Positions 1 through 64,000 of a stretch of 64,000 bases of DNA are shown piece after piece. How positions within the stretch are numbered: position 1 is the first letter of the stretch; the number at the start of each line of letters is the position of its first letter. The stretch is from NCBI RefSeq assembly GCF_001543245.1, contig NZ_CP014163.1, forward strand, positions 1,284,387-1,348,386. The letters are read 5' to 3'. The DNA comes from Aerococcus urinaehominis (GTDB taxonomy: Bacteria; Bacillota; Bacilli; Lactobacillales; Aerococcaceae). Both the position numbers and the translations under genes were made by a program. The notes under the pieces were generated by a model. It saw only the letters and a list, made by a program, of their open reading frames with translations, made no database searches and was not told the DNA's origin.

Positions 1-1
1 G

Positions 2-361
2 GGCGCTGGCAACCTACCATTTTGGTTGGAACACTATGCGCCCTTGCCGATCAATAAAATATATAATATTCATAACTGGTGGTTAGAGATATTAGTGGGT
101 TACGGATGGTTAGTATTTGCCTTGTATCTGGTTATGTATGGCTTGGTTCTCTACCGGCTTAACCAGGTCCGTCACCGCCAAAATAGCAGTAAGCGTCAGG
201 TAACTAATGCCCTAATGACTTTTATGATTATTTTTATTCCGGCCTCAATTACGTCTGCGAACAATATGATGATTGAATGGCATTGGATATTTTTTGGCTT
301 AATTATTTCTTATTTGCATATCATGGAGAAAGAGTATTTGATCAATAGGAGGACGAGATGA
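2..361 (+). CDS. O-antigen ligase/polymerase family membrane protein, C-terminal part (Wzy/TuaE-like)
   Basis: Partial gene: the frame is open from the left edge, so only about the last 119 residues are seen; the TTG at 26 is probably internal. The visible protein has the HNWWLEILVGYG motif typical of the periplasmic loop and following helix of Wzy/O-antigen ligase proteins, then three hydrophobic segments and a short basic tail. Such membrane proteins polymerise lipid-linked repeat units outside the membrane. The HNWWLEIL wording and the next two genes recall B. subtilis TuaE-TuaF-TuaG (teichuronic acid), which is inference from memory of the family. It overlaps the next gene by four bases (ATGA), so the two are translationally coupled. 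Confidence 0.8.
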   Translation, partial: GAGNLPFWLEHYAPLPINKIYNIHNWWLEILVGYGWLVFALYLVMYGLVLYRLNQVRHRQNSSKRQVTNALMTFMIIFIPASITSANNMMIEWHWIFFGLIISYLHIMEKEYLINRRTR

Positions 362-1425
362 GTTTAGTTACCTTAATCAGCGAGCTATGGCGCTTTATCA
401 AAGATCATTTTCTGAAAATTATTCTGGGCGCTCTGCTTGTAGCGGGACTCGCTATGACAGGTCGGCAGTTATTAATGAATCGCTTGGAGCATCAGGATGT
501 GAGCCAGTTAGTGAATGGCCAGGAAGTAAGCCAGGATGAGGTTGAAGCAGCTAGTCAATTTTTACAAGCAGTTTTTGCTAGTCAACCGGCTGGATTTTCT
601 TTTGTAGCCTATTCAGAAGAGAATAGTATTTTTGATAATTCCTTTATCTTTGATGAGTTCTTTAGCTCGCCAGCTGTAGTGGCCGACCTGGAAGCAGCTT
701 CTGGCGTGCCCATCCAAAAAGCTATCGATGCTGAAAAAATAATGGGCTTGACTAAGACCAATGAATACCGGGGCGTCATTGCCGGCGTCCGCGATACCTC
801 TTCTAATGAAATTTATATTCGGGTCTTGGTATCAGCTGATCCAAAAGAGAACCTGGCAGTTGCTCAGGCCATTAAAAATTATATTGACCAGGGGCGGGTG
901 CCGTTTATGGAAAGCCTAAAGGTTAATTACTTAAATCCAGTAGCTATAGGGGAAGAAATTAACCTGGAGGCTTATCCAATTGTCCCAACCGAGGGGACAT
1001 TGATTGCCAGTATGCCGAGCTTAGCGGCCCTACCAATTTGGGTTTATGGGGTAGTAGGTTTTGTTTTGGGCTTATTTATAGCCACAGTTGTCTTGTTCTT
1101 GGCCCACTTATTGGGAAGAAAAATTGTCTATGCCTTCGATTATAGCTGGGATCTTGATGATAGTCAGTTTATGCTTAATCAAGCTAAGACCAGTCCAGCA
1201 GAAATTGCTGACTTAGTAACAGGCCCAGTTAATAGTCAACGACTAGTTCTAGACCAACGTACTGATTCAGCTTATACTGGCTTGACAAATCAAGTGGACC
1301 TTGATTGCCTAAATGAGGCTGTTATCATTATTCAAGCAGGTCAAACTGATAAAAATTGGTATCAAAATCAGTACAAGGCACTACAAGCTTATCCACTGGC
1401 TCTCAGAATTGTGCATTTATACTAG
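358..1425 (+). CDS. Wzz/TuaF-like polysaccharide co-polymerase
   Basis: A 355-residue protein with a membrane helix near residues 18-38, an extracellular region of about 185 residues, a second helix near 225-250 and a cytoplasmic tail of about 100 residues. Two helices flanking an outside domain is the layout of polysaccharide co-polymerases (Wzz, CpsC, TuaF), which set chain length for a Wzy polymerase. No tyrosine-kinase domain is fused and no Walker motif is seen. It starts inside the stop of the upstream polymerase, supporting a shared job. The tail is longer than in B. subtilis TuaF as I recall it, and its function is unknown. Confidence 0.65.
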   Translation: MSLVTLISELWRFIKDHFLKIILGALLVAGLAMTGRQLLMNRLEHQDVSQLVNGQEVSQDEVEAASQFLQAVFASQPAGFSFVAYSEENSIFDNSFIFDEFFSSPAVVADLEAASGVPIQKAIDAEKIMGLTKTNEYRGVIAGVRDTSSNEIYIRVLVSADPKENLAVAQAIKNYIDQGRVPFMESLKVNYLNPVAIGEEINLEAYPIVPTEGTLIASMPSLAALPIWVYGVVGFVLGLFIATVVLFLAHLLGRKIVYAFDYSWDLDDSQFMLNQAKTSPAEIADLVTGPVNSQRLVLDQRTDSAYTGLTNQVDLDCLNEAVIIIQAGQTDKNWYQNQYKALQAYPLALRIVHLY

Positions 1426-1438
1426 GAGCTGATTTGTT

Positions 1439-2200
1439 ATGACAGGAGAAAATTATTTGGTGTCGATTGTCACACCTGTTTATAATGCGGCAGCCTTTAT
1501 CGGTGAGACCATTCAAAGTGTTCAAAACCAGACCTATGAAAATTGGGAACTAATCTTGGTTAATGATTGTTCACCTGATAATAGTAGAGATATTATTTTG
1601 ACCTACCAAGCCCAGGACCAACGGATAAAATTAATTGATCTGGCTGAAAATGGAGGAGCTGCCGTGGCACGCAATGCTGGCCTTGATGCAGCCCGGGGGG
1701 ATTTTATTGCCTTTATTGATAGCGATGATGTTTGGAGCCCAACCAAATTGGCTGACCAGCTAGCCTTTATGATTGCTCATAACTATGCCTTTAGTTATAC
1801 TGATTTAGCTTTAGTGGATGTGGATGGACAGATTATTAAGCCTAGTCAAAATATTCCCAAGCAATTGACCTATCATCAGTTGTTGAAAAACACTGCTATA
1901 GCTTGTTCAACAGTTATGATTGATAAGCGCGTAACCGGTTCGTTCCATATGCCACTAGTTCGCAAAGGCCAGGATACAGCAACATGGTTGATGTTAATGC
2001 GTGAGCATGATTTGGTAGCTTACGGGTTAGATAAGGTTTTAAATTACTACCGGCAGGTGCCCGGATCTGTTTCTTCCAATCGTTTAGCTGCCCTCAAGCG
2101 CACTTGGCATACTTATTATCGTTTGGAAAGACTTCCTCTAACTAAGGCGGCCTATTATTTTGGTCATTATGTTTATAATGCCATGCGTCGTCGACTCTAA
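1439..2200 (+). CDS. Glycosyltransferase family 2 (TuaG-like)
   Basis: A 253-residue cytoplasmic GT-A fold transferase. It opens with SIVTPVYNAAAFI and ENWELILVNDCSPDN and carries the metal/nucleotide-binding IDSDDVW motif near residues 97-103. The C-terminal stretch YRQVPGSVSSNR followed by RTWHTYYRLERL matches the tail I associate with the TuaG group, and the length is also usual for TuaG. It would add a sugar from a UDP-donor to a growing lipid-linked repeat unit. It follows the co-polymerase after 13 bases with a GGAG site, so it is the last gene of that transcript before the terminator at 2225. Confidence 0.85.
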   Translation: MTGENYLVSIVTPVYNAAAFIGETIQSVQNQTYENWELILVNDCSPDNSRDIILTYQAQDQRIKLIDLAENGGAAVARNAGLDAARGDFIAFIDSDDVWSPTKLADQLAFMIAHNYAFSYTDLALVDVDGQIIKPSQNIPKQLTYHQLLKNTAIACSTVMIDKRVTGSFHMPLVRKGQDTATWLMLMREHDLVAYGLDKVLNYYRQVPGSVSSNRLAALKRTWHTYYRLERLPLTKAAYYFGHYVYNAMRRRL

Positions 2201-2224
2201 TCTAATTCGCGGTAAAAATATTAT

Positions 2225-2255
2225 GAGGCTAGCACACCAGTTAGCCTCTTTTTTT
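2225..2255 (+). terminator. Rho-independent terminator after the GT2 gene
   Basis: A perfect 7-bp stem GAGGCTA/TAGCCTC with a 10-base loop followed by seven T. It ends the polymerase-co-polymerase-GT2 transcript just before the tRNA-Arg gene. Confidence 0.85.
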
Positions 2256-2304
2256 CAGGATAATCTTAAGATAAATTCAATCTAGGCAAAGTTGTTATTT
2301 ATGG

Positions 2305-2315
2305 TATGATATAAT
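2305..2315 (+). promoter_or_regulatory. Probable -10 region for tRNA-Arg
   Basis: Overlapping TATGAT and TATAAT hexamers lie 10-20 bases before the tRNA. No good -35 is visible at the usual distance, so only the -10 is called. Confidence 0.45.
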
Positions 2316-2324
2316 TACTTTTCT

Positions 2325-2397
2325 GGTCCTATAGCTCAGGGGATAGAGCAATCGTTTCCTAAACGATGTGTCGGAAGTTCGAATCTTCTTAGGACCG
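2325..2397 (+). tRNA. tRNA-Arg (anticodon CCT)
   Basis: The cloverleaf reads cleanly: acceptor GGTCCTA/TAGGACC with discriminator G, D-arm GCTC/GAGC, anticodon stem ATCGT/ACGAT with loop TTCCTAA (anticodon CCT) and a TTCGAAT T-loop. CCA is not encoded. It decodes AGG. It sits alone between two glycosyltransferase genes, unlike the other tRNAs here, which are in the rRNA operon. Confidence 0.97.
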
Positions 2398-2432
2398 TTT
2401 TTTTATTGCAAAAAATTAAGGGAGAATCAATC

Positions 2433-3575
2433 ATGCGTATCTTGCAGATAATGAGTGGTTTCGGTGGTGGTATTTCATCCTTTATCATGAATAAGGCTAA
2501 GCAGATGCCCAAGTACGGGGTAATATTTGATGTGGCTACTTATGATGAATGTAACCAAGAATTTGAGCAGGCGATTAGTGGAACGGGTGGGCAGATTTAC
2601 CGGCTAGCTAATCCTAAAAAGGCAGGTTATCAGGCTTTTAAACGGTCGCTCTTACTAGCCTTTGAGGCCCACCATTATGATGCGGTTCACTGCCATATTG
2701 CTGGTTACCGGGCGCTCGCATATTACCATATTGCTCATCCCTTTGTTGACAATCAATTTTACCTTCATGCCCATACTGTTAGGCGACTCGATACTTTAGG
2801 TCGAAAAGGCCGCCTGTTAGCCGCAGTTGAACGCCGGATTAATTCACATTTATCTAAAGCTTACCTGGGTTGTGGTAGGATGGCAAACCAATCCTTTTAT
2901 CGCTTGGATTTACCAGAATCGGAGATGATGGTTGTACCTAATAGTATAGAGGCCCAGGATTTTATTCTGTCAGACCAAGATCAAGTAAAGCGACGAGAAC
3001 AGTTAAAAGCTCAGTTGGCTATAAATCCAAATAGCTATTTAATCGGCCATATTGGCCGACTGGTGGCGGTTAAGAATCATGAAAAAACTTTGGAAATCGC
3101 AGCTCTAGCTAAAAATCAAGGATTGAATTTGTGCTTTCTAATTATTGGGTCAGGGCCTAGAGAAAGTGAACTACAAAAACTAGTAGATCAGAGGGGTTTA
3201 AGCGACTATGTAAAATTTACAGGTCGCTTAGCGCCAATTAGTGCGTATTTTGCTGGCCTAGATGCGTTATTACTACCATCTTTTACGGAAGGTTTTCCAA
3301 CTACCATTGTCGAATCTCAGGCTGCTGGTGTACCAGCCTTGGTTTCTAATCGCGTAACTGATGAGGTAGACTTTGGTATTGATTTGGTAACTTACTTGCC
3401 CCTAGAGGCTGATAGCCAAGTTTGGTTAAAACATTTGCTAACTTCTTTAGAGCAAGCTATTCCTGATTCAGGACACCGCATGCAAGTACTAGAAGCTAAG
3501 AGGTTTACTAATCAAGCTTCTGCCCAACTCTATGTTGACTTTATGGCTGGCCGAATCAGTCACTTTCATTTATAA
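2433..3575 (+). CDS. Glycosyltransferase family 4
   Basis: A 380-residue GT-B transferase. The N-terminus MRILQIMSGFGGGISSFIMN has the glycine-rich acceptor-side loop of the GT4/EpsF group. The C-terminal half has the GT4 donor-site region, with IGHIGRLVAVKNHEKTLE, IIGSGP, LLPSFTEGFPTTIVE and AAGVPAL; the E-x7-E pattern (EGFPTTIVE) carries the catalytic glutamates. The frame is open 27 bases further upstream, but ATG 2433 follows AAGGGAGA at the right distance. It is likely a cytoplasmic transferase for the same surface polymer, read from a promoter shared with or beyond the tRNA, and followed after 14 bases by the flippase gene. Confidence 0.88.
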   Translation: MRILQIMSGFGGGISSFIMNKAKQMPKYGVIFDVATYDECNQEFEQAISGTGGQIYRLANPKKAGYQAFKRSLLLAFEAHHYDAVHCHIAGYRALAYYHIAHPFVDNQFYLHAHTVRRLDTLGRKGRLLAAVERRINSHLSKAYLGCGRMANQSFYRLDLPESEMMVVPNSIEAQDFILSDQDQVKRREQLKAQLAINPNSYLIGHIGRLVAVKNHEKTLEIAALAKNQGLNLCFLIIGSGPRESELQKLVDQRGLSDYVKFTGRLAPISAYFAGLDALLLPSFTEGFPTTIVESQAAGVPALVSNRVTDEVDFGIDLVTYLPLEADSQVWLKHLLTSLEQAIPDSGHRMQVLEAKRFTNQASAQLYVDFMAGRISHFHL

Positions 3576-3589
3576 AGGAGGGGCTAATC

Positions 3590-4951
3590 TTGAAAATGTT
3601 AAGAAACATTATGAGTGTGGCCGCATCTAACATTGTTGGTTTTGGGACCAGTTTTATCATTAACTTTCTCTTGCCAGCAATATTAGCTGTTTCTGATTAT
3701 GGCTACTATAGGGAGTACATTCTCTATACATCTTATACCTATCTTTTTAACTTGGGTTACAATGATGGAATCAATATCAAGTACGGGGGCCGAGAATTGG
3801 CAGACCTAGACCGTCAGGCTGTTAACGCGGAAAGGTCCTTTGTTACTTTTTTTCAGATTTTGATGTTTATCCTTATGCTAGCAGTGGCTCTAGCTAAGCA
3901 GGATATGGTCTTAGTTTTTTTTGCGGTGGTGACCTTTTTTGATACCATGCGAACTTACCATCAGAATTTTCTTCAAGCAATTGGCGTTTTCTCCATCTAT
4001 TCGCGAGGAAATATCTTAAAGAGTCTTTTTTACATTGGGCTTCTTCTTCTTTCTGTTTTTGTATTCAGGTCAGATAACTATTATCTCTACATTATTTTAA
4101 ATATCTTGTCATATGTTTTTATGTATATTTACTATGAATGGCATTTTGGTAAGCATTTTGGTTACAGGTTCACCTGGTCCAAGGCTGGTAAACTTAACCT
4201 CTTCAGGATTGGTTTCTTTATTTTAATTGCCAATATGTCCTTGACCTTTGTGGCTAATGTGGGGAACTGGGTTGTTAAGTGGTTTTACACGATAGAGGAT
4301 TTTGCTCGATACAATTTTCAAAATTCCATGCTTAATGTTATTCTCTTGATTGTTAATGCAGTAGGAATGGTGTTTTACAATATCATTGCCAAGCAGCGTG
4401 AAAATAATACCTACATGAATATTATCAAGCAGACTTCCTTGATTCTGGGTATTATAGGGGGCTTAGCCTTCTTTGCGCTTAAGTTAATTATTGTCAACTT
4501 CTTACCTCAATATTTGCCATCAGTCAGTCTGTTATCGGTAACCTTTATTGCCGTTCCCTATATTATGTTGTCGCGGATTTTAATCGCTAACCTCTACAAA
4601 TCGAGAACTTCTGAAATGGTTTATTTTAGGGATAGTTTGATATATGCAGGCTTATCATTAGCCTTTGTCATGGCAGCTCATTTCGTTAGTCATACTATGC
4701 TGGGGGTAGCTTCGGCGACTAGTCTTTGTTACCTATTCTGGTATATCTATGCGACAGAATTAAAATTTCCTTACCTGAAGAATACAGGTAGAGAGTGGCT
4801 TTTGATTGCTAGCCATATTCCTGCTTTTTATTTGGCTGCCAATTATCTGAATCCCTATCTTGGAGCCCTGGTTTACTTAGCCTTTCTCTTAGGTGTAGTC
4901 TTGTGCTTCAAAGAAGATTTTAAGACTATTTGGGGAACATTAAAAAATTAA
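3590..4951 (+). CDS. Polysaccharide flippase (Wzx/MATE-like)
   Basis: A 453-residue, very hydrophobic protein with about 12-14 predicted membrane helices and the N-terminal SVAASNIVGFGTSFIINFLLP pattern typical of Wzx/RfbX/TuaB exporters. It would flip lipid-linked repeat units to the outer face of the membrane for the Wzy-type polymerase encoded upstream. TTG 3590 is chosen because AAGGAGG ends eight bases before it; the ATG at 3596 would be 14 bases away. It closes the polysaccharide cluster and is followed by a terminator at 4972. Confidence 0.87.
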   Translation: MKMLRNIMSVAASNIVGFGTSFIINFLLPAILAVSDYGYYREYILYTSYTYLFNLGYNDGINIKYGGRELADLDRQAVNAERSFVTFFQILMFILMLAVALAKQDMVLVFFAVVTFFDTMRTYHQNFLQAIGVFSIYSRGNILKSLFYIGLLLLSVFVFRSDNYYLYIILNILSYVFMYIYYEWHFGKHFGYRFTWSKAGKLNLFRIGFFILIANMSLTFVANVGNWVVKWFYTIEDFARYNFQNSMLNVILLIVNAVGMVFYNIIAKQRENNTYMNIIKQTSLILGIIGGLAFFALKLIIVNFLPQYLPSVSLLSVTFIAVPYIMLSRILIANLYKSRTSEMVYFRDSLIYAGLSLAFVMAAHFVSHTMLGVASATSLCYLFWYIYATELKFPYLKNTGREWLLIASHIPAFYLAANYLNPYLGALVYLAFLLGVVLCFKEDFKTIWGTLKN

Positions 4952-4971
4952 TGATATTAAACTTTTCAGTA

Positions 4972-5000
4972 AGATCGGTTTTTTGAACCGGTCTTTTTTA
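4972..5000 (+). terminator. Terminator after flippase gene
   Basis: Hairpin AGATCGGTT/AACCGGTCT with one G-T pair and a short T-rich loop, followed by TTTTTA. Confidence 0.85.
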
Positions 5001-5023
5001 ATTAGCCAGGCTTGTTAGCACAT

Positions 5024-5040
5024 TGTAATCTAATTGCAAT
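5024..5040 (+). promoter_or_regulatory. WalR-like direct repeat upstream of the glucosaminidase gene
   Basis: TGTAAT-CTAAT-TGCAAT matches the WalR (YycF) consensus TGTWAH-N5-TGTWAH at 11 of 12 fixed positions. It lies 21 bases before a TATACT -10 (5062-5067) that has no recognisable -35, as expected for an activator-dependent promoter. Binding is inferred only. Confidence 0.5.
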
Positions 5041-5104
5041 ATGAAAGGATTTGGCCTGTGTTATACTTTTTAAGAATATTTTATGAAGAAGGGGATTAGT
5101 CATC

Positions 5105-7129
5105 TTGAAACGAACACCAGCTTATATTTTTGCCTTAGCCTCAAGTTTAGCCCTCAGTGCGACAATGGCCCAAGAGGTATCTGCTGCTGAGACACAAATT
5201 AATGACCAAGTACAGCAAGAAGCTGTTACTACTAACCAAAGCAAGCCAGCTGATAATGATTTGAGCGCTAGTGACCAAGCTGCCTTAGACCAGGCCCGAG
5301 ACCTAATTGCCCAGGTAGCTGCTGAACAAACTGGACAAGAAGTAAGAAACACAAATGCTTCTGCTGAAGCACTCGACCAAAATTCAGTGACGGATGATGG
5401 TCAAGACAGTGAGTCTAGTGTAGCAGGCAGCACAGAGCCTAACTTAATAAGTAGTCAGGATCAGGCTGCTAGTGACCAGTCAGTTACTAGTGGGGAGCAA
5501 AAAACTATTCTTGCCGATAATGGCAAGCAATCACCTATTAAAGTGAACGACCAGGTTGAAATTAAAAATACCTCAGTGGCTGCTAAAGTATCGGCAGACC
5601 AATTAGCTGACTTGGACCGCATCCAAGGCCGTGACCGCTTTGAAGTTGCAGCTAAGGCTAGCCAGTTAGGCTGGGACAAGTCTGATACGATTCTATTAGC
5701 TAATGGCTACAAGGGTGCTGATGTGCTTACAGGCACTCCCTTGGCCCACGCTCATGACATGCCAATCCTCTATACTAAAGATACATGGATTCCTGAGGTA
5801 ACTTTACAGGAAATGCGCCGTCTGCAAGTAAAACATGTTGTCTTATTGGGAGCCCAGGCTAGTGTGTCTGATAAGGTCGCCGAGCAACTATTGGCCTTAG
5901 ATTATCAGGTTAGCAGGATTGGTGGTAAGAATCGCTATGAGCAATCTGTACTTATTGCCCGCCAAATGGAAAAAGTGACTGGTAAACCAAAGCAGGCCTT
6001 TCTGGTTAATGGTTATAAATTTGCGGATGCCTTAAGTATCGCGACAGCTGCTGCTAATATGCAGGCACCAATCTATTTAACTAAAGGTGACCAATTAGCG
6101 GATGAAATTATTCCAGCATTGGATCAAATTGGCCAGTTGACTATTATTGGCTCACAAGCTTCGGTATCAGACCAGGTTGTTAAACAAGCCCAGAATCTGG
6201 GTGCCAAGGTCGACCGAATTCCAGGTAAAAACCGTTACCAAGTGAATCGTAATATCTTAAAGAAATACCATGGTAACCAACCGGTTTTATATGTGGCCTC
6301 TGGTGAGATCTTCTCAGATGCGCTACCAGCCGGCAATTTAGCCGCTAAACATGGCCATGCTGTCCTGTTGGTTAAAGATGAGAATGTTTATAATGTTAAG
6401 GAGCAAGTCGAATATGCCCTTAGCCAAGATGTTAAAACTTATCTTTTCTTCGGTGGCACTAAGACCCTAGGTACTAAGACTGCTCAATGGTTTAAACAAC
6501 CACAAGCCTTTTTAGACCAGATTAAGGCTAATGAGGCAGCGGCAGCAGAAGCTAAACGTTTGGAAGCTGAGCGTAAGGCGCAGGCGGCCAAGGCCAGTAA
6601 AACAGTTACAGTAGGCAAGACTAATAGTAGCTTCCTAAATAAATTAATTGTCCCAGCGATGGAGCTGGCTCATGAAAATGGTCTTTACGCTTCAGTCATG
6701 ATGGCCCAAGCTGCTTTAGAGTCTGGTTGGGGAACAAGCCTCTTGTCTCGGGAGCCAAATCATAACTTATTTGGTATTAAAGGGGCCTACCAAGGACAGA
6801 GCGTTAATATGCAAACTTTAGAAGACTCTGGTGGCCGTAATTATTATTCAATTCGGGCTAATTTCCGCAAGTATCCTTCTTATCGAGAATCGCTTCAAGA
6901 TTATACCAACCTACTTAAAAACGGCTTAACTTCAAATCAACGTTTTTATGCGGGTGCTTGGAAGACCAATACCAATAGCTACCAGGAGGCTACCCGCTAT
7001 TTAACTGGTCGCTACGCAACTGATAGTGCTTATGCTAGCAAGTTAAACCGCATTATTAGTCAAAATAACCTAACGCAATATGACACACCAAAAGATGCAA
7101 CAGGTAAAATTCAGGTCGTGGTTAAATAA
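5105..7129 (+). CDS. Secreted CWB2-anchored N-acetylglucosaminidase (GH73)
   Basis: A 674-residue secreted wall hydrolase. Residues 1-27 are a signal peptide ending near VSA-AE. Residues 28-165 are an acidic Q/S/D-rich linker. Three CWB2 (PF04122-type) repeats run about 171-262, 263-362 and 363-465, each with a D/NRY or DRF motif and an ANGYKGADVL/NGYKFADALS-type strand. A Lys/Ala/Glu helix leads to a GH73 domain at about 510-655 containing QAALESGWGTS, with E539 the likely catalytic acid, and NLFGIKG. It should cut the GlcNAc-MurNAc backbone while bound to an anionic wall polymer. TTG 5105 follows AAGGGG. It has its own promoter and terminator. Confidence 0.9.
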   Translation: MKRTPAYIFALASSLALSATMAQEVSAAETQINDQVQQEAVTTNQSKPADNDLSASDQAALDQARDLIAQVAAEQTGQEVRNTNASAEALDQNSVTDDGQDSESSVAGSTEPNLISSQDQAASDQSVTSGEQKTILADNGKQSPIKVNDQVEIKNTSVAAKVSADQLADLDRIQGRDRFEVAAKASQLGWDKSDTILLANGYKGADVLTGTPLAHAHDMPILYTKDTWIPEVTLQEMRRLQVKHVVLLGAQASVSDKVAEQLLALDYQVSRIGGKNRYEQSVLIARQMEKVTGKPKQAFLVNGYKFADALSIATAAANMQAPIYLTKGDQLADEIIPALDQIGQLTIIGSQASVSDQVVKQAQNLGAKVDRIPGKNRYQVNRNILKKYHGNQPVLYVASGEIFSDALPAGNLAAKHGHAVLLVKDENVYNVKEQVEYALSQDVKTYLFFGGTKTLGTKTAQWFKQPQAFLDQIKANEAAAAEAKRLEAERKAQAAKASKTVTVGKTNSSFLNKLIVPAMELAHENGLYASVMMAQAALESGWGTSLLSREPNHNLFGIKGAYQGQSVNMQTLEDSGGRNYYSIRANFRKYPSYRESLQDYTNLLKNGLTSNQRFYAGAWKTNTNSYQEATRYLTGRYATDSAYASKLNRIISQNNLTQYDTPKDATGKIQVVVK

Positions 7130-7142
7130 TATATCTAATGAA

Positions 7143-7183
7143 GGGGTCTGCCATTTAAGAGGCGGACTCCTGTTTTGATTTTT
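7143..7183 (+). terminator. Terminator after the glucosaminidase gene
   Basis: A 10-bp stem GGGGTCTGCC/GGCGGACTCC with two G-T pairs, followed by a T-rich run. Confidence 0.75.
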
Positions 7184-7215
7184 ACCTGCTAGGCCAATAT
7201 GGGATTTTTCCTGAA

Positions 7216-7232
7216 TGTCATTTAATTGTAAT
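7216..7232 (+). promoter_or_regulatory. WalR-like direct repeat upstream of the amidase gene
   Basis: TGTCAT-TTAAT-TGTAAT matches TGTWAH-N5-TGTWAH at 11 of 12 positions. It ends 33 bases before the -10 TATGAT (7266-7271), which has a partial -35 TTGTGA (7243-7248) at 17-base spacing. Confidence 0.5.
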
Positions 7233-7300
7233 CTTTTCCTCGTTGTGAGGATTAAATTCTAGTGTTATGATAATCTTAAGAAAAACTAAAGGAGACCATC

Positions 7301-9310
7301 ATGAAACTTAAACCTTACTTAAAAGTAACCCTATTTTCTAGTGCCTTACTTTTTTCTAGCCTACTAGTTGACCAGGTAAAGGCTGAGGAGGCTCCTGGAC
7401 AAAGTCAAACTCAGCCAGCTAGTCAGAATGTATCCGCTACGGATAGCGATTCAGCTAAGAAGACTGAAAATGAGTCGACACCAACAACACCCGCCGACAC
7501 TAGCCAAGAAAATGTGAGCAGTGAAACAGGGCTAGCAGATAAAGGCTCTGAGAAAGATGATACTAAGCCTAATTCAGAATCTGATGCTGCTGGTGAAAAG
7601 AAAACAGATAGCCAACCTGAGCAATCTAAGCAAACTGACCAGCAGGTGGATGCTGGTGATAAGGAGAAAGAATCAGAAAAGCTTAACCCTAAAGAATCAG
7701 CTGAAGCTAAGGCCCTTTACCAACGTGTTGTAACTAAAGGGACGGCACCGAAAGGCGAGACAGCTCTAGCCAAAGAAAGTAGCGAAGGCATAACAGTTGA
7801 CCGTGTTCATGGTGCCAACCGCTTCTCTAACGCGGTAGCTATCAGCCAAGCTGGTTGGGAAAAATCTGATTATGTTTTGATTGCTAACGGCTATATGTAT
7901 GCCGATGCCTTAACAAGCGCACCTTTAGCTGCTGTTTATAATGCGCCACTACTTCTAACTAAGGATAAAACTATTGAAGATACGACCTTAGCTGAAATTG
8001 AGCGTCTACAAGCTAAACATATTATTTTACTTGGTGGAACTAAGTCTATCCATGAAGATATTTCTAAAGTTTTAGAATACCAGGGATATGCTGTGCGGCG
8101 GATTGGCGGTAAAAACCGTTACGAGCAAGCAGCCTTAGTAGCTGAAGAAGTTATGGCAGCGACTGGTAGCCGGGATGCCTTCCTTGCAAGTGGTGAACTC
8201 TTCTCTGATGCCTTATCTATCTCTAATATTGCCGCAGCCAAGAAATTACCGATTTACTTAACTCGGGGCAACCGTTTAGAGCAAGCGGTTATTGATGCCA
8301 TCCCTAAAGTAAACACTTGGACGCTTATTGGTGGTGAAAAGACCATCAGTAAGGCGGTCGAAAATCGTTTAACTAGCCTTGGTGGTCGTGTGGTTAAACG
8401 TTTTGAAGGTAAGAACCGTTATGAAGTTAACCGTAATATTACAGATTGGTATTATAACGATCGTTTGAGCCATTTCTATGTTGTTTCAGGTGAGCTCTAT
8501 TCAGATGGTCTGCCGGCAGCTATGTTAGCAGCTAAAAAAGGATCAGCCTTACTATTAGTTAAAAATAACCAGGGAACTTTAAAAGAACAAACAGATTTTT
8601 CTGTGGGTAAACGTAAGATTAAGAAGTATACAATTATTGGTGGTGCGACAACTGTTTCGCCAGAAACAGAGGTTACCTTAAATACACCTAAGGCCATTTT
8701 TTCACCTAAGAAAAAAGAAGTTAATACTATGAACCAGGCTGCTGAGTTATTAACTTATATTATGATTGCTGGTCATGGTGATGGCGACCCAGGTGCTACT
8801 GGTCGGATTGCTAAGGGTGAAAACCGTTATATGAAAGAAAATCTTTTCCCAGCCATGCGTAAATATTTGCCAGCTGGAGTGAATGTTGTCTGGGTAGAAA
8901 ATCAAAACGTTTATGCCCGTGATACCTTGTTGCCGCTTGTAAAAGAGCACGGTGGTGCTGATAAAACAGAAGTGATTGAATGGCATTATGACTGGGCAAA
9001 TAATCCTAGTCGAAGTGGTGGTCATGTCATTATTAGTGGTCGGTCAAATGCTGACCAATTGGACTTAGCTATCCGCGATGCAATTCAAAAGAATGTTGGT
9101 CTGGATCACTCTTATAACTTCAAAGGCCATAGTGGTATCTCAGGTCGTAATGATCTACGTAATCCTAACCGCGCTCAAAGTGGCGATGTTAACTATCGTT
9201 TAGTGGAGCTCGGTTTTGGTTCGAGTCCGGCAGATGCCAATCATATGGTAAATAATGTTAACCAATATGCTAAAGATTTAGTCAAAGCAATTTTTGGTAA
9301 AACTAAATAA
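7301..9310 (+). CDS. Secreted CWB2-anchored N-acetylmuramoyl-L-alanine amidase
   Basis: A 669-residue secreted protein. The signal peptide covers about residues 1-29 (cleavage near VKA-EE), followed by an S/T/E/K-rich linker to about 160. Three CWB2 repeats follow at about 167-260, 261-355 and 356-455. The C-terminal 180 residues are an amidase_3-type zinc domain: AGHGDGDPGATG (H492), E507, EWHYDW (H562) and RLVELGF (E636) fit the metal-binding and catalytic residues. It should release stem peptides from MurNAc. The repeats are closely related to those of both neighbours although the catalytic domain is unrelated. ATG 7301 follows AAAGGAGA. Confidence 0.88.
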   Translation: MKLKPYLKVTLFSSALLFSSLLVDQVKAEEAPGQSQTQPASQNVSATDSDSAKKTENESTPTTPADTSQENVSSETGLADKGSEKDDTKPNSESDAAGEKKTDSQPEQSKQTDQQVDAGDKEKESEKLNPKESAEAKALYQRVVTKGTAPKGETALAKESSEGITVDRVHGANRFSNAVAISQAGWEKSDYVLIANGYMYADALTSAPLAAVYNAPLLLTKDKTIEDTTLAEIERLQAKHIILLGGTKSIHEDISKVLEYQGYAVRRIGGKNRYEQAALVAEEVMAATGSRDAFLASGELFSDALSISNIAAAKKLPIYLTRGNRLEQAVIDAIPKVNTWTLIGGEKTISKAVENRLTSLGGRVVKRFEGKNRYEVNRNITDWYYNDRLSHFYVVSGELYSDGLPAAMLAAKKGSALLLVKNNQGTLKEQTDFSVGKRKIKKYTIIGGATTVSPETEVTLNTPKAIFSPKKKEVNTMNQAAELLTYIMIAGHGDGDPGATGRIAKGENRYMKENLFPAMRKYLPAGVNVVWVENQNVYARDTLLPLVKEHGGADKTEVIEWHYDWANNPSRSGGHVIISGRSNADQLDLAIRDAIQKNVGLDHSYNFKGHSGISGRNDLRNPNRAQSGDVNYRLVELGFGSSPADANHMVNNVNQYAKDLVKAIFGKTK

Positions 9311-9339
9311 TCTAATAGCAGGTAAAACTAATTTTTTTA

Positions 9340-9370
9340 AATCCTAACCCTAATCGGGTTAGGATTTTTT
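9340..9370 (+). terminator. Terminator after the amidase gene
   Basis: A perfect stem AATCCTAACCC/GGGTTAGGATT with a short loop, followed by TTTTT. Confidence 0.9.
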
Positions 9371-9468
9371 GCTTACTTTTAGAAAACTTTAGAAATACTT
9401 GATATAAAATTAGCTTCTTGTAACTCAGCTAACACATTGTTACAGAAGATGTAATAATAGTATGTTTT

Positions 9469-9485
9469 TGTTTACTTTTTGTAAA
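9469..9485 (+). promoter_or_regulatory. WalR-like direct repeat upstream of the NlpC/P60 gene
   Basis: TGTTTA-CTTTT-TGTAAA matches TGTWAH-N5-TGTWAH at 11 of 12 positions and ends 32 bases before a TATAGT -10 (9518-9523). A second, imperfect pair TGTTAC-N6-TGTAAT lies at 9438-9455. The 251-base gap 9311-9561 otherwise holds only the preceding terminator and this promoter. Confidence 0.45.
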
Positions 9486-9561
9486 TTGGGCGCAACCTCA
9501 GCAAATATTGCCTATGGTATAGTTTATAAGTAAATTTCAAGACAAGTTTTTTGGGGGAAAT

Positions 9562-11232
9562 ATGTTTATTAATCAATTATCAACAAGTACTAAAGTTCGT
9601 TATCTAGCCCTAGCTAGCTCATTTGTTTTATCAGCCTTTATGGGCCAAGTTGTCCAAGCTGATGAAGCGACTAGTTCTAGCTACCAATCAGTAGCTGATC
9701 AAGTCAATAACCCTGCTATTGAAATGGCGCAAGACCAAGCTGTGACGAATCAATTAGCAGCTGAGTCTAGTAATCAGACAAATATTGAACATCAAGCTAT
9801 CAACCAAAATCAAGAGCAAGTAGAAACAAATAGCCAGGTTGAGCTTGAACAGCCAGCTACAGATATTCAACCAGTAAATAATGTTGTGCCACAAGCCACG
9901 CAAAAACGTATACAAGGCACAAGTGAGGCCCCTCAAGTTGACCGCATCCAAGGTGCTAATCGCTTCGATAATGCGGTTGAAATGAGCCAGGCCGGCTGGG
10001 TAGAGTCGGAACGTGTTTTACTAGCCAATGGCTATCAATATGCAGATGCATTAACTGGCGCACCATTAGCTGACGTATATAATGCACCGCTGTTACTAAC
10101 AAAGGCTGACTCGATTTCAGATAATACAATCAATGAAATTAAACGCTTAAAGGCCCAAGAAGTTATTGTGCTAGGTGGTCAGGCTAGTATCTCTAAAGCA
10201 GTCACTGATAGCCTAGTAGCTAATGGTATTAATTTCCGTCGCATTGGTGGACGCAATCGCTACGAACAGGCTAGTCTAGTTGCCAAAGAAATTGCTAAGG
10301 TTAATGGCACAGCCAAGGAAGCCTTCTTAGTTTCTGGTACTGCTTTTGCTGATGCCCTATCAGTTTCTACGATTGCAGCGCAAAAACAAATGCCTATTTT
10401 ATTAACACGGCCTAATCAACTCGACCAACACACAGTAGAGGCAGCCACAGGTATCAATAAATTTGTTATTGTTGGTGGCCAAGCAACTATCTCGGATGCG
10501 GTCAGCAACCAATTAAAAGCTCTGGGTAAAACGGTAAAGCGTATTGATGGTAATAACCGGTACGCGGTTAATCGTAACGCCTTAACAAAATATGGCGTCT
10601 CGCCACAGCATAGCTATGTTACTTCAGGTGAAGGTTTCTCAGATGCTCTACCGGCTGCTGTTTTAGCGGCACGGACCGGCAGCAATCTACTCTTAGTGAA
10701 AAATGATAATCTTGGTAACTTAAAAGAACAGTTAAAATATATTGTTAATGAAAAAGGTGTTAAGAGCTATACGTTATTAGGTGGAGAGAAGAGCTTATCT
10801 AAGCAAACTCTGCAAGCTTTCCAGGCACCGCAAAAAACAATAGCTTATCAACCACCAGTAGTAACTAAGCGAGAGACTATAGTCAACGAGGCTCATAAGT
10901 ATATTGGTACCCCTTATGTATGGGGTGGCAGAACTCCTAGTGGTTTTGATTGCTCTGGGTTTACCCAATATGTTTACCGTCAAGTCACTGGTAAAGACAT
11001 TGGTAGCTGGACAGGTGCTCAGCAAAATGCAGGCCCGCGCATCAGTGTTGGAGCAGCCAAGCCAGGTGATCTTCTTTTCTGGGGTGGCTATGGATCAACT
11101 TATCACGTGGCAATTTCTCTAGGCAATGGTCGCTATATTCACTCACCACAACCTGGATATACGGTAACCACTGCTAGTATCAGTCCATATTTTAATCCTA
11201 GTTTTGCTCTCGATATGTCAAACTGGGTTTAG
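9562..11232 (+). CDS. Secreted CWB2-anchored NlpC/P60 endopeptidase
   Basis: A 556-residue secreted protein with a signal peptide (about 1-33, ending VVQA-DE), a Q/N/E-rich linker to about 120 and three CWB2 repeats at about 127-218, 219-313 and 314-415. A C-terminal NlpC/P60 domain starts near 437. C464 in FDCSGF, H515 in YHVAI and H527 in IHSPQ form the expected papain-like Cys-His-His set. Such domains cut D-iGlu-meso-Dap/Lys or nearby stem-peptide bonds. The repeats (DRIQGANRF, RIGGRNRYEQ, NNRYAVNRN) are paralogous to those of the two genes before it. A GGGGGAA site precedes ATG 9562. Confidence 0.9.
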   Translation: MFINQLSTSTKVRYLALASSFVLSAFMGQVVQADEATSSSYQSVADQVNNPAIEMAQDQAVTNQLAAESSNQTNIEHQAINQNQEQVETNSQVELEQPATDIQPVNNVVPQATQKRIQGTSEAPQVDRIQGANRFDNAVEMSQAGWVESERVLLANGYQYADALTGAPLADVYNAPLLLTKADSISDNTINEIKRLKAQEVIVLGGQASISKAVTDSLVANGINFRRIGGRNRYEQASLVAKEIAKVNGTAKEAFLVSGTAFADALSVSTIAAQKQMPILLTRPNQLDQHTVEAATGINKFVIVGGQATISDAVSNQLKALGKTVKRIDGNNRYAVNRNALTKYGVSPQHSYVTSGEGFSDALPAAVLAARTGSNLLLVKNDNLGNLKEQLKYIVNEKGVKSYTLLGGEKSLSKQTLQAFQAPQKTIAYQPPVVTKRETIVNEAHKYIGTPYVWGGRTPSGFDCSGFTQYVYRQVTGKDIGSWTGAQQNAGPRISVGAAKPGDLLFWGGYGSTYHVAISLGNGRYIHSPQPGYTVTTASISPYFNPSFALDMSNWV

Positions 11233-11249
11233 AAAACATTGCAATAAAA

Positions 11250-11289
11250 AACAAGCGGATAGCCCTCGTTTGAGAGCTATCCGCTTGTT
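11250..11289. terminator. Bidirectional terminator between convergent genes
   Basis: A perfect 14-bp stem AACAAGCGGATAGC/GCTATCCGCTTGTT with a 12-base loop, preceded by a run of A and followed by T-rich sequence. It serves the hydrolase gene from the left and the small membrane protein gene from the right. Confidence 0.9.
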
Positions 11290-11303
11290 TGTATATATTT
11301 ATT

Positions 11304-11594
11304 TTATTCCAGACCATTAGCAGCTTCTAGTGCATCAATTCTTGATTCTAAATCACTAATTCGCTGGTTAATATCCTGGTTTTGAATAGTTTGAGAGCTA
11401 GGTAGACTCTCTTGATTATTTCCAGGGAAGTAAATGGTGACTAACCAAATACTCAAGAAAATAATAATTAATGCCATCAGTACATAAATCCAATTCAGGC
11501 GGGGTGAACCTTTTTCCAGGGTCTCAATTGTTTCATCTACCTGGGCAGGTATTTCAATATTAACATTTTCAAAGTGATAACGTTTTTTACGCAT
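11304..11594 (-). CDS. Small single-pass membrane protein with C-terminal coiled coil
   Basis: A 96-residue protein of no family I recognise. A basic start (MRKKRY) leads to a 30-residue acidic stretch, a membrane helix at about 35-58 (WIYVLMALIIIFLSIWLV) and a C-terminal heptad region INQRISDLESRIDALEAAN likely to form a coiled coil. ATG at 11594 is preferred over an in-frame GTG at 11606 because GTGAGG there acts as its ribosome binding site. It lies directly downstream of the aminopeptidase gene, probably on the same minus-strand transcript. Topology would place the coiled coil outside if the positive-inside rule holds. Confidence 0.7.
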   Translation of the reverse strand: MRKKRYHFENVNIEIPAQVDETIETLEKGSPRLNWIYVLMALIIIFLSIWLVTIYFPGNNQESLPSSQTIQNQDINQRISDLESRIDALEAANGLE

Positions 11595-11615
11595 AAGACA
11601 CCTCACTTTACTTGA

Positions 11616-12857
11616 TTAGAAGGCCCATTCTCCTTGTCGGAAAATAGGGACTCGGTTACCATCTTGGTCAATGGCGTCAATATCCATATCAGGGCTACCA
11701 ATCATAAAATCAACGTGAACATGGCTGCGGTTGATACCACGGTCGATTAACTCTTGGTCAGTCATTTTCTCACCGCCCACAATATTGGTTGGATAGGCAG
11801 CACCAATTGCAATATGATTAGAGGCATTTTCATCAAAGAGGGTCGTGTAATAGGTCAAGTTACTTTGGGAAATTGGTGATGAATGAGGGACTAAGGCCAC
11901 TTCACCTAAACCGCGACCGCCTTGGTTATTGTTAACTAAGTCTTGGATAATATCTTGGCCGGTATCCGCAGTAATTTCAGTAATTTGTCCAGCCTTAAAG
12001 TGGGCCTTAATGCCGGTTATCATTGCACCCGCATAAGATAGCGGTTTGGTAGAAGTCACGTAACCTTCAATATTGCGCGTATCAGGAGCGGTGAAGACCT
12101 CCTCTGTTGGCATATTAGCAATAAAGGGCTGACCAGCGGGGTTGAAGCTTTCTGCACAGGTCCAAATATGTTGATCAGGTAGACCAATAGTAAGGTTAGT
12201 TCCTGGTGCTTGATAGTGGAGGGCTTTAAATTGTTGGTCATTCAGATACTTGGCTTTGGCTTCTAGGTTGCGGCAGTGGCTATCCCAGGCTGCAATAGGA
12301 TTCTCTTGATCGATTCGACAAGTTTTAAAGATAGCTTGCCACAGGGCAGCGACACAGGCCTCCTCATCGTCTGCCAATTCAGGAAAAACATGCTTAGCCC
12401 AAGCATAATCTGCTGCGGCAGCAACTGTCCATTTAACTTGATCTTTCATGGTTGCTTCTCGTCTAACCTTTAGGGCCTGACCGCGCTCACTTTGGACTTG
12501 AGAAATTTTATCACTAGAAATGCCGTTTAGATTGTCTGGGTCTCCTGACACAATTGACAAACGAGAAATTTTTTTGTTGAGAATGAGATCTTCTTCACGG
12601 GCAATGGTGTAATCAGGGACATGGGCCAGCTCAGGGCTATCCACATGTTCATAGTCTAGTCGTTGTAGATGGTCATCGGTCCAGGTAAAGTAAACCCGAC
12701 TTGCACCAGCCTGATAAGCATAATCAGCTAAAAGGCGGGCCAGAGGAGCCTGGTTAATGGCGATATAGACCATCACGTGGTCTCCCTTTTTAACATTGAT
12801 GCCTTTTTCAATTAAAAGGCGGGCATATTTAGCTAGGTTATGGTTAAAATCAGACAT
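11616..12857 (-). CDS. pepS: Aminopeptidase, M29 family (PepS/AmpS-like)
   Basis: A 413-residue cytoplasmic metallopeptidase, the usual length for the M29 (AmpS/AmpT/PepS) family. The N-terminal half (LAKYARLLIEKGINVKKGDHVMV) and the C-terminal metal region match. Candidate ligands lie in EVFTAPDTRNIEGYV, GRGLGEVALVPHSSPIS, HIAIGAAY and SHVHVDFMIGSPDMDIDA. It removes N-terminal residues from peptides. Its ATG abuts the flavodoxin stop codon (TAAATG), so the two are cotranscribed and probably translationally coupled. No signal peptide is present. Confidence 0.92.
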   Translation of the reverse strand: MSDFNHNLAKYARLLIEKGINVKKGDHVMVYIAINQAPLARLLADYAYQAGASRVYFTWTDDHLQRLDYEHVDSPELAHVPDYTIAREEDLILNKKISRLSIVSGDPDNLNGISSDKISQVQSERGQALKVRREATMKDQVKWTVAAAADYAWAKHVFPELADDEEACVAALWQAIFKTCRIDQENPIAAWDSHCRNLEAKAKYLNDQQFKALHYQAPGTNLTIGLPDQHIWTCAESFNPAGQPFIANMPTEEVFTAPDTRNIEGYVTSTKPLSYAGAMITGIKAHFKAGQITEITADTGQDIIQDLVNNNQGGRGLGEVALVPHSSPISQSNLTYYTTLFDENASNHIAIGAAYPTNIVGGEKMTDQELIDRGINRSHVHVDFMIGSPDMDIDAIDQDGNRVPIFRQGEWAF

Positions 12858-13319
12858 TTACTCGCCTCCCTGTAGTTCTAAAACTTTGGCTTGACATTGT
12901 TGTGCTAAGTTCTCCAAGGCTTCTATATCTTCTGCTTCTGGATTTAGGTCAACTAAAACAGATGGTCCTGCTTGAGTAGCCCCTTGCTCTAAAAAGCGTG
13001 CCTCAAAATCAAGCACTGACTGGCAGAATTTCTCGTAAAAATGGTCACCTGATCCCATAGTTGCAAAAATTTTTCCGCCCAGATCTAATTCGGCTAAATC
13101 TTCATACAGGTCAACAATTTCATCAGGTAAATCAGCATCAGTGCCATAAGTATAAGTAGCCACGGCACAAATATCATAATCGAGAAAGTCTTCACCGTAT
13201 ACCGAACTACATTCTTCCATTTCAGTTTCAATGCCTAAATTTTCTAGGGCTTCAGTAAAAACATCGGCAATTTCTTCAGTATTTCCGGTTAAACTTGCAA
13301 ATACGACTAAGGCTTTCAT
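12858..13319 (-). CDS. Flavodoxin
   Basis: A 153-residue FMN protein with the phosphate-binding loop FASLTGNTEEIADVF at residues 6-20, the YTYGTDADLPDE loop and the GSGDHFYEKFC segment seen in short-chain flavodoxins. It carries electrons between cytoplasmic redox enzymes; the partner is not apparent here. The frame is open to 13373, but the 18-residue upstream extension has no ribosome binding site, while AAGGGA sits just before ATG 13319. It is the first gene of a minus-strand operon with the aminopeptidase. Confidence 0.9.
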   Translation of the reverse strand: MKALVVFASLTGNTEEIADVFTEALENLGIETEMEECSSVYGEDFLDYDICAVATYTYGTDADLPDEIVDLYEDLAELDLGGKIFATMGSGDHFYEKFCQSVLDFEARFLEQGATQAGPSVLVDLNPEAEDIEALENLAQQCQAKVLELQGGE

Positions 13320-13357
13320 AGGGTCCCTTCTTTCTATCCTTTTGATGTCTAGTATAG

Positions 13358-13394
13358 CAAAAAAAATAGCCACTTACGATTAAAGTAAGTGGCT
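13358..13394 (-). terminator. Terminator of the GntR gene
   Basis: A perfect 10-bp stem AGCCACTTAC/GTAAGTGGCT with a 7-base loop. On the minus strand it is followed by eight T. It also lies just upstream of the flavodoxin start. Confidence 0.88.
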
Positions 13395-13401
13395 GGTGTG
13401 A

Positions 13402-14100
13402 TTATTTAAGACTGTAGGGCAACTTGAGATCGTATTCGGCTTGATCAACATCAGATAGCAGCTGATAGAGATAAGCGCTCAAAAGGTCGATGACCACTTT
13501 ACAATCGATAAAACGTCCTTGTAATAGAAGACGGTTAAAATCCTTGAAATAAAGGTAGAGAGGAGTAGTTAGCTCCTTGAAAGCTTGATTGTCCTGGTTT
13601 GCTAACACATGTTGGCAGATAGTCATCAGGCTATTTTGGCAAGATTTTTTCATGAAATCATTAGCAGCTAGAGATAGGGCAAGCTGGCTGACATGGTCTA
13701 CAGCTGTGATAAAATCGGACATGTTTTCTTGGACATAGGCTTGGTCTAATTTATCGAGCTCATGATTTAGTCGGTCAGTGATTTGCCAGGTCTTGCTGGC
13801 ATGTTTTTCCATATGGTCCAGTATGCGATAGGCTAATACTTGGAAAAATCGCAACTCTAAGCCGAGATGGCTGTCCTGTTTATCCACGCCCTTAACAAAA
13901 TAGCCTCGGTAGGGAATATCTTGGACAGTCCCTTCGTCAGCTAGGACGCGTAAGGCTGATCGGACTGGACTGCGGCTGACATCTAAGTGGTCGGAAAGGC
14001 TAGACTCGACAATATGATAGCCATCAGACCATTCTCCCCCAAGAACTTGACGTCTAATGTATAGGTAGGCAACCTGTTCTAGTTTTTGTACTTTTCCCAT
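13402..14100 (-). CDS. GntR-family transcriptional regulator
   Basis: A 232-residue regulator. The N-terminal 70 residues are a winged helix-turn-helix of the GntR type (LEQVAYLYIRRQVLGGEW, then SSLSDHLDVSRSPVRSALRVLADEGTVQDIPYRGYFV). The remaining 160 residues are helical and acidic, with the length of an FCD-type ligand domain, but the metal-binding histidines of classical FCD domains are not obvious. Its ligand and targets are unknown. It is separated from the flavodoxin operon by a strong terminator and diverges from map, whose promoter lies in the shared 180-base gap. Confidence 0.85.
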   Translation of the reverse strand: MGKVQKLEQVAYLYIRRQVLGGEWSDGYHIVESSLSDHLDVSRSPVRSALRVLADEGTVQDIPYRGYFVKGVDKQDSHLGLELRFFQVLAYRILDHMEKHASKTWQITDRLNHELDKLDQAYVQENMSDFITAVDHVSQLALSLAANDFMKKSCQNSLMTICQHVLANQDNQAFKELTTPLYLYFKDFNRLLLQGRFIDCKVVIDLLSAYLYQLLSDVDQAEYDLKLPYSLK

Positions 14101-14280
14101 AAAACCCCTCTTTCAGTTACTATACAATTATAGCAATTCTATAAGAAAAGCCTAACTATGTGTTAGAAAAAAAGGTTTTTATAAACAATTCTTAAACTAT
14201 CGGTCAAAAAAGTAAATTTGCTATTAATAGTATGGTTGAGATAAAATTAACAAAGAAGATTACACTAGAAAGGGATTATT

Positions 14281-15039
14281 ATGATTACGATTAAAACACA
14301 AAGAGAAATTGAAGGCATGGAAAAGGCTGGTCAGTTACTAGCTAGTATTCATGAAGAATTAAGAGATTTTATTAAACCTGGCATTACCACTTGGGATATC
14401 GACCAATTTGTTGAAAAAAGAACTAAAGAACTGGGAGCCATTCCTGAGCAAATTGGTTATGAAGGATACCAATTTGCAACCTGTACCTCAGTTAATGATG
14501 AAATTTGCCATGGTTTCCCCGAAAAAAATCGCGTGCTTAAGGATGGCGATTTGGTAGGGGTAGATACTGTAATTTCTTTAGATGGTTTTTTTGCTGATTC
14601 TTGCTGGTCATATGCCGTTGGAGAGGTTAGTGAAGAAGTTAAAGATTTGATGGCTGTAACTAAAGAGTGTTTATATTTAGGTATCGAACAAGCTAAGGTT
14701 GGCAACCGAATTGGTGATATTGGTCATGCCATCCAAAGCTATGCTGAGTCTAAAGGGTATTCAGTGGTGAGAGATTTTGTTGGACATGGTATCCAACCGA
14801 CGATGCATGAGGATCCGGCAGTCCCTCATTATGGTAAACCAGGACGGGGCCAGCGTCTACGAGAAGGTATGACGATTACGATTGAACCGATGATTAATAC
14901 GGGAGATTGGAAGATGCAAATGGACAATAATGGGTGGACGGCCAGAACGATTGATGGGGGCTTGTCTTGCCAATATGAACACACATTAGCAATAACTAAA
15001 GAGGGTCCCCGTATTTTTACTAAGCAAAAAGGCGAATAA
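14281..15039 (+). CDS. map: Methionine aminopeptidase, type I
   Basis: A 252-residue cytoplasmic enzyme removing the initiator methionine from new proteins. Metal ligands can be read: D95 and D106 in GVDTVISLDGFFADSCW, the histidine of VGHGIQPTMHEDP, the glutamate of TIEPM and that of QYEHT. Length and order are standard for type Ia enzymes without an N-terminal zinc domain. AGAAAGGGA precedes the ATG. It is a single gene followed closely by the LCP gene, which has its own promoter-like AT-rich gap. Confidence 0.97.
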   Translation: MITIKTQREIEGMEKAGQLLASIHEELRDFIKPGITTWDIDQFVEKRTKELGAIPEQIGYEGYQFATCTSVNDEICHGFPEKNRVLKDGDLVGVDTVISLDGFFADSCWSYAVGEVSEEVKDLMAVTKECLYLGIEQAKVGNRIGDIGHAIQSYAESKGYSVVRDFVGHGIQPTMHEDPAVPHYGKPGRGQRLREGMTITIEPMINTGDWKMQMDNNGWTARTIDGGLSCQYEHTLAITKEGPRIFTKQKGE

Positions 15040-15108
15040 ACTTTGCTGTTAAGGTTTAAAAAGGGTGATTATGGTATAATTTGCTAAAAATAAACTGAGG
15101 AGCAGGTC

Positions 15109-16437
15109 ATGAAGAAAAACGAGCAAGCGGACGCCTATCAAAACCAAAATGATAGGGTGAGCTACCGCAAGAGACAACCACGGAAAAAAAGGCGTTGGCC
15201 CTGGGTGGTCGCTCTGATACTAGTGGTGATTGTCGGTGGGATGGCTTTCCTGTTAGGCCGCCGCTTGGTAGGCTTCACCAATACAATTTATAATCGGGTG
15301 GATCGCGATGATATGCGTGGTTCCAAAGTAGCGCTAACTAAGGGTGAACCGGTAACTATTTTGCTAGCAGGTATTGATAACGGTGCCTTGTTTTACGAAG
15401 ATGTGAAGGATGGCCGTAGCGATGTGATGATGTTAATCACCATCAATCCGGAAAAAAATCAGACCCTTATTGCTAGTATTCCGCGTGATACCTTGGGGCC
15501 CATGGGTCGTACCGATGAGTTTGATAAGCTTAATCACGCCTATATGAATTATGGGATGACTGGCACCATTAATTCTTTGCAGCGGTGGGCAGATGTGCCA
15601 ATTGATCATTACGTAGAAGTAAATATGCGCGCCTTTATTGATGTCATTGATGGCATGGGGGGCTTGGAATTAACACCCACCCAGACCTTCACCCAGAATG
15701 GTGTTCATTTTACCAAGGGCCAAACGCAACGTTTTAATGGTGAACAAGTTATGCACTATGTTCGGATGCGTAAGCAAGATCCGGAGGGAGACCTGGGACG
15801 TCAAAAACGTCAACAACAAGTAGTTAGGGCGGTCATCAAGGAAATTGTATCTCTGGATACTTTGCGCCAATTAGATCGAATACTTGATACGCTTGGTCAA
15901 AATTTAAAAACTGACCTGACACGGTCAGATATGATTGCTCTCCATAATAATTATTTAGCAGCCCTGCAAAATAATGATAGCTATGTTGTTAGTGATACTC
16001 GAGATTTGAACCTTTATTTTGGTTATTATCTGTATGTTACTGAAGCACAACGCTTGGATCTATCTAATCATTTAAGAGCTTTATTAGGCCTGTCTGAAAG
16101 CCAATCAGCTATTGTCTACCCGGTTGAGTTTAATGTGCCTTTTGAATACTTTCCCGTTGAGGACTATGATTATGATGGCTACTATAGCGATACAGATATG
16201 TTGATTGCACCGGGGGTTTATAAGCAAAGCGAACTGAAGACTGAAATTCTTAACCAGTTTGGTAGCTTACCTCTTTACTTACCTGAAAGCAGTATCTTGG
16301 TACCTTTACCTAATCAAGATGTGCAAGGGTATGATGATAGCCAGGAAATTCCTAATAACCAAGCAGATATAGGTGTTGAGGAAGGTTGGTATCCTGAGGA
16401 AGTGCCTGTCTATGAATATGAGGGAGATTTTTACTAA
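15109..16437 (+). CDS. LytR-CpsA-Psr (LCP) family wall-polymer ligase, long form
   Basis: A 442-residue membrane-anchored protein. A very basic cytoplasmic head (residues 1-28) precedes one membrane helix (about 29-50) and an extracellular LCP domain from about 82. The domain has ILLAGIDNG, RSDVMMLITINP, ASIPRDT and the ADVPIDHYVEVNM segment with conserved Asp/Arg residues that bind polyprenyl-pyrophosphate. LCP enzymes transfer wall polymers from lipid carrier to peptidoglycan. Unusual is the last hundred residues, an acidic Tyr/Asp/Pro/Glu-rich tail absent from the following paralogue. AGGAGC precedes ATG 15109. Confidence 0.92.
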   Translation: MKKNEQADAYQNQNDRVSYRKRQPRKKRRWPWVVALILVVIVGGMAFLLGRRLVGFTNTIYNRVDRDDMRGSKVALTKGEPVTILLAGIDNGALFYEDVKDGRSDVMMLITINPEKNQTLIASIPRDTLGPMGRTDEFDKLNHAYMNYGMTGTINSLQRWADVPIDHYVEVNMRAFIDVIDGMGGLELTPTQTFTQNGVHFTKGQTQRFNGEQVMHYVRMRKQDPEGDLGRQKRQQQVVRAVIKEIVSLDTLRQLDRILDTLGQNLKTDLTRSDMIALHNNYLAALQNNDSYVVSDTRDLNLYFGYYLYVTEAQRLDLSNHLRALLGLSESQSAIVYPVEFNVPFEYFPVEDYDYDGYYSDTDMLIAPGVYKQSELKTEILNQFGSLPLYLPESSILVPLPNQDVQGYDDSQEIPNNQADIGVEEGWYPEEVPVYEYEGDFY

Positions 16438-16484
16438 GCGGGTTGATCGTTTTGTGGGAACAATATTTTTAATGAAGGAGTCTG

Positions 16485-17426
16485 ATGATGCGTCGAAGTG
16501 ATAAAATAAAGGGAGGCCGGGCAAAATCTAGGCGCTCCAAGTGGTGGTTACTACCTTTAGTCTTGCTTGTTATTGTCCTGGTTGGTTTGGGAAGTGTGTA
16601 TTTTACGGCTCAAAAAACAGCTGACCAACTGTATGAATCTAGTAGCCAGAATCGACAAGTTTTGCGCGATAGCAATAAGGTCTTAGACAGAAAAGAACCG
16701 GTTTCTATTCTTTTACTAGGTATGGATAGTGGTGGCGGTCGAACAACCGGAGAACGTAACACTGATGTCATGATTTTAGTGACAATTAATCCAAATGACC
16801 ATTCAGCTAAAATGTTGAGTATTCCTCGTGATACTTATAGCCAGACGATTGATGATAAAATTAATGCAGCGTATGCCTACGGTGGTAGCGAGGGAGCGAT
16901 TAACGCAGTCCAAGACCTACTTAATATACCTGTGGACTATTACGCCCTGGTGAATATGGACGGTATGATGTCAATTATTGATGCCGTGGGCCCAATCCAG
17001 GTCTATAATAATTTTGCTTTTGCTAATGGTGGTTACCAATTCCCTGAAGGTGAGATCGAACTATCAAGTGGTGATGAGGCCTTAGAATGGGTTCGGATGC
17101 GTTATGAAGATCCAGAGGGAGATTATGGTCGTAACCGTCGGCAGAGAGAGATTTTACTGGGGATACTGCGTAAGTATGCGCGTGTTAGTTCCTTAACTGA
17201 TATCAGGCCCCTTCTCGATGTCGTGACTGATAATGTCCGTACAGATATGACGCTAAATGAGATGGTTCGGGCTGGCTTAAGTTATCGGGTGCCATCAGAA
17301 GCTGTTGAGGAGATGACCTTAATAGGTCAGCCTGACCAGTCAACCGGTGTTTATTATAATATTGTTGGCCAAGATCAGCTCGATGAAGTTAGCCAAACCC
17401 TCAGAAGCCATCTAGAGCTAGATTAG
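16485..17426 (+). CDS. LytR-CpsA-Psr (LCP) family wall-polymer ligase, short form
   Basis: A 313-residue paralogue of the preceding gene with a basic N-terminus, a membrane helix at about 21-43 and the LCP core (SILLLGMDSGGG, RNTDVMILVTINP, LSIPRDTY, DYYALVNMDG). It lacks the acidic tail and ends soon after the core, the common LCP length. The 47-base gap and GAAGGAG site suggest cotranscription with the long form. ATG 16485 and 16488 are both possible. Together the pair probably anchors the polysaccharide made by the cluster at the left of the window, but substrate is inferred. Confidence 0.93.
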   Translation: MMRRSDKIKGGRAKSRRSKWWLLPLVLLVIVLVGLGSVYFTAQKTADQLYESSSQNRQVLRDSNKVLDRKEPVSILLLGMDSGGGRTTGERNTDVMILVTINPNDHSAKMLSIPRDTYSQTIDDKINAAYAYGGSEGAINAVQDLLNIPVDYYALVNMDGMMSIIDAVGPIQVYNNFAFANGGYQFPEGEIELSSGDEALEWVRMRYEDPEGDYGRNRRQREILLGILRKYARVSSLTDIRPLLDVVTDNVRTDMTLNEMVRAGLSYRVPSEAVEEMTLIGQPDQSTGVYYNIVGQDQLDEVSQTLRSHLELD

Positions 17427-17542
17427 GAGTTTATAATATCAGCTAGCTAAGAAAAGTGCTTACGCATCAGGATGACTTTCTAACTGGTATCACAGTCCCT
17501 TCAATTTTAATATAGTGCAGAATAGGAAATGGAGGCTAAAAA

Positions 17543-18424
17543 ATGATTGCAGTTCTTGGTTCAATTTCAACAGATTTTGTTGTTACGACTAATCGCTTGC
17601 CGCAAAGAGGCGAGACAGTGTACGGGGAAGATTTTTCAACCCTATTTGGTGGTAAGGGGGCTAACCAGGCTGTGGCTGCTGCGCGTTTGGGCGGCCAGGT
17701 AGCCATGTTTGGTTGCGTAGGTGACGATATGTTTGCCCAAGCCTTACTTGATAACTTGGTAGCCCATCGCATTGATGTCACTAGTGTTGAAACAGTTGCT
17801 GGTCAGCCGTCTGGATCAGCCCATATTACCCTGCATGAGGGTGATAATGCGATCATTTATGTACCTGGTGCTAATCAGCACGTTGATACGGCTTATATAG
17901 ACCGGGTAGCTGACAAATTGTTTAGCCATCAACTAATTGTTTTACAAAATGAGATTCCTATAGAGACGGTTAAATATGTTATCGAATTGGCTAATCAAAA
18001 TGATATTGATATTGTTTATGATCCAGCACCTTCTGTGGCAATTGGAGCTGATTATCTAGCCAAGGTCACTTATTTAACACCTAATGAAACTGAATTAGCC
18101 GATTTATTTTCCCAAGGTTTAGACCAAGCTTGCCAAGACATGCCAAACCAGTTGATTGTTACTCTAGGCGGTGACGGTTTAGCTTACCATAATGGTCAAG
18201 AACTAGTTAGGATGCCAGCTTTATCTAGCAAAGTTGTGGATACGACTGGGGCTGGTGATACCTTTGCTGGTGCTTTTGCGTTAGCGCTTAGTCAGGGACA
18301 AGCACTCCATCAAGCTTTGACTTTTGCGAGTCTAGCTGCTAGTATCTCAGTAACTAAAAAGGGCGCTCAGTCTGGTATGCCAACTGAAGATGAACTAAAG
18401 GCTCATCCAAGCTATAATAATTAG
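17543..18424 (+). CDS. rbsK: Ribokinase (PfkB family)
   Basis: A 293-residue cytoplasmic sugar kinase. It shows the PfkB N-terminal signature (GGKGANQAVAAARLG, residues about 38-52) and the ATP-site signature DTTGAGDTFAGAFA with the catalytic Asp. The N-terminus MIAVLGSISTDFVV and overall length fit ribokinase, which phosphorylates D-ribose to ribose 5-phosphate. No ribose transporter, RbsD or RbsR is adjacent, so supply of ribose or a different pentose substrate is open. Start ATG 17543 follows a GGAGG site. It converges on the MFS gene across a palindromic terminator. Confidence 0.88.
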   Translation: MIAVLGSISTDFVVTTNRLPQRGETVYGEDFSTLFGGKGANQAVAAARLGGQVAMFGCVGDDMFAQALLDNLVAHRIDVTSVETVAGQPSGSAHITLHEGDNAIIYVPGANQHVDTAYIDRVADKLFSHQLIVLQNEIPIETVKYVIELANQNDIDIVYDPAPSVAIGADYLAKVTYLTPNETELADLFSQGLDQACQDMPNQLIVTLGGDGLAYHNGQELVRMPALSSKVVDTTGAGDTFAGAFALALSQGQALHQALTFASLAASISVTKKGAQSGMPTEDELKAHPSYNN

Positions 18425-18438
18425 AATTTTGAACGCGA

Positions 18439-18476
18439 AAATGGGTCCGTATCCTAGCTAGGATACGGACCCATTT
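18439..18476. terminator. Perfect 38-bp palindrome, bidirectional terminator
   Basis: AAATGGGTCCGTATCCTAG is followed immediately by its exact reverse complement with no designed loop. It lies between the convergent rbsK and MFS genes and so most likely terminates both. The flanking T-runs are short. Confidence 0.75.
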
Positions 18477-18490
18477 GTCTATAGTATTAT

Positions 18491-19729
18491 TTAATATTTA
18501 GTTTTTGCTTGACGGTATGAAGTGATAATCATGAAAGCTGCAAGGCCACTTGCAATAGCGAGGACCAGCCAAGAAACTTGGTAGGAATTAGCTAAATCAG
18601 CAATGGTTGCCGTAACTAGTGATCCAACCGCCATACCTAACATGGTTGCAGATTGGACCATACCATAGGCCTTAGCGTAAGAACCTGCCCTAAAGATATC
18701 AGCAGAAATCAGAGGCGGCATAATTGTACCAATGGCATTACCTAAACCGAAAGTGATGGCAGCAATATAGGCTAAAGGCAGATGGCTGGCTTGGGTCATC
18801 AGTAGGTAGGTGGCTACTAAAAGGCCAGCAGCATAGATAGTTGAGACGACGATACCAGTTTTATCATTCACTTTACCAAGTATTAATTTTCCGATAATAC
18901 CGATACCTGAGTAAAGAGAAATCAATGTGGCAGCTGTACTGGGACCATGTAACTCAGTAAAGAAAGGCGGAAATTGGCCTAGACCTCCGTTATTTACAAT
19001 CCCGATTAAGACACTAGCTACTAAAAGAGCAATAAAGAAAGCATTGGTCTTGACTTGGTCAAAATCTAGGCCACTTTCTGTTGCTGTATCACTGACCTTG
19101 CCGGTTTGATTGTCGCCCAGGTTAGCCCCATAAGCTTGGAGACCCATTTCTTCTGGATATGGTTTAAAAATAAATAGGCCAATAGGTAAAACGATAATTA
19201 ACATAATTATTGCATAAGCCAGATAAGTCATACGCCAGCCAAAGTTACCAATTAAAAAGGTTACTAATTGACTAAAAATAATGCCACCAATACCAAGTCC
19301 TGACATAGCATAAGAAGTGGCTAGACCGCGATCTTTAACGAACCAGTGGTTAATCAAAAGGCCTACAGGAATCATAGTTGTAGCTAAGTAACCAAAACCA
19401 GCTAGGATGGACAGGGCATAGAAAACCCAAATATTGGGGGCAAAAGCGTATCCAGCTAATCCTAAAATATAGCAGATTAATCCCATACAAAAACTTTGCT
19501 TAAAATGACCACTAGCCATTTTTTGTGACATCGATGGGGAAAAAATGACACTGATAATAAGAATTAATAAATTTGAGATAGCAAATTGGCCATTAGAAAC
19601 CCCAAACTCACTGGTTACTGGTCCTTGGAAAATATTAGCCACAGCTACAGCAGCAGGGCCAGTGATGGCTAGGACGATGGCTGAAGCAATTACAATCCAC
19701 CAACCATAAAAAACTTTGTTTTTTTTCAC
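18491..19729 (-). CDS. MFS transporter, oxalate/formate antiporter (OFA) type
   Basis: A 412-residue protein with 12 membrane helices. The start VKKNKVFYGWWIVIASAIVLAI is characteristic of the OFA/monocarboxylate MFS subfamily (YGWWIV motif), and GLGIGGIIFS in the fourth-fifth helix region fits. It probably carries a small organic acid; the substrate cannot be read from sequence. GTG 19729 is chosen because AGGAGG lies six bases before it; an upstream in-frame ATG at 19765 has no site. Monocistronic on the minus strand and divergent from galE. Confidence 0.85.
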   Translation of the reverse strand: MKKNKVFYGWWIVIASAIVLAITGPAAVAVANIFQGPVTSEFGVSNGQFAISNLLILIISVIFSPSMSQKMASGHFKQSFCMGLICYILGLAGYAFAPNIWVFYALSILAGFGYLATTMIPVGLLINHWFVKDRGLATSYAMSGLGIGGIIFSQLVTFLIGNFGWRMTYLAYAIIMLIIVLPIGLFIFKPYPEEMGLQAYGANLGDNQTGKVSDTATESGLDFDQVKTNAFFIALLVASVLIGIVNNGGLGQFPPFFTELHGPSTAATLISLYSGIGIIGKLILGKVNDKTGIVVSTIYAAGLLVATYLLMTQASHLPLAYIAAITFGLGNAIGTIMPPLISADIFRAGSYAKAYGMVQSATMLGMAVGSLVTATIADLANSYQVSWLVLAIASGLAAFMIITSYRQAKTKY

Positions 19730-19863
19730 ATTATTCCTCCTAAAAATATAGTGTCTTTTTATCATATCAAATTTCCTGAAAAGAGGTTAAGAATTATGAT
19801 TATTTTACTGGACTTTTTCTATTATGGTAAAATAGGCTAAAGATCTGAAAGGAGTGCTAGCAT

Positions 19864-20874
19864 ATGGCGATTTTAGTAACGGGAGGGACCGGTTTTATCG
19901 GATCTCACACCAGTATAGAACTGATAAAAGCTGGTTACGATGTAGTTATTGTCGATGACTACTCTAATAGTAAGCCCCTAGTTTTAGACCGAATAGAGGA
20001 AATTTCTGGTGTCCGGCCAACCTTTTACCAACTTAATGTGCTAGACCGAGAAGCCTTGCGCCAGGTTTTTCGTAATGAGGAGATTGAGGCGGTTATCCAT
20101 TTTGCTGCCTTTAAGGCAGTGGGTGAATCGGTTGAAAAGCCGCTAGCCTATTATCACAATAACCTAGGTGGCTTAGTGGCTGTTTTAGAAGTTATGGCTG
20201 AATTTGATGTGAAGAAGATCGTATTCTCCTCTTCAGCCACCGTTTATGGCATGGATAATCAGTCACCTTTAACTGAAGATTTACCTACCTCTGCAATCAA
20301 TCCTTATGGCTACACCAAGGTAATGAATGAGCAAATTTTACGCGACCTTTATCACGCCCATCCTGAATGGTCTGTCATGGTCTTACGCTACTTTAATCCA
20401 ATCGGTGCCCATCCATCTGGCTTAATCGGAGAAGATCCTCAGGGTATTCCCAATAATATTATGCCATACATTACCCAGGTAGCTATTGGCAAACTTGACC
20501 ATTTAAATGTTTTTGGTGATGATTATGACACGCCAGATGGTACCGGTGTCCGCGACTATATTCATGTCGTTGACCTAGCTAAGGGCCATGTGGATGCTAT
20601 TGGCTATGCCCTAAAAAATAAAGGTTTAGAGGTTGTCAATCTCGGCACCGGGGAAGGTTATTCTGTGTTAGATCTCGTAACCAATTTTGAAGCTGCTAAC
20701 GATGTTGAGATTCCATATGAAATCACTAACCGCCGTCCCGGTGATGTGGCCACTTGCTACGCTGATGCTAGTTATGCCAAAGAATTGATGGGTTGGCAAG
20801 CTGAACATAATTTAGCGGATATGTGTCGAGATGCCTGGAATTGGCAAAAAAATAATCCCAATGGCTTCAATTAA
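19864..20874 (+). CDS. galE: UDP-glucose/UDP-HexNAc 4-epimerase
   Basis: A 336-residue short-chain dehydrogenase-type epimerase. It has the NAD-binding GGTGFIGSHT (residues 7-16), SSSATVYG with the catalytic Ser/Thr, YGYTK with the catalytic Tyr-Lys, and the GalE-specific LRYFNPIGAHPSGLIGEDP. It interconverts UDP-Glc and UDP-Gal, and often UDP-GlcNAc and UDP-GalNAc. It leads an operon with a GT4 gene and a UDP-HexNAc dehydrogenase, so it may feed amino-sugar precursors into a wall polymer rather than galactose catabolism; no galK or galT is nearby. AAAGGAG precedes ATG 19864. Confidence 0.95.
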   Translation: MAILVTGGTGFIGSHTSIELIKAGYDVVIVDDYSNSKPLVLDRIEEISGVRPTFYQLNVLDREALRQVFRNEEIEAVIHFAAFKAVGESVEKPLAYYHNNLGGLVAVLEVMAEFDVKKIVFSSSATVYGMDNQSPLTEDLPTSAINPYGYTKVMNEQILRDLYHAHPEWSVMVLRYFNPIGAHPSGLIGEDPQGIPNNIMPYITQVAIGKLDHLNVFGDDYDTPDGTGVRDYIHVVDLAKGHVDAIGYALKNKGLEVVNLGTGEGYSVLDLVTNFEAANDVEIPYEITNRRPGDVATCYADASYAKELMGWQAEHNLADMCRDAWNWQKNNPNGFN

Positions 20875-20892
20875 TAGGGGTGAAACCAAGTT

Positions 20893-22023
20893 ATGGCCAA
20901 GGTATTACATATCAATTCAAACTATTTAACTTCTAAATTACATGAGAATTTAATGGATCGTCTACAAACTAGTGAGTTTGACAACCAGGTTTATATGCCG
21001 ATTAAGATAGAAACAGAGCAACAGTTTTTGTATGAATCTAAGCATCCGGTTTACCATCCTGTTACCTTTAAAAATAGAGACAAGGTGTTTTATCGATTAA
21101 AACAGCGTAAAATTTTAAAGCAGTTACTAGACTTGGTCAATCCGAATGAGTACGACTTAGTGCATGCGCATACCCTTTTCACTGATGGGAATGTGGCTCT
21201 GACCCTAAAGGAGCGCTATGGCCTGCCCTATATAGTGGCTGTGCGTGGCTATACGGATATTAATAGTTTTTTTAAAAAGCGGATTGATTTAAGGCCCCGT
21301 GGGCGACGAATTTTAGACCAAGCAGATCGCATTGTATTTTTATCACAAAAAAATTGTGAAGAGCTTCTAGACAAATATATTAAAGAGCCCGGATTACGTC
21401 GTAGTCTAGAGACAAAAATAGAGATTATTCCTAATGGGATAGATGATATATACTTCGAAAAGCAAGGGTTAGCTAAGCATCTATCTAGCCAGCAGGTTAT
21501 TAATTTTATCGAAGTTGGGAAATTAATGCCATTGAAAAATCAGCATTTAGCTAGCCAAGGAATTTATGATTACCAGGAACAATCAGGACGGGCAAGTCAA
21601 TTTAATATGGTGGGGAAAAAGGTAGACCAGGAGTATGTAGACCGGATATTTAACCAATCACAATTAAAGATTAATTATTATGAGGTTATGACACCTAGTC
21701 AATTAATTGATTTTATGCGGACCCAGGATATCTTTATTATGCCTTCTTTATACGAAACTTTTGGTTTGGTTTATCCGGAAGCTTTAAGTCAGGGTTTGCC
21801 CATAATATACTCTAAAGACCAAGGTTTCGATGGTCAGTTCCCTGAGGGATATGTCGGCTACCGGGTCGACCCCAATTCTAGTCAAGATATTGCTGATAAA
21901 ATTGCACTAATTGTTGAAAATTACGACCAGTTATCAGCAAATGCGACTGAAGCTTATAAAAAATTTAATTGGGATAATTTAGCACAAGAGTATATAGAAA
22001 TTTATCGCGATATCACAAGTTAG
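20893..22023 (+). CDS. Glycosyltransferase family 4
   Basis: A 376-residue GT-B enzyme. The N-terminal domain has HAHTLFTDGNVAL and the C-terminal domain has FIEVGKLMPLKNQHLA and FIMPSLYETFGLVYPEALSQGLPIIYSK, a clear GT4 donor site with the E-x7-E glutamates in ETFGLVYPE. It is cytoplasmic, with no signal peptide or helix. It lies 18 bases after galE and five before the dehydrogenase in one operon, suggesting that it adds a sugar made by its neighbours. Acceptor unknown. Confidence 0.87.
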   Translation: MAKVLHINSNYLTSKLHENLMDRLQTSEFDNQVYMPIKIETEQQFLYESKHPVYHPVTFKNRDKVFYRLKQRKILKQLLDLVNPNEYDLVHAHTLFTDGNVALTLKERYGLPYIVAVRGYTDINSFFKKRIDLRPRGRRILDQADRIVFLSQKNCEELLDKYIKEPGLRRSLETKIEIIPNGIDDIYFEKQGLAKHLSSQQVINFIEVGKLMPLKNQHLASQGIYDYQEQSGRASQFNMVGKKVDQEYVDRIFNQSQLKINYYEVMTPSQLIDFMRTQDIFIMPSLYETFGLVYPEALSQGLPIIYSKDQGFDGQFPEGYVGYRVDPNSSQDIADKIALIVENYDQLSANATEAYKKFNWDNLAQEYIEIYRDITS

Positions 22024-22034
22024 GAGATATGAGA

Positions 22035-23354
22035 ATGAGTTTGCATGAAAAACTATTAGCTAGAACAGAAAAATTGTCAGTGGTTGGTTTAGGCTACGTT
22101 GGTATGCCTATTGCAATTGCTTTTGCTAAACATGTTGATGTGATAGGCTATGATAATAATCAAGCCAAAGTTGAGAAGTACTTGCAAGGTCAAGATCCGA
22201 CTATGGAAGTTGGCGACCAGGCAATTAAGGAAACCAGTATGACTTTTACATCTGATGTTACGCGCTTACGAGAAGCTAAATTCCATATTGTAGCTGTTCC
22301 TACACCAATTAATCAAGATAAAACGCCTGACTTAACACCAGTTACAAGTGCAACAAGAAGTTTAGGTGAAAATTTGCAAAAAGGCTCTGTTGTTGTTTAT
22401 GAATCTACAGTTTATCCTGGTGTTACAGAAGAAATCTGTATTCCACTTCTAGAAGAAGCGTCTGGTCTTAAACATGGTCATGATTTTATCGTGGGCTATT
22501 CACCAGAACGGATTAATCCTGGTGATAAGATTAATCGTTTAGAAACTATTGTTAAAATTGTATCTGCTTCAGATAACAATTATTTAGATGATATCGCAAA
22601 AGTCTATGAAATAGTTGTTGAGGCTGGTGTTTATCGAGCATCAAGTATGAAAGTTGCTGAGGCAGCTAAGGTAGTTGAGAATAGCCAACGGGATATTAAT
22701 ATTGCCTTTATGAATGAGCTAGCGCTAGTATTTGACCGTATGGGGATCGATTCGCAAGATGTTATTGATGCGATGAATACCAAGTGGAATGCTCTTGGTT
22801 TTACACCTGGATTAGTTGGTGGTCATTGTATTGGTGTTGATCCTTATTATTTTGTCTATGAAGCCGAGAATTTAGGCTATCATAGCCGCTTAATTGCAGC
22901 CGGTCGGCAAATAAATGATAGTATGGGTGAGTTTATTGCAGATAAGGTTATAAAACAGTTAGTAGTCACTGGTAAATGTCCTAAAGCAGCAAATGTTGTT
23001 ATTTTAGGACTGACTTTCAAAGAGGGGACACCAGATATCCAGAACTCTAAAGTTACCGATATTATTGACCGTTTACAAGAATATGATATTAAACCACAAG
23101 TGGTTGATCCTTGGGCCGATGCAACCGATGTTAAAGAAACTTATGGTCTAGAACTTCTTGAAATGTCGGCTATTAGTCAAGCAGACTGCTTAGTCTTTAC
23201 GGTTGGACATCCAGAATTTAAAGACTTAAGCTATGCTACCGTTAATCAATGGTTTAAAGAAATGCCTAATGAAGAGAAAATAATTATTGATGTGAAGAGT
23301 ATTCTTAATAAAGAAAGTTATCAGGCATCCGGGTACAATTTCTGGCGTCTGTAA
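22035..23354 (+). CDS. UDP-N-acetylhexosamine 6-dehydrogenase (WbpA/WbpO/TviB/CapL family)
   Basis: A 439-residue nucleotide-sugar dehydrogenase. It has an N-terminal NAD fold VVGLGYVGMPIA (residues about 16-27), the middle signature VGGHCIGVDPYYF with the catalytic Cys, and a UDP-binding C-domain (GLTFKEGTPDIQNSK). VGGHCIGVDPYY separates the HexNAc group from plain UDP-glucose dehydrogenases, which have a different context around the Cys. The product would be UDP-GlcNAcA or UDP-GalNAcA, an acidic precursor for an anionic polysaccharide. ATG 22035 is preferred because TAGGAGA is eight bases upstream; ATG 22029 is too close. Confidence 0.88.
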   Translation: MSLHEKLLARTEKLSVVGLGYVGMPIAIAFAKHVDVIGYDNNQAKVEKYLQGQDPTMEVGDQAIKETSMTFTSDVTRLREAKFHIVAVPTPINQDKTPDLTPVTSATRSLGENLQKGSVVVYESTVYPGVTEEICIPLLEEASGLKHGHDFIVGYSPERINPGDKINRLETIVKIVSASDNNYLDDIAKVYEIVVEAGVYRASSMKVAEAAKVVENSQRDINIAFMNELALVFDRMGIDSQDVIDAMNTKWNALGFTPGLVGGHCIGVDPYYFVYEAENLGYHSRLIAAGRQINDSMGEFIADKVIKQLVVTGKCPKAANVVILGLTFKEGTPDIQNSKVTDIIDRLQEYDIKPQVVDPWADATDVKETYGLELLEMSAISQADCLVFTVGHPEFKDLSYATVNQWFKEMPNEEKIIIDVKSILNKESYQASGYNFWRL

Positions 23355-23367
23355 ATATAAAAAAACT

Positions 23368-23396
23368 ACCCCCCAGCAATTTATCAGCTAGGGGGT
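23368..23396. terminator. Bidirectional terminator
   Basis: Stem ACCCCCCAGC/GCTAGGGGGT with one C-A mismatch and a 9-base loop, with A-run on the left and T-rich sequence on the right. It lies between the dehydrogenase and the convergent PH-domain gene. Confidence 0.75.
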
Positions 23397-23426
23397 TAAT
23401 TTACTTTTATGGAACAAGCCAGCCAA

Positions 23427-23801
23427 TTAAAGAATTGCTTGTGCTAAAGCTTGTTGAACTTCTTTAACTAATTTATCTCCGCGAAATTGCAGGGCGTAGA
23501 CTGGGTCTGTCGCGCTAGATATATAAATGTCTAATTCAGAATCCAAGTCAAAACTGCCAGCTAATTCGACTGAAAAACGGGAGATTGACCGGTAGGGTAA
23601 ACTTGAAAAAGCTTTTTTCTTGCCAATCCCTTGAATGTCAACAATAATTAGACGGTGGCTAGTAAAGATAATGTAGTCGCGAACTAGCTTATAATTTAGT
23701 TCGATTGTTTCTCCAGGAATTAAGTAATCGGCTAAAAGTCGCTCGGCTTCTTCCGGGCTACCACTTGATGCATTACCAAATAAACCACTAAAAAGACTCA
23801 T
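23427..23801 (-). CDS. Bacterial PH-domain protein (bPH_1 type)
   Basis: A 124-residue soluble protein. After a Gly/Ser-rich start (MSLFSGLFGNASSG) the sequence ERLLADYLIPGETIELNYKLVRDYIIFTSHRLIIVD matches the start of the bacterial PH fold (PF08000-type), including the typical FTSHRLI strand; YRSISRFSVE also fits. These proteins may bind membrane or partner proteins; function is not known. The frame is open to 23981, but AGGGAGG just before ATG 23801 fixes the start. It is divergent from recX, with the recX start region overlapping the longer frame. Confidence 0.8.
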   Translation of the reverse strand: MSLFSGLFGNASSGSPEEAERLLADYLIPGETIELNYKLVRDYIIFTSHRLIIVDIQGIGKKKAFSSLPYRSISRFSVELAGSFDLDSELDIYISSATDPVYALQFRGDKLVKEVQQALAQAIL

Positions 23802-23895
23802 AGGTTTCCCTCCTTTTTTATAAAGTATAACATGTGAAATAGGACCAGGGACATATATGATATACTCGGGGAAATAAAGAGGAAAGGAGAAGTTT

Positions 23896-24990
23896 ATGTC
23901 TGCTCGAAAAAAGGGACCAGTTCGTTTGTCAGATTTATCAGGTTCTGCTAAGACTTCAAATTGGTCCAAAACCAGAGACATTCACACGGAGAAAAATAAG
24001 CAAGCGCAGCCAGTTACTGGTAAAAGCCATGAGGGTAATGCTGACGACTTAATAGCTAAAGCTAAGGCTTTAAAAGCTAGCAAAGAGCTTGAGGCTGAGG
24101 GCCAGGATAGGCAGACAAGGGCACCACAAAATGTGGATTGTCAAGCCCAGCAAAATGGAGACCAACCAGCTATCCAAGCAGGCCGGATAACGATGATTCA
24201 AGTCCAGAAAAAGAATAAAGAACGTTATAATATCTACTTGAATCAGACCTATGCTTTTGCTGTGAGTGAGAGTGTTTTAGTGCGTTTTGCCCTCCACAAG
24301 GGCCAAGAATTAGACCGAGAGATGGTTAAAAATATCAAGGCAGCGGAACGTGAATCCTGGGCCTTCCAATTAGCGACCCGCTACTTGGCCCATCGCTTAC
24401 GGTCAGAAAAAGAAGTCAGAGATAAATTAGCTAGCCAAGAAATTCTTGCTGAGGATATTGATAGAACCATCGATAAGCTAAAGGAAATGAAGCTGGTAGA
24501 TGATTTAGTTTATGGTCAAAGTTATGTACGAACTAGTAAACGCCTGCAGAAAAAAGGCCCTGGCCAAATTAGTCGTTACTTAAAGGAAAAAGGCTTGGAC
24601 CAAGAGACAATCAACCAATCGCTTCAAGAGTACAGTCAAAAAGACCAGGTAAGTAACCTGGAGGAAATAGCAAAAAAATATTTTGACCAACAATCCCGGC
24701 GCCACGCTATTAAAACTGCCCGGCAAAAAACTCAGGCTTACCTATATAGCAAGGGCTATGCCAGTGACTTAATTCGGTCAGTATTAGCTGATTTAATATC
24801 TGAACTTGACCAGGAGGATCAGAAGCAAGAAGATGAATTATTGATTAAAAGCTTTGCTAAATACTACCGACGCTACCATAAGCTCAATCCGCGTGAACGT
24901 TTGTATAAGGTTAAAAGTTTACTCTACCAAAAAGGTTTTGCTTCTGAAGCCATTAACCGGTTAGCTGACCAATATCAAGAAGAGGAATGA
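23896..24990 (+). CDS. recX: Recombination regulator RecX with long N-terminal extension
   Basis: A 364-residue protein. The RecX part starts near residue 98 (ITMIQVQKKNKERYNIYLNQTYAFAVSE) and has the three-helix repeats EKEVRDKL, LVDDLVYGQSYV, GPGQISRYLKEKGL and later copies. RecX binds and limits RecA filaments. The first 97 residues are a polar, Lys/Gln/Ala-rich, probably disordered extension that most Firmicute RecX proteins of about 260-270 residues lack. The start is firm because GGAAAGGAGAAG precedes ATG 23896. mutY follows four bases later, suggesting one DNA-maintenance operon. Confidence 0.88.
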   Translation: MSARKKGPVRLSDLSGSAKTSNWSKTRDIHTEKNKQAQPVTGKSHEGNADDLIAKAKALKASKELEAEGQDRQTRAPQNVDCQAQQNGDQPAIQAGRITMIQVQKKNKERYNIYLNQTYAFAVSESVLVRFALHKGQELDREMVKNIKAAERESWAFQLATRYLAHRLRSEKEVRDKLASQEILAEDIDRTIDKLKEMKLVDDLVYGQSYVRTSKRLQKKGPGQISRYLKEKGLDQETINQSLQEYSQKDQVSNLEEIAKKYFDQQSRRHAIKTARQKTQAYLYSKGYASDLIRSVLADLISELDQEDQKQEDELLIKSFAKYYRRYHKLNPRERLYKVKSLLYQKGFASEAINRLADQYQEEE

Positions 24991-24994
24991 TACA

Positions 24995-26203
24995 TTGAAA
25001 GAAATCAATAACCAGGCTGAGGACTTAACTGTTTGGCTAAATACATCAGCTATTGTCGACTTAGGTCCGATAATTGCCGGTGTGCAGGTCTTTGGTCCTG
25101 AAACTAGACAAGCCTTCCAAAGGGACCTACTGGCCTGGTATGACCAAGAAAAACGTGACTTGCCTTGGCGAGAAAACCAGGATCCTTACCGGGTGTGGGT
25201 GTCAGAAATTATGCTGCAACAGACCCAGGTGGATACGGTTATTAATTATTTTAATAACTTTATGAAAGTTTTTCCGACAATTGCTGATCTAGCTCAGGCC
25301 ACCGAAGCGGACTTGCTCAAGGTTTGGCAGGGACTAGGCTACTACTCTCGCGTCCGTAATATGCAAGCAGCTGCTAGAGATATTATGGCTAATCATGAGG
25401 GTGTCTTTCCGACTGAAATTAAAGCTATAAAGGCCCTAAAAGGCATTGGACCATATACCGCAGGGGCCATTGCTTCAATTGCTTTTAATCAAGCCGTGCC
25501 GGCTATTGATGGGAATGCGATGCGGGTATTAGCTCGACTTTTCGCGATTGATGCTGATATTGCTGTGGCGAAAAACAGAAAAATATTCGAAGAAATAGGG
25601 AGCTATCTAATTGACTATAATCGTCCTGGAGATTTCAATCAAGCGATTATGGATTTGGGATCCTCTTATTGCTCTTATAAAAATCCCCAACCTGAGCTAA
25701 GTCCTATAAGAGCCTATAATTTGTCTACGCTAAATGGCACAACCTTAGCTTATCCAGTCAAGAGCAAGCAAAAAAAGGCTAGAGATGTTTACTATCAAGC
25801 CTTGCTGATTGAAAATCAGCAAGGTCAAATTTTGATGATTAAGCGTTCAGATGGGCAGCTGCTTAAAAATATGTGGTCTGTTCCTTTGCTTGAAAGCCGG
25901 CGTGACCAGGTCACTGACTACCAATATGTGGTGGCCGAAACAAGTGCAAATTATCAAGTATCTCCTATAGTAATGAAAGAACCATTGGCGGAAATTAAGC
26001 ATATATTTACCCATCTCAAATGGCATATTCGTCCGTTTTATATGCGATTGAGGCCGGAAGAGGAGGCCCTATTAGCCAAGCAATTGGATAAGGCATATGG
26101 TAATAGCTGGTGTTGGCTAGCTGCTAGTGATATGGACCAGCTGCCAGTAGCCAGAGTACAAGAGAAAATATGGCAAGTATATCGGGACTTTAAAAAACAA
26201 TAG
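24995..26203 (+). CDS. mutY: Adenine DNA glycosylase MutY lacking the 4Fe-4S cluster
   Basis: A 402-residue glycosylase that removes A mispaired with 8-oxoG. It shows LPWRENQDPYRVWVSEIMLQQTQV with the catalytic Glu, the helix-hairpin-helix LKGIGPYTAGAIASIAF, VPAIDGNAMRVLAR with the catalytic Asp, and a C-terminal NUDIX-like 8-oxoG recognition domain from about residue 255. The expected Cys-x6-Cys-x2-Cys-x5-Cys cluster is CSYKNPQPELSPIRAYN: only the first Cys remains, the others being Pro, Ser and Asn at conserved spacing. MutY proteins without the cluster are known in some Lactobacillales. TTG 24995 follows AGAGGA by eight bases and gives about 35 extra N-terminal residues. Confidence 0.93.
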   Translation: MKEINNQAEDLTVWLNTSAIVDLGPIIAGVQVFGPETRQAFQRDLLAWYDQEKRDLPWRENQDPYRVWVSEIMLQQTQVDTVINYFNNFMKVFPTIADLAQATEADLLKVWQGLGYYSRVRNMQAAARDIMANHEGVFPTEIKAIKALKGIGPYTAGAIASIAFNQAVPAIDGNAMRVLARLFAIDADIAVAKNRKIFEEIGSYLIDYNRPGDFNQAIMDLGSSYCSYKNPQPELSPIRAYNLSTLNGTTLAYPVKSKQKKARDVYYQALLIENQQGQILMIKRSDGQLLKNMWSVPLLESRRDQVTDYQYVVAETSANYQVSPIVMKEPLAEIKHIFTHLKWHIRPFYMRLRPEEEALLAKQLDKAYGNSWCWLAASDMDQLPVARVQEKIWQVYRDFKKQ

Positions 26204-26265
26204 ATACTTGATTTGTCATGTCGTTTTAAGCGTAGTACTGTTCAGGCAGAATAATAAGGATATAT

Positions 26266-26299
26266 AAAAGCGCCTGCGACTTAAGTCACAGGCGCTTTT
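26266..26299. terminator. Bidirectional terminator after mutY
   Basis: An almost perfect palindrome with arms AAAAGCGCCTG/CAGGCGCTTTT and inner GACTT/AAGTC, one C-A mismatch, followed by TT. It serves mutY and the convergent DUF402 gene. Confidence 0.85.
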
Positions 26300-26340
26300 T
26301 TATGAGGCACACCACAATCAAAGTGGTTACCTGGCAAAAA

Positions 26341-26892
26341 CTATTTTCTCCGTTTTTGTTTCTGGTAACTCAATTGGCAGTACCGTTCGTACCAAATATC
26401 TACATATTCTTTAGAAAATGGGCCCTTACCCTCATTGATCCATCTAACCAATTCAGTAACATTGGCTTTTAAAATTTTATCGATATCTCTTGAATATTGC
26501 ATGTCATGACGATGTTCTTTATATTCATCAACGTCAAGCAAACGCTTTTCGCCATCCGGGAAAATTTTGATATCTAAGTCGTAATCGATGTATTTTAAAG
26601 CCTCTTCGTCTAGCGTATAAGGTGAAGCTAGGTTACAATAGTAAGAGGTTCCCTTTTGTCTAATCATAGTGACGATATTAAACCAATAGTGTTTATGGAA
26701 ATAAAGTAAGGCTGGTTCTCTAGTTACCCAGCGACGACCATCGGACTCGATAACCAGGGTATGGTCATTGCAAGCAATGATAGAATGCTCACTGGTTTTT
26801 AAAACCATGGAATCTCGCCAGGTGCGATGAAGAGAGCCATCGTGTTTATAGCTTTTGACTGTGATGTACTCTCCCTCACGAGGATTTCGCAT
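26341..26892 (-). CDS. DUF402 nucleoside tri-/diphosphate phosphatase-like protein
   Basis: A 183-residue cytoplasmic protein of the DUF402 (Ntdp/YgaC) family. Recognisable segments are [68 protein letters not shown] and [16 protein letters not shown], with the Asp/Glu residues that form the metal site in related structures. Characterised relatives hydrolyse nucleoside tri- and diphosphates. ATG 26892 follows AGTAGGT; a GTG one codon earlier is also possible. The gene commonly sits near recX in Firmicutes, as here. Confidence 0.85.
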
Positions 26893-27003
26893 CACGGTAC
26901 CTACTTTCTATCAAATCAGTTTTGCACTGAAATCAGAAATAGTATAACATAGTCTCAGACGAAATGATAGCATGCAATTTTCAGAAAATATAACTAAGAG
27001 AGA

Positions 27004-28113
27004 GTGGAAAAATTGAAATCAAGGAGCAACAAAATTTTAACTGTTGGCTTGGTAGTAGTAGCTATTTTGGTTATTGTTGCCAGCATTATCTTTAGTCAGC
27101 AAAGAACGCAAAGAAATTTGGTTGAGCAATCAGCCAGCTATCAAGGAAAGGCGGCCGATATCTCTAGTGCTAATCGTGAGTATAATGTTAGCCGAGCTTT
27201 AAAGTCTTTTGAAAATGACCGGTCTAGTACCACTGCCCTAGCATATTTGCATTATGTCCTGGCTGATGGCCAAACGCCCACAGTCTATGGTTTAAACATG
27301 ACTAATAATAAGGTCGATTGGCTACCAGCGGGCTTAAAACTACTATCTGAACAAAAGCTATCTGATATCACTTATAAAAATGGTCAAATTAAAAATCAAT
27401 CAACTGCTGATATTATTGATCAAAATTTGATGAGTCAACTTAATACGAATGAAGCGCAATTGATGCTAGTTGCGCTACCGATTGAAGCAGATTACCAGGC
27501 TAAAATTTCTGCGGAGGAAGCAGCTGGCCATGTTGAGAGTATCTATCGGCAGATTCGACGAAAAAATCCTCAGTCGGAAATTATTTTTATCCTACCACCG
27601 ACAGAAGATGAAGAATTGAGTCAAAATCAAGCATATCAGGACTATATCAATAGCTTTATTGAATTAGCTAACGTTAATGTATATGATTTAAGTAAAAATC
27701 TAGCTCAAGATACTAACCAGGCAGCCCTTGATCTGCACCAGAACTTAATGAATACCAAGTTAGATTTGCGTGCAGGTTACCAAGGAGATAATTCCGATGT
27801 TGAGCAGGCCATTTTAGCCGAGGAGGCAGCACGTCAAGCAGTCGAGAATGCTGCATCTGAAGAAGCAGCTGCTAGCTCTCAAGCTCAGGAAGAGGCAGCC
27901 GCTCAAGAAGCCTCGCGCATAGCTGAAGAAGCAGCCGCTGCTCAGGAAGCTAGTATTAATCAAGAATCCCAAGTCCAGCCTGACTATAATCATAGCCAAG
28001 ATTGGAACCAGGGAGGCTATGAACAACCGGCTACACCTCCAGCTGATCAAGGTCAAGGAAATCCTAATCTCTCAGGCGCCGAAAACGGAGGACAGGCTGG
28101 GACTGGCTATTAA
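27004..28113 (+). CDS. Membrane-anchored SGNH-hydrolase-like protein with Ala/Glu/Gln-rich tail
   Basis: A 369-residue protein not confidently assigned. A basic start and membrane helix (about 11-30) are followed by an extracellular domain (about 60-260). Its end, LMLVALPIEADYQAKI and IYRQIRRKNPQSEIIFILPP, resembles the strand-helix-strand order of SGNH/GDSL hydrolases, but the GDS nucleophile block is not evident; VLADGQTPTVYGLNM occupies that place. Residues about 265-369 are a low-complexity E/A/S/Q helix ending in a Pro/Gly/Gln-rich segment. Start choice (GTG 27004 or TTG 27013) is uncertain. It could be a degenerate acyl-transferase partner or a scaffold. Confidence 0.5.
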   Translation: MEKLKSRSNKILTVGLVVVAILVIVASIIFSQQRTQRNLVEQSASYQGKAADISSANREYNVSRALKSFENDRSSTTALAYLHYVLADGQTPTVYGLNMTNNKVDWLPAGLKLLSEQKLSDITYKNGQIKNQSTADIIDQNLMSQLNTNEAQLMLVALPIEADYQAKISAEEAAGHVESIYRQIRRKNPQSEIIFILPPTEDEELSQNQAYQDYINSFIELANVNVYDLSKNLAQDTNQAALDLHQNLMNTKLDLRAGYQGDNSDVEQAILAEEAARQAVENAASEEAAASSQAQEEAAAQEASRIAEEAAAAQEASINQESQVQPDYNHSQDWNQGGYEQPATPPADQGQGNPNLSGAENGGQAGTGY

Positions 28114-28148
28114 ATATGATGAATAAGTACAATATTAAAACAATAAAA

Positions 28149-28178
28149 AAACAGGCTGAGTAATCGGCCTGTTTTTTT
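28149..28178 (+). terminator. Terminator after the SGNH-like gene
   Basis: Stem AAACAGGC/GCCTGTTT with a 10-base loop, followed by seven T in total. Confidence 0.9.
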
Positions 28179-28311
28179 GGCGTTTTTAAGCCGATTAGAG
28201 GAGGCTAGGCCAAAAAATGACCAGTATTTTTGAGAGCTAGGAATTAGTGCTTTGTATTTAATAATTTTAACTATATAATAACCCTGATAAATTGGAATTT
28301 GAGGGAGAATA

Positions 28312-30288
28312 ATGAGAGAAGAATTTTTACAACCAGTCTTTGATTTGGTTGATACAGTTGATCCAGCTTTGATCAGATTAAAAACACGTGAATTAATGCA
28401 TGATCCGAAATTTGATCAGGTTTATGGTTATGCGGGGGAATTAGGTGTCAATTATCATATAGAGACTTGTCAATTCCGCTTATGGGCACCAACTGCACTA
28501 GCGGTTGAACTGCTAATTTATGATGATTTATATGGCGACAACTATAGTGTTTATGAAATGCTAGAGGGGGAGAAGGGTACCTATTATTACAGTCTAGATG
28601 GGGATTGGCATAACACAGCTTATATGTATCGCCTCTATTTGCCGGATGGAGCAACCAACCTCTCAGTTGATCCCTATGCCAAGGCTTGTACCGCTAATGG
28701 AGAACGCGGGGTAATTCTGGATTTGGAACGCGCTAAGCCCCAGGGCTGGTACGAAGATAGACCGCCAGCCATGTCTCATGACACCGATGTGGTTATTTAT
28801 GAAGCCTCAGTTCGTGATTTTACGGCTGCCGAAAATTCAGGGGTAATCCATCGTGGTAAATTTCTGGGAATGACTGAAGAAGGAACTAAGAGTCCCCAAG
28901 GACGGTCTACAGGACTGGACTATTTGGTGGATTTAGGTGTGACGCATGTTCAATGGATGCCGTTAGCTGACTTTGCTACAGTGGATGAGTTAGATGCTGG
29001 TAATCCAGAAAATTACAATTGGGGCTATGACCCCCTGCACTACAATATTCCAGACGGCTCTTTTGCGACCGACCCTAAAGATCCTATGGTTAGATTATCC
29101 GAGATGCGTCAGATGGTGATGGCTCTCCATAAAAAAGGGATTCGTGTCATCATGGATGTGGTATATAACCATGTCTATCAAACTGAAAAGCATCCTTTTG
29201 GTTTAACAGTGCCCGGCTATTATTTCCGAGAAAATTCAGCGGGTGAATTATCTAATGGAACTGGTGTGGGAAATGATACGGCCTCGCAGCGTTTTATGAT
29301 GCGGCGTTATATCGTTGATTCAGTTGTTTATTGGGCTAAGGAATTTCATATTGATGGTTTCCGCTTTGATTTAATGGGTATACATGATGTAGATACCATG
29401 AATGCAGTCCGTCGCGCCTTAGATGAAATTGATCCTAGCATTTTTATCTTAGGAGAAGGCTGGCATTTAGATACCCGCTTAGATAGTAATGAAAAAGCTT
29501 CTATGCGTAACGCTTATCGTACACCGCGTGTCGCTTACTTCAATGATAAAATACGCGACGCCGTGAAAGGGTCTGATTATGGCAATGCCCAGGACACTGG
29601 TTTTGCTACTGGGAAATTTATGACAGAACAGCAGGTTTTAACCAACTTTGCTGGGGGCTACAACCTGTCAAACACAGAGGCTATTATCGATAATCCGCAA
29701 CAGATGATTCAGTATATTGCAGCGCATGATAACTATACACTTTATGATAAAATTTTACTTTCCAATGGGGGGGATGATGAAAATAAGCGACACAGACGTC
29801 AGATGCTTGCTACTTCAATCATATTACTAGCTCAGGGAGTACCCTTTATTCATAGTGGTCAAGAGATGTATCGGACCAAAAATGGTATCCGAGATTCATA
29901 CAACTCACCGGAGTGGATTAATCAAATCGATTGGTCCTTGCGCGATCGTTTTGCTACAAGCGTCGATTATATCAGTCAGTTGATTCGCCTGCGTTTATCA
30001 AATCGTCTTTTTAACTTGGATACATTTGGTGAAGTTCGGGCTTATTTAAAGATTTTTAAAGCTGATTATCAGATTATCGGTGTTCATTTAGCCGGTCACC
30101 CGACCAGTAGCGAAGAGTATGTCTTAATATTTAATGGTCAAGACAACAATGTAAAATGTTGGATTCCTGAAGGTGAATGGGAAGTGATTGTTCGTGATCT
30201 CAGCTTTAGAGATGGGACAGAGAAAATGTCTAATCTAGCTGAAATAGAGGCACTGTCTACCCTGGTTTTAAAGCGTAAAATCAATTAA
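28312..30288 (+). CDS. pulA: Type I pullulanase (GH13), cytoplasmic
   Basis: A 658-residue debranching enzyme cutting alpha-1,6 links of pullulan, glycogen or maltodextrin branches. It has an N-terminal CBM48-like domain (FRLWAPTALAVELLIYDD) and the pullulanase signature YNWGYDPLHYNIPDGSFATDP. GH13 regions follow: VIMDVVYNHVY, FRFDLMG with nucleophile D353, LGEGW with acid E382, and AAHDNYTLYDK. There is no signal peptide, so it acts inside the cell. GAGGGAG precedes ATG 28312. It stands alone, without maltose or glycogen genes nearby. Confidence 0.95.
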   Translation: MREEFLQPVFDLVDTVDPALIRLKTRELMHDPKFDQVYGYAGELGVNYHIETCQFRLWAPTALAVELLIYDDLYGDNYSVYEMLEGEKGTYYYSLDGDWHNTAYMYRLYLPDGATNLSVDPYAKACTANGERGVILDLERAKPQGWYEDRPPAMSHDTDVVIYEASVRDFTAAENSGVIHRGKFLGMTEEGTKSPQGRSTGLDYLVDLGVTHVQWMPLADFATVDELDAGNPENYNWGYDPLHYNIPDGSFATDPKDPMVRLSEMRQMVMALHKKGIRVIMDVVYNHVYQTEKHPFGLTVPGYYFRENSAGELSNGTGVGNDTASQRFMMRRYIVDSVVYWAKEFHIDGFRFDLMGIHDVDTMNAVRRALDEIDPSIFILGEGWHLDTRLDSNEKASMRNAYRTPRVAYFNDKIRDAVKGSDYGNAQDTGFATGKFMTEQQVLTNFAGGYNLSNTEAIIDNPQQMIQYIAAHDNYTLYDKILLSNGGDDENKRHRRQMLATSIILLAQGVPFIHSGQEMYRTKNGIRDSYNSPEWINQIDWSLRDRFATSVDYISQLIRLRLSNRLFNLDTFGEVRAYLKIFKADYQIIGVHLAGHPTSSEEYVLIFNGQDNNVKCWIPEGEWEVIVRDLSFRDGTEKMSNLAEIEALSTLVLKRKIN

Positions 30289-30331
30289 GAAAAAAGTGGC
30301 GTCCAGATTGGACACCACTTTTTTCTTAATT
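30283..30331. terminator. 49-bp near-perfect palindromic bidirectional terminator containing both stop codons
   Basis: Arms AATTAAGAAAAAAGTGG and CCACTTTTTTCTTAATT with inner GTCCA/TGGAC and one C-A mismatch. The pulA stop TAA (30286-30288) and the stop of the opposing gene (30326-30328) fall at mirror positions inside the palindrome. Confidence 0.9.
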
Positions 30332-31420
30332 TTGCTGCTCTAGACTATCAACAGTGTATTGGTCATCGTTATGATGAACACGATAGCTACGAACAACGGT
30401 GTTTAGCTTAATTAGTGCTTCTTCGTAACTGATCATAGCTCCAGTAATCAAAAGGAGGGCATTTGACTCTTCAAGTTTTTCTTCTGATGTTTTATCAGAT
30501 TCATCTACCTGTTCAAAAATATGGTCTAAGAGTTCTTGGCGAAACTCGACCGTTGATTGGAAAAAATTAACCGATTTGGGGGAGATGCGGCCATCGAATT
30601 TAAGAAAAATCTGCTCGTGAGCAGCACACAGGGTCTCAACGCGTTCCCTGATCTCAAACCTTAAGGCATCAGGTAGTAAAAAGAGGACATTGGTGTTCTC
30701 GTGGAAAACATGCAATAACTCGATGGCTGCTTGTAGAGCTTGTTCAAAGTTTCTAAACACAACAACCTTACGCTTTAACCTAAAGGCAGCTTTACGTGAC
30801 CACACTTGTTCTTCCTTCATTAACGAAACATATTTAGAAATCTTGCCTAGCTTGGCATAGGCCCAATGGAGGTCATGTGATATAGAAGAATATTCACCAT
30901 TTTTTCTCAATATAGCGCGCAAACGAATAAGGATTTCGGTATTAGTAGAATTCAATTCCTCATAAAGGACTCGGTCATATTTAGGAGGAAATATGAAGAT
31001 ATTGACGGCCACCGCTACTAAGACTCCAATTAGATTTTCAATAACCCGCATGACCGCAACGTGAATAATTGAATCATTAGAATCATTGAGCATAATAATG
31101 ACCACAGTAATAGCAGCCAAGCCTATCATGTCACTGAGATTTAGTGCATTCAAAATTGATATAAATAAGATAATGGTTAGCCCCACAATGATTGCATTGT
31201 TTCCGAAGGCTGCATACATGACGACAGCGACGAGACCACCAATAATGACAGCAACTACTCTATCAATTAACATTTGCCAAGTTTTTTTAACAGATTGTTG
31301 CAGAGCTAAAATCACCACAAAAGTTGGCATGACGTTGCCTATAAAAGGTATAATTTCCGCTAATAACATGGCAATGATTACGCCAATACCAGTTTTAATC
31401 GTGCGCGCTCCAAGACGCAT
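30326..31420 (-). CDS. Aromatic acid exporter family protein (FUSC/ArAE, DUF939-like)
   Basis: A 364-residue membrane protein. Residues 1-150 hold about six helices (IGVIIAMLLAEIIPFIG, FVVILALQQSVKKTWQMLIDRVVAVIIGGLVAVV and so on) of the FUSC/ArAE_1 type. The second half is a soluble helical domain (ArAE_1_C-like) starting IFPPKYDRVLYEELN. Gram-positive members are half-size relatives of the proteobacterial AaeB exporters; substrates are unproven. The frame is open to 31444, but AGGGGAG lies inside that extension, so ATG 31420 is more likely. It is divergent from perR. Confidence 0.83.
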   Translation of the reverse strand: MRLGARTIKTGIGVIIAMLLAEIIPFIGNVMPTFVVILALQQSVKKTWQMLIDRVVAVIIGGLVAVVMYAAFGNNAIIVGLTIILFISILNALNLSDMIGLAAITVVIIMLNDSNDSIIHVAVMRVIENLIGVLVAVAVNIFIFPPKYDRVLYEELNSTNTEILIRLRAILRKNGEYSSISHDLHWAYAKLGKISKYVSLMKEEQVWSRKAAFRLKRKVVVFRNFEQALQAAIELLHVFHENTNVLFLLPDALRFEIRERVETLCAAHEQIFLKFDGRISPKSVNFFQSTVEFRQELLDHIFEQVDESDKTSEEKLEESNALLLITGAMISYEEALIKLNTVVRSYRVHHNDDQYTVDSLEQQN

Positions 31421-31570
31421 ATGAATCAGCACTCCCCTATTCAAGATTTATCTGTATTCTATCACAGTTTACTTGGACGTGGTGGCCAAAAGTCTAGATA
31501 CTGAGTAGTATTTTAATTCACTTAGGGTTATAATAATGGTAGAAAGATTCTAAAGAGGGGAGGCGTTTGT

Positions 31571-32029
31571 ATGACAGGTAACAGGCATAGTGAGGAAATG
31601 ATTAAACAAACTATCGAGATTTTAAAGGATGAAAAGGTAAGAATTACACCGCAACGAGAAGCCATGATACGTTATCTAGTTGAGAATGAGAATCATCCGA
31701 CCGCCGAGATGATTTTTAATGATTTAAAGTCTTCTTTTACGAGTATGAGTCTAGCTACTGTTTATAATAATTTGAAGCTGTTTAATCAATTGGGGATTGT
31801 TAAAGAATTAAATGTGGGTGATGAAGCTAGTCATTTTGATTTTGCTGGCGATAAGCACTATCATTTGATTTGTAAGAATTGTGGTAAGATTGTTGATATT
31901 TACTATCCCGTTTTAAATGAAGTAGAAAGTTTTGCTCATAAGTTAACCGGTTTTGATATTATCGGTCATCACCTTGAAATTTACGGTATATGCCCTTCTT
32001 GTCAGAAAAAAGATGGCCAAGCTGAATAA
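31571..32029 (+). CDS. perR: Peroxide-responsive Fur-family repressor PerR
   Basis: A 152-residue regulator. It has an N-terminal winged helix (RITPQREAMIRYLVENENHPTAEMIF, SMSLATVYNNLKLFNQLGIV) and a C-terminal dimerisation domain. The structural zinc is held by CKNC and CPSC. Regulatory metal residues fit PerR rather than Fur: HFDF with Asp, HYH, and the Asp of CGKIVDIYYP. PerR senses peroxide by metal-catalysed oxidation of histidines and represses stress genes. No PerR-type operator could be firmly called upstream. GGGGAGG precedes the ATG. Confidence 0.88.
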   Translation: MTGNRHSEEMIKQTIEILKDEKVRITPQREAMIRYLVENENHPTAEMIFNDLKSSFTSMSLATVYNNLKLFNQLGIVKELNVGDEASHFDFAGDKHYHLICKNCGKIVDIYYPVLNEVESFAHKLTGFDIIGHHLEIYGICPSCQKKDGQAE

Positions 32030-32058
32030 AACCAGGCCCTGAGCTAGGACCTGGTTTT
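32028..32058. terminator. Bidirectional terminator between perR and proC
   Basis: A 9-bp stem AAAACCAGG/CCTGGTTTT, overlapping the perR stop codon and ending five bases before the proC stop. Confidence 0.87.
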
Positions 32059-32062
32059 AAGT

Positions 32063-32875
32063 TTAGGATTGTTTTGAAATTTCAACTGATCGCTTAGAGG
32101 CAGCAATGATAGATTCGTTTACAGCGGCTCTTATGCCAAGTTTCTCAGCAGTTCTAACAAGTTCACTTGTTGTACCCATGGGAGTGCATACCATATCTTT
32201 TAATTGACCGGGATGGAGATTAGATTCAGCAAGCAATTGGCTAGATCCTGCGAGAACCCCAATAGCAGCTGACATTGCCTGGTCCCGGGTCAGACCTTGA
32301 TGAACCCCTGCATCAGCCATAGCCTCAGCAATTATATAGACTAGAGCAGGTCCTGAGCCAATTAAACCGGTAACTGCTGAATTAAGAACCTCTTCTGTGA
32401 CAATAATGGTCTGGCCGAAGCTATTGAAGATTGATAGAATAGTTGAAAGTTCTTCATCAGAAATATTTTTATTCGGTGCTAAGCCGCTTGTGCCCTTACC
32501 TACCAGAGCAGGTGTATTAGGCATGGCCCGACAAAATTTAACTTGCTTGCCTAAATCTTGTGTGGCTTGATTTAGGGTATAACCTGTGGCAATTGAGATA
32601 ATTAATTTATTGCTTAATTGCGGGGCGAACTCCTGGATAAGCGGACGGATAATATAGGGTTTTAGAGCCAAAATAATAATTTGACATTTGCTAATTAAGA
32701 CAGTGTTATCTATAGTCGTGTTAATTTGGTGTTGATCTTTAAGTCGGTTTAGTTTGTCTTGATCAGTATCACTGACCCAAAGTTGATTAGTAGTTAAATC
32801 TTCTGTTTTTAGTAGACCAGACAAGATAGCCTGTCCCATATTACCAGCACCGATAATCCCGATTGTTTTTTCCAT
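32063..32875 (-). CDS. proC: Pyrroline-5-carboxylate reductase
   Basis: A 270-residue cytoplasmic enzyme that makes proline from pyrroline-5-carboxylate with NAD(P)H. It has the N-terminal Rossmann motif IGIIGAGNMGQAI (residues about 5-17), MPNTPALVGKGTSG, and the ProC signature near the C-terminus covering GSGPALVYIIAEAMADAGVHQGL and HPGQLKDMVCTPMGTT. Length is normal. GGAGGAAC precedes ATG on the minus strand. No proA or proB is next to it. Confidence 0.96.
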   Translation of the reverse strand: MEKTIGIIGAGNMGQAILSGLLKTEDLTTNQLWVSDTDQDKLNRLKDQHQINTTIDNTVLISKCQIIILALKPYIIRPLIQEFAPQLSNKLIISIATGYTLNQATQDLGKQVKFCRAMPNTPALVGKGTSGLAPNKNISDEELSTILSIFNSFGQTIIVTEEVLNSAVTGLIGSGPALVYIIAEAMADAGVHQGLTRDQAMSAAIGVLAGSSQLLAESNLHPGQLKDMVCTPMGTTSELVRTAEKLGIRAAVNESIIAASKRSVEISKQS

Positions 32876-32947
32876 GATATATGTTCCTCCTAATATTTTG
32901 TTTACGATGATTAATTATAGTACATTTTTAGAGCTAAGAGGTAAGCC

Positions 32948-33751
32948 ATGTTTATTGTGAATTATTTAAAGTCAATCTGGTCACCTAGTAAAATTTATTA
33001 TAGACGCTACCAGTTTAATTACTTTCATATATTAATAATCGGGACCGTACTCTCTCTATGGTTGGTGTGGCCTTTCTATGCTTGCTTTCAGTCAGACCAA
33101 GATACAATGGTTAGCCAAGATTTCGCAACCGTCCATCAACAGTTTCCTAGTCAAATGGCTGAAGAAATTAATCAAATAGAAATTGTTCGAGGAAAAATTA
33201 CTACAGACAGAGAGTTAGTTTACAAAGGTAAACAAGCTTTGGCAGTAATCAACCCTCAGGCTGATAAATTAGAAAGTTACTTAGATCAGCCTGGACCTAG
33301 TTTGCTTATATTTGCAGATAATTTTGTTTTAGAAATTGGTGACCGGCAATATGCAGCGGGTTTACCTGATTATTGGATTATACCCAATAATCAGGTAAAC
33401 AATGAGAACTTATTTAGCCAGCTAAATAATAGTTTTCAAACTGAGCTCAATAACCAAGCACGGTTAATCTATACTTTAAGTCGTCATTTGGTATTTACGG
33501 TTGGACTAGCTATAGCAATCTTTGGCTATGCTTTAGTAATAAATCATTGGCGTAACCAATCTAGACATAATAACCGCATATATAATTTTAAAGAATGTGT
33601 AGCTATTTCGCTTTTAGCAATAGGGGCACCGTGCATGCTCACAGGTTTATTAGCCTGGCTGCTTTTAGATAATCGAATTTTACTCTTGCTAATTTTATTC
33701 GCTCCTGCTATAATGATATATCTGAGCTACAGGACGACAAAATTTAATTAA
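32948..33751 (+). CDS. Multi-pass membrane protein, DUF1189-like
   Basis: A 267-residue membrane protein. The start FIVNYLKSIWSPSKIYYRRYQFN, then a helix, an extracellular segment of about 140 residues with TTDRELVYKGKQALAVINP, and three C-terminal helices resemble the DUF1189 layout (helices around an outside domain, with the PxK motif near the N-terminus). The function of that family is not established. GCTAAGAGG lies before ATG 32948. It ends only about 20 bases before the first rRNA promoter, with no clear terminator between, so read-through into the rrn operon is possible. Confidence 0.55.
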   Translation: MFIVNYLKSIWSPSKIYYRRYQFNYFHILIIGTVLSLWLVWPFYACFQSDQDTMVSQDFATVHQQFPSQMAEEINQIEIVRGKITTDRELVYKGKQALAVINPQADKLESYLDQPGPSLLIFADNFVLEIGDRQYAAGLPDYWIIPNNQVNNENLFSQLNNSFQTELNNQARLIYTLSRHLVFTVGLAIAIFGYALVINHWRNQSRHNNRIYNFKECVAISLLAIGAPCMLTGLLAWLLLDNRILLLLILFAPAIMIYLSYRTTKFN

Positions 33752-33771
33752 AAAATATTTTTAATTTCTTC

Positions 33772-33801
33772 TTGACATATACCTGCTCAGCAAGTTATAC
33801 T
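33772..33801 (+). promoter_or_regulatory. rRNA operon promoter P1
   Basis: TTGACA (33772-33777) and TATACT (33796-33801) with an 18-base spacer and AT-rich upstream sequence. Confidence 0.8.
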
Positions 33802-33856
33802 AGTTTTTGTTCGCGGCACAATGTGTTGACGCGAAAAAAATATTTCAAAAAAGTTC

Positions 33857-33885
33857 TTGACAACAAATCAAGTACGTGATATATT
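33857..33885 (+). promoter_or_regulatory. rRNA operon promoter P2
   Basis: TTGACA (33857-33862) and TATATT (33880-33885) with a 17-base spacer, 85 bases after P1. Tandem promoters are usual for rrn operons. The 290-base stretch 33752-34041 holds only these promoters and the 16S leader. Confidence 0.85.
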
Positions 33886-33910
33886 TAAGTAGTTGTCCCG
33901 AGCGGACAGC

Positions 33911-33940
33911 GATAGACCTTTGAAAACTGAACAAATAGAC
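33911..33940 (+). other. 16S processing stem, left arm and boxA-like leader
   Basis: The 30 bases here pair with 35618-35647 after the 16S gene in all but about three positions, forming the long stem cut by RNase III. The arm contains TTTGAAAACTGA, repeated before 23S, which resembles an rrn boxA-type antitermination leader element. Confidence 0.75.
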
Positions 33941-34041
33941 GAACCAAATGTGTAGGGCATCAACTTCGGTTGATGAACCAACAATTCAAATGATTGTCTG
34001 GACGAAGACTATAAAGACGTCAGCAATGAGCGTAGCTCAAA

Positions 34042-35601
<1,560 letters not shown>

Positions 35602-35617
35602 TACGGAATGCACATTT

Positions 35618-35647
35618 GTCTATTTGTTTAGTTTTGAGAGGTCTATC
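35618..35647 (+). other. 16S processing stem, right arm
   Basis: Complementary to 33911-33940 apart from about three positions; closes the 16S pre-rRNA stem. Confidence 0.75.
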
Positions 35648-35674
35648 TGAATTGAATATTCACGGACAAGTACC

Positions 35675-35748
<74 letters not shown>

Positions 35749-35788
35749 TTGCTATTTATTTAGCAATATGGTATAATTTAATACCTAT

Positions 35789-35861
35789 GGGGGATTAGCT
35801 CAGCTGGGAGAGCGCCTGCTTTGCACGCAGGAGGTCAGCGGTTCGATCCCGCTATTCTCCA
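35789..35861 (+). tRNA. tRNA-Ala (TGC)
   Basis: Acceptor GGGGGAT/ATTCTCC with two G-T pairs, discriminator A; loop TTTGCAC gives anticodon TGC. Second spacer tRNA. Confidence 0.98.
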
Positions 35862-35885
35862 TTGCAAGGAAACTTGCACTTTGTT

Positions 35886-35908
35886 CTTTGAAAACTGAAT
35901 ACTGTAAG
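35886..35908 (+). other. 23S processing stem, left arm
   Basis: CTTTGAAAACTGAATACTGT and the next three bases pair with 38949-38970 after the 23S gene, with a few mismatches. It includes the same TTTGAAAACTGA element as the 16S leader. Confidence 0.7.
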
Positions 35909-36023
35909 TAATAAACCATGAAAATCATTATTTCTACCAGGAGATAATGAGATTCAACAATTTTACCAAGAGTAAAAACCGAAAGAGTGAACACTCAATC
36001 GCGAATCATACAACTTAACCGGT

Positions 36024-38927
<2,904 letters not shown>

Positions 38928-38948
38928 GTTAGTTGTATGAGAGTTTAG

Positions 38949-38970
38949 CTTACAGATTCAGTTTTGAGCG
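38949..38970 (+). other. 23S processing stem, right arm
   Basis: Complementary to 35886-35908, so the two arms close the 23S precursor stem. Confidence 0.7.
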
Positions 38971-38993
38971 AACAAAGCTCATAAAGATAGAAT

Positions 38994-39112
38994 TGTGCGG
39001 TGATGATGGCAAGAAGGTCACACCTGTTCCCATCCCGAACACAGAAGTTAAGCTTCTTAGCGCCGAATGTAGTTGGGGGTTGCCCCCTGTGAGACTAGGA
39101 CGTCGCCGTGCA
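38994..39112 (+). rRNA. rrf: 5S ribosomal RNA
   Basis: Typical 5S with TGTGCGGTGATGATGGC at the start, CACACCTGTTCCCATCCCGA and GAACACAGAAGTTAAGC, ending GTCGCCGTGCA; the ends pair as helix I with several wobbles. Ends approximate. Confidence 0.95.
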
Positions 39113-39122
39113 ATTTTTTTAT

Positions 39123-39196
39123 TCCGCAATAGCTCAGTTGGTAGTAGCGCTTGACTGTTAATCAAGATGTCGTAGGTTCGAGTCCTACTTGCGGAG
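39123..39196 (+). tRNA. tRNA-Asn (GTT)
   Basis: Acceptor TCCGCAA/TTGCGGA, discriminator G; loop CTGTTAA gives anticodon GTT. First of twelve tRNAs downstream of 5S. Confidence 0.97.
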
Positions 39197-39221
39197 TTGG
39201 CAGAGTAAAACTAGCTTTTTT

Positions 39222-39308
39222 GGAGAGTTGTCCGAGAGGCTGAAGGAGCACGATTGGAAATCGTGTAAACAGGAAACTGTTTCGAGGGTTCGAATCCCTT
39301 ACTCTCCG
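39222..39308 (+). tRNA. tRNA-Ser (GGA)
   Basis: Acceptor GGAGAGT/ACTCTCC, discriminator G; loop TTGGAAA gives anticodon GGA; a long variable arm is present, as expected for serine. Confidence 0.97.
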
Positions 39309-39319
39309 TTATTCATCCT

Positions 39320-39391
39320 GGCCCGTTGGTCAAGCGGTTAAGACACCGCCCTTTCACGGCGGTAACACGGGTTCGAGTCCCGTACGGGTCA
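39320..39391 (+). tRNA. tRNA-Glu (TTC)
   Basis: Acceptor GGCCCGT/ACGGGTC, discriminator A; loop CTTTCAC gives anticodon TTC. Confidence 0.97.
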
Positions 39392-39406
39392 TTACATATG
39401 TAAATC

Positions 39407-39479
39407 GGAGGATTAGCTCAGCTGGGAGAGCGTCTGCCTTACAAGCAGGATGTCGGGGGTTCGAACCCCTCATCCTCCA
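39407..39479 (+). tRNA. tRNA-Val (TAC)
   Basis: Acceptor GGAGGAT/ATCCTCC, discriminator A; loop CTTACAA gives anticodon TAC. Confidence 0.97.
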
Positions 39480-39484
39480 TAGAT

Positions 39485-39557
39485 GGTCCCGTGGTGTAGC
39501 GGTTATCACGCCTGCCTGTCACGCAGGAGATCGCGGGTTCGATTCCCGTCGGGACCG
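39485..39557 (+). tRNA. tRNA-Asp (GTC)
   Basis: Acceptor GGTCCCG/CGGGACC, discriminator G; loop CTGTCAC gives anticodon GTC. Confidence 0.97.
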
Positions 39558-39584
39558 TTTAATTTAATAATTAATTAACTACAT

Positions 39585-39657
39585 GGTCCGATAGCTCAGT
39601 TGGTAGAGCACGTGATTGAAGCTCACGGTGTCGGCAGTTCGACTCTGTCTCGGACCA
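39585..39657 (+). tRNA. tRNA-Phe (GAA)
   Basis: Acceptor GGTCCGA/TCGGACC, discriminator A; stem CGTGA/TCACG with loop TTGAAGC gives anticodon GAA. Confidence 0.96.
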
Positions 39658-39660
39658 TCT

Positions 39661-39741
39661 GGAGGGGTAGCGAAGTGGCTAAACGCGGCGGACTGTAAAT
39701 CCGCTCCTTCGGGTTCGGCAGTTCGAATCTGCCCCCCTCCA
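39661..39741 (+). tRNA. tRNA-Tyr (GTA)
   Basis: Acceptor GGAGGGG/CCCCTCC, discriminator A; loop CTGTAAA gives anticodon GTA; the variable arm is of class II size. Confidence 0.97.
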
Positions 39742-39752
39742 TAGTGTTATAT

Positions 39753-39823
39753 AGGGATATAGTTTAATGGTAAAACTACGGTCTCCAAAACCGTCGATGT
39801 GGGTTCGATTCCTACTATCCCTG
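39753..39823 (+). tRNA. tRNA-Trp (CCA)
   Basis: Acceptor AGGGATA/TATCCCT, discriminator G; stem ACGGT/ACCGT with loop CTCCAAA gives anticodon CCA. Confidence 0.97.
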
Positions 39824-39832
39824 TAATAACAT

Positions 39833-39906
39833 GGCGATTGTGGCGAAGTGGTTAACGCACCGGATTGTGGCTCCGGCACTCGTGGGTTCGATTCCCATCA
39901 GTCGCC
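39833..39906 (+). tRNA. tRNA-His (GTG)
   Basis: The extra G at position -1 (39833) pairs with C73, the histidine identity element; acceptor GCGATTG/CAGTCGC; loop TTGTGGC gives anticodon GTG. Confidence 0.96.
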
Positions 39907-39917
39907 CTTATTATTAT

Positions 39918-39989
39918 TGGGGTATCGCCAAGCGGTAAGGCAACAGACTTTGACTCTGTTATGCGTTGGTTCGAATCCAGCTACCCCAG
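39918..39989 (+). tRNA. tRNA-Gln (TTG)
   Basis: Acceptor TGGGGTA/TACCCCA, discriminator G; loop CTTTGAC gives anticodon TTG. Confidence 0.97.
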
Positions 39990-40001
39990 TTTATTATATT
40001 T

Positions 40002-40072
<71 letters not shown>

Positions 40073-40088
40073 TTCTATTTATTATTAT

Positions 40089-40173
40089 GCCGGCGTGGCG
40101 GAATTGGCAGACGCGTTGGACTCAAAATCCAATGCCCGTTAAGGGCGTGTCGGTTCGACCCCGACCGCCGGTA
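40089..40173 (+). tRNA. tRNA-Leu (CAA)
   Basis: Acceptor GCCGGCG/CGCCGGT with a G-T first pair, discriminator A; stem TTGGA/TCCAA with loop CTCAAAA gives anticodon CAA; long variable arm present. Last tRNA before the operon terminator. Confidence 0.96.
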
Positions 40174-40177
40174 GAAC

Positions 40178-40206
40178 AAAGGACGTCTCATGGACGTCCT
40201 TTTTTT
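40178..40206 (+). terminator. Terminator of the rRNA-tRNA operon
   Basis: Stem AAAGGACGTC/GACGTCCTTT with a short loop, followed by a run of T. Confidence 0.93.
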
Positions 40207-40331
40207 ATATTTATGAGCAAAATTTCAGTTTTCTATTGGCAAAATATGCTATTATAGATAGGTCAAATCTTGTAGCCTATATGCTAACAAATAGATTTAA
40301 TTCTTAGATCTTTAGGGGGAAGACCAACACT

Positions 40332-41723
40332 ATGAAGAAAAAGGGAATAACAATATTTGGAATTATTATCGCCTTACTAGTGGTTATTTATGGAGGTGGT
40401 GTGTTTTTCTATCAGAATCACATCATGCCTAATACCCAAGTTAGTGCTGTTAATATCAGTAATTTAAGGCCAGATCAGGCCAATAAAAAAATTAGCCAAG
40501 AATTAGGACAAAAGGAATTTACTATTAATGAAAATAATCAGGAGCTAGCTAAAATTAAAGTGAATGATATTGCTGCTAGTATAGATGCTAGTTCTTTGGT
40601 TAATCAGCAGATGGATCAACAGAATGTGTGGACTTGGCCAGTTGAATTTTTCCAAACTGATGATCTTACTAGTCAAGGTGCTACCGCCATTAAAATTGAT
40701 GAGGATAAGGCTTACCAAGTATTAACTGATTTGGGCATTGATAATAGCCAACGTGAGCCTTATCAGCCTAAGACCTTAGTAAATGGTGAAAATGGCTTAG
40801 AAAAAGTAGCTGCTGTTATTGGCAATACTGTTCATTTAGATAGCTTTATTCACCAACTAAATACGAGTTTAGCTAACCATAGTGATAGTCTAAATCTGGA
40901 AGACACTTACCAACCTTTGGATCTTGAAGATGAAGAAAGTAAGCACGTCCAGGCTATGCTCGATCAGGCTGCTGCGATTGGGCAAGCAAATATTAAAATG
41001 AAGATCGATGGTAAAGAAATTCAGGTACCTCAAGACCAGATAAAACAGTGGCTGTACGTAGATGAAGAGAACAACTTAAATGTAGACTATGAACAAGCTA
41101 CTAATTACTTATATGATATTAATCAAGAAGTGGCTGCTTTATTACAACCACGTGAATTTAATGGTACGATTCAGGGCACGGTAACTGTTCAGCCTGGCAC
41201 TTACGGTTGGTATATCGACCGAGATGTTGCTACTCAGGAATTAATCGATCATATTTTAGCTGCTAAAGATGTTACTTTTGAACCGACTATTGCCGGTGAA
41301 GGGTATGGTCAAGCTAATTATTATGGCGATAGTTATATAGAAATTGATTTGTCAAACCAAAAGATGTGGGTATATCTAAATGGCGAAATGGCACTGGAAA
41401 CGGATATTGTTTCTGGTATGGCGGGGACAGGCGTGCCAACGCCGACAATTCCAGGTTCGTATGCAGTCTGGAATAAAGAGTCTCCTTCAGTCTTGGTTGG
41501 GGTTAACCAACAATTAGGTAACGCCTATAGACAACCTGTTAACTATTGGTTGCCATTTGATTTTACCGGTCAAGGTATTCACGATGCTAACTGGCAGTCA
41601 AACTTTGGTGGCAGTAGCTATATCAATGCTGGCTCACAAGGCTGTATTAATACACCGCCTTCAGTGATGCCTACAGTATTTGAAATGGCCTATGTAGGTA
41701 TGCCTGTTGTTATTTATAATTAG
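40332..41723 (+). CDS. L,D-transpeptidase (YkuD domain) with altered catalytic motif
   Basis: A 463-residue membrane-anchored wall enzyme. A signal anchor covers about residues 5-28, residues about 40-330 contain peptidoglycan-binding (PG_binding_4-like) repeats, and the C-terminal YkuD domain runs about 338-463. It would form 3-3 cross-links between stem peptides, as E. faecium Ldtfm does. Catalytic Cys is C438 and the general base H417. The normally invariant SHGC motif reads SQGC here (Q436 replaces His). Start ATG 40332 follows TAGGGGGAAG. Likely single gene, just after the rRNA operon terminator. Confidence 0.9.
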   Translation: MKKKGITIFGIIIALLVVIYGGGVFFYQNHIMPNTQVSAVNISNLRPDQANKKISQELGQKEFTINENNQELAKIKVNDIAASIDASSLVNQQMDQQNVWTWPVEFFQTDDLTSQGATAIKIDEDKAYQVLTDLGIDNSQREPYQPKTLVNGENGLEKVAAVIGNTVHLDSFIHQLNTSLANHSDSLNLEDTYQPLDLEDEESKHVQAMLDQAAAIGQANIKMKIDGKEIQVPQDQIKQWLYVDEENNLNVDYEQATNYLYDINQEVAALLQPREFNGTIQGTVTVQPGTYGWYIDRDVATQELIDHILAAKDVTFEPTIAGEGYGQANYYGDSYIEIDLSNQKMWVYLNGEMALETDIVSGMAGTGVPTPTIPGSYAVWNKESPSVLVGVNQQLGNAYRQPVNYWLPFDFTGQGIHDANWQSNFGGSSYINAGSQGCINTPPSVMPTVFEMAYVGMPVVIYN

Positions 41724-41730
41724 AGTAAAT

Positions 41731-41761
41731 AAAAACGTCTCAGTTGAACTGAGACGTTTTT
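41731..41761. terminator. Bidirectional terminator between the transpeptidase and xpt
   Basis: A perfect 15-bp palindrome AAAAACGTCTCAGTT/AACTGAGACGTTTTT with a one-base centre, flanked by A and T runs for both directions. Confidence 0.92.
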
Positions 41762-41781
41762 GTTATATTAGGATTTTTTGA

Positions 41782-42363
41782 TTAGTTACCTTCAGCAAAA
41801 GTCACTTGTCCATCTTCTAGCGACGCGATTCGACAGATTGAATAAACTTCCGCACCAGCTTCTTCTAAACGTTGACGACCAGGCTGGAAGGTCTTTTCAA
41901 TACAGATTCCAACGCCAGCTACTTTAGCACCAGCTTGCTTAACAAGGTCAATTAAACCGATACTGGCTTCACCATTAGCCAAGAAATCATCAATAATCAA
42001 AACAACATCATCTTCGTTAAGGTATTGTTGTGAAATAATTACATCCGAAGTAATGTCTTTTGTGTAGGAGTGGACCTTGGTTACATATTTGTCAGCGCCA
42101 TGCATAGTTGAAGGGACCGATTTTTTTGCAAATAGCATGGGTACTTCAAAAGCAGCAGCGACTAAGATGGCAGGAGCAATACCTGAAGCCTCAATAGTAA
42201 AAACTTTAGTTATTCCTCTATCAGCAAAGTGTTTATGGATTTCAGTAGCAATTTCCTTAACAACGGTAGGGTCAATTTGATGATTGAGGAATGAATCTAC
42301 TTTTAGGACATTGTTAGGAAAAACTTGGCCATCTTTTAGAATACGCTCTTTTAAATTAGACAT
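41782..42363 (-). CDS. xpt: Xanthine phosphoribosyltransferase
   Basis: A 193-residue cytoplasmic salvage enzyme converting xanthine and PRPP to XMP. The N-terminus MSNLKERILKDGQVFPNNVLKVDSFLNHQIDP, the segment IEASGIAPAI, and the PRPP loop VVLIIDDFLANGEASIGL are characteristic, and the length is standard. AAGGAGCTAATC precedes ATG. The upstream 180 bases show a TATAAT -10 but no purine-riboswitch core on the minus strand, and no pbuX permease gene follows, unlike in B. subtilis. Confidence 0.96.
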   Translation of the reverse strand: MSNLKERILKDGQVFPNNVLKVDSFLNHQIDPTVVKEIATEIHKHFADRGITKVFTIEASGIAPAILVAAAFEVPMLFAKKSVPSTMHGADKYVTKVHSYTKDITSDVIISQQYLNEDDVVLIIDDFLANGEASIGLIDLVKQAGAKVAGVGICIEKTFQPGRQRLEEAGAEVYSICRIASLEDGQVTFAEGN

Positions 42364-42550
42364 TGATTAGCTCCTTTTTCTATATTAATAATTACAATTA
42401 GCGGCTGGTCTATTAAACTAGAAATAAAGTATTATAACTGGTTAGATCAGCTTGTGTGTAATATAATAACAGTGTTTTATAATTAAATCTAGCCTGAAAA
42501 GTAATTTTAGCTAACTTTTTAAGTGATAATTGAGAAAGGATTAGGTTAAT

Positions 42551-43735
42551 TTGTCTAAAAATCAGCTAAATTGGTTGGAAGAAAAAGAAAAAGTTCGGGA
42601 TTTAGCCTTAAACCAAGTTGGCATGGACTTAGTGGGTTTTACTACTGCAGATGATTTTTCCTATATGCAGAAAAGTTTATATGAACAAAAGGCAGCAGGT
42701 CACACTTCTGGCTTTGAACATCCAGTCATTGATGAGAGACTTTATCCTAAGAGATTACTAGCATCTGGTCAATCCATTGTTTCTTTTGCCTTAGCCTATC
42801 CTAACCAACCTTTATATGAAAAGAAGCGGGAGCGTGGTGTAAGGCGGGGACAATTTGCCCGTGCTTCTTGGGGGGTAGATTATCACCATCTACTGCGGGA
42901 GAAAATGGACCAATTGATAGCTTGCTTAGCGGAACGCTATGAGGGATTTGAAGCTTATGGCATGGTTGATACGGGAGAATTGAGTGATGTTGCAGTTGCC
43001 AGAAGAGCAGGGCTTGGTTTTATTGGCCGTAACGGCTTGTTAATTAACCAAAAATATGGCTCTTACATCTATCTAGGTGAAATCATTACGAACTTACCTT
43101 TTGATAATGACCCTATTATTGCCGATGGATGTGGTGAGTGTCGTCGTTGCATCGACTTTTGTCCAACTGGAGCACTTTTAGGCGATGGGCGGATGAATGC
43201 CAAACGGTGTATCTCCTATTTAACCCAGACTAAGGGCTATATTCCACGTGAGTTTCGCGACCAGGTGGGACACCAGATTTATGGCTGTGATATCTGCCAA
43301 CAGGTGTGCCCTTATAATCAAGGGATAGATAGTCATATACATCCGCTTATGGAGCCGGAACGTGACCAGGTTGAACCAATTTTACAACCGATGCTAACCA
43401 TGTCCAATAAACAATTTAAAGAGCAATTTGGTCATTTAGCTGGGGCCTGGCGAGGCAAGAAGCCCCTGCAAAGAAACGCTATTTTGGCCCTGGCTAACTA
43501 TCGTGATCGGTCGGCTATCCCCTTGCTCTTGGAGATTATTGACCAAGACATGCGTCCCATGATAAGAGGAACTGCAGCATATGCAGTAGCCAAAATTGAA
43601 AAACGTTATAACCAAGCCCTGGTGGACTTTATTAGCCAAGCTTATGATCAGGAGTGCCGACGATCTGACTCGGATGAGGAAACGCGAATCGAGTTTAAGT
43701 TGGCTTTAACTACATTGAAGGAAAAGAGGAAATAG
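42551..43735 (+). CDS. queG: Epoxyqueuosine reductase
   Basis: A 394-residue cobalamin-dependent iron-sulfur enzyme catalysing the last step of queuosine formation in tRNA. Two 4Fe-4S clusters can be read in CGECRRCIDFCPTGAL plus RC and in CDICQQVCPYN plus KRC. The N-terminal half (GVDYHHLLREKMDQL, MVDTGELSDVAVARRAGLGFIGRNGLLI) matches QueG. The C-terminus adds HEAT-like helices (NAILALANYRDRSAIPLLLEII). TTG 42551 is the start, after AAAGGA. It is cotranscribed with trmL, another anticodon-loop enzyme, one base downstream. Confidence 0.94.
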   Translation: MSKNQLNWLEEKEKVRDLALNQVGMDLVGFTTADDFSYMQKSLYEQKAAGHTSGFEHPVIDERLYPKRLLASGQSIVSFALAYPNQPLYEKKRERGVRRGQFARASWGVDYHHLLREKMDQLIACLAERYEGFEAYGMVDTGELSDVAVARRAGLGFIGRNGLLINQKYGSYIYLGEIITNLPFDNDPIIADGCGECRRCIDFCPTGALLGDGRMNAKRCISYLTQTKGYIPREFRDQVGHQIYGCDICQQVCPYNQGIDSHIHPLMEPERDQVEPILQPMLTMSNKQFKEQFGHLAGAWRGKKPLQRNAILALANYRDRSAIPLLLEIIDQDMRPMIRGTAAYAVAKIEKRYNQALVDFISQAYDQECRRSDSDEETRIEFKLALTTLKEKRK

Positions 43736-43736
43736 A

Positions 43737-44255
43737 TTGACTATCCACATTGTTTTATACGAACCCTTGATGCCAGCTAATACAGGCAATATTGCTAGAA
43801 CCTGTGCTGCTACGGATACACATTTACACTTGATTGAGCCCTTAGGATTCAAAACCGATGATAAGCATTTAAAACGGGCGGGTCTTGATTATTGGGACAA
43901 GGTGCAAATAAGCTACCACCAGGATTTGCCTAGTTTTATGACATATTTAAGTGACCAGCCTTTATTTTTAATTACAAAATTTGCTAATCGAACTTATGAC
44001 CAAGCAAATTATCGCCAGCTAGCTCAAGCTGGGCAAGATATCTTTTTAATGTTTGGCAAGGAAACAACCGGCTTACCTGAAGACTTTATGCGTCAGCATG
44101 AAAACCAATGTCTACGCATTCCTATGGATGATAGCCATGTGCGTAGTTTAAATTTATCTAATTGCGTAGCCTTAGTTCTTTATGAACTACTCAGACAATT
44201 AGATTTTATGCATTTAGAATTAAGTCATCACTATGAGCATGATAAGTTAGATTAG
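43737..44255 (+). CDS. trmL: tRNA (cytidine/uridine-34-2'-O)-methyltransferase
   Basis: A 172-residue SpoU-class (SPOUT) methyltransferase for the wobble base of tRNA-Leu. Signatures are VLYEPLMPANTGNIARTCAAT with the conserved Asn and Arg, LMFGKETTGLP, and RIPMDDSHVRSLNLSNCVALVLYE in the knot. Length is typical. TTG 43737 follows GAGGAAATAGA, only one base after the queG stop, so the pair forms a translationally close tRNA-modification operon. Confidence 0.94.
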   Translation: MTIHIVLYEPLMPANTGNIARTCAATDTHLHLIEPLGFKTDDKHLKRAGLDYWDKVQISYHQDLPSFMTYLSDQPLFLITKFANRTYDQANYRQLAQAGQDIFLMFGKETTGLPEDFMRQHENQCLRIPMDDSHVRSLNLSNCVALVLYELLRQLDFMHLELSHHYEHDKLD

Positions 44256-44356
44256 AGGGTAAAATTCCTTTAAATTGGGGCTAGGCCGCTTGTTTATTAA
44301 CGCCAAGCATGAGAAAATGATTAGAATATTTAAAACATAAGTGGGGAATGTAGCAA

Positions 44357-46396
44357 GTGACAGAAGAAGCTTATACTAGGAAGGAAAAATTTAAGTCTTG
44401 GATGGCCAAATGGCATATAAAGAAATGGCTGGTCTTTATAATACTCTTATTAGGTTTTTGTTTTGAGGGCTATCTACTCGTTAATGCTAAAATGACTGAT
44501 GTAGAGAATCTTCAAGAGCAATTAACAGTTACAACTGAGATATACGATCAGAATAATGAATTAGCTGGGACTTTGGCTGATGAGCACGGCACCTATGTTT
44601 CATTGGATCAAATCTCTCAAAATTTACAAGATGCAGTGATTTCTACTGAGGACAAGCGATTCTATCAACACCCTGGTTTTGATTTAATTGGGATTGGTCG
44701 AGCTGCCTTAGGATTTTTGGGATCTGGTGGGAATATTGTTGGTGGTGGATCAACCTTGACCCAGCAGCTTGTAAAAAACTCTTACTTATCTAGTGACCAG
44801 ACCCTAATTCGTAAATTCAAAGAACTTTTCCTAGCTATGGAAATTGAAAAACATTATGATAAAAATCAAATTTTAGAAATGTACCTCAACCATACTTATT
44901 TCGGTAACGGTGTTTATGGCGTGGAGGATGCTTCGCAGAAATACTTTGGCAAGTCAGCGGCAGAGCTAACAGTAGATGAAGCAGCTGTATTGGCAGCCTC
45001 ACTGAAGGGGCCAAGTATATATAATCCAGTTGATGATTATGACGCCACCCTAGAACGTCGCGACCTAGTTTTAGAGTTAATGTATAATAATGGTTTCATT
45101 GATGAGGGCACCTATCAGCTAGCTGTTAATACGCAAATGCCACAAATGGATAATTATATTGAAAGTGATAATTATAAGTATCCTTACTATTTTGATGCGA
45201 TTATCGAAGAAGCTATTGATAAGTACAAGCTTGATGAGGACCAATTGATGAATGGGGGCTACAAGATTTATACTGGTCTTAACCAGGCTTATCAAAATGC
45301 CCTCCAGGGTGCTTATAATCAGACTGATATGTTTCCGACTAATCCAAGTGGGGATCCGGTCCAATCCGCTAGTATTATCGTTGATCCTTATACGGGTGCG
45401 GTGATGGCAGAAGTCGGAGGGACGACAGACCATAGTTTCCGAGGCTTTAATCGGGCTACGCAAATGCGGCGACAACCAGCCTCAGCAATTAAACCACTTA
45501 ATGTCTATACGCCAGCCTTGGAACGCGGTTTTGATATTTTTGATATTGTGCCTGACCAAGTCAAAAGTTATGGTGCTGATAACTATACACCCGAGAATTA
45601 TAATTTTGAGAGTGTCGGTGAAATTATGCTATGGCAAGCCCTGGCCCAAAGTAAGAATACCACGGCTGTATGGCTGATGAATGAAATTGGTGTAAACAAG
45701 GCGATGTCTAAATTGGATGATTTTAAAATTCCTTATAAGCAAGAGGATCTTAGCTTGGCTTCAGCCTTGGGTGGTTTTAGCCAGGGTGTCTCACCCATGG
45801 AAATGGCTGGGGCTTATACAGCCTTTGTTAATGATGGCATTAGGTCCCAACCACACTTTATTCAAAAAATTACCGATGGTGAAGGCCGGGTGGTTGTTGA
45901 TCAAGTTGAACCAAAACAAAATACAGTGATGTCTAAAGAAGTGGCTGATAAAATGACGGCTATGATGTTAGCTGTATTTGACACAGGTGGCACTGGGGAT
46001 AGCTATGAACCTTATGGTTTTGAATTGGCTGGTAAAACGGGTACTAGTGAGTTAACTGTTGGTGATGGACTTAGTGGGTCTACTGATGAGTGGGTAATGG
46101 CTTATACACCTGACCTAGTCATGGCTACATGGTATGGCTTTGATGAAACTTCAACTGATAATTATATCTATTATGGGTCAGGAAAAACTTCTTCTAATGC
46201 CTTTGCCACAACTATGTCTGCTGTACTAGAGGTAAGTCCGCAAACTAGTTTTGATATCGTCTCAGCCCAACAACTTTACAGCGGTGGGGAACCTGGCTCT
46301 TCTAGCAATCCAAATAATCAGGATTATCAAGGGTCTGATGGTATCATTGACGGTATTATTAATGGAGCTAGAAGGCTATTTGACCGCTTTAGGTAA
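44357..46396 (+). CDS. Class A penicillin-binding protein (GT51 plus transpeptidase)
   Basis: A 679-residue bifunctional peptidoglycan synthase. After a basic cytoplasmic stretch there is a membrane helix (about 24-44). The GT51 glycosyltransferase (about 65-235) includes STEDKRFYQHPGFD with the catalytic Glu, GGGSTLTQQLVKN and the EMYLNHTYFGNGVYG segment. The transpeptidase (about 320-640) has S376-A-I-K379, SKN and K560-T-G. The C-terminus ends in a Ser/Gly/Asn-rich stretch and a short amphipathic helix. GTG 44357 follows GGGGA. It builds and 4-3 cross-links strands at the outer membrane face. Confidence 0.94.
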   Translation: MTEEAYTRKEKFKSWMAKWHIKKWLVFIILLLGFCFEGYLLVNAKMTDVENLQEQLTVTTEIYDQNNELAGTLADEHGTYVSLDQISQNLQDAVISTEDKRFYQHPGFDLIGIGRAALGFLGSGGNIVGGGSTLTQQLVKNSYLSSDQTLIRKFKELFLAMEIEKHYDKNQILEMYLNHTYFGNGVYGVEDASQKYFGKSAAELTVDEAAVLAASLKGPSIYNPVDDYDATLERRDLVLELMYNNGFIDEGTYQLAVNTQMPQMDNYIESDNYKYPYYFDAIIEEAIDKYKLDEDQLMNGGYKIYTGLNQAYQNALQGAYNQTDMFPTNPSGDPVQSASIIVDPYTGAVMAEVGGTTDHSFRGFNRATQMRRQPASAIKPLNVYTPALERGFDIFDIVPDQVKSYGADNYTPENYNFESVGEIMLWQALAQSKNTTAVWLMNEIGVNKAMSKLDDFKIPYKQEDLSLASALGGFSQGVSPMEMAGAYTAFVNDGIRSQPHFIQKITDGEGRVVVDQVEPKQNTVMSKEVADKMTAMMLAVFDTGGTGDSYEPYGFELAGKTGTSELTVGDGLSGSTDEWVMAYTPDLVMATWYGFDETSTDNYIYYGSGKTSSNAFATTMSAVLEVSPQTSFDIVSAQQLYSGGEPGSSSNPNNQDYQGSDGIIDGIINGARRLFDRFR

Positions 46397-46459
46397 ATTA
46401 GGTGCAAGCCAGATAGCAAAATGTTATATTAGAAATATAATAAAAATAGAGAGGATAAG

Positions 46460-46816
46460 ATGATGGCGAATATTTACGATACTGTTAACAAGCTTGAATT
46501 AGAATTAAGAGAACATGAGGATTTTAAAGCATTGCAAGTTGCGATGGCAGCAGTATTAGCTGATCAAGATGCAGCAGCACTGTACGAGGAATTCCGTAGT
46601 TTTCAACTTGACCTGCAAATGAAGAGTCAACTTGGCCAAGACATGTCTGAAGATGATGTTGAGGCAGCAAAAAAATTGCAAGATAAGATGACAGCTAATG
46701 AGACGATTCAAACACTTTTGGAGAGTGAACAAAAAGTAAGTCAATTATTGGACGATATTAATCGAATTGTTACTCGTCCTATTCAAGAAGTTTACCAAGC
46801 TGGACAAACCAATTAA
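46460..46816 (+). CDS. YlbF/YmcA family protein (YheA-like)
   Basis: A 118-residue acidic, all-helical soluble protein (DUF964/Com_YlbF). The family pattern is visible in NIYDTVNKLELELREHEDFKAL, ALYEEFRSFQLDLQ and a C-terminal helix with LLDDINRIVTRPIQEVYQ. Members include RNA-maturation partners YlbF and YmcA and the less understood YheA; this copy looks closest to the YheA type by size. ATG 46460 and 46463 are both acceptable after GAGAGG. Preceded by the class A PBP gene, followed by its own terminator. Confidence 0.85.
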   Translation: MMANIYDTVNKLELELREHEDFKALQVAMAAVLADQDAAALYEEFRSFQLDLQMKSQLGQDMSEDDVEAAKKLQDKMTANETIQTLLESEQKVSQLLDDINRIVTRPIQEVYQAGQTN

Positions 46817-46827
46817 TCCTCTAAGAG

Positions 46828-46855
46828 GCCTACATCAGAATGTGTAGGCTTTTTT
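46828..46855 (+). terminator. Terminator after the YlbF-family gene
   Basis: Stem GCCTACA/TGTAGGC with an 8-base loop, then TTTTTT. Confidence 0.87.
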
Positions 46856-46943
46856 ATTTACCTGATTATCCTGGCCCAAAACTACCGACTTATCTACATG
46901 TATGTTAAAATAAACCAGATACATGATTAAAGGAGAAGAGAAG

Positions 46944-48221
46944 ATGCTACGATTTATCCACGCGGCTGATTTACATTTAGACCAGTCTTTTCAAAATATT
47001 CAAGCAGTTAACGAGCAAATATTTCAAGATATAAAGTATGCAAGCCGTGACAGCTTTAATCATTTAATTGACCTAGCGATTAACGAGACAGTTGATTTTG
47101 TTGTTTTTGCTGGTGATATCTATAATGGTGACCATGCTAGTTTAGAGGCTCAATTCCTATTCAGACAGGGAATGGACCGCTTGAACGACCATAATATTCA
47201 AGCCTTTGTAATCTATGGTAATCATGACTTTATTGCTGATCCTAGTCACCGAGTGACTTTGCCGGAAAATGTGTATGAATTTCCAACTGAAATCACTACA
47301 ATCGATTTTACTAGTCAGCAGGGTGACCGAGTTAAACTAACTGGTTTCTCCTATCCTAGTCGCTGGCTAGAAGATAATTATGCCAAGGAATATCCTAGTC
47401 GCGATTTAGATGCTGATTATCATATCGGCCTACTCCATGGTCAGATTAGTACGGGTTATGAAGGTAATCGCTATGCACCTTTTACGCTTTCTGATCTGAA
47501 AATTAAAAATTATGATTACTGGGCTTTGGGTCATATCCACCAACAACAAGTCGTGACTGATCATCCGCTAGCCGTTTACCCTGGCAGTATCCAAGGACAC
47601 TCTTTCAAAGAAAGTGGTAGTAAAGGCGTCGCCTTAGTTACCTTATCGCCTGCTAGTCCTGCCCAGGTAGAGTTTGTTGAAACCAGTGACTGGCAATTCG
47701 TTAATGTTGACCATCAACTGCCTCAAGTAGATAATTTAGATGCCTTAAGAGATGCGATTGAGCGTAATATGCACCAAGAATTGATGCGAGCGAGAGAAGG
47801 TGGGGTTAATCGTTTAGTGAGGTTAACTTTCCATTCTGATGGCGATAGTGAGAGCCTATATTGGTGGTTAAACTATGCCGACCAACTCTTAGACCAATTA
47901 CAGTGGAGTTTAAGTAATCAAGTTGATCAAAGTCAAAGTCGGGCTTATTTAGTGGACTTAGACTTAGAAATTACTCCTGATGCTAAATGGGCAAGTTCGC
48001 AATTGTTTGGCGAATCTTTACAAATGCAGTTAAACGAGTTCCAAAATCCTAGTTATTTTGATGACCAGCTCCAGGCTCTCTTAACTCATGCGGATTGGCA
48101 GCGTTATATGGCCCCACTAGTTAACCATGATCAATTTATGGACGATGTCATTAGCAAGGCTGAAAGCCTAATTGTTGCCAATCAAGCTAATTATGACCAA
48201 GAGAAAAGAGGTTTAAATTAA
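46944..48221 (+). CDS. yhaO: YhaO-type metallophosphoesterase (SbcD-like nuclease)
   Basis: A 425-residue protein with an N-terminal calcineurin-like phosphoesterase domain. Metal-binding motifs are HAADLHLD (residues about 6-13), FAGDIYNG, IYGNHDF, GLLHGQ and LGHIHQ, in the SbcD/Mre11 order. ATG 46944 is preferred over the frame opening at 46923 because AAAGGAGAAGAG lies directly before it. Its stop overlaps the yhaN start (TAATG). With YhaN it likely forms an SbcCD-like DNA-end processing pair; the role in Firmicutes is only partly known. Confidence 0.9.
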   Translation: MLRFIHAADLHLDQSFQNIQAVNEQIFQDIKYASRDSFNHLIDLAINETVDFVVFAGDIYNGDHASLEAQFLFRQGMDRLNDHNIQAFVIYGNHDFIADPSHRVTLPENVYEFPTEITTIDFTSQQGDRVKLTGFSYPSRWLEDNYAKEYPSRDLDADYHIGLLHGQISTGYEGNRYAPFTLSDLKIKNYDYWALGHIHQQQVVTDHPLAVYPGSIQGHSFKESGSKGVALVTLSPASPAQVEFVETSDWQFVNVDHQLPQVDNLDALRDAIERNMHQELMRAREGGVNRLVRLTFHSDGDSESLYWWLNYADQLLDQLQWSLSNQVDQSQSRAYLVDLDLEITPDAKWASSQLFGESLQMQLNEFQNPSYFDDQLQALLTHADWQRYMAPLVNHDQFMDDVISKAESLIVANQANYDQEKRGLN

Positions 48222-50980
48222 TGTATATTCATAAAATTGAAATTTATGGTTATGGAAAGTATGTTGACCAAACCTTTCAGTTAGACCAGGAACTAAATAT
48301 TTTTAATGGCTTAAATGGCTCAGGTAAATCAACCTTAATGAGCTTTATTCTGAGTATCATGTTTGGTTTTGAAGATCAACGCCGTAAGGATGCCCGCCAG
48401 TTTGATAGTAACCCGCAAGCAATTTTTGGGGGTCGCCTCCACCTACGAGACACCAAATATGGCAATGTGGTTATTGAACGAACTAAGCAACAAGGTAAGC
48501 AAATCTTATATTTAACTAGCGAGGAAAATGGCCGCCAACAAGTAGCAAGCTTTAGTGATTTGTGGGATGGCATGTCTAGAGATGATTATTTAGCTTATTT
48601 TGGATTTGATGAGCAAGATCTAATGAACTTTATATGGCAAAATGAAGCTGATTTTTCTAAGGCCCTTATGTCTATAGGTGTATCTGGCCGTCAAGTGTTG
48701 ACCCACATTACACCTAAGCTCAAGCAAGAAGCAGATAGTATTTTCTTAGCTAATGGCCAAAAGCCTAGTCTTAACCAAGAGTTAGGGCTCTTGGCTGAAA
48801 GTCAAGCCAAGCTAAATAGTGCGCGTGCTAGTCAAGACCAATATTTTAACTATCAAAGTAACCTAAACCAAGCTCAAGCAGATTTGGATAGTCTCTATCA
48901 ACAAGAAAGTCAGCTTAAAGATCAAGCGATTCAGTTAGAATTAGCCGATAATCAAAAGGATAGTTTGGTGGAGTACCAGGCCTTAGATAGAGAGCTGGCT
49001 GGTTACCAATTCTATGATTTTTCTCCTGAATTAGCTCTGGAATGGCAGGAGTTAACACAAAAAATGGCCAATCTCAAGGAGCAAGCGCAGGACCTGCAAA
49101 TGACAAGTAGCGCTACTGAAGGGCAAGGACTAGTGCCGGCGACCGATGGTGAGCGGTGGATTCAAAATCATACCTATCTTGCTCAGGCTATGCTAGCAGA
49201 GGCGGAAAATTATCGCCAACAGTTGTCTGTAGATAGTCAATTAAATGACGAATTGGTTGAAAAACGCTATGAAATGTCACGATTAATGAGCTTATTAGAT
49301 GTCGAGTCGCTGGATGAGCTGCCCGATGAGATGACTGATGAAGAGCGAGCACATTGGCAGCAAAAAAGAGAGATGCTGGATAATGACCGCCTCTTCTATA
49401 AAAACGCTGAAGCTGAGCTAGATTTATTAGACAAACAAAGGTCAGCCCTTAAACGTGAGCGACAAAGTCTGCAACGGGAACTATCTACCATGATTGGTCA
49501 AGATGAAGGTGATGATTCTTACTGGATTAGGAGTTTTGGAATCGGTCTTATTGTGGTAGGGGTTCTAGCCGTTATTCTCTTTATTCTCTTTGGCCAACCT
49601 TTCTTCTTGGGAGCGGGTGCTGCTGCTGGATTGATGGGACTTGTCTTCATCCTGATATCAGTATTCCGTAAGCGGGGGTACAACCGTAATGTTGGTCAGG
49701 ATATTGAAGCCTACCAACTAGATTTAGAGGATATTGATGGCGAACTACAAGAGATTGAAGACCAGAAGAACCTACAAAAGAATCAACTGGAAAGTATGAA
49801 GTCTAGTTCTGGCAACTTTATCCAGGACCTACAAGATTTTGCAGTCCAAAAAGGTGGTTCCGAATATATTCAAGCCTTAATCTGGTTAGAGACAGATTAC
49901 GTTTCTCAAATCAAGACTTTAAATACAGAAATTCAAGCCCTGGAAGAGAGACAGCTAGATGGCATGTTCTCTGACCAAAATCAAGAAGGTTGGGCCGCTT
50001 ATAGTCAGGCGATTGATATGGTAATTACTAGCCAAGCTCAATTATTCCGTCAATTTGAAGATGATTTCCATGCTTCTCGTCAACGGGAAAATACGGCGGG
50101 GATAGCTGATTATGAGCAAAGGGACTATGAAAAAAGAGCAGCCCGCCTTAATGAACAGATTAACCAGGTAACGAGCCAGCAAAATGCCTTGCTCAACCAG
50201 TACGGTATGGCTAATGCAGACCTCTTTAGCCAGGCCCTGGAAACAGAAATGGCTATGCAATCTAAACGTGACCGTTACCAGATGCTAGCCAGCCATTTGA
50301 GCGACCAGGCGTCAGATATCTTAAACCAGCCGCAGTCTATTCAAGACCAGCTAGCCGAGAACCATACTAATCTTAAGCAGGGTGAGGAAGCTATTAACCA
50401 GGTGCTGGGACAAATTGCGCATTATAAGAGCCAGATTAGAGAAATTGAAAATTCAGGTTTGGTAAGTGAATTAGACCAGGCCCACCAAGAATTGGTTGAT
50501 GCCAATTATGAGATGGCTGTCGAATGGGGGGCCCGCCAACTAGCTATTCAAAGCTTTGAACAGGCTACACTAGGAGAAGAAGATGGCTTGGCGGATCGTG
50601 TTTTAAGTCATGCTAATCGTTTTATATACGACCTATCTGATCAACGCATTCAGGCTTTAAGTTTTGATAGTCAAGGTGCTTTTCAAGTGCAAATGTCTAC
50701 TGGTCAAAGCCTAGCTTTAAACCAATTATCACGTGGTGAGAAGGCGCTGTTATTTATTGCTATGCGTTTTGCCTTCTTAGGTGCCCAACTTGGCCAGGTT
50801 AATTTACCAATCTTAATTGATGATGCCTTCGTACACCTCGATAACCACTATCGGGATAATGTCTACCGCTTCTTGGCAGAACGAAGCCAAGATAATCAGA
50901 TTATTTACTTTACTATTGATAGTGGCGCTGGTAATCAAGTGGCTAGTAACCAAGTTTTCCAACTTTACCAGGAGGGATAA
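48221..50980 (+). CDS. yhaN: YhaN-type AAA ATPase (SbcC/RecN-like) with internal membrane hairpin
   Basis: A 919-residue ABC-type ATPase. Walker A is GLNGSGKST at residues 30-38, the ABC signature LSRGEKALL lies near 836, and Walker B/D-loop LPILIDDAFVHLD follows. Between them run long Gln-rich coiled coils. In place of a zinc hook, two hydrophobic helices are found at about 436-485 (IGLIVVGVLAVILFILFG, AAGLMGLVFILISVF), so the tips of the coils would insert in the membrane, as described for YhaN relatives. Overlaps yhaO by one base. Confidence 0.9.
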   Translation: MYIHKIEIYGYGKYVDQTFQLDQELNIFNGLNGSGKSTLMSFILSIMFGFEDQRRKDARQFDSNPQAIFGGRLHLRDTKYGNVVIERTKQQGKQILYLTSEENGRQQVASFSDLWDGMSRDDYLAYFGFDEQDLMNFIWQNEADFSKALMSIGVSGRQVLTHITPKLKQEADSIFLANGQKPSLNQELGLLAESQAKLNSARASQDQYFNYQSNLNQAQADLDSLYQQESQLKDQAIQLELADNQKDSLVEYQALDRELAGYQFYDFSPELALEWQELTQKMANLKEQAQDLQMTSSATEGQGLVPATDGERWIQNHTYLAQAMLAEAENYRQQLSVDSQLNDELVEKRYEMSRLMSLLDVESLDELPDEMTDEERAHWQQKREMLDNDRLFYKNAEAELDLLDKQRSALKRERQSLQRELSTMIGQDEGDDSYWIRSFGIGLIVVGVLAVILFILFGQPFFLGAGAAAGLMGLVFILISVFRKRGYNRNVGQDIEAYQLDLEDIDGELQEIEDQKNLQKNQLESMKSSSGNFIQDLQDFAVQKGGSEYIQALIWLETDYVSQIKTLNTEIQALEERQLDGMFSDQNQEGWAAYSQAIDMVITSQAQLFRQFEDDFHASRQRENTAGIADYEQRDYEKRAARLNEQINQVTSQQNALLNQYGMANADLFSQALETEMAMQSKRDRYQMLASHLSDQASDILNQPQSIQDQLAENHTNLKQGEEAINQVLGQIAHYKSQIREIENSGLVSELDQAHQELVDANYEMAVEWGARQLAIQSFEQATLGEEDGLADRVLSHANRFIYDLSDQRIQALSFDSQGAFQVQMSTGQSLALNQLSRGEKALLFIAMRFAFLGAQLGQVNLPILIDDAFVHLDNHYRDNVYRFLAERSQDNQIIYFTIDSGAGNQVASNQVFQLYQEG

Positions 50981-50982
50981 AT

Positions 50983-51945
50983 TTGCCAGACTTAATTTTT
51001 GATATCGCTAATGATGAGCAATTTGATATGTATTTATTAATAAAATTAGCGGAGGTTAGACAAGATCGTAACGGTAATAACTATATTGCTTTTACCTTCC
51101 AAGATCGGTCGGGTAGTATTGAAGGAAAATACTGGAATGCTAGCGACCAGGATATTGCCCACTTTCAATCTGGCTTAGTGGCTAAAGTAGCTGGACGCCG
51201 AGAACTATACAATGGGCAACCGCAAGTGCGTATTAACTCCATTAGATTGGCTGAGGCTGATGAGCCCCAGGATCCAGGTGAATTTATCCAGGCCGGACCT
51301 ATGACCAAATCTGAAATGGTTGAAGAAGTTAACCAGATTTTAGCGGAAATTAATGAGCCTACAATTAAGAAAATTGTTCGTCATATTTTAAACCAGCATG
51401 TGGAGGGTTTTCTATCCTACCCTGCTGCCAAAAAACACCATCATGCCTTTTATGGTGGCCTAGCCTTTCATACCATTTCTATGTTGCGCCTGGCTCAGCA
51501 TATTGCTAACCAGTATCCAACTGTCGATAAAAGTTTGCTTTATGCCGGCACCCTTATACATGATATTGGAAAAACAATTGAGTTATCAGACCCCTTAACG
51601 ACTGAATATACTCTCAAGGGCAACTTAATTGGTCACATTAGTTTAGTTGATGAATTAATTACAGAAACTTGCTTGGCCTTAGATATTGATCAAAATCAAG
51701 AAGTCGTCATTTTACTAAAACATATGGTTTTAAGCCATCATGGTAAGCAAGAATGGGGGAGTCCCGTGGTCCCTCATTTACTAGAAGCAGAGATTTTGCA
51801 TCATATTGATAATCTTGATGCTTCGATACAAATGATGTTAACTGCTTTAGATCAAACCAAACCGGGAGAATTCTCTCCACGGGTTTATGGCTTGGACGGT
51901 CGTAATTTTTATCGTCCTAATAGCTATCAAGAGCAAATAGATTAG
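50983..51945 (+). CDS. yhaM: 3'-5' exoribonuclease YhaM
   Basis: A 320-residue nuclease. An N-terminal OB fold (residues about 10-95, IAFTFQDRSGSIEGKYWNAS and VAGRRELYNGQPQVRINSIR) is followed by an HD domain with HHHAFYGGLAFHTISM, LIHDIGKT, and further histidines in HMVLSHHGKQEWGSP that bind metal. It trims RNA, and in some species DNA, ends. TTG 50983 follows GGAGGG by six bases and starts two bases after the yhaN stop, so yhaO-yhaN-yhaM form one operon. Confidence 0.93.
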   Translation: MPDLIFDIANDEQFDMYLLIKLAEVRQDRNGNNYIAFTFQDRSGSIEGKYWNASDQDIAHFQSGLVAKVAGRRELYNGQPQVRINSIRLAEADEPQDPGEFIQAGPMTKSEMVEEVNQILAEINEPTIKKIVRHILNQHVEGFLSYPAAKKHHHAFYGGLAFHTISMLRLAQHIANQYPTVDKSLLYAGTLIHDIGKTIELSDPLTTEYTLKGNLIGHISLVDELITETCLALDIDQNQEVVILLKHMVLSHHGKQEWGSPVVPHLLEAEILHHIDNLDASIQMMLTALDQTKPGEFSPRVYGLDGRNFYRPNSYQEQID

Positions 51946-51980
51946 GAAAAAATGCCTCTGATTAGAATCAGAGGCATTTT

Positions 51981-52721
51981 TTATTGGCTAACTTTTACCT
52001 GTTTGCGTTTATAACGATAGCCATCCCATACCAGGTAACTAGCTAGAGTTAGAGCAATTAGGCTAGTAGCTATATTAGTTAAGGGGTAGGAGGACCAAGG
52101 AACTAACTGGTAGGCCAGACTAAGATAGGCCACGAACATATTAATCAAGAAAGCAAGGTTTTGGTAATGCTTAGTTAGGTAAAGAGTGATGACTAATAGG
52201 ATAACTAGTAAAGACCAGGCGAGGACTACTAGCAACCAATTTTTAGATGAGAGGACACTAACTAGACCTTCTAGAGATAATTGACATGTCATTAACACTT
52301 GGCCTAGGGTGAGGCTAGCTTGAAATATTTTCGCATACACTGTCCGTCTGTTTTGGCAGGTTTGGAAATACCAATAGCAAATAAAGCAGCTAGCTAGCCC
52401 CGCTAATAGCGGCCAATTAAATACTAAGCTAAGTAGACCAGCTAGTTTACCAAGGACAATATATGTCAGGATTTGTCCACTGAGGAAAGTTTGTTTAAAA
52501 ACTCGGCTACTGGTGAAAAATACCAGGCCAGTTAATATAAGGTTCTGACCCAAGTGGAAGAGGGTAAGATAGGGTCCCCAGTTAAGGATTTGTAAGTGAG
52601 CTACCTGGTAGTCTGCTAGTGTCTGGGGCATACCACTACCTACTTGGAATAAAATAAATATTAATAAATAAAGGCTAAAACATATGATTGTTATCCACTT
52701 GCTTAGAGCTGGCTTAGTCAT
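51981..52721 (-). CDS. Multi-pass membrane protein of unknown function
   Basis: A 246-residue protein with about seven hydrophobic helices and short loops; no family is recognised. Visible parts are WITIICFSLYLLIFILFQVGSG at the start, a loop with YQVAHLQILNWGPYL, and a basic C-terminus GYRYKRKQVKVSQ. Size and helix count recall YwaF/TP0381-type integral membrane proteins, but no conserved motif was confirmed. ATG 52721 follows GGGAGGT; the 15 codons upstream lack a site. It lies between yhaM and prsA, interrupting an otherwise conserved neighbourhood. Confidence 0.65.
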   Translation of the reverse strand: MTKPALSKWITIICFSLYLLIFILFQVGSGMPQTLADYQVAHLQILNWGPYLTLFHLGQNLILTGLVFFTSSRVFKQTFLSGQILTYIVLGKLAGLLSLVFNWPLLAGLASCFICYWYFQTCQNRRTVYAKIFQASLTLGQVLMTCQLSLEGLVSVLSSKNWLLVVLAWSLLVILLVITLYLTKHYQNLAFLINMFVAYLSLAYQLVPWSSYPLTNIATSLIALTLASYLVWDGYRYKRKQVKVSQ

Positions 52722-52765
52722 GGCGCTACCTCCCTGATAGGACTTTTTTTGTGACAAATATATCA

Positions 52766-52794
52766 TAAAAAGCCCTGCTCTTAAAGCAAGGCTT
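52766..52794 (-). terminator. Terminator of the hit-yhaH-prsA transcript
   Basis: On the minus strand, stem AAGCCTTGC/GCAGGGCTT with a 7-base loop is followed by T-rich sequence. Confidence 0.7.
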
Positions 52795-52804
52795 ATTACA
52801 TATT

Positions 52805-53779
52805 CTATTCATTTGCTTCAGCTTGACTGCTAGATTCACTCTGTTTGTCTTGCTTAGCTGTATCTTGGTCTGTCTCAGTATTGTCAATTTCAAATTGGTC
52901 AAAGGTGTCTTGTAAAGCCTTATCAGTAATTTCTACCTGATACTTGTCAAGTAAATCTAAAATAATTTGCTTAACAGTGTTCGCATCATTTAATTTTTCT
53001 TTTTTTAGTTTGCTAGTGAGTTGGTCTTTCTCCTCTTCAAAACTAGCCTTTTCTGGTTTCTTATCAACCTTGATAATGTGATAGCCGTATTGACTTTTGA
53101 CCGGTTGCTTGGTGTATTCGCCTTCTTTAAGGGCGAAGGCAGCATCTTCAAATTCTTTGACCATGCTTCCTTTTTTTACTGCTCCTAGGGCGCCACCTTT
53201 TTCTTTAGAACCAGGATCAGTTGAATGCTCTTTAGCTAGTTCAGCAAAATCACTACCAGATTCTAATTGTTTGATTAAGTCTTTAGCTTGGTTTTCATCT
53301 GCAACCAGGATATGACTGACTTCGATAGCAGGCTGGTAGTTTTCATACGCTGCTTTTAATTCTTCGTCAGAGATATTGATTTGTTTTTCAGCCGTCTCAC
53401 TTAGCAAACGGTAGTAGCGTAGTGATTCTGCATAGGCTTCTTTATTAGCGAGGCCAGACTGTTGGACCACCTTATTGAGATTCTCTTCGCTACCGGCTTG
53501 TTTTTCCATAGCTTGGACTTGATCTTTAACTTGTTTGTCGATTTCCTTGACGTGTTCTTGACCTAACTCCTGTTCAAAGATATCAGTTAAAATTAGCTTC
53601 TGTAGAATATTTTCGCCAGTTGTTTCCTTAACCTCTGTTAAGATATCCGCATTAGTAATGCTAATGTTTTTTCCGGTAGCGACTTGATCAGTTTCATCTA
53701 CTGTTTTCTGACAGCCTGCAAGGCTGATAAGGCTGAGAGTTGCCAATAGCATGTATTTAGCTTTATTTTTTGTGATCAT
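52805..53779 (-). CDS. prsA: Foldase PrsA, parvulin-type lipoprotein
   Basis: A 324-residue lipoprotein with lipobox SLAGC (C23), held on the outer face of the membrane. An N-terminal chaperone part (about 24-150) leads to a PPIC rotamase domain (about 150-245) with VSHILV, DFAELAKEHSTDP, GGALG and QYGYHIIKV. A polar, Gln/Asp/Ser-rich tail follows. It folds secreted proteins, so the wall hydrolases and PBP of this window are likely clients. Located downstream of hit and yhaH as in Bacillus. Confidence 0.95.
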   Translation of the reverse strand: MITKNKAKYMLLATLSLISLAGCQKTVDETDQVATGKNISITNADILTEVKETTGENILQKLILTDIFEQELGQEHVKEIDKQVKDQVQAMEKQAGSEENLNKVVQQSGLANKEAYAESLRYYRLLSETAEKQINISDEELKAAYENYQPAIEVSHILVADENQAKDLIKQLESGSDFAELAKEHSTDPGSKEKGGALGAVKKGSMVKEFEDAAFALKEGEYTKQPVKSQYGYHIIKVDKKPEKASFEEEKDQLTSKLKKEKLNDANTVKQIILDLLDKYQVEITDKALQDTFDQFEIDNTETDQDTAKQDKQSESSSQAEANE

Positions 53780-53794
53780 TCAGTGGTTGACTCC

Positions 53795-54154
53795 TTACTT
53801 TTGCTTGTTAGCTTGAAATTTTATTTGACTTTCAGCTAGATGACTTTGCGTTTGAGCAATTTTTTCCTGAAGACGATTGCGTTGGGGAACAGTTGTCCGA
53901 TTAAAATCATCAATCGCTAAAGTGATTTCATCACGGGCAACTTTTAAAGAAGATATCCCTTGTTGGGCTAGATCAGTAATTGCTATTTGGCCTTGTGCAA
54001 TATCTCCTTGCAAGTCTTTAGCAGCATAGGAAACATCATTGATATATTTTTTAAAAACTTTACGGTTGGTTTTGCCATCATAAGGGGTGTTGACGAGGCC
54101 GACAATTGCCCCAGCTAGACCACCAAAGATAAGGCCGGTAAAAAATCGTTTCAT
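53795..54154 (-). CDS. YtxH-domain membrane protein (YhaH-like)
   Basis: A 119-residue protein. The N-terminal glycine-rich helix RFFTGLIFGGLAGAIVGLV plus NTPYDGKTNRK fits the YtxH pattern (helix then PxxG). The rest is a long amphipathic helix with KDLQGDIAQGQ and LQEKIAQTQSHLAESQ, probably coiled coil. Function in this family is unknown. It sits between hit and prsA, the position of B. subtilis yhaH, and only three bases from the hit stop, so it is in the same operon. Confidence 0.8.
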   Translation of the reverse strand: MKRFFTGLIFGGLAGAIVGLVNTPYDGKTNRKVFKKYINDVSYAAKDLQGDIAQGQIAITDLAQQGISSLKVARDEITLAIDDFNRTTVPQRNRLQEKIAQTQSHLAESQIKFQANKQK

Positions 54155-54157
54155 AAA

Positions 54158-54592
54158 TTATCCCTCAATTTCTGCATGAATTGCCTCGGCAATAGTTTGT
54201 AAATCCTGGGCTTGGTAATCTGCTTCGTGCGTTTCCCATTTTAACCCAAATCCATCTTGATCACGGTTATAGCGTGGAATTAAATGGATATGACTATGGA
54301 AGACACTTTGGAAGGCTACCTCACCGTTATTATTAAGAATGTTTAGACCCTCCATATCGGGGAATGCTTTTTTGAGTGCTTGCGCAATAGTTGGGATGCG
54401 TTTAAAAACAGCAGAGGCATCTTTACTATCATAGTCAAAAATATCAGCTAAATGTTTTTTTGGTACAAGCAGGGTATGTCCCTTGGTTACTTGACTTTGA
54501 TCGAGAAAGGCAGCTACAACCTCATCCTCATAAACCATATTAGTGGGAATCTGTCCATTAGCAATTTTACAAAAAATACAATTTTCAGACAT
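54158..54592 (-). CDS. hit: HIT-family nucleotide hydrolase
   Basis: A 144-residue histidine-triad protein with CIFCKIANGQIP at the start, QVTKGHTLLVPKKH in the middle and the active-site triad HSHIHLIPR near residue 100. Such enzymes hydrolyse AMP-lysine or dinucleoside phosphates. The two-Cys start is the zinc-binding form. GGAGGATTC precedes ATG. It is divergent from ecsA across a 178-base AT-rich gap; hit-ecsAB-prsA grouping is conserved in Firmicutes. Confidence 0.95.
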   Translation of the reverse strand: MSENCIFCKIANGQIPTNMVYEDEVVAAFLDQSQVTKGHTLLVPKKHLADIFDYDSKDASAVFKRIPTIAQALKKAFPDMEGLNILNNNGEVAFQSVFHSHIHLIPRYNRDQDGFGLKWETHEADYQAQDLQTIAEAIHAEIEG

Positions 54593-54770
54593 AAGAATCC
54601 TCCTTTTAAAATAGTGTATTATTAACTGATTTTATCACACTATGAGAGGCTTGCCCAATTATAGTGATAATTTTACTTTTATATTAAACTTAATTTAATA
54701 GGTCGCTAAAGTATTATTCTTTTGCTAAACTTAGACCACTATATACCTAATACCTAGAAAGAGGGAGATT

Positions 54771-55514
54771 ATGACTCTAGTTGTAAATCATCTGAGCGGT
54801 GGTTACCTACAACGACCTATCATTCACGATTTAAGTTTTAATCTGGCACCAGGGGAAGTGGTAGCCTTAATTGGTCTTAACGGGGCGGGTAAATCAACCA
54901 CTATCAAGCATCTAATCGGATTAATGCAACCCATGCAAGGGGAGATTCTATTAGCTGGAAATAGTTTGAAAAGCAACCCAAGTCAGTACCGCCAAGACTT
55001 TACCTATATTCCCGAAACGCCAATCTTGTATGAGGAGTTGACCTTACGAGAACATATTGAGTTGACAGGTTTAACCCATGGCCTGGATCCAAAAGAAAGT
55101 TTAGTCCAAGCCAAACCTCTTCTAGAACGCTTCCGCTTAGCTGATCGTCTGGATTGGTTGCCCATTCATTTTTCTAAAGGCATGAAGCAAAAAGTTATGA
55201 TTGTGACAGCCTTTATGTTAGACGTGCCACTTTATGTGATTGATGAGCCTTTTTTAGGCTTGGATCCTTTAGGTATCCGGGATTTTTTGCAGGTTTTAAA
55301 GGATAAGCAGGCTAAGGGAGCTAGTATTCTGATGTCTACTCACGTGTTAGCTAGCGCTGAAAAATATTGTGATCGTTTCCTATTCCTGCATGAAGGTCGA
55401 TTAAAGGCTCAAGGGAGTTTAAGTGATATCCAGGCGAGTTTCCAAATGCCAGAAGCTAGTTTAGAAGATTTATACCTCTATTTAGCTGATCAGGCAGGTG
55501 ATCAGCATGGATAA
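54771..55514 (+). CDS. ecsA: ABC transporter ATP-binding protein EcsA
   Basis: A 247-residue ATPase. Walker A GLNGAGKST lies at about 36-44, the Q-loop region has FTYIPETPILYEELTLREH, the signature is FSKGMKQKVMI, and Walker B is LYVIDEPFLGLDP followed by a switch histidine in STHV. EcsAB affects secretion, intramembrane proteolysis (RasP) and competence in B. subtilis. Position next to hit supports the EcsA name over a generic ABC ATPase. It overlaps ecsB. AGAGGGAG precedes ATG. Confidence 0.92.
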   Translation: MTLVVNHLSGGYLQRPIIHDLSFNLAPGEVVALIGLNGAGKSTTIKHLIGLMQPMQGEILLAGNSLKSNPSQYRQDFTYIPETPILYEELTLREHIELTGLTHGLDPKESLVQAKPLLERFRLADRLDWLPIHFSKGMKQKVMIVTAFMLDVPLYVIDEPFLGLDPLGIRDFLQVLKDKQAKGASILMSTHVLASAEKYCDRFLFLHEGRLKAQGSLSDIQASFQMPEASLEDLYLYLADQAGDQHG

Positions 55515-56697
55515 AATTTATCAAGAGCGATTCCAATCAGCTAGTAAGCGATTGTTCAAGTATCTACCCTATATATTTAATGACCACTTCGTTATTGTCG
55601 TCTTATTCATTATGGGTGCTTTAGCCTTTCAGTATAGTCAGTGGTTAAAAACGCTTACTGTAGGAGAGCCGCTTGCCCAGTTTTTACTGATCGTTTTCTT
55701 TTTTTTGGCAATAAAAATGCCCCAGGTAAAGACTTATCTAAAAGAAGCAGATCTAGTATTTCTACTACCCTGGGAAGAGCATTTTTCTAGTTACTTTAAA
55801 CGTGCAGTGGGCTACAGTATGCTGTTGCCAGTTTTTATCTTAGCACTGGTCTGCCTATTGGCGTATCCCTACTTAAGTGTGGTTTTCGCATATTCCTGGC
55901 TAGAAATAATGATTGTGTATTTTAGCCTGTTAGTTCTAAAAGTATTTGACTTTTTACAATTTTTTAACCAAAGACGTTTAGCTAACCACCCTGGTTGGCA
56001 AGCTGCCTTTACCCATATAGTTATTCTGGTTACATTGGTCTTAGCTTTAGGAGACTATCCATGGTTAGCTTTAATTCTAGCTTTATCAGCTTTAATTTTG
56101 ACCAAATATTATACCAAGTCAAACTTGGATTTTCCTAGTTTATTGGCCAGTGAATTAAAACGGCAACAGGGTCAGAACCGGATGCTGGCGATGTTTGTCG
56201 ATATACCCGCTGGTCAACAGAAAATTAAGCGGCGTAGCTACTTGGATTTTCTGCTACGCCCAGTTAAGGACAATATCTACGCTTACTTGTACCAGCGTGC
56301 CTTTTTAAGGTCTACTGAAGTTTTACCCATCTGGTTACGCCTTACGATTTTAGCAGGTTTGATTGCTGGTTTGATGACTGATACTTGGCTAAAGTTAATT
56401 ATAATTGTACTCATTACCTATGCAGCAAACTTTCAGTTGCAAGGGCTTTTAGGCAATTATCGTCGCCATACTATGGTACGTTTGCAACCACAGGAAGCGT
56501 CTGATGCTTTAGTGGCTTTCCAAAGCTTTTTGCGGGGGCCCATTATGGTCCAAACCATAATAATAACAGTTATTTTTCTTTTGAGACAGGCCTATTATCT
56601 CGGAATGAGTTTCTGCTTAGCTTGTTTAATTTTCTATCTAGTATTTGCCTATCTGTATCTTAAAAGACGGTTTATAAAGACAAGAAAGATGGTATAA
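55507..56697 (+). CDS. ecsB: ABC transporter permease EcsB
   Basis: A 396-residue membrane protein with about eight to ten helices in two groups separated by a cytoplasmic region (about 210-260). The start MDKIYQERFQSASKRLFKYLPYIFNDHFVIVVLF and the segment DLVFLLPWEEHF are typical of EcsB. ATG 55507 overlaps the end of ecsA by eight bases and follows AGGCAGG; the frame opens with GTG 55498. It forms the membrane part of the Ecs exporter whose substrate is not established. Confidence 0.9.
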   Translation: MDKIYQERFQSASKRLFKYLPYIFNDHFVIVVLFIMGALAFQYSQWLKTLTVGEPLAQFLLIVFFFLAIKMPQVKTYLKEADLVFLLPWEEHFSSYFKRAVGYSMLLPVFILALVCLLAYPYLSVVFAYSWLEIMIVYFSLLVLKVFDFLQFFNQRRLANHPGWQAAFTHIVILVTLVLALGDYPWLALILALSALILTKYYTKSNLDFPSLLASELKRQQGQNRMLAMFVDIPAGQQKIKRRSYLDFLLRPVKDNIYAYLYQRAFLRSTEVLPIWLRLTILAGLIAGLMTDTWLKLIIIVLITYAANFQLQGLLGNYRRHTMVRLQPQEASDALVAFQSFLRGPIMVQTIIITVIFLLRQAYYLGMSFCLACLIFYLVFAYLYLKRRFIKTRKMV

Positions 56698-56777
56698 ATT
56701 AGTAATATTAGTTGACTAAGCCGGAAATAATGCCTACAATTATACTTACTTTGATTTTTTAGTTAGGAGGTGCAAGT

Positions 56778-57596
56778 GTGTCTTTTCCCTTAGGTAGCGA
56801 GTGGCAGTTTGAGCCGATTCCAGGTGGCTCAGGTCAAGCTTTTAAAGGTTTGAAAGCTGGTGATGGTGAAATGGTTTTTATTAAACGTAATACGTCACCG
56901 TTTTTACCCGCCTTGTCTATGGAAGGTGTTACGCCTAAATTACTATGGACCAAGCGAACCAATGATGGCGATGTTTTAACTGCTCAAGAGTGGTTATCGG
57001 GTCAGGTATTAAGTCGCCAACAGATGCGAGAGCCACTGGTAGGGCAGTTAATTTACCAGTATCAACACTCTGAATATCTTTTCGAAATGCTAGAAAAGGT
57101 GGGTGGACAGACTTGCACTGCTGAAGATTTACTTGATCAGTTAGAAAGCCATTTGGCTAGTGAATTAACTAGTCATCAATTAATTGCTGAAGTACGTGCT
57201 TATTTGCGGGCCAGTATAAATGAACTCAAGCAAGTTCAATACACGGTTTGTCATGGGGACATCAATCGCCGTAATTTTATGACCTCCCAATCAGGTCGAC
57301 TTTATCTGGTTGATTGGGAAGGTGTTATCATAGCAGATTACTTGCTAGATATTTGCCAACTTTTGGTCCAGTATGTTGATTTTTCTGATTGGTCTAATTG
57401 GTTTGAACAATACGGTCTAAAAGTCAACGACGCTGTGTACGGTCGGCTAGAGTGGTATAGCCTTTATAGTTTACTGACCTTTATTAATGATGATTTTTAT
57501 CAACATCGTCAGTATGAAATGAATGAAAAAATATTAAAACTACGTCACATTTATCGTAACCGGCGCTTTGAAGATTCAATCAGTCACGGTGGATAA
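56778..57596 (+). CDS. ccrZ: CcrZ/YtmP-like phosphotransferase (cell-cycle regulator)
   Basis: A 272-residue protein of the aminoglycoside-phosphotransferase/choline-kinase fold. The N-lobe has VFIKRN; the catalytic loop VCHGDINRRNFM and the metal site YLVDWEGV lie in the C-lobe near residues 160-185. In S. pneumoniae CcrZ links FtsZ and division to DNA replication start and is encoded upstream of trmB, exactly as here. GTG 56778 follows AGGAGG by seven bases. Other APH-fold kinases are possible, but neighbourhood and length favour CcrZ. Confidence 0.87.
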   Translation: MSFPLGSEWQFEPIPGGSGQAFKGLKAGDGEMVFIKRNTSPFLPALSMEGVTPKLLWTKRTNDGDVLTAQEWLSGQVLSRQQMREPLVGQLIYQYQHSEYLFEMLEKVGGQTCTAEDLLDQLESHLASELTSHQLIAEVRAYLRASINELKQVQYTVCHGDINRRNFMTSQSGRLYLVDWEGVIIADYLLDICQLLVQYVDFSDWSNWFEQYGLKVNDAVYGRLEWYSLYSLLTFINDDFYQHRQYEMNEKILKLRHIYRNRRFEDSISHGG

Positions 57597-57605
57597 ATGG
57601 CTAAG

Positions 57606-57635
57606 AAGGGACTGTTGCTAGGGCTTCAGTCCCTT
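57606..57635 (+). terminator. Hairpin between ccrZ and trmB, possible weak terminator or processing site
   Basis: Stem AAGGGACTG/CAGTCCCTT with a 12-base loop but no T-run after it (ATTTATG). It may partly reduce read-through into trmB. Confidence 0.4.
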
Positions 57636-57660
57636 ATTTATGAAAAGGAGGGATCATAGT

Positions 57661-58317
57661 ATGCGAGTCAGACACAAGCCTTGGGCTCAAGAGCGGTTGG
57701 CAGCAGATAATGATTTTATGGTTCAAACACCTAGTCAATTTCAAGGGGAATGGGGTCAAAAAGTATTTAATAATCAAAATGACATCCATGTTGAAGTTGG
57801 ATCGGGAAAAGGTAATTTTATTGTGGGTATGGCTCAAGCCCATCCGGACATTAATTTTATTGGCATTGAACTGCAGGCCTCTGTATTTATTACAGCCCTA
57901 GAAAAAGCTCAGGCTGTGAGTGGGGGACTAGATAATCTAAAACTAGTCCTCACTGATGGTCAAAATCTAAATGATATTTTTGCTGACGATGAACTTCAGC
58001 GTATTTACCTAAATTTTTCTGATCCCTGGCCTAAAAAACGTCATGCTAAACGACGATTGACACATAAGAATTTTCTGGCCGTTTACCAACAAGTGCTTGA
58101 TGAGCGAGGCAACCTTCATTTTAAGACTGACAACCAAGCTTTATTTGAGTATTCCTTGGTATCAATGTCTAAGTATGGCATGGTTTTGGACTGGGTCTCC
58201 CTAGACTTACATCATAGTGATTATATAGGGAATATTATGACTGAATACGAAGAAAAATTTTCTAAAAAAGGCCAGGTTATCTACCGGTTAGAAGCTAGTT
58301 TTCCGGTTGCTAACTAA
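57661..58317 (+). CDS. trmB: tRNA (guanine-N7-)-methyltransferase
   Basis: A 218-residue SAM-dependent enzyme methylating G46 of tRNAs. SAM-binding motif VEVGSGKGNF is at about 41-50, IGIELQASV follows, and the TrmB signature NFSDPWPKKRHAKRRLTHKNFL is clear. ATG 57661 is chosen since AAAGGAGGG ends nine bases before it; the frame opens 21 bases earlier. It follows ccrZ by 64 bases, a conserved pairing. Confidence 0.96.
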   Translation: MRVRHKPWAQERLAADNDFMVQTPSQFQGEWGQKVFNNQNDIHVEVGSGKGNFIVGMAQAHPDINFIGIELQASVFITALEKAQAVSGGLDNLKLVLTDGQNLNDIFADDELQRIYLNFSDPWPKKRHAKRRLTHKNFLAVYQQVLDERGNLHFKTDNQALFEYSLVSMSKYGMVLDWVSLDLHHSDYIGNIMTEYEEKFSKKGQVIYRLEASFPVAN

Positions 58318-58331
58318 TGTGTTGGCTAACA

Positions 58332-58365
58332 AAAAAAGCGTCCAGTTATATCTGGGCGCTTTTTT
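58332..58365. terminator. Bidirectional terminator after trmB
   Basis: Stem AAAAAAGCGTCCAG/CTGGGCGCTTTTTT with one G-T pair, between trmB and the convergent small gene. Confidence 0.92.
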
Positions 58366-58367
58366 GC

Positions 58368-58718
58368 TTAAATCTTATAAATATCAATAATTTGACCTTG
58401 CTGGGCATCAGCAATAAATTCATATTGCACTAGTTGTCCAGCTTCTTTTCTAGAAATACCGCCATAATAAACCGCTTGTTTTTGGTTATAGCGTACTGCT
58501 TGGACAGGCTCTAGTTCAATCCAAGAGCCTTCGATTGGGCCATCGGCTTCAAAGATAGCTTTGACCTGGTCTAAAACTTCCTTGCCATTAGCAGGTTGGT
58601 CATAGTAGCGGTCGACGAGTAGAGCCGCAGCTGCACCGCCAATAATCAAACCACAGGCAAATAAGGCTGCCGATAAGAAGTAGGCATTATCATTTCGTTT
58701 TTTAAAAAAGTTATCCAT
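58368..58718 (-). CDS. Small membrane-anchored protein, PepSY-like
   Basis: A 116-residue protein with a basic N-terminus, one membrane helix at about 12-35 (YFLSAALFACGLIIGGAAAALLV) and an 80-residue outside domain. EVLDQVKAIFEADGPIEGSWIELEPVQ, then VRYNQKQAVYYGGI and YEFIADAQQGQIIDIYKI, fits the helix-strand pattern of PepSY-like inhibitory domains and of the small proteins often near trmB-ytpR; not proven. GGGGGACC before ATG is the ribosome site. Confidence 0.6.
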   Translation of the reverse strand: MDNFFKKRNDNAYFLSAALFACGLIIGGAAAALLVDRYYDQPANGKEVLDQVKAIFEADGPIEGSWIELEPVQAVRYNQKQAVYYGGISRKEAGQLVQYEFIADAQQGQIIDIYKI

Positions 58719-58831
58719 GGTTGGTCCCCCTTAAAATAATCTTAAGCATATTATAGCAGTACCCACATAAAAAACCTAGCTAAAACAGTGAGCTAGAACT
58801 ATCCCTTATTGCCTTTTTTTCTAAATCTAGC

Positions 58832-58837
58832 TATAAT
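58832..58837 (+). promoter_or_regulatory. -10 region of the ytpR promoter
   Basis: TATAAT lies 95 bases before the chosen ytpR start, giving a leader that contains a terminator-like hairpin. The -35 is not clear. Confidence 0.5.
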
Positions 58838-58864
58838 ATAGAAGATGTAAACAAGCTTTATAGG

Positions 58865-58890
58865 AGTCTAGTTTTAAGCTAGACTTTTTT
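58865..58890 (+). terminator. Leader terminator/attenuator upstream of ytpR
   Basis: A perfect stem AGTCTAG/CTAGACT with a 7-base loop is followed by TTTTTT. It lies between the TATAAT promoter and ytpR, so it could act as an attenuator. No T-box or known riboswitch core is recognised. Confidence 0.6.
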
Positions 58891-58925
58891 ATTTGAGAAT
58901 AAATTTATAAATGGAGCGAGTAATT

Positions 58926-59558
58926 ATGTGGATTGCTTTTTATAACCCCCGGGGTGTCGGGGATGTTTTAATGTTGATGTGTCAAGATGTACCGAGCCAA
59001 GAAATTGCAATTGAAGAAGTGGGGGATGTTACCCACCTGTATCATCGAGAAACGCGAGAAACAGTTGGTTATAATATTCACAATGTGTCTAACCTAGTAA
59101 CGATTGAGGGTCAAGGGCCAGTGAAATTAACGGCCGGCCAAATCGAACGTATTAATCAGAACTTGTACGATAAAAATTTTGCAACAATTGACTACCAGGA
59201 TGAGGCCAAAATTGTAGTGGGCTATGTTGATAGCTGCCAGCCAATGGAAAATTCTGACCACCTTAACATTACCCAAACACGGGTTGATGATGCGGAGGAA
59301 GCTCGCCAGATTGTATGTGGTGCAAGTAACGTGCGCTCAGGTATGCGGGTAGTGGTGGCCCTACCAGGTGCCGTTATGCCCGACGGCAGTGTTATTTCTC
59401 CGGGTGAGCTGCGTGGATATGCCAGCTATGGTATGCTCTGTTCAGCTTATGAGCTAGGTTTAGATCCTGACCGACAAAGACCGGGAATTCTTGAAATTAA
59501 AGATAGTGTGCCTTTAGGTACGCCGATTGATGAGATTACTCCCGCAGATTTTGCCTAA
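58926..59558 (+). CDS. ytpR: YtpR-type protein with C-terminal tRNA-binding (EMAP/Arc1p) domain
   Basis: A 210-residue protein. The N-terminal 90 residues are the YtpR/DUF4479 part (MWIAFYNPRGVGDVLM). Residues about 95-205 are an OB-fold tRNA-binding domain like that at the PheT N-terminus: VGYVDSCQPMENSDHLNITQTRVD, QIVCGASNVRSGMRVVVALPGAVMPDG and GYASYGMLCS. It may bind tRNA or structured RNA; function is not established. ATG 58926 has GGAG at good distance, unlike 58911. In Bacillus ytpR precedes sftA and murC. Confidence 0.88.
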   Translation: MWIAFYNPRGVGDVLMLMCQDVPSQEIAIEEVGDVTHLYHRETRETVGYNIHNVSNLVTIEGQGPVKLTAGQIERINQNLYDKNFATIDYQDEAKIVVGYVDSCQPMENSDHLNITQTRVDDAEEARQIVCGASNVRSGMRVVVALPGAVMPDGSVISPGELRGYASYGMLCSAYELGLDPDRQRPGILEIKDSVPLGTPIDEITPADFA

Positions 59559-59575
59559 AGATTAGGAGGCCGGCC

Positions 59576-59908
59576 GTGATAGCTAGGGATAAGCAACCTT
59601 TTTATGAAGTCGAGGACCGTGAATACGTGCGCAAAACGGCTCCTTTTTCATACTTTCCCAACTACTTGAATTGGCAGCAAGAAGAGAAAAATCGACGTCA
59701 TCCGCAAGGGCATAGTCAAGTGGCTTCCTTTGCTGGTGCAAATGATTTAAATCGACAAGATTATGTATCAGCGCGGGCAAACTATCATCCTTATAAATCT
59801 AAGGAGGTGCGCCAACGGCCTCAACTTGCTAGTAGAGGACAATTTAGGTATGGCCAGCTAGCCCCGATTGACAGTGAACCGCCTTCCTTAGCTAAAAGGG
59901 ATGATTAG
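59576..59908 (+). CDS. Small basic protein of unknown function between ytpR and murC
   Basis: A 110-residue, polar and Arg/Gln/Tyr-rich protein without helices long enough for the membrane, probably largely disordered. Segments such as KTAPFSYFPNYLNWQQEEKN and FRYGQLAPIDSEPPSLAKRDD are not recognised. It has a strong site (TAGGAGG) before GTG 59576 and sits 17 bases after ytpR, so it is likely expressed. In B. subtilis this position holds sftA (ytpS), a DNA translocase with a polar N-terminal region; a remnant or replacement is possible but unproven. Confidence 0.6.
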   Translation: MIARDKQPFYEVEDREYVRKTAPFSYFPNYLNWQQEEKNRRHPQGHSQVASFAGANDLNRQDYVSARANYHPYKSKEVRQRPQLASRGQFRYGQLAPIDSEPPSLAKRDD

Positions 59909-59948
59909 CTGGTAATTAATGAGCATGAAATGAATGGAGATTTTTTGG

Positions 59949-61271
59949 ATGGATAAAGATTTAATTTACTTTTTTATAGGCATTAAGGGTTCAGGGATGA
60001 GTGCATTAGCATTAATCCTCCACCAAATGGGTTACCAAGTCGCAGGATCTGATGTAGCAGATTACTTTTTTACACAAAAGGGTCTTGATGAGGCCGGCAT
60101 TGACATTGTTTCTTTTGATCCTGACCATATTCAACCAGGTATGGTGGCGATTGCGGGTAATGCCTATAAGGACGATCATCCACAAATTGAACGTGCCAAA
60201 GTACTTGGTTTAGAAGTTACCCGTTATCACTACTTCCTTGGTAACCTCATCAAAGATTTTACCAGCGTAGCAATTACCGGTTCTCATGGTAAAACTTCTA
60301 CTACAGGCTTGATGGCTCATGTTATGTCAGGTATGGCGAATACTAACTATTTAATCGGTGATGGTACTGGTTATGGCCAGGCAGGGGCAGACTTCTTTGT
60401 CCTAGAAGCTGATGAATATCGTCATCATTTTTTAGCCTATCATCCTAACTATGCAATTTTCACCAATATTGATTTTGATCATCCAGATTTTTATAAAGAT
60501 ATTGACCAGGTTTATGCTGCTAATTTGAATTTTGCTAAACAGGTTAAAGATAAAGTTATTGCCTTTGGTGGTGATGAGCGTTTAAGAAGTTTCCGGGATG
60601 AGGGGATTGATGTTTGGTATTATGGCTTAGAAGCAGACAATGAAATCCAGGCCCGTAATATTATCCGTGATGTGCACGGTTCTCACTTCGATGTGTACAT
60701 TCAAGGGGAAAAATATGGTCATTTCGATATCCCTAGTTTTGGTAAACATAGTGTGTTGAATGCCTTAGCAGTGATTGGTTTTTGCTATTTAGAAGGCTTT
60801 AGTGCCGATCAAGTAGCTCAGGAGCTAGTCAGTTTTGCTGGCGTGAAACGTCGTTTTAGTGAAAAAGAGATAGCAGGGACGGTCTTAATTGATGATTATG
60901 CCCACCATCCATCTGAAATTATTGCGACAATTGATGCAGCTCGGCAAAAATATCCGGATAAGCAGTTGGTAGCCGTTTTCCAACCACATACCTACAGTCG
61001 TACCTTGGCCTTATTAGATGAATTTTCTCAGGCTTTAGATTTGGCTGATGCCGTTTTCCTCTGTGATATTTTCGCTTCTGCACGTGAATCAGATACTCAT
61101 ATTGTTAGTATTCAGGATTTGGCTAACCGTGTTACTAAGCCAGTCCAAGTGCTAGATGGTCAAGATTTCCAAGATTTATTAGCCTATCAAGGACAGGTCG
61201 TACTCTTTATGGGGGCCGGTGATGTGATGAAGTATGGTAATGCATATGCAGACCAACTAACTGATGCTTAG
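59949..61271 (+). CDS. murC: UDP-N-acetylmuramate--L-alanine ligase
   Basis: A 440-residue cytoplasmic Mur ligase adding the first residue, L-Ala, to UDP-MurNAc. The N-terminal UDP-binding domain has FIGIKGSGMSALALILHQMG. The ATP loop is GSHGKTSTT near residue 111, followed by LEADEYRHHFL and a C-domain with DDYAHHPSEI and FQPHTYSRT. ATG 59949 follows TGGAGA at nine bases; an upstream ATG at 59934 overlaps that site. The gene is probably in one transcript with ytpR and the small protein gene. Confidence 0.96.
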   Translation: MDKDLIYFFIGIKGSGMSALALILHQMGYQVAGSDVADYFFTQKGLDEAGIDIVSFDPDHIQPGMVAIAGNAYKDDHPQIERAKVLGLEVTRYHYFLGNLIKDFTSVAITGSHGKTSTTGLMAHVMSGMANTNYLIGDGTGYGQAGADFFVLEADEYRHHFLAYHPNYAIFTNIDFDHPDFYKDIDQVYAANLNFAKQVKDKVIAFGGDERLRSFRDEGIDVWYYGLEADNEIQARNIIRDVHGSHFDVYIQGEKYGHFDIPSFGKHSVLNALAVIGFCYLEGFSADQVAQELVSFAGVKRRFSEKEIAGTVLIDDYAHHPSEIIATIDAARQKYPDKQLVAVFQPHTYSRTLALLDEFSQALDLADAVFLCDIFASARESDTHIVSIQDLANRVTKPVQVLDGQDFQDLLAYQGQVVLFMGAGDVMKYGNAYADQLTDA

Positions 61272-61281
61272 GGAGTTATAA

Positions 61282-61692
61282 ATGAGAAAGAAATTAGTAA
61301 GTTTATTCAGTATCGTCCTAGTATTAGCAGCCTGTGCTGGTCAGCCTCAAACAGCATCTGAGGCTGCTAGCCAAGCCAAAACTAGTCAAGCTAGTAATGA
61401 ATCAGCTCTAGTGGCTGGTAAGTTAGATATTCAAGTTGATGGTCAATCAATCACTTCCGGCCCCCAAGAGCATATGTTCGATTCCAATTTATCTTTATTG
61501 GATAATATGCAGCAATGGTATGAAATTGAGGGGAAAGAAGGCTTTATTGAAACGATTGAAGGTCAGAGCCAAGATGAAGCCCAGTCTCGCTATTGGCTGT
61601 ATACGGTCAATGGTGAGATGGTTAATGTCGGTGCTGATGAATATTACGTGCAGGCAGGCGATGTCATTATCTGGAATTTAGCAAGTATCTAG
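61282..61692 (+). CDS. Secreted lipoprotein with DUF4430 domain
   Basis: A 136-residue lipoprotein with lipobox VLAAC (C18). After a Ser/Ala/Gln-rich spacer, a DUF4430 domain (about 50-136) shows LSLLDNMQQWYEIEGKEGFIETI, YWLYTVNGEMVNVGADEYYVQAGDVIIWNL, the fold shared with the transcobalamin-type beta domain found on cell-surface proteins. Its ligand is unknown. It starts ten bases after murC with GGGAG, so it may be cotranscribed. An ECF or cobalamin transporter is not present nearby. Confidence 0.8.
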   Translation: MRKKLVSLFSIVLVLAACAGQPQTASEAASQAKTSQASNESALVAGKLDIQVDGQSITSGPQEHMFDSNLSLLDNMQQWYEIEGKEGFIETIEGQSQDEAQSRYWLYTVNGEMVNVGADEYYVQAGDVIIWNLASI

Positions 61693-61709
61693 TTAAAAAG
61701 GAGCTAATT

Positions 61710-62588
61710 ATGTCTGGCTTAAACATTAAACGTGCTGTTATTCCCGCAGCCGGACTAGGGACCCGATTTCTACCTAGTTCAAAGGCTATGGCCAAAGAAA
61801 TTATTCCCATTGTTGATAAGCCTACGATTCAATTTATTGTTGAAGAGGCCTTGGCAGCGGGCATTGAGGAAATTATGATTATAACCGGCCGCTCTAAACG
61901 GTCTATAGAAGACCATTTTGATGCAAACTATGAATTGGAGGAGAATTTATCTTCCAAGCAAAAAGATCAGTTATTAGGCTTAGTGCGAGAGACAACTTTA
62001 TTCAACATACAGTTTAAAAGGCAGCACTATCCAGCTGGTCTAGGTGATGCAGTGATGCAAGCGAAGAGTTTTGTCGGTAATGAGCCTTTTTTATTAATGC
62101 TTGGTGATGATATTATGGTCAGCGATCCGGTGGCTTCTAAAATGATGGTTGACCTGGCGACAGACTTGTCTAGTCCATTGATTGCGGGGCAGGCTTTGGC
62201 TAATGACCAGGTGTCTCACTATGGTATTATGCAAACTCACACTAATGATCAAACGAGCCCGATTATTAATCTGGTCGAAAAGCCGGCAGATGATAGCTAT
62301 GGAAACTTAGCTGTTATTGGGCGTTATATCTTGACACCAGAAATTTTTGATTATCTAGCCACTACCCCGGTCAACCCTAATTCTGGTGAGCTTGAATTAA
62401 CCGATGCCCTCAACCGCTATGCTCAAGATCGTAAAGTGTATGGTTTCCAATATCCTGGCAAGTGGTATGAAGTAGGAGAGCCGCTAGGATTGGTTAAAGC
62501 TAGTATTCAGTATGCTTTGGCTCATGATCAGCTTAAAGATGACTTTAGGAGTTATCTTAAGCATGAGGTTATCCCCAATTTGAAATAG
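61710..62588 (+). CDS. galU: UTP--glucose-1-phosphate uridylyltransferase
   Basis: A 292-residue enzyme making UDP-glucose from UTP and glucose 1-phosphate. It has the nucleotidyltransferase start AVIPAAGLGTRFLPSSKAMAKEIIPIVDKPTIQFIVEEA, MLGDDIMV with metal-binding Asp, VEKP and the C-terminal KWYEVGEPLGLVKA. UDP-glucose feeds the glycosyltransferases and GalE of this window. AAGGAGC precedes ATG 61710, 17 bases after the lipoprotein gene. Confidence 0.96.
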   Translation: MSGLNIKRAVIPAAGLGTRFLPSSKAMAKEIIPIVDKPTIQFIVEEALAAGIEEIMIITGRSKRSIEDHFDANYELEENLSSKQKDQLLGLVRETTLFNIQFKRQHYPAGLGDAVMQAKSFVGNEPFLLMLGDDIMVSDPVASKMMVDLATDLSSPLIAGQALANDQVSHYGIMQTHTNDQTSPIINLVEKPADDSYGNLAVIGRYILTPEIFDYLATTPVNPNSGELELTDALNRYAQDRKVYGFQYPGKWYEVGEPLGLVKASIQYALAHDQLKDDFRSYLKHEVIPNLK

Positions 62589-62589
62589 C

Positions 62590-62621
62590 AAAAAAGCTTC
62601 CGTCACAGCGGAAGCTTTTTT
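62590..62621. terminator. Bidirectional terminator after galU
   Basis: A perfect stem AAAAAAGCTTCCG/CGGAAGCTTTTTT with a 6-base loop, between galU and the convergent DUF924 gene. Confidence 0.94.
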
Positions 62622-62641
62622 AGCTAGTTAGATACGTAATT

Positions 62642-63184
62642 TTAAAAACCGGTAAAGTTAGCTAGAAAATCTTCTTCTTCGGGGGTAGATTGACGACCTA
62701 AAGCTTGGTTTCGGAAGGGGTAGCGGTTGAAAGCCTTAATAATCTTATAGTGGGCTACCTCATATTCTAAGGTCTCAGCTAGACCAGGGTCGCTGGAAAA
62801 GAGCATCATGGCTTGGTCATGAATAGCTAGCGATTCAGAGTGCATGTAGGGCATATATAAAAAACTGCGTTCTTGACTGGTTAATTGGTTAGTATTAAAG
62901 CGGGCTATGGCTTGTTGGGCAAGAGCCAAGGCCATACCATCTTGGGAGTAAGAACGCCAATTACCGCGAAAAAGATTACGGGAAAATTGATCAAGGATTA
63001 TGATTTCAGCTAAGGCACTATCTAAGTTATCTCGCCAGGCGTATAGTTGACTCTGACGGGCGGCTGTATGAATTTGACCGAAACGATGGGCTATTTCTTG
63101 GTCTAGTTGGTCATCGGCTGTAAAATGCTGGTCGGGATTGAGTTCTTTAAACCAAAAATCAAGTATTTCTTGGTAGTTAGTCAT
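62642..63184 (-). CDS. DUF924 family protein
   Basis: A 180-residue helical soluble protein. The family pattern is clear: ILDFWFKEL at the start, EIIILDQFSRNLFRG, DGMALALAQQAI, FLYMPYMHSESLAIHDQAMMLF and RYPFRNQALGR..TPEEEDFL at the end. DUF924 folds like a TPR-type helical array; its biochemical role is not established. AAAGGACGAAG precedes ATG on the minus strand. It is divergent from the partial gene at the right edge. Confidence 0.85.
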   Translation of the reverse strand: MTNYQEILDFWFKELNPDQHFTADDQLDQEIAHRFGQIHTAARQSQLYAWRDNLDSALAEIIILDQFSRNLFRGNWRSYSQDGMALALAQQAIARFNTNQLTSQERSFLYMPYMHSESLAIHDQAMMLFSSDPGLAETLEYEVAHYKIIKAFNRYPFRNQALGRQSTPEEEDFLANFTGF

Positions 63185-63309
63185 GGTCTTCGTCCTTTCT
63201 AAATGCTTCTCTTTCTTATGATACCATTAAAAGAAAGAGTGACCTTTGGTTTTGCTTTTCCTGCTATTAAATAGCGTGATAAAATATAATAAAAACAAGG
63301 ATGACAATA

Positions 63310-64000
63310 ATGGATATTAAACAAGCAATTTTACATATTTATGATCCGGACAGCCAGGCTAGTGTGCTATCCCAGCACAGTTTGGCTTTGGATAAGCCCG
63401 TGACTAAGGAATACATTGAGGCTATGGTGGACAAGGTAATAGCCACTAGCAAACAAAAATCAGGTCAGCTAGGACCTTCTGCTCGCCAGGCTCAGTTAGA
63501 CCAAGTGCAAGCCGATAATTTTATCAGTCAAAGCCAGGAGCTCAGTCAGGATTTAATGGATATTTTCAAAGCCAATCCTGATATTCCGCCAGCTGACCTC
63601 TTGTGGCTACGTTTAGCGATTGATGGCTATGAATTTGTAGGTTGTATTAAGTTAAATCATTCAAGCTCGATGACCCATCATATAGACTACCAGGATGAGG
63701 CGCTAGCGACTAGCCTGCTCAACCATCAAGCAATTCTACCTAGTAAAACTCAAGCTATTGATGAGGGCTTTTTATATTGTCAATCGACAGGAGAATACTT
63801 TCTGGTTGAAAAGAAACACCTGCTTGTCAGTCAAGGTGAACGTGGTTATTATCTTAGCCAAACTTTCATGGCCATTCAAGAACCACCGGCTAGCATGCAA
63901 GAGGACCTGCAAGTTTTGAAACGGGCCATTACTAAGACCGCTGACCAGTATGCTGACCCTGCCTATCAGGATTTAGCTCAAGCAAAACAAGTACTGATGT
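63310..64000 (+). CDS. 37-kDa nucleoid-associated protein (NdpA/YejK family), N-terminal part
   Basis: Partial: the frame runs open to the right edge, giving the first 230 residues. MDIKQAILHIYDPDSQ at the start, LLWLRLAIDGYEFVGCIKLNHSSS and FLVEKKHL fit the nucleoid-associated protein family PF04245 (NA37). Such proteins bind DNA or the nucleoid; the role in Gram-positives is little studied. AAGGATG lies a few bases before ATG 63310. The C-terminal third is beyond the window. Confidence 0.72.
   Translation, partial: MDIKQAILHIYDPDSQASVLSQHSLALDKPVTKEYIEAMVDKVIATSKQKSGQLGPSARQAQLDQVQADNFISQSQELSQDLMDIFKANPDIPPADLLWLRLAIDGYEFVGCIKLNHSSSMTHHIDYQDEALATSLLNHQAILPSKTQAIDEGFLYCQSTGEYFLVEKKHLLVSQGERGYYLSQTFMAIQEPPASMQEDLQVLKRAITKTADQYADPAYQDLAQAKQVLM

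Follow-up and report, generated by a model that had tools for sequence, protein, structure and literature searches.

The window analysed here is a stretch of 64,000 nucleotides from Aerococcus urinaehominis. Between positions 5105 and 11232, its forward strand carries three co-directional open reading frames for cell wall hydrolases. The GH73 protein (5105..7129, 674 aa, TTG start) joins three CWB2 repeats to a C-terminal GH73 glucosaminidase domain; the amidase protein (7301..9310, 669 aa) joins three repeats to an Amidase_3 domain of the phage-endolysin type; and the P60 protein (9562..11232, 556 aa) joins three repeats to an NlpC/P60 endopeptidase domain. The initial annotation had proposed this pairing of a CWB2 triplet with GH73, Amidase_3 and NlpC/P60 domains, and the reading frames and Pfam searches bear it out. 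Against a CW_binding_2 cut-off of 24.9 bits, the three whole proteins score 163.7, 168.9 and 176.6 bits, each over three stretches, and the catalytic domains score 120.7 (Glucosaminidase), 45.6 (Amidase_3) and 92.4 bits (NLPC_P60). All eight proposed catalytic residues lie at the positions claimed for them (Glu539; His492, Glu507, His562 and Glu636; Cys464, His515 and His527). The low-complexity linkers are apparent as composition bias, with 18% Gln and 12% Ala in the P60 protein and 13% each of Glu and Ser in the amidase protein. Signal peptides were read by eye from the sequence of all three. The G+C content of the trio is 0.42–0.44, and that of the window is 0.414.

The CWB2 triplets span 5606..6520, 7790..8704 and 9931..10845 on the forward strand, as placed by alignment. 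The triplet of the P60 protein was modeled with AlphaFold2 (pLDDT 90.6). In Foldseek comparisons this modeled head matches Cwp6, Cwp8 and SlpA with TM scores, by query length, of 0.83, 0.85 and 0.86, and profile searches with the CWB2 heads find Cwp6 at E 6e-55 and Cwp8 at E 2e-46. The head is thus predicted to share the fold of the CWB2 part of these three proteins. The repeat motifs listed in the initial annotation are present with small variation, repeat 1 reading DRIQGRDRF, DRVHGANRF and DRIQGANRF. A ‘PILL’ motif is a feature of CWB2 repeats, and its proline is reported to be dispensable (PMC4973711). Among eight triplets, the strict form P[ILV][ILV][LV] occurs in 8 of the 16 first and second repeats, and the other eight have one aromatic residue, as in PIYL; the third repeat keeps the hydrophobic run, with proline in two of eight triplets. 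The genome as a whole encodes seven CWB2-triplet proteins, four of them away from the trio, and all 21 listed repeats score above the Pfam cut-off.

Mounting several enzymes on one kind of CWB2 triplet is already familiar from the Cwp family of Clostridioides difficile, in which three tandem, non-identical repeats anchor varied enzymes (PMC5817068). The arrangement is therefore new for the lineage rather than new in kind. CWB2 was identified in the CwlB (LytC) amidase of Bacillus subtilis (PMC5817068), which likewise couples CWB2 to a cell wall amidase; the amidase protein of the trio differs in its phage-endolysin type of catalytic domain. An S-layer protein, as found in C. difficile, was not recognized by Pfam among the seven CWB2 proteins of this genome. 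It had been suggested that the arrangement is undescribed in Lactobacillales; consistent with this, a search of one literature library found no paper linking CWB2 with Aerococcus or Alkalibacterium.

The local duplication of the anchor envisaged in the initial annotation is neither established nor refuted by phylogeny. In a tree of 51 single repeats (from 17 of 44 domains), the first, second and third repeats each form one side of a branch; repeats are position-specific, so the triplet is the unit, and trees of single repeats, such as the nine-repeat tree first proposed, carry no information on duplication. In a tree of 44 triplets, each a single hit that exceeds 170 bits and 270 profile positions (with L119 left out because it duplicates L112), the trio groups with the CWB2 amidase of another species at support 97/90; in a second tree, with 26 of the 44 domains, this group receives just 44/88. 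A clade confined to the trio does not appear, but the AU test does not reject one (p 0.468). Nor does it reject a clade of all seven heads in this genome (p 0.385), or one that adds to them the head of G009, a genome of the same genus (p 0.203). Both trees unite the triplets of the genus with those of G234, from outside it, in one clade (98/90 and 99/94).

The second part of the earlier proposal, domain swapping, is upheld by the relationships of the catalytic domains. The GH73 domain groups with GH73 enzymes of the genus, to which it is 55–66% identical, and the P60 domain with P60 enzymes of the genus (58–67% identity for the twelve closest), in trees from which matches covering fewer than 110 (GH73) or 80 (P60) query residues were dropped. 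These autolysins have homologous catalytic domains, but most carry LysM where the trio has CWB2. LysM binds peptidoglycan, and in C. difficile the known target of CWB2 is a wall glycan. A genome-wide replacement of LysM anchors by CWB2 was considered and rejected: there are 15 LysM matches here versus 10–24 across 15 genomes of the genus, and a LysM–GH73 gene and a LysM–P60 gene remain.

The amidase domain has a different source. Its best PHROG is the endolysin family phrog_489 (E 1.4e-24), and its further matches, phrog_2742, phrog_435 and phrog_12727, are also labeled endolysin. It is 50–53% identical to its four best relatives in the order sample, of which the three that were read lie in phage-like surroundings, and two of its prophage relatives adjoin a PHROG holin; among the matches listed, identity to staphylococcal phage enzymes is about 36%. 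Unlike the phrog_489-type endolysins with which it is homologous, the domain is fused here to a signal-like N-terminus and a CWB2 head. No phage lysis module was found around the gene, whose neighboring reading frames are the two other CWB2 hydrolases. The sequence relationships thus support the conclusion that one homologous anchor carries catalytic domains of different origin.

An alternative is that the trio is an ordinary Cwp-like set whose genes came intact from Bacillales or Clostridia, and that no domains were swapped in this lineage. Combinations of CWB2 with amidase, GH73 or NlpC/P60 domains are tabulated in a review (PMC6403190), and in a scan of named sequences the matches that follow Alkalibacterium (43%) are mostly from Bacillales, at 35–40%. 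Whole-gene acquisition is nevertheless very unlikely, given that the closest relatives of the GH73 and P60 domains are enzymes of the genus, the other CWB2–GH73 enzymes seen being only 34–48% identical to the GH73 domain, and that the phage-type amidase domain, at 45.6 bits, is unlike the four complete CWB2 amidases found elsewhere in the order, which score 157–171 bits to Amidase_3.

The three genes look like separate transcription units. A hairpin scan finds terminator-like structures on the forward strand in the gap before the GH73 gene (4971..4995), after that gene (7142..7171) and after the amidase gene (9339..9367); a long palindrome of 19 pairs past the P60 gene (11249..11290) scores as a terminator on the reverse strand. 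In each upstream region there is a forward-strand site resembling a WalR box, whose consensus we take to be TGTWAH-N5-TGTWAH. These sites, each with one mismatch, lie at 5013..5029 (GH73 gene, start at −92), 7216..7232 (amidase gene, −85) and 9469..9485 (P60 gene, −93). Boxes with at most one mismatch precede three of three trio genes versus 6 of 102 control genes, the controls having been taken whether or not their upstream region is intergenic; over the whole window such matches are at chance level (13 found, 15.3 expected). As a positive control, boxes precede most of the related GH73 and P60 autolysins of the genus, with no mismatch at seven of seven P60 genes and one mismatch at four of six GH73 genes, a comparison of same-strand hydrolases that excludes GH73 locus L105, whose frame runs off its stretch. 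The CWB2 gene of G009 has a box with no mismatches, and 5 of 14 CWB2 genes in a second family have one with at most one. The boxes do not mark every CWB2 gene, the other four of this genome having 2, 2, 3 and 2 mismatches. The trio is probably under WalR control, to judge from these sites. In C. difficile, WalR raises cwp16 and cwp17, which encode amidases of the Cwp family (PMC9210968).

Immediately upstream of the trio is a polysaccharide locus on the forward strand, which the initial finding did not include. The window opens with the 3′ end of a Wzy-type polymerase gene (1..361; whole gene L054:464-1747; Wzy_C 49.1 bits; 49% identical to the polymerase of G009). It is followed by a reading frame (358..1425) that matches no Pfam family, that we presume to encode a Wzz-like co-polymerase, and that has a 35–39% identical homologue at the locus in all nine other genus genomes examined. 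Next come a family 2 glycosyltransferase (1439..2200; Pfam 138 bits), a tRNA-Arg (CCT) gene (2324..2398), a group 1 glycosyltransferase recognized by Pfam (2406..3575) and a Wzx-type flippase (3590..4951; Polysacc_synt 25.5 bits, slightly below the cut-off of 28.2). The first trio gene begins 153 bases past the end of wzx, and the locus resumes with its next core gene on the far side of the trio. A LytR-CpsA-Psr (LCP) ligase (15109..16437; Pfam 139.5 bits), a candidate for attaching the polymer, is encoded nearby on the same strand and has a homologue on the same flank in five of nine other genus loci read.

CWB2 is rare in these bacteria. It occurs in 2 of 76 genomes of the family, in 2 of 15 of the genus, and in 5 of 395 of the order sample; six carriers were found, four of them in a second family. 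In all six, CWB2 hydrolase genes adjoin a polysaccharide locus. The only CWB2 gene of G009 flanks this same locus on its opposite edge. In G234, three CWB2 hydrolases come straight after a Wzx that is 52% identical, and G183 has two, the first 0.3 kb past the polymerase. In G108 and G080 the hydrolases adjoin LCP and sugar-dehydrogenase genes, the polymerase of G108 being on another contig and G080 having no polymerase homologue. The adjacency of CWB2 hydrolase genes to a polysaccharide locus in the six carriers is the new observation. In B. subtilis, lytABC is near wall-teichoic-acid genes.

The idea that the three anchors serve one wall polymer is favored by gene position and also, beyond the family to which the window belongs, by co-occurrence: the locus polymerase is present in three of four CWB2 carriers versus three of about 315–331 others, figures that are uncorrected for kinship and refer to a locus picked because CWB2 adjoined it. 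Within the genus, co-occurrence lends it no support. The wzx gene matches in 10 of 15 genomes (own included, E <1e-140), eight of them CWB2-negative, versus CWB2 in two of 15, and a polymer locus confined to CWB2 genomes is ruled out there. The polymerase, too, is common in the family, with 41 strong matches in the order sample; the locus thus does not require CWB2. Among individual genomes, G094 has the polymerase without CWB2 and G080 the reverse.

These facts bear on a second alternative, that the heads bind another wall polymer, such as a teichoic acid made elsewhere, and that the locus is a hot spot for accessory surface genes marked by the tRNA-Arg (CCT). Its edges are indeed variable, with other glycosyltransferase or membrane-type genes at the place of the trio in relatives, so that adjacency could reflect insertion at such a site; the tRNA is present in all ten genus loci scanned, the window's included; most locus-bearing genomes lack CWB2; and this genome has four of its seven CWB2 genes elsewhere. 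Yet CWB2 adjoins such a locus in every carrier, the second family's four among them, and the five stretches scanned in that family contain no tRNA. The eight CWB2-negative genus loci hold no reading frame matching the trio's enzymes, although many frames there are otherwise unannotated. Positions 1–16000 of the window contain no direct repeats of at least 25 bases and no tRNA-derived repeats of at least 11 bases, findings that, with a G+C content near that of the window, also rule out a recent mobile-element origin. We regard a different ligand as unlikely.

It is also conceivable that the trio was not gained separately but survives from an ancestral unit of CWB2 hydrolases and polymer genes that almost every lineage has lost. 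The single clade of genus and G234 triplets would fit such descent, as would the MAP gene that lies close to the locus in G234 as well as in the genus. Against it, a distribution in which CWB2 occurs in 2 of 76, 4 of 27 and 5 of 395 genomes would call for many losses; none of the four genomes grouping with G009 has CWB2; and the edge of the locus at which the CWB2 genes sit is not the same in G000 as in G009. On balance an ancestral unit seems somewhat unlikely.

In the reading that we prefer, with a probability of roughly 0.6, the three proteins are accessory autolysins that are linked to WalR and use the polymer of the neighboring locus as their anchoring point. Domain content, predicted head fold, catalytic-domain relationships, position, terminator-like hairpins and boxes form the sequence basis of this reading. 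The three enzymes would be secreted, and each would be held non-covalently in the wall by its three-repeat head. These heads most likely bind the wall glycan that the neighboring polymerase, flippase and glycosyltransferases would produce and that LCP ligases would attach to peptidoglycan. The homologous heads would carry cutting domains drawn from two hydrolase types of the genus and one phage endolysin, expressed from separate units that probably answer to WalR, a regulator of wall homeostasis, and the three activities may be used jointly in growth or cell separation.

In C. difficile, too, CWB2 genes adjoin the locus for the wall polymer PSII (AP) (PMC4973711). The present locus differs in being of the polymerase/flippase type: PSII-type mannose genes, a second uppS and a MurJ-like flippase are absent from the locus reading frames read (L054 and positions 1–4951 of the window). 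The trio departs from the Cwp genes in its apparently separate transcription units and its phage-type amidase domain.

Because the anchor is encoded beside genes that probably make its wall sugar, the match between them is testable. The rare and patchy carriers, with the anchor next to a polysaccharide locus that is related in five of six, constitute a natural experiment, in which relatives that have this locus but lack CWB2 can serve directly as controls. An autolysin with a phage-endolysin-type cutting domain on a non-phage anchor bears on the exchange of parts between endolysins and autolysins. More tentatively, and at slightly less than even odds, CWB2 heads and a polymerase/flippase-type glycan locus may form a matched pair that crosses family borders in Lactobacillales, such that a lineage holding the polymer can acquire CWB2 hydrolases, equip these with cutting domains of its own or from phages, and add WalR control. 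To our knowledge, no CWB2 ligand pathway other than the PSII type has been identified so far; if the proposal is correct, the adjacent locus would be the first.

Three adjacent, co-directional genes in the window encode proteins of a common layout: each starts with a signal-like segment, continues with a linker of biased composition and three CWB2 repeats, and ends in an enzyme. Domain searches assign the enzyme to GH73 in the first (5105-7129), Amidase_3 in the second (7301-9310) and NlpC/P60 in the third (9562-11232), and all eight catalytic residues named in the initial annotation occupy their proposed positions. The genome, a single contig of 1.83 Mb of which the window forms bases 1284387-1348386, encodes seven proteins with a CWB2 triplet, 21 repeats in all. 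Of the four outside the trio, one has a C39-like peptidase, one a GINT1_N propeller, one a CAP domain and one no catalytic domain. In L027, a further stretch that was read, a fusion of a CWB2 triplet to a GINT1_N-type propeller and a nearby paralogue without CWB2 (8853-11018 and 1242-2285) have a family-2 glycosyltransferase gene between them; L027:13229-19885 encodes a repetitive protein of surface type, 2218 aa long, whose LPATG motif close to the end was read by eye. A short NlpC/P60 gene (L025:5502-5810) appears interrupted in this genome and has counterparts near metG in several relatives. At 34044-40173 of the window there is an rRNA operon, with a long array of tRNA genes after it.

The trio's anchor is a true CWB2 triplet. 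A profile built from eight triplets matches Cwp6 (E 6e-55) and Cwp8 (E 2e-46) of Clostridioides difficile, and the AlphaFold2 model of the P60 protein's triplet (pLDDT 90.6) resembles Cwp6, Cwp8 and SlpA, with TM scores of 0.83-0.86 by query length. The PILL motif, a feature of C. difficile CWB2 repeats (PMC4973711), has its strict form in 8 of the 16 first and second repeats of the eight triplets and one aromatic in the remaining 8; in the third repeats the hydrophobic run is conserved, and two of eight have the proline.

The initial annotation had looked to a tree of the repeats for evidence of their kinship. Such a tree, of 17 first, 17 second and 17 third repeats, places each set on one side of a branch, so that clustering is by position and not by protein; the window's repeats are 43-60% identical at the same position and 25-32% within one protein. 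Because the repeats sort by position, the evolutionary unit is the triplet rather than the single repeat. Local duplication of the anchor, as originally proposed, is not well supported: a clade of the trio alone is neither shown nor rejected. A mixture-model tree joins the trio's triplets with that of G009, a genome of the same genus (97/90); a simpler tree gives this group only 44/88.

The relationships of the catalytic domains indicate that domain swapping on the CWB2 triplets, the other half of that proposal, is well supported at the level of sequence: the GH73 and P60 domains are nearest to enzymes of the genus, and the amidase is of phage-endolysin type. A set of GH73 enzymes from the genus, most of which have LysM in their own open frame, share 55-66% identity with the GH73 domain; the other CWB2-GH73 enzymes seen share 34-48%. 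For the P60 domain, identity to the twelve closest matches in the genus, mostly with LysM, is 58-67%. In trees, the GH73 domain falls inside a genus group of 15 rows (88/97) and the P60 domain within a group of ten (88/96), supports that lie below the tree tool's star level; closest to the GH73 domain is a GW-GH73-CHAP protein of genome G005 (90/90).

The top-scoring families for the amidase domain are those of phage endolysins. In the order sample, the four best relatives share 50-53% identity with it; all three of those read have phage-like surroundings, judged by eye, and the neighbour is a PHROG holin in both cases tested. Its Amidase_3 score is 45.6 bits, versus 157-171 in the CWB2 amidases of G009 and three genomes of a second Lactobacillales family (G183, G108 and G080); that of a fourth (G234), cut by a contig end, scores 66.3 bits. 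Among phage records the nearest, at 56% identity, comes from a 'Stenotrophomonas' phage (L180, OM735687.1). Of the 271 phage records matching the domain, all but two Stenotrophomonas records and one Pseudomonas record carry the name of a Gram-positive genus, and the host label of OM735687.1 may merit a check.

Of the genomes examined, CWB2 was detected in 2 of 76 from the window's family (2 of 15 from its genus) and in 4 of 27 from the second family. The order sample has 5 carriers in 395 genomes, among them the window genome and the four of the second family; with G009, distinct carriers number six. A MetG tree unites G009 with four CWB2-negative genomes (100/100), separate from the window genome. 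Contamination is a less likely source of its CWB2 gene, since MetG is encoded on the same contig.

The trio adjoins a polysaccharide locus, in the order purR, Wzy-type polymerase, Wzz-like, GT2, tRNA-Arg(CCT), GT1, wzx, trio, w11304, pepS, flavodoxin, gntR, map and LytR-CpsA-Psr (LCP) ligase. Unlike here, GT1 lies 5' of the polymerase in most relatives read. The tRNA-Arg(CCT) gene (2324-2398) is within the locus stretch in all ten genus genomes scanned, near purR in G011, and variable genes are found downstream of it. Eight genus loci that lack CWB2 were read, and five of them have the w11304 edge: wzx adjoins w11304 in G014, and in G010, G016, G017 and G018 the two are separated by glycosyltransferase or membrane-type genes. 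In G007, G008 and G011, also CWB2-negative, wzx has different neighbours. The sole CWB2 gene of G009, an amidase, sits at the purR edge, opposite to that of the trio.

In the second family, G234 has a Wzx 52% identical to the window's, followed by three CWB2 hydrolases (C39, GH73, amidase), and G183 has two CWB2 hydrolases 0.3 kb 3' of a polymerase 32% identical to that of G009. In G108 only ~0.5 kb separates the end of the polymerase gene from a contig end. The CWB2 amidase is on another contig, which has near its start a short GH73 gene (L113:1-1060; a lone domain of 184 aa); the counterpart of this gene in G183 is a full CWB2-GH73 gene. These pieces are compatible with the G183 gene order without proving it. 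G080 has no homologue of the window polymerase, and its CWB2 genes are scattered over a 70-kb region rich in polysaccharide genes (L114-L117), where triplets also occur on a nuclease-like protein, a subtilase and a CAP protein.

Counted by eye, 17 of the 24 CWB2 proteins of the six genomes lie within ~10 kb of polysaccharide-locus genes (window genome 3/7, G009 1/1, G183 2/2, G108 1/1, G234 4/6, G080 6/7). Of the window genome's LysM open frames, none of the four with listed positions (9 of the 15 LysM matches listed) lies so near. A strong polymerase match (E <= 1e-60, with a profile in which four of six rows derive from CWB2 carriers) occurs in 47 of the 395 genomes of the order sample, 41 of them from the window's family. 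In the second family three genomes have both polymerase and CWB2, one CWB2 only (G080), one polymerase only (G094) and 22 neither (Fisher p 0.005, uncorrected for kinship); outside the window's family p is 1.3e-5 or 1.5e-5 under two assumed family shares of the sample, likewise uncorrected. CWB2 and the locus are not associated inside the genus, where eight CWB2-negative genomes have wzx.

Terminator-like hairpins (26 found versus 10.5 expected in 12.9 kb) occur 3' of wzx and of each trio gene, so that the three genes look like separate transcription units. WalR governs autolysins in Bacillota, and its box, the sole motif tried, was chosen for that reason. WalR-like boxes with one mismatch each begin at -92 (GH73), -85 (amidase) and -93 (P60), and the G009 CWB2 gene has one with no mismatches on the other strand. 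At up to one mismatch, boxes occur at 6 of 102 control genes and in 69 of 2000 random 250-base stretches; the enrichment against control genes has a Fisher p of 4.5e-4 for the trio and 4e-5 with G009 included. Among other hydrolases of the genus, the box is perfect at 7 of 7 P60 genes and has a single mismatch at 4 of 6 GH73 genes. At up to one mismatch there is none at the window genome's four other CWB2 genes, and 5 of 14 second-family CWB2 genes have one. Across the whole window the motif occurs at chance frequency, with 13 matches, five of which (two overlapping) fall in three short stretches upstream of the trio genes. In C. difficile, WalR raises six S-layer protein genes, including the amidases cwp16 and cwp17 (PMC9210968).

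According to earlier reviews, CWB2 occurs above all in Clostridiales, Bacillales and Micrococcales (PMC5817068) and is listed in combination with type-3 amidase, NlpC/P60 and, under the name CWBD2, GH73 domains (PMC6403190). Among the papers searched, none joins CWB2 with Aerococcus or with Alkalibacterium; some mention CWB2 together with Lactobacillales, or PF04122 together with 'lactobacill' words. The general layout, in which several enzymes carried on one CWB2 triplet adjoin a polymer locus, is that of C. difficile (PMC4973711). From domain content, predicted fold, position and relationships, all read from sequence, we infer the export, binding, cleavage and control of the trio. Most likely, each protein would be exported and its CWB2 triplet gripped by a wall glycan, probably the product of the adjacent locus attached by an LCP ligase, and each enzyme would cut a different bond: the glycan chain by GH73, the amide by the amidase and the stem peptide by P60.
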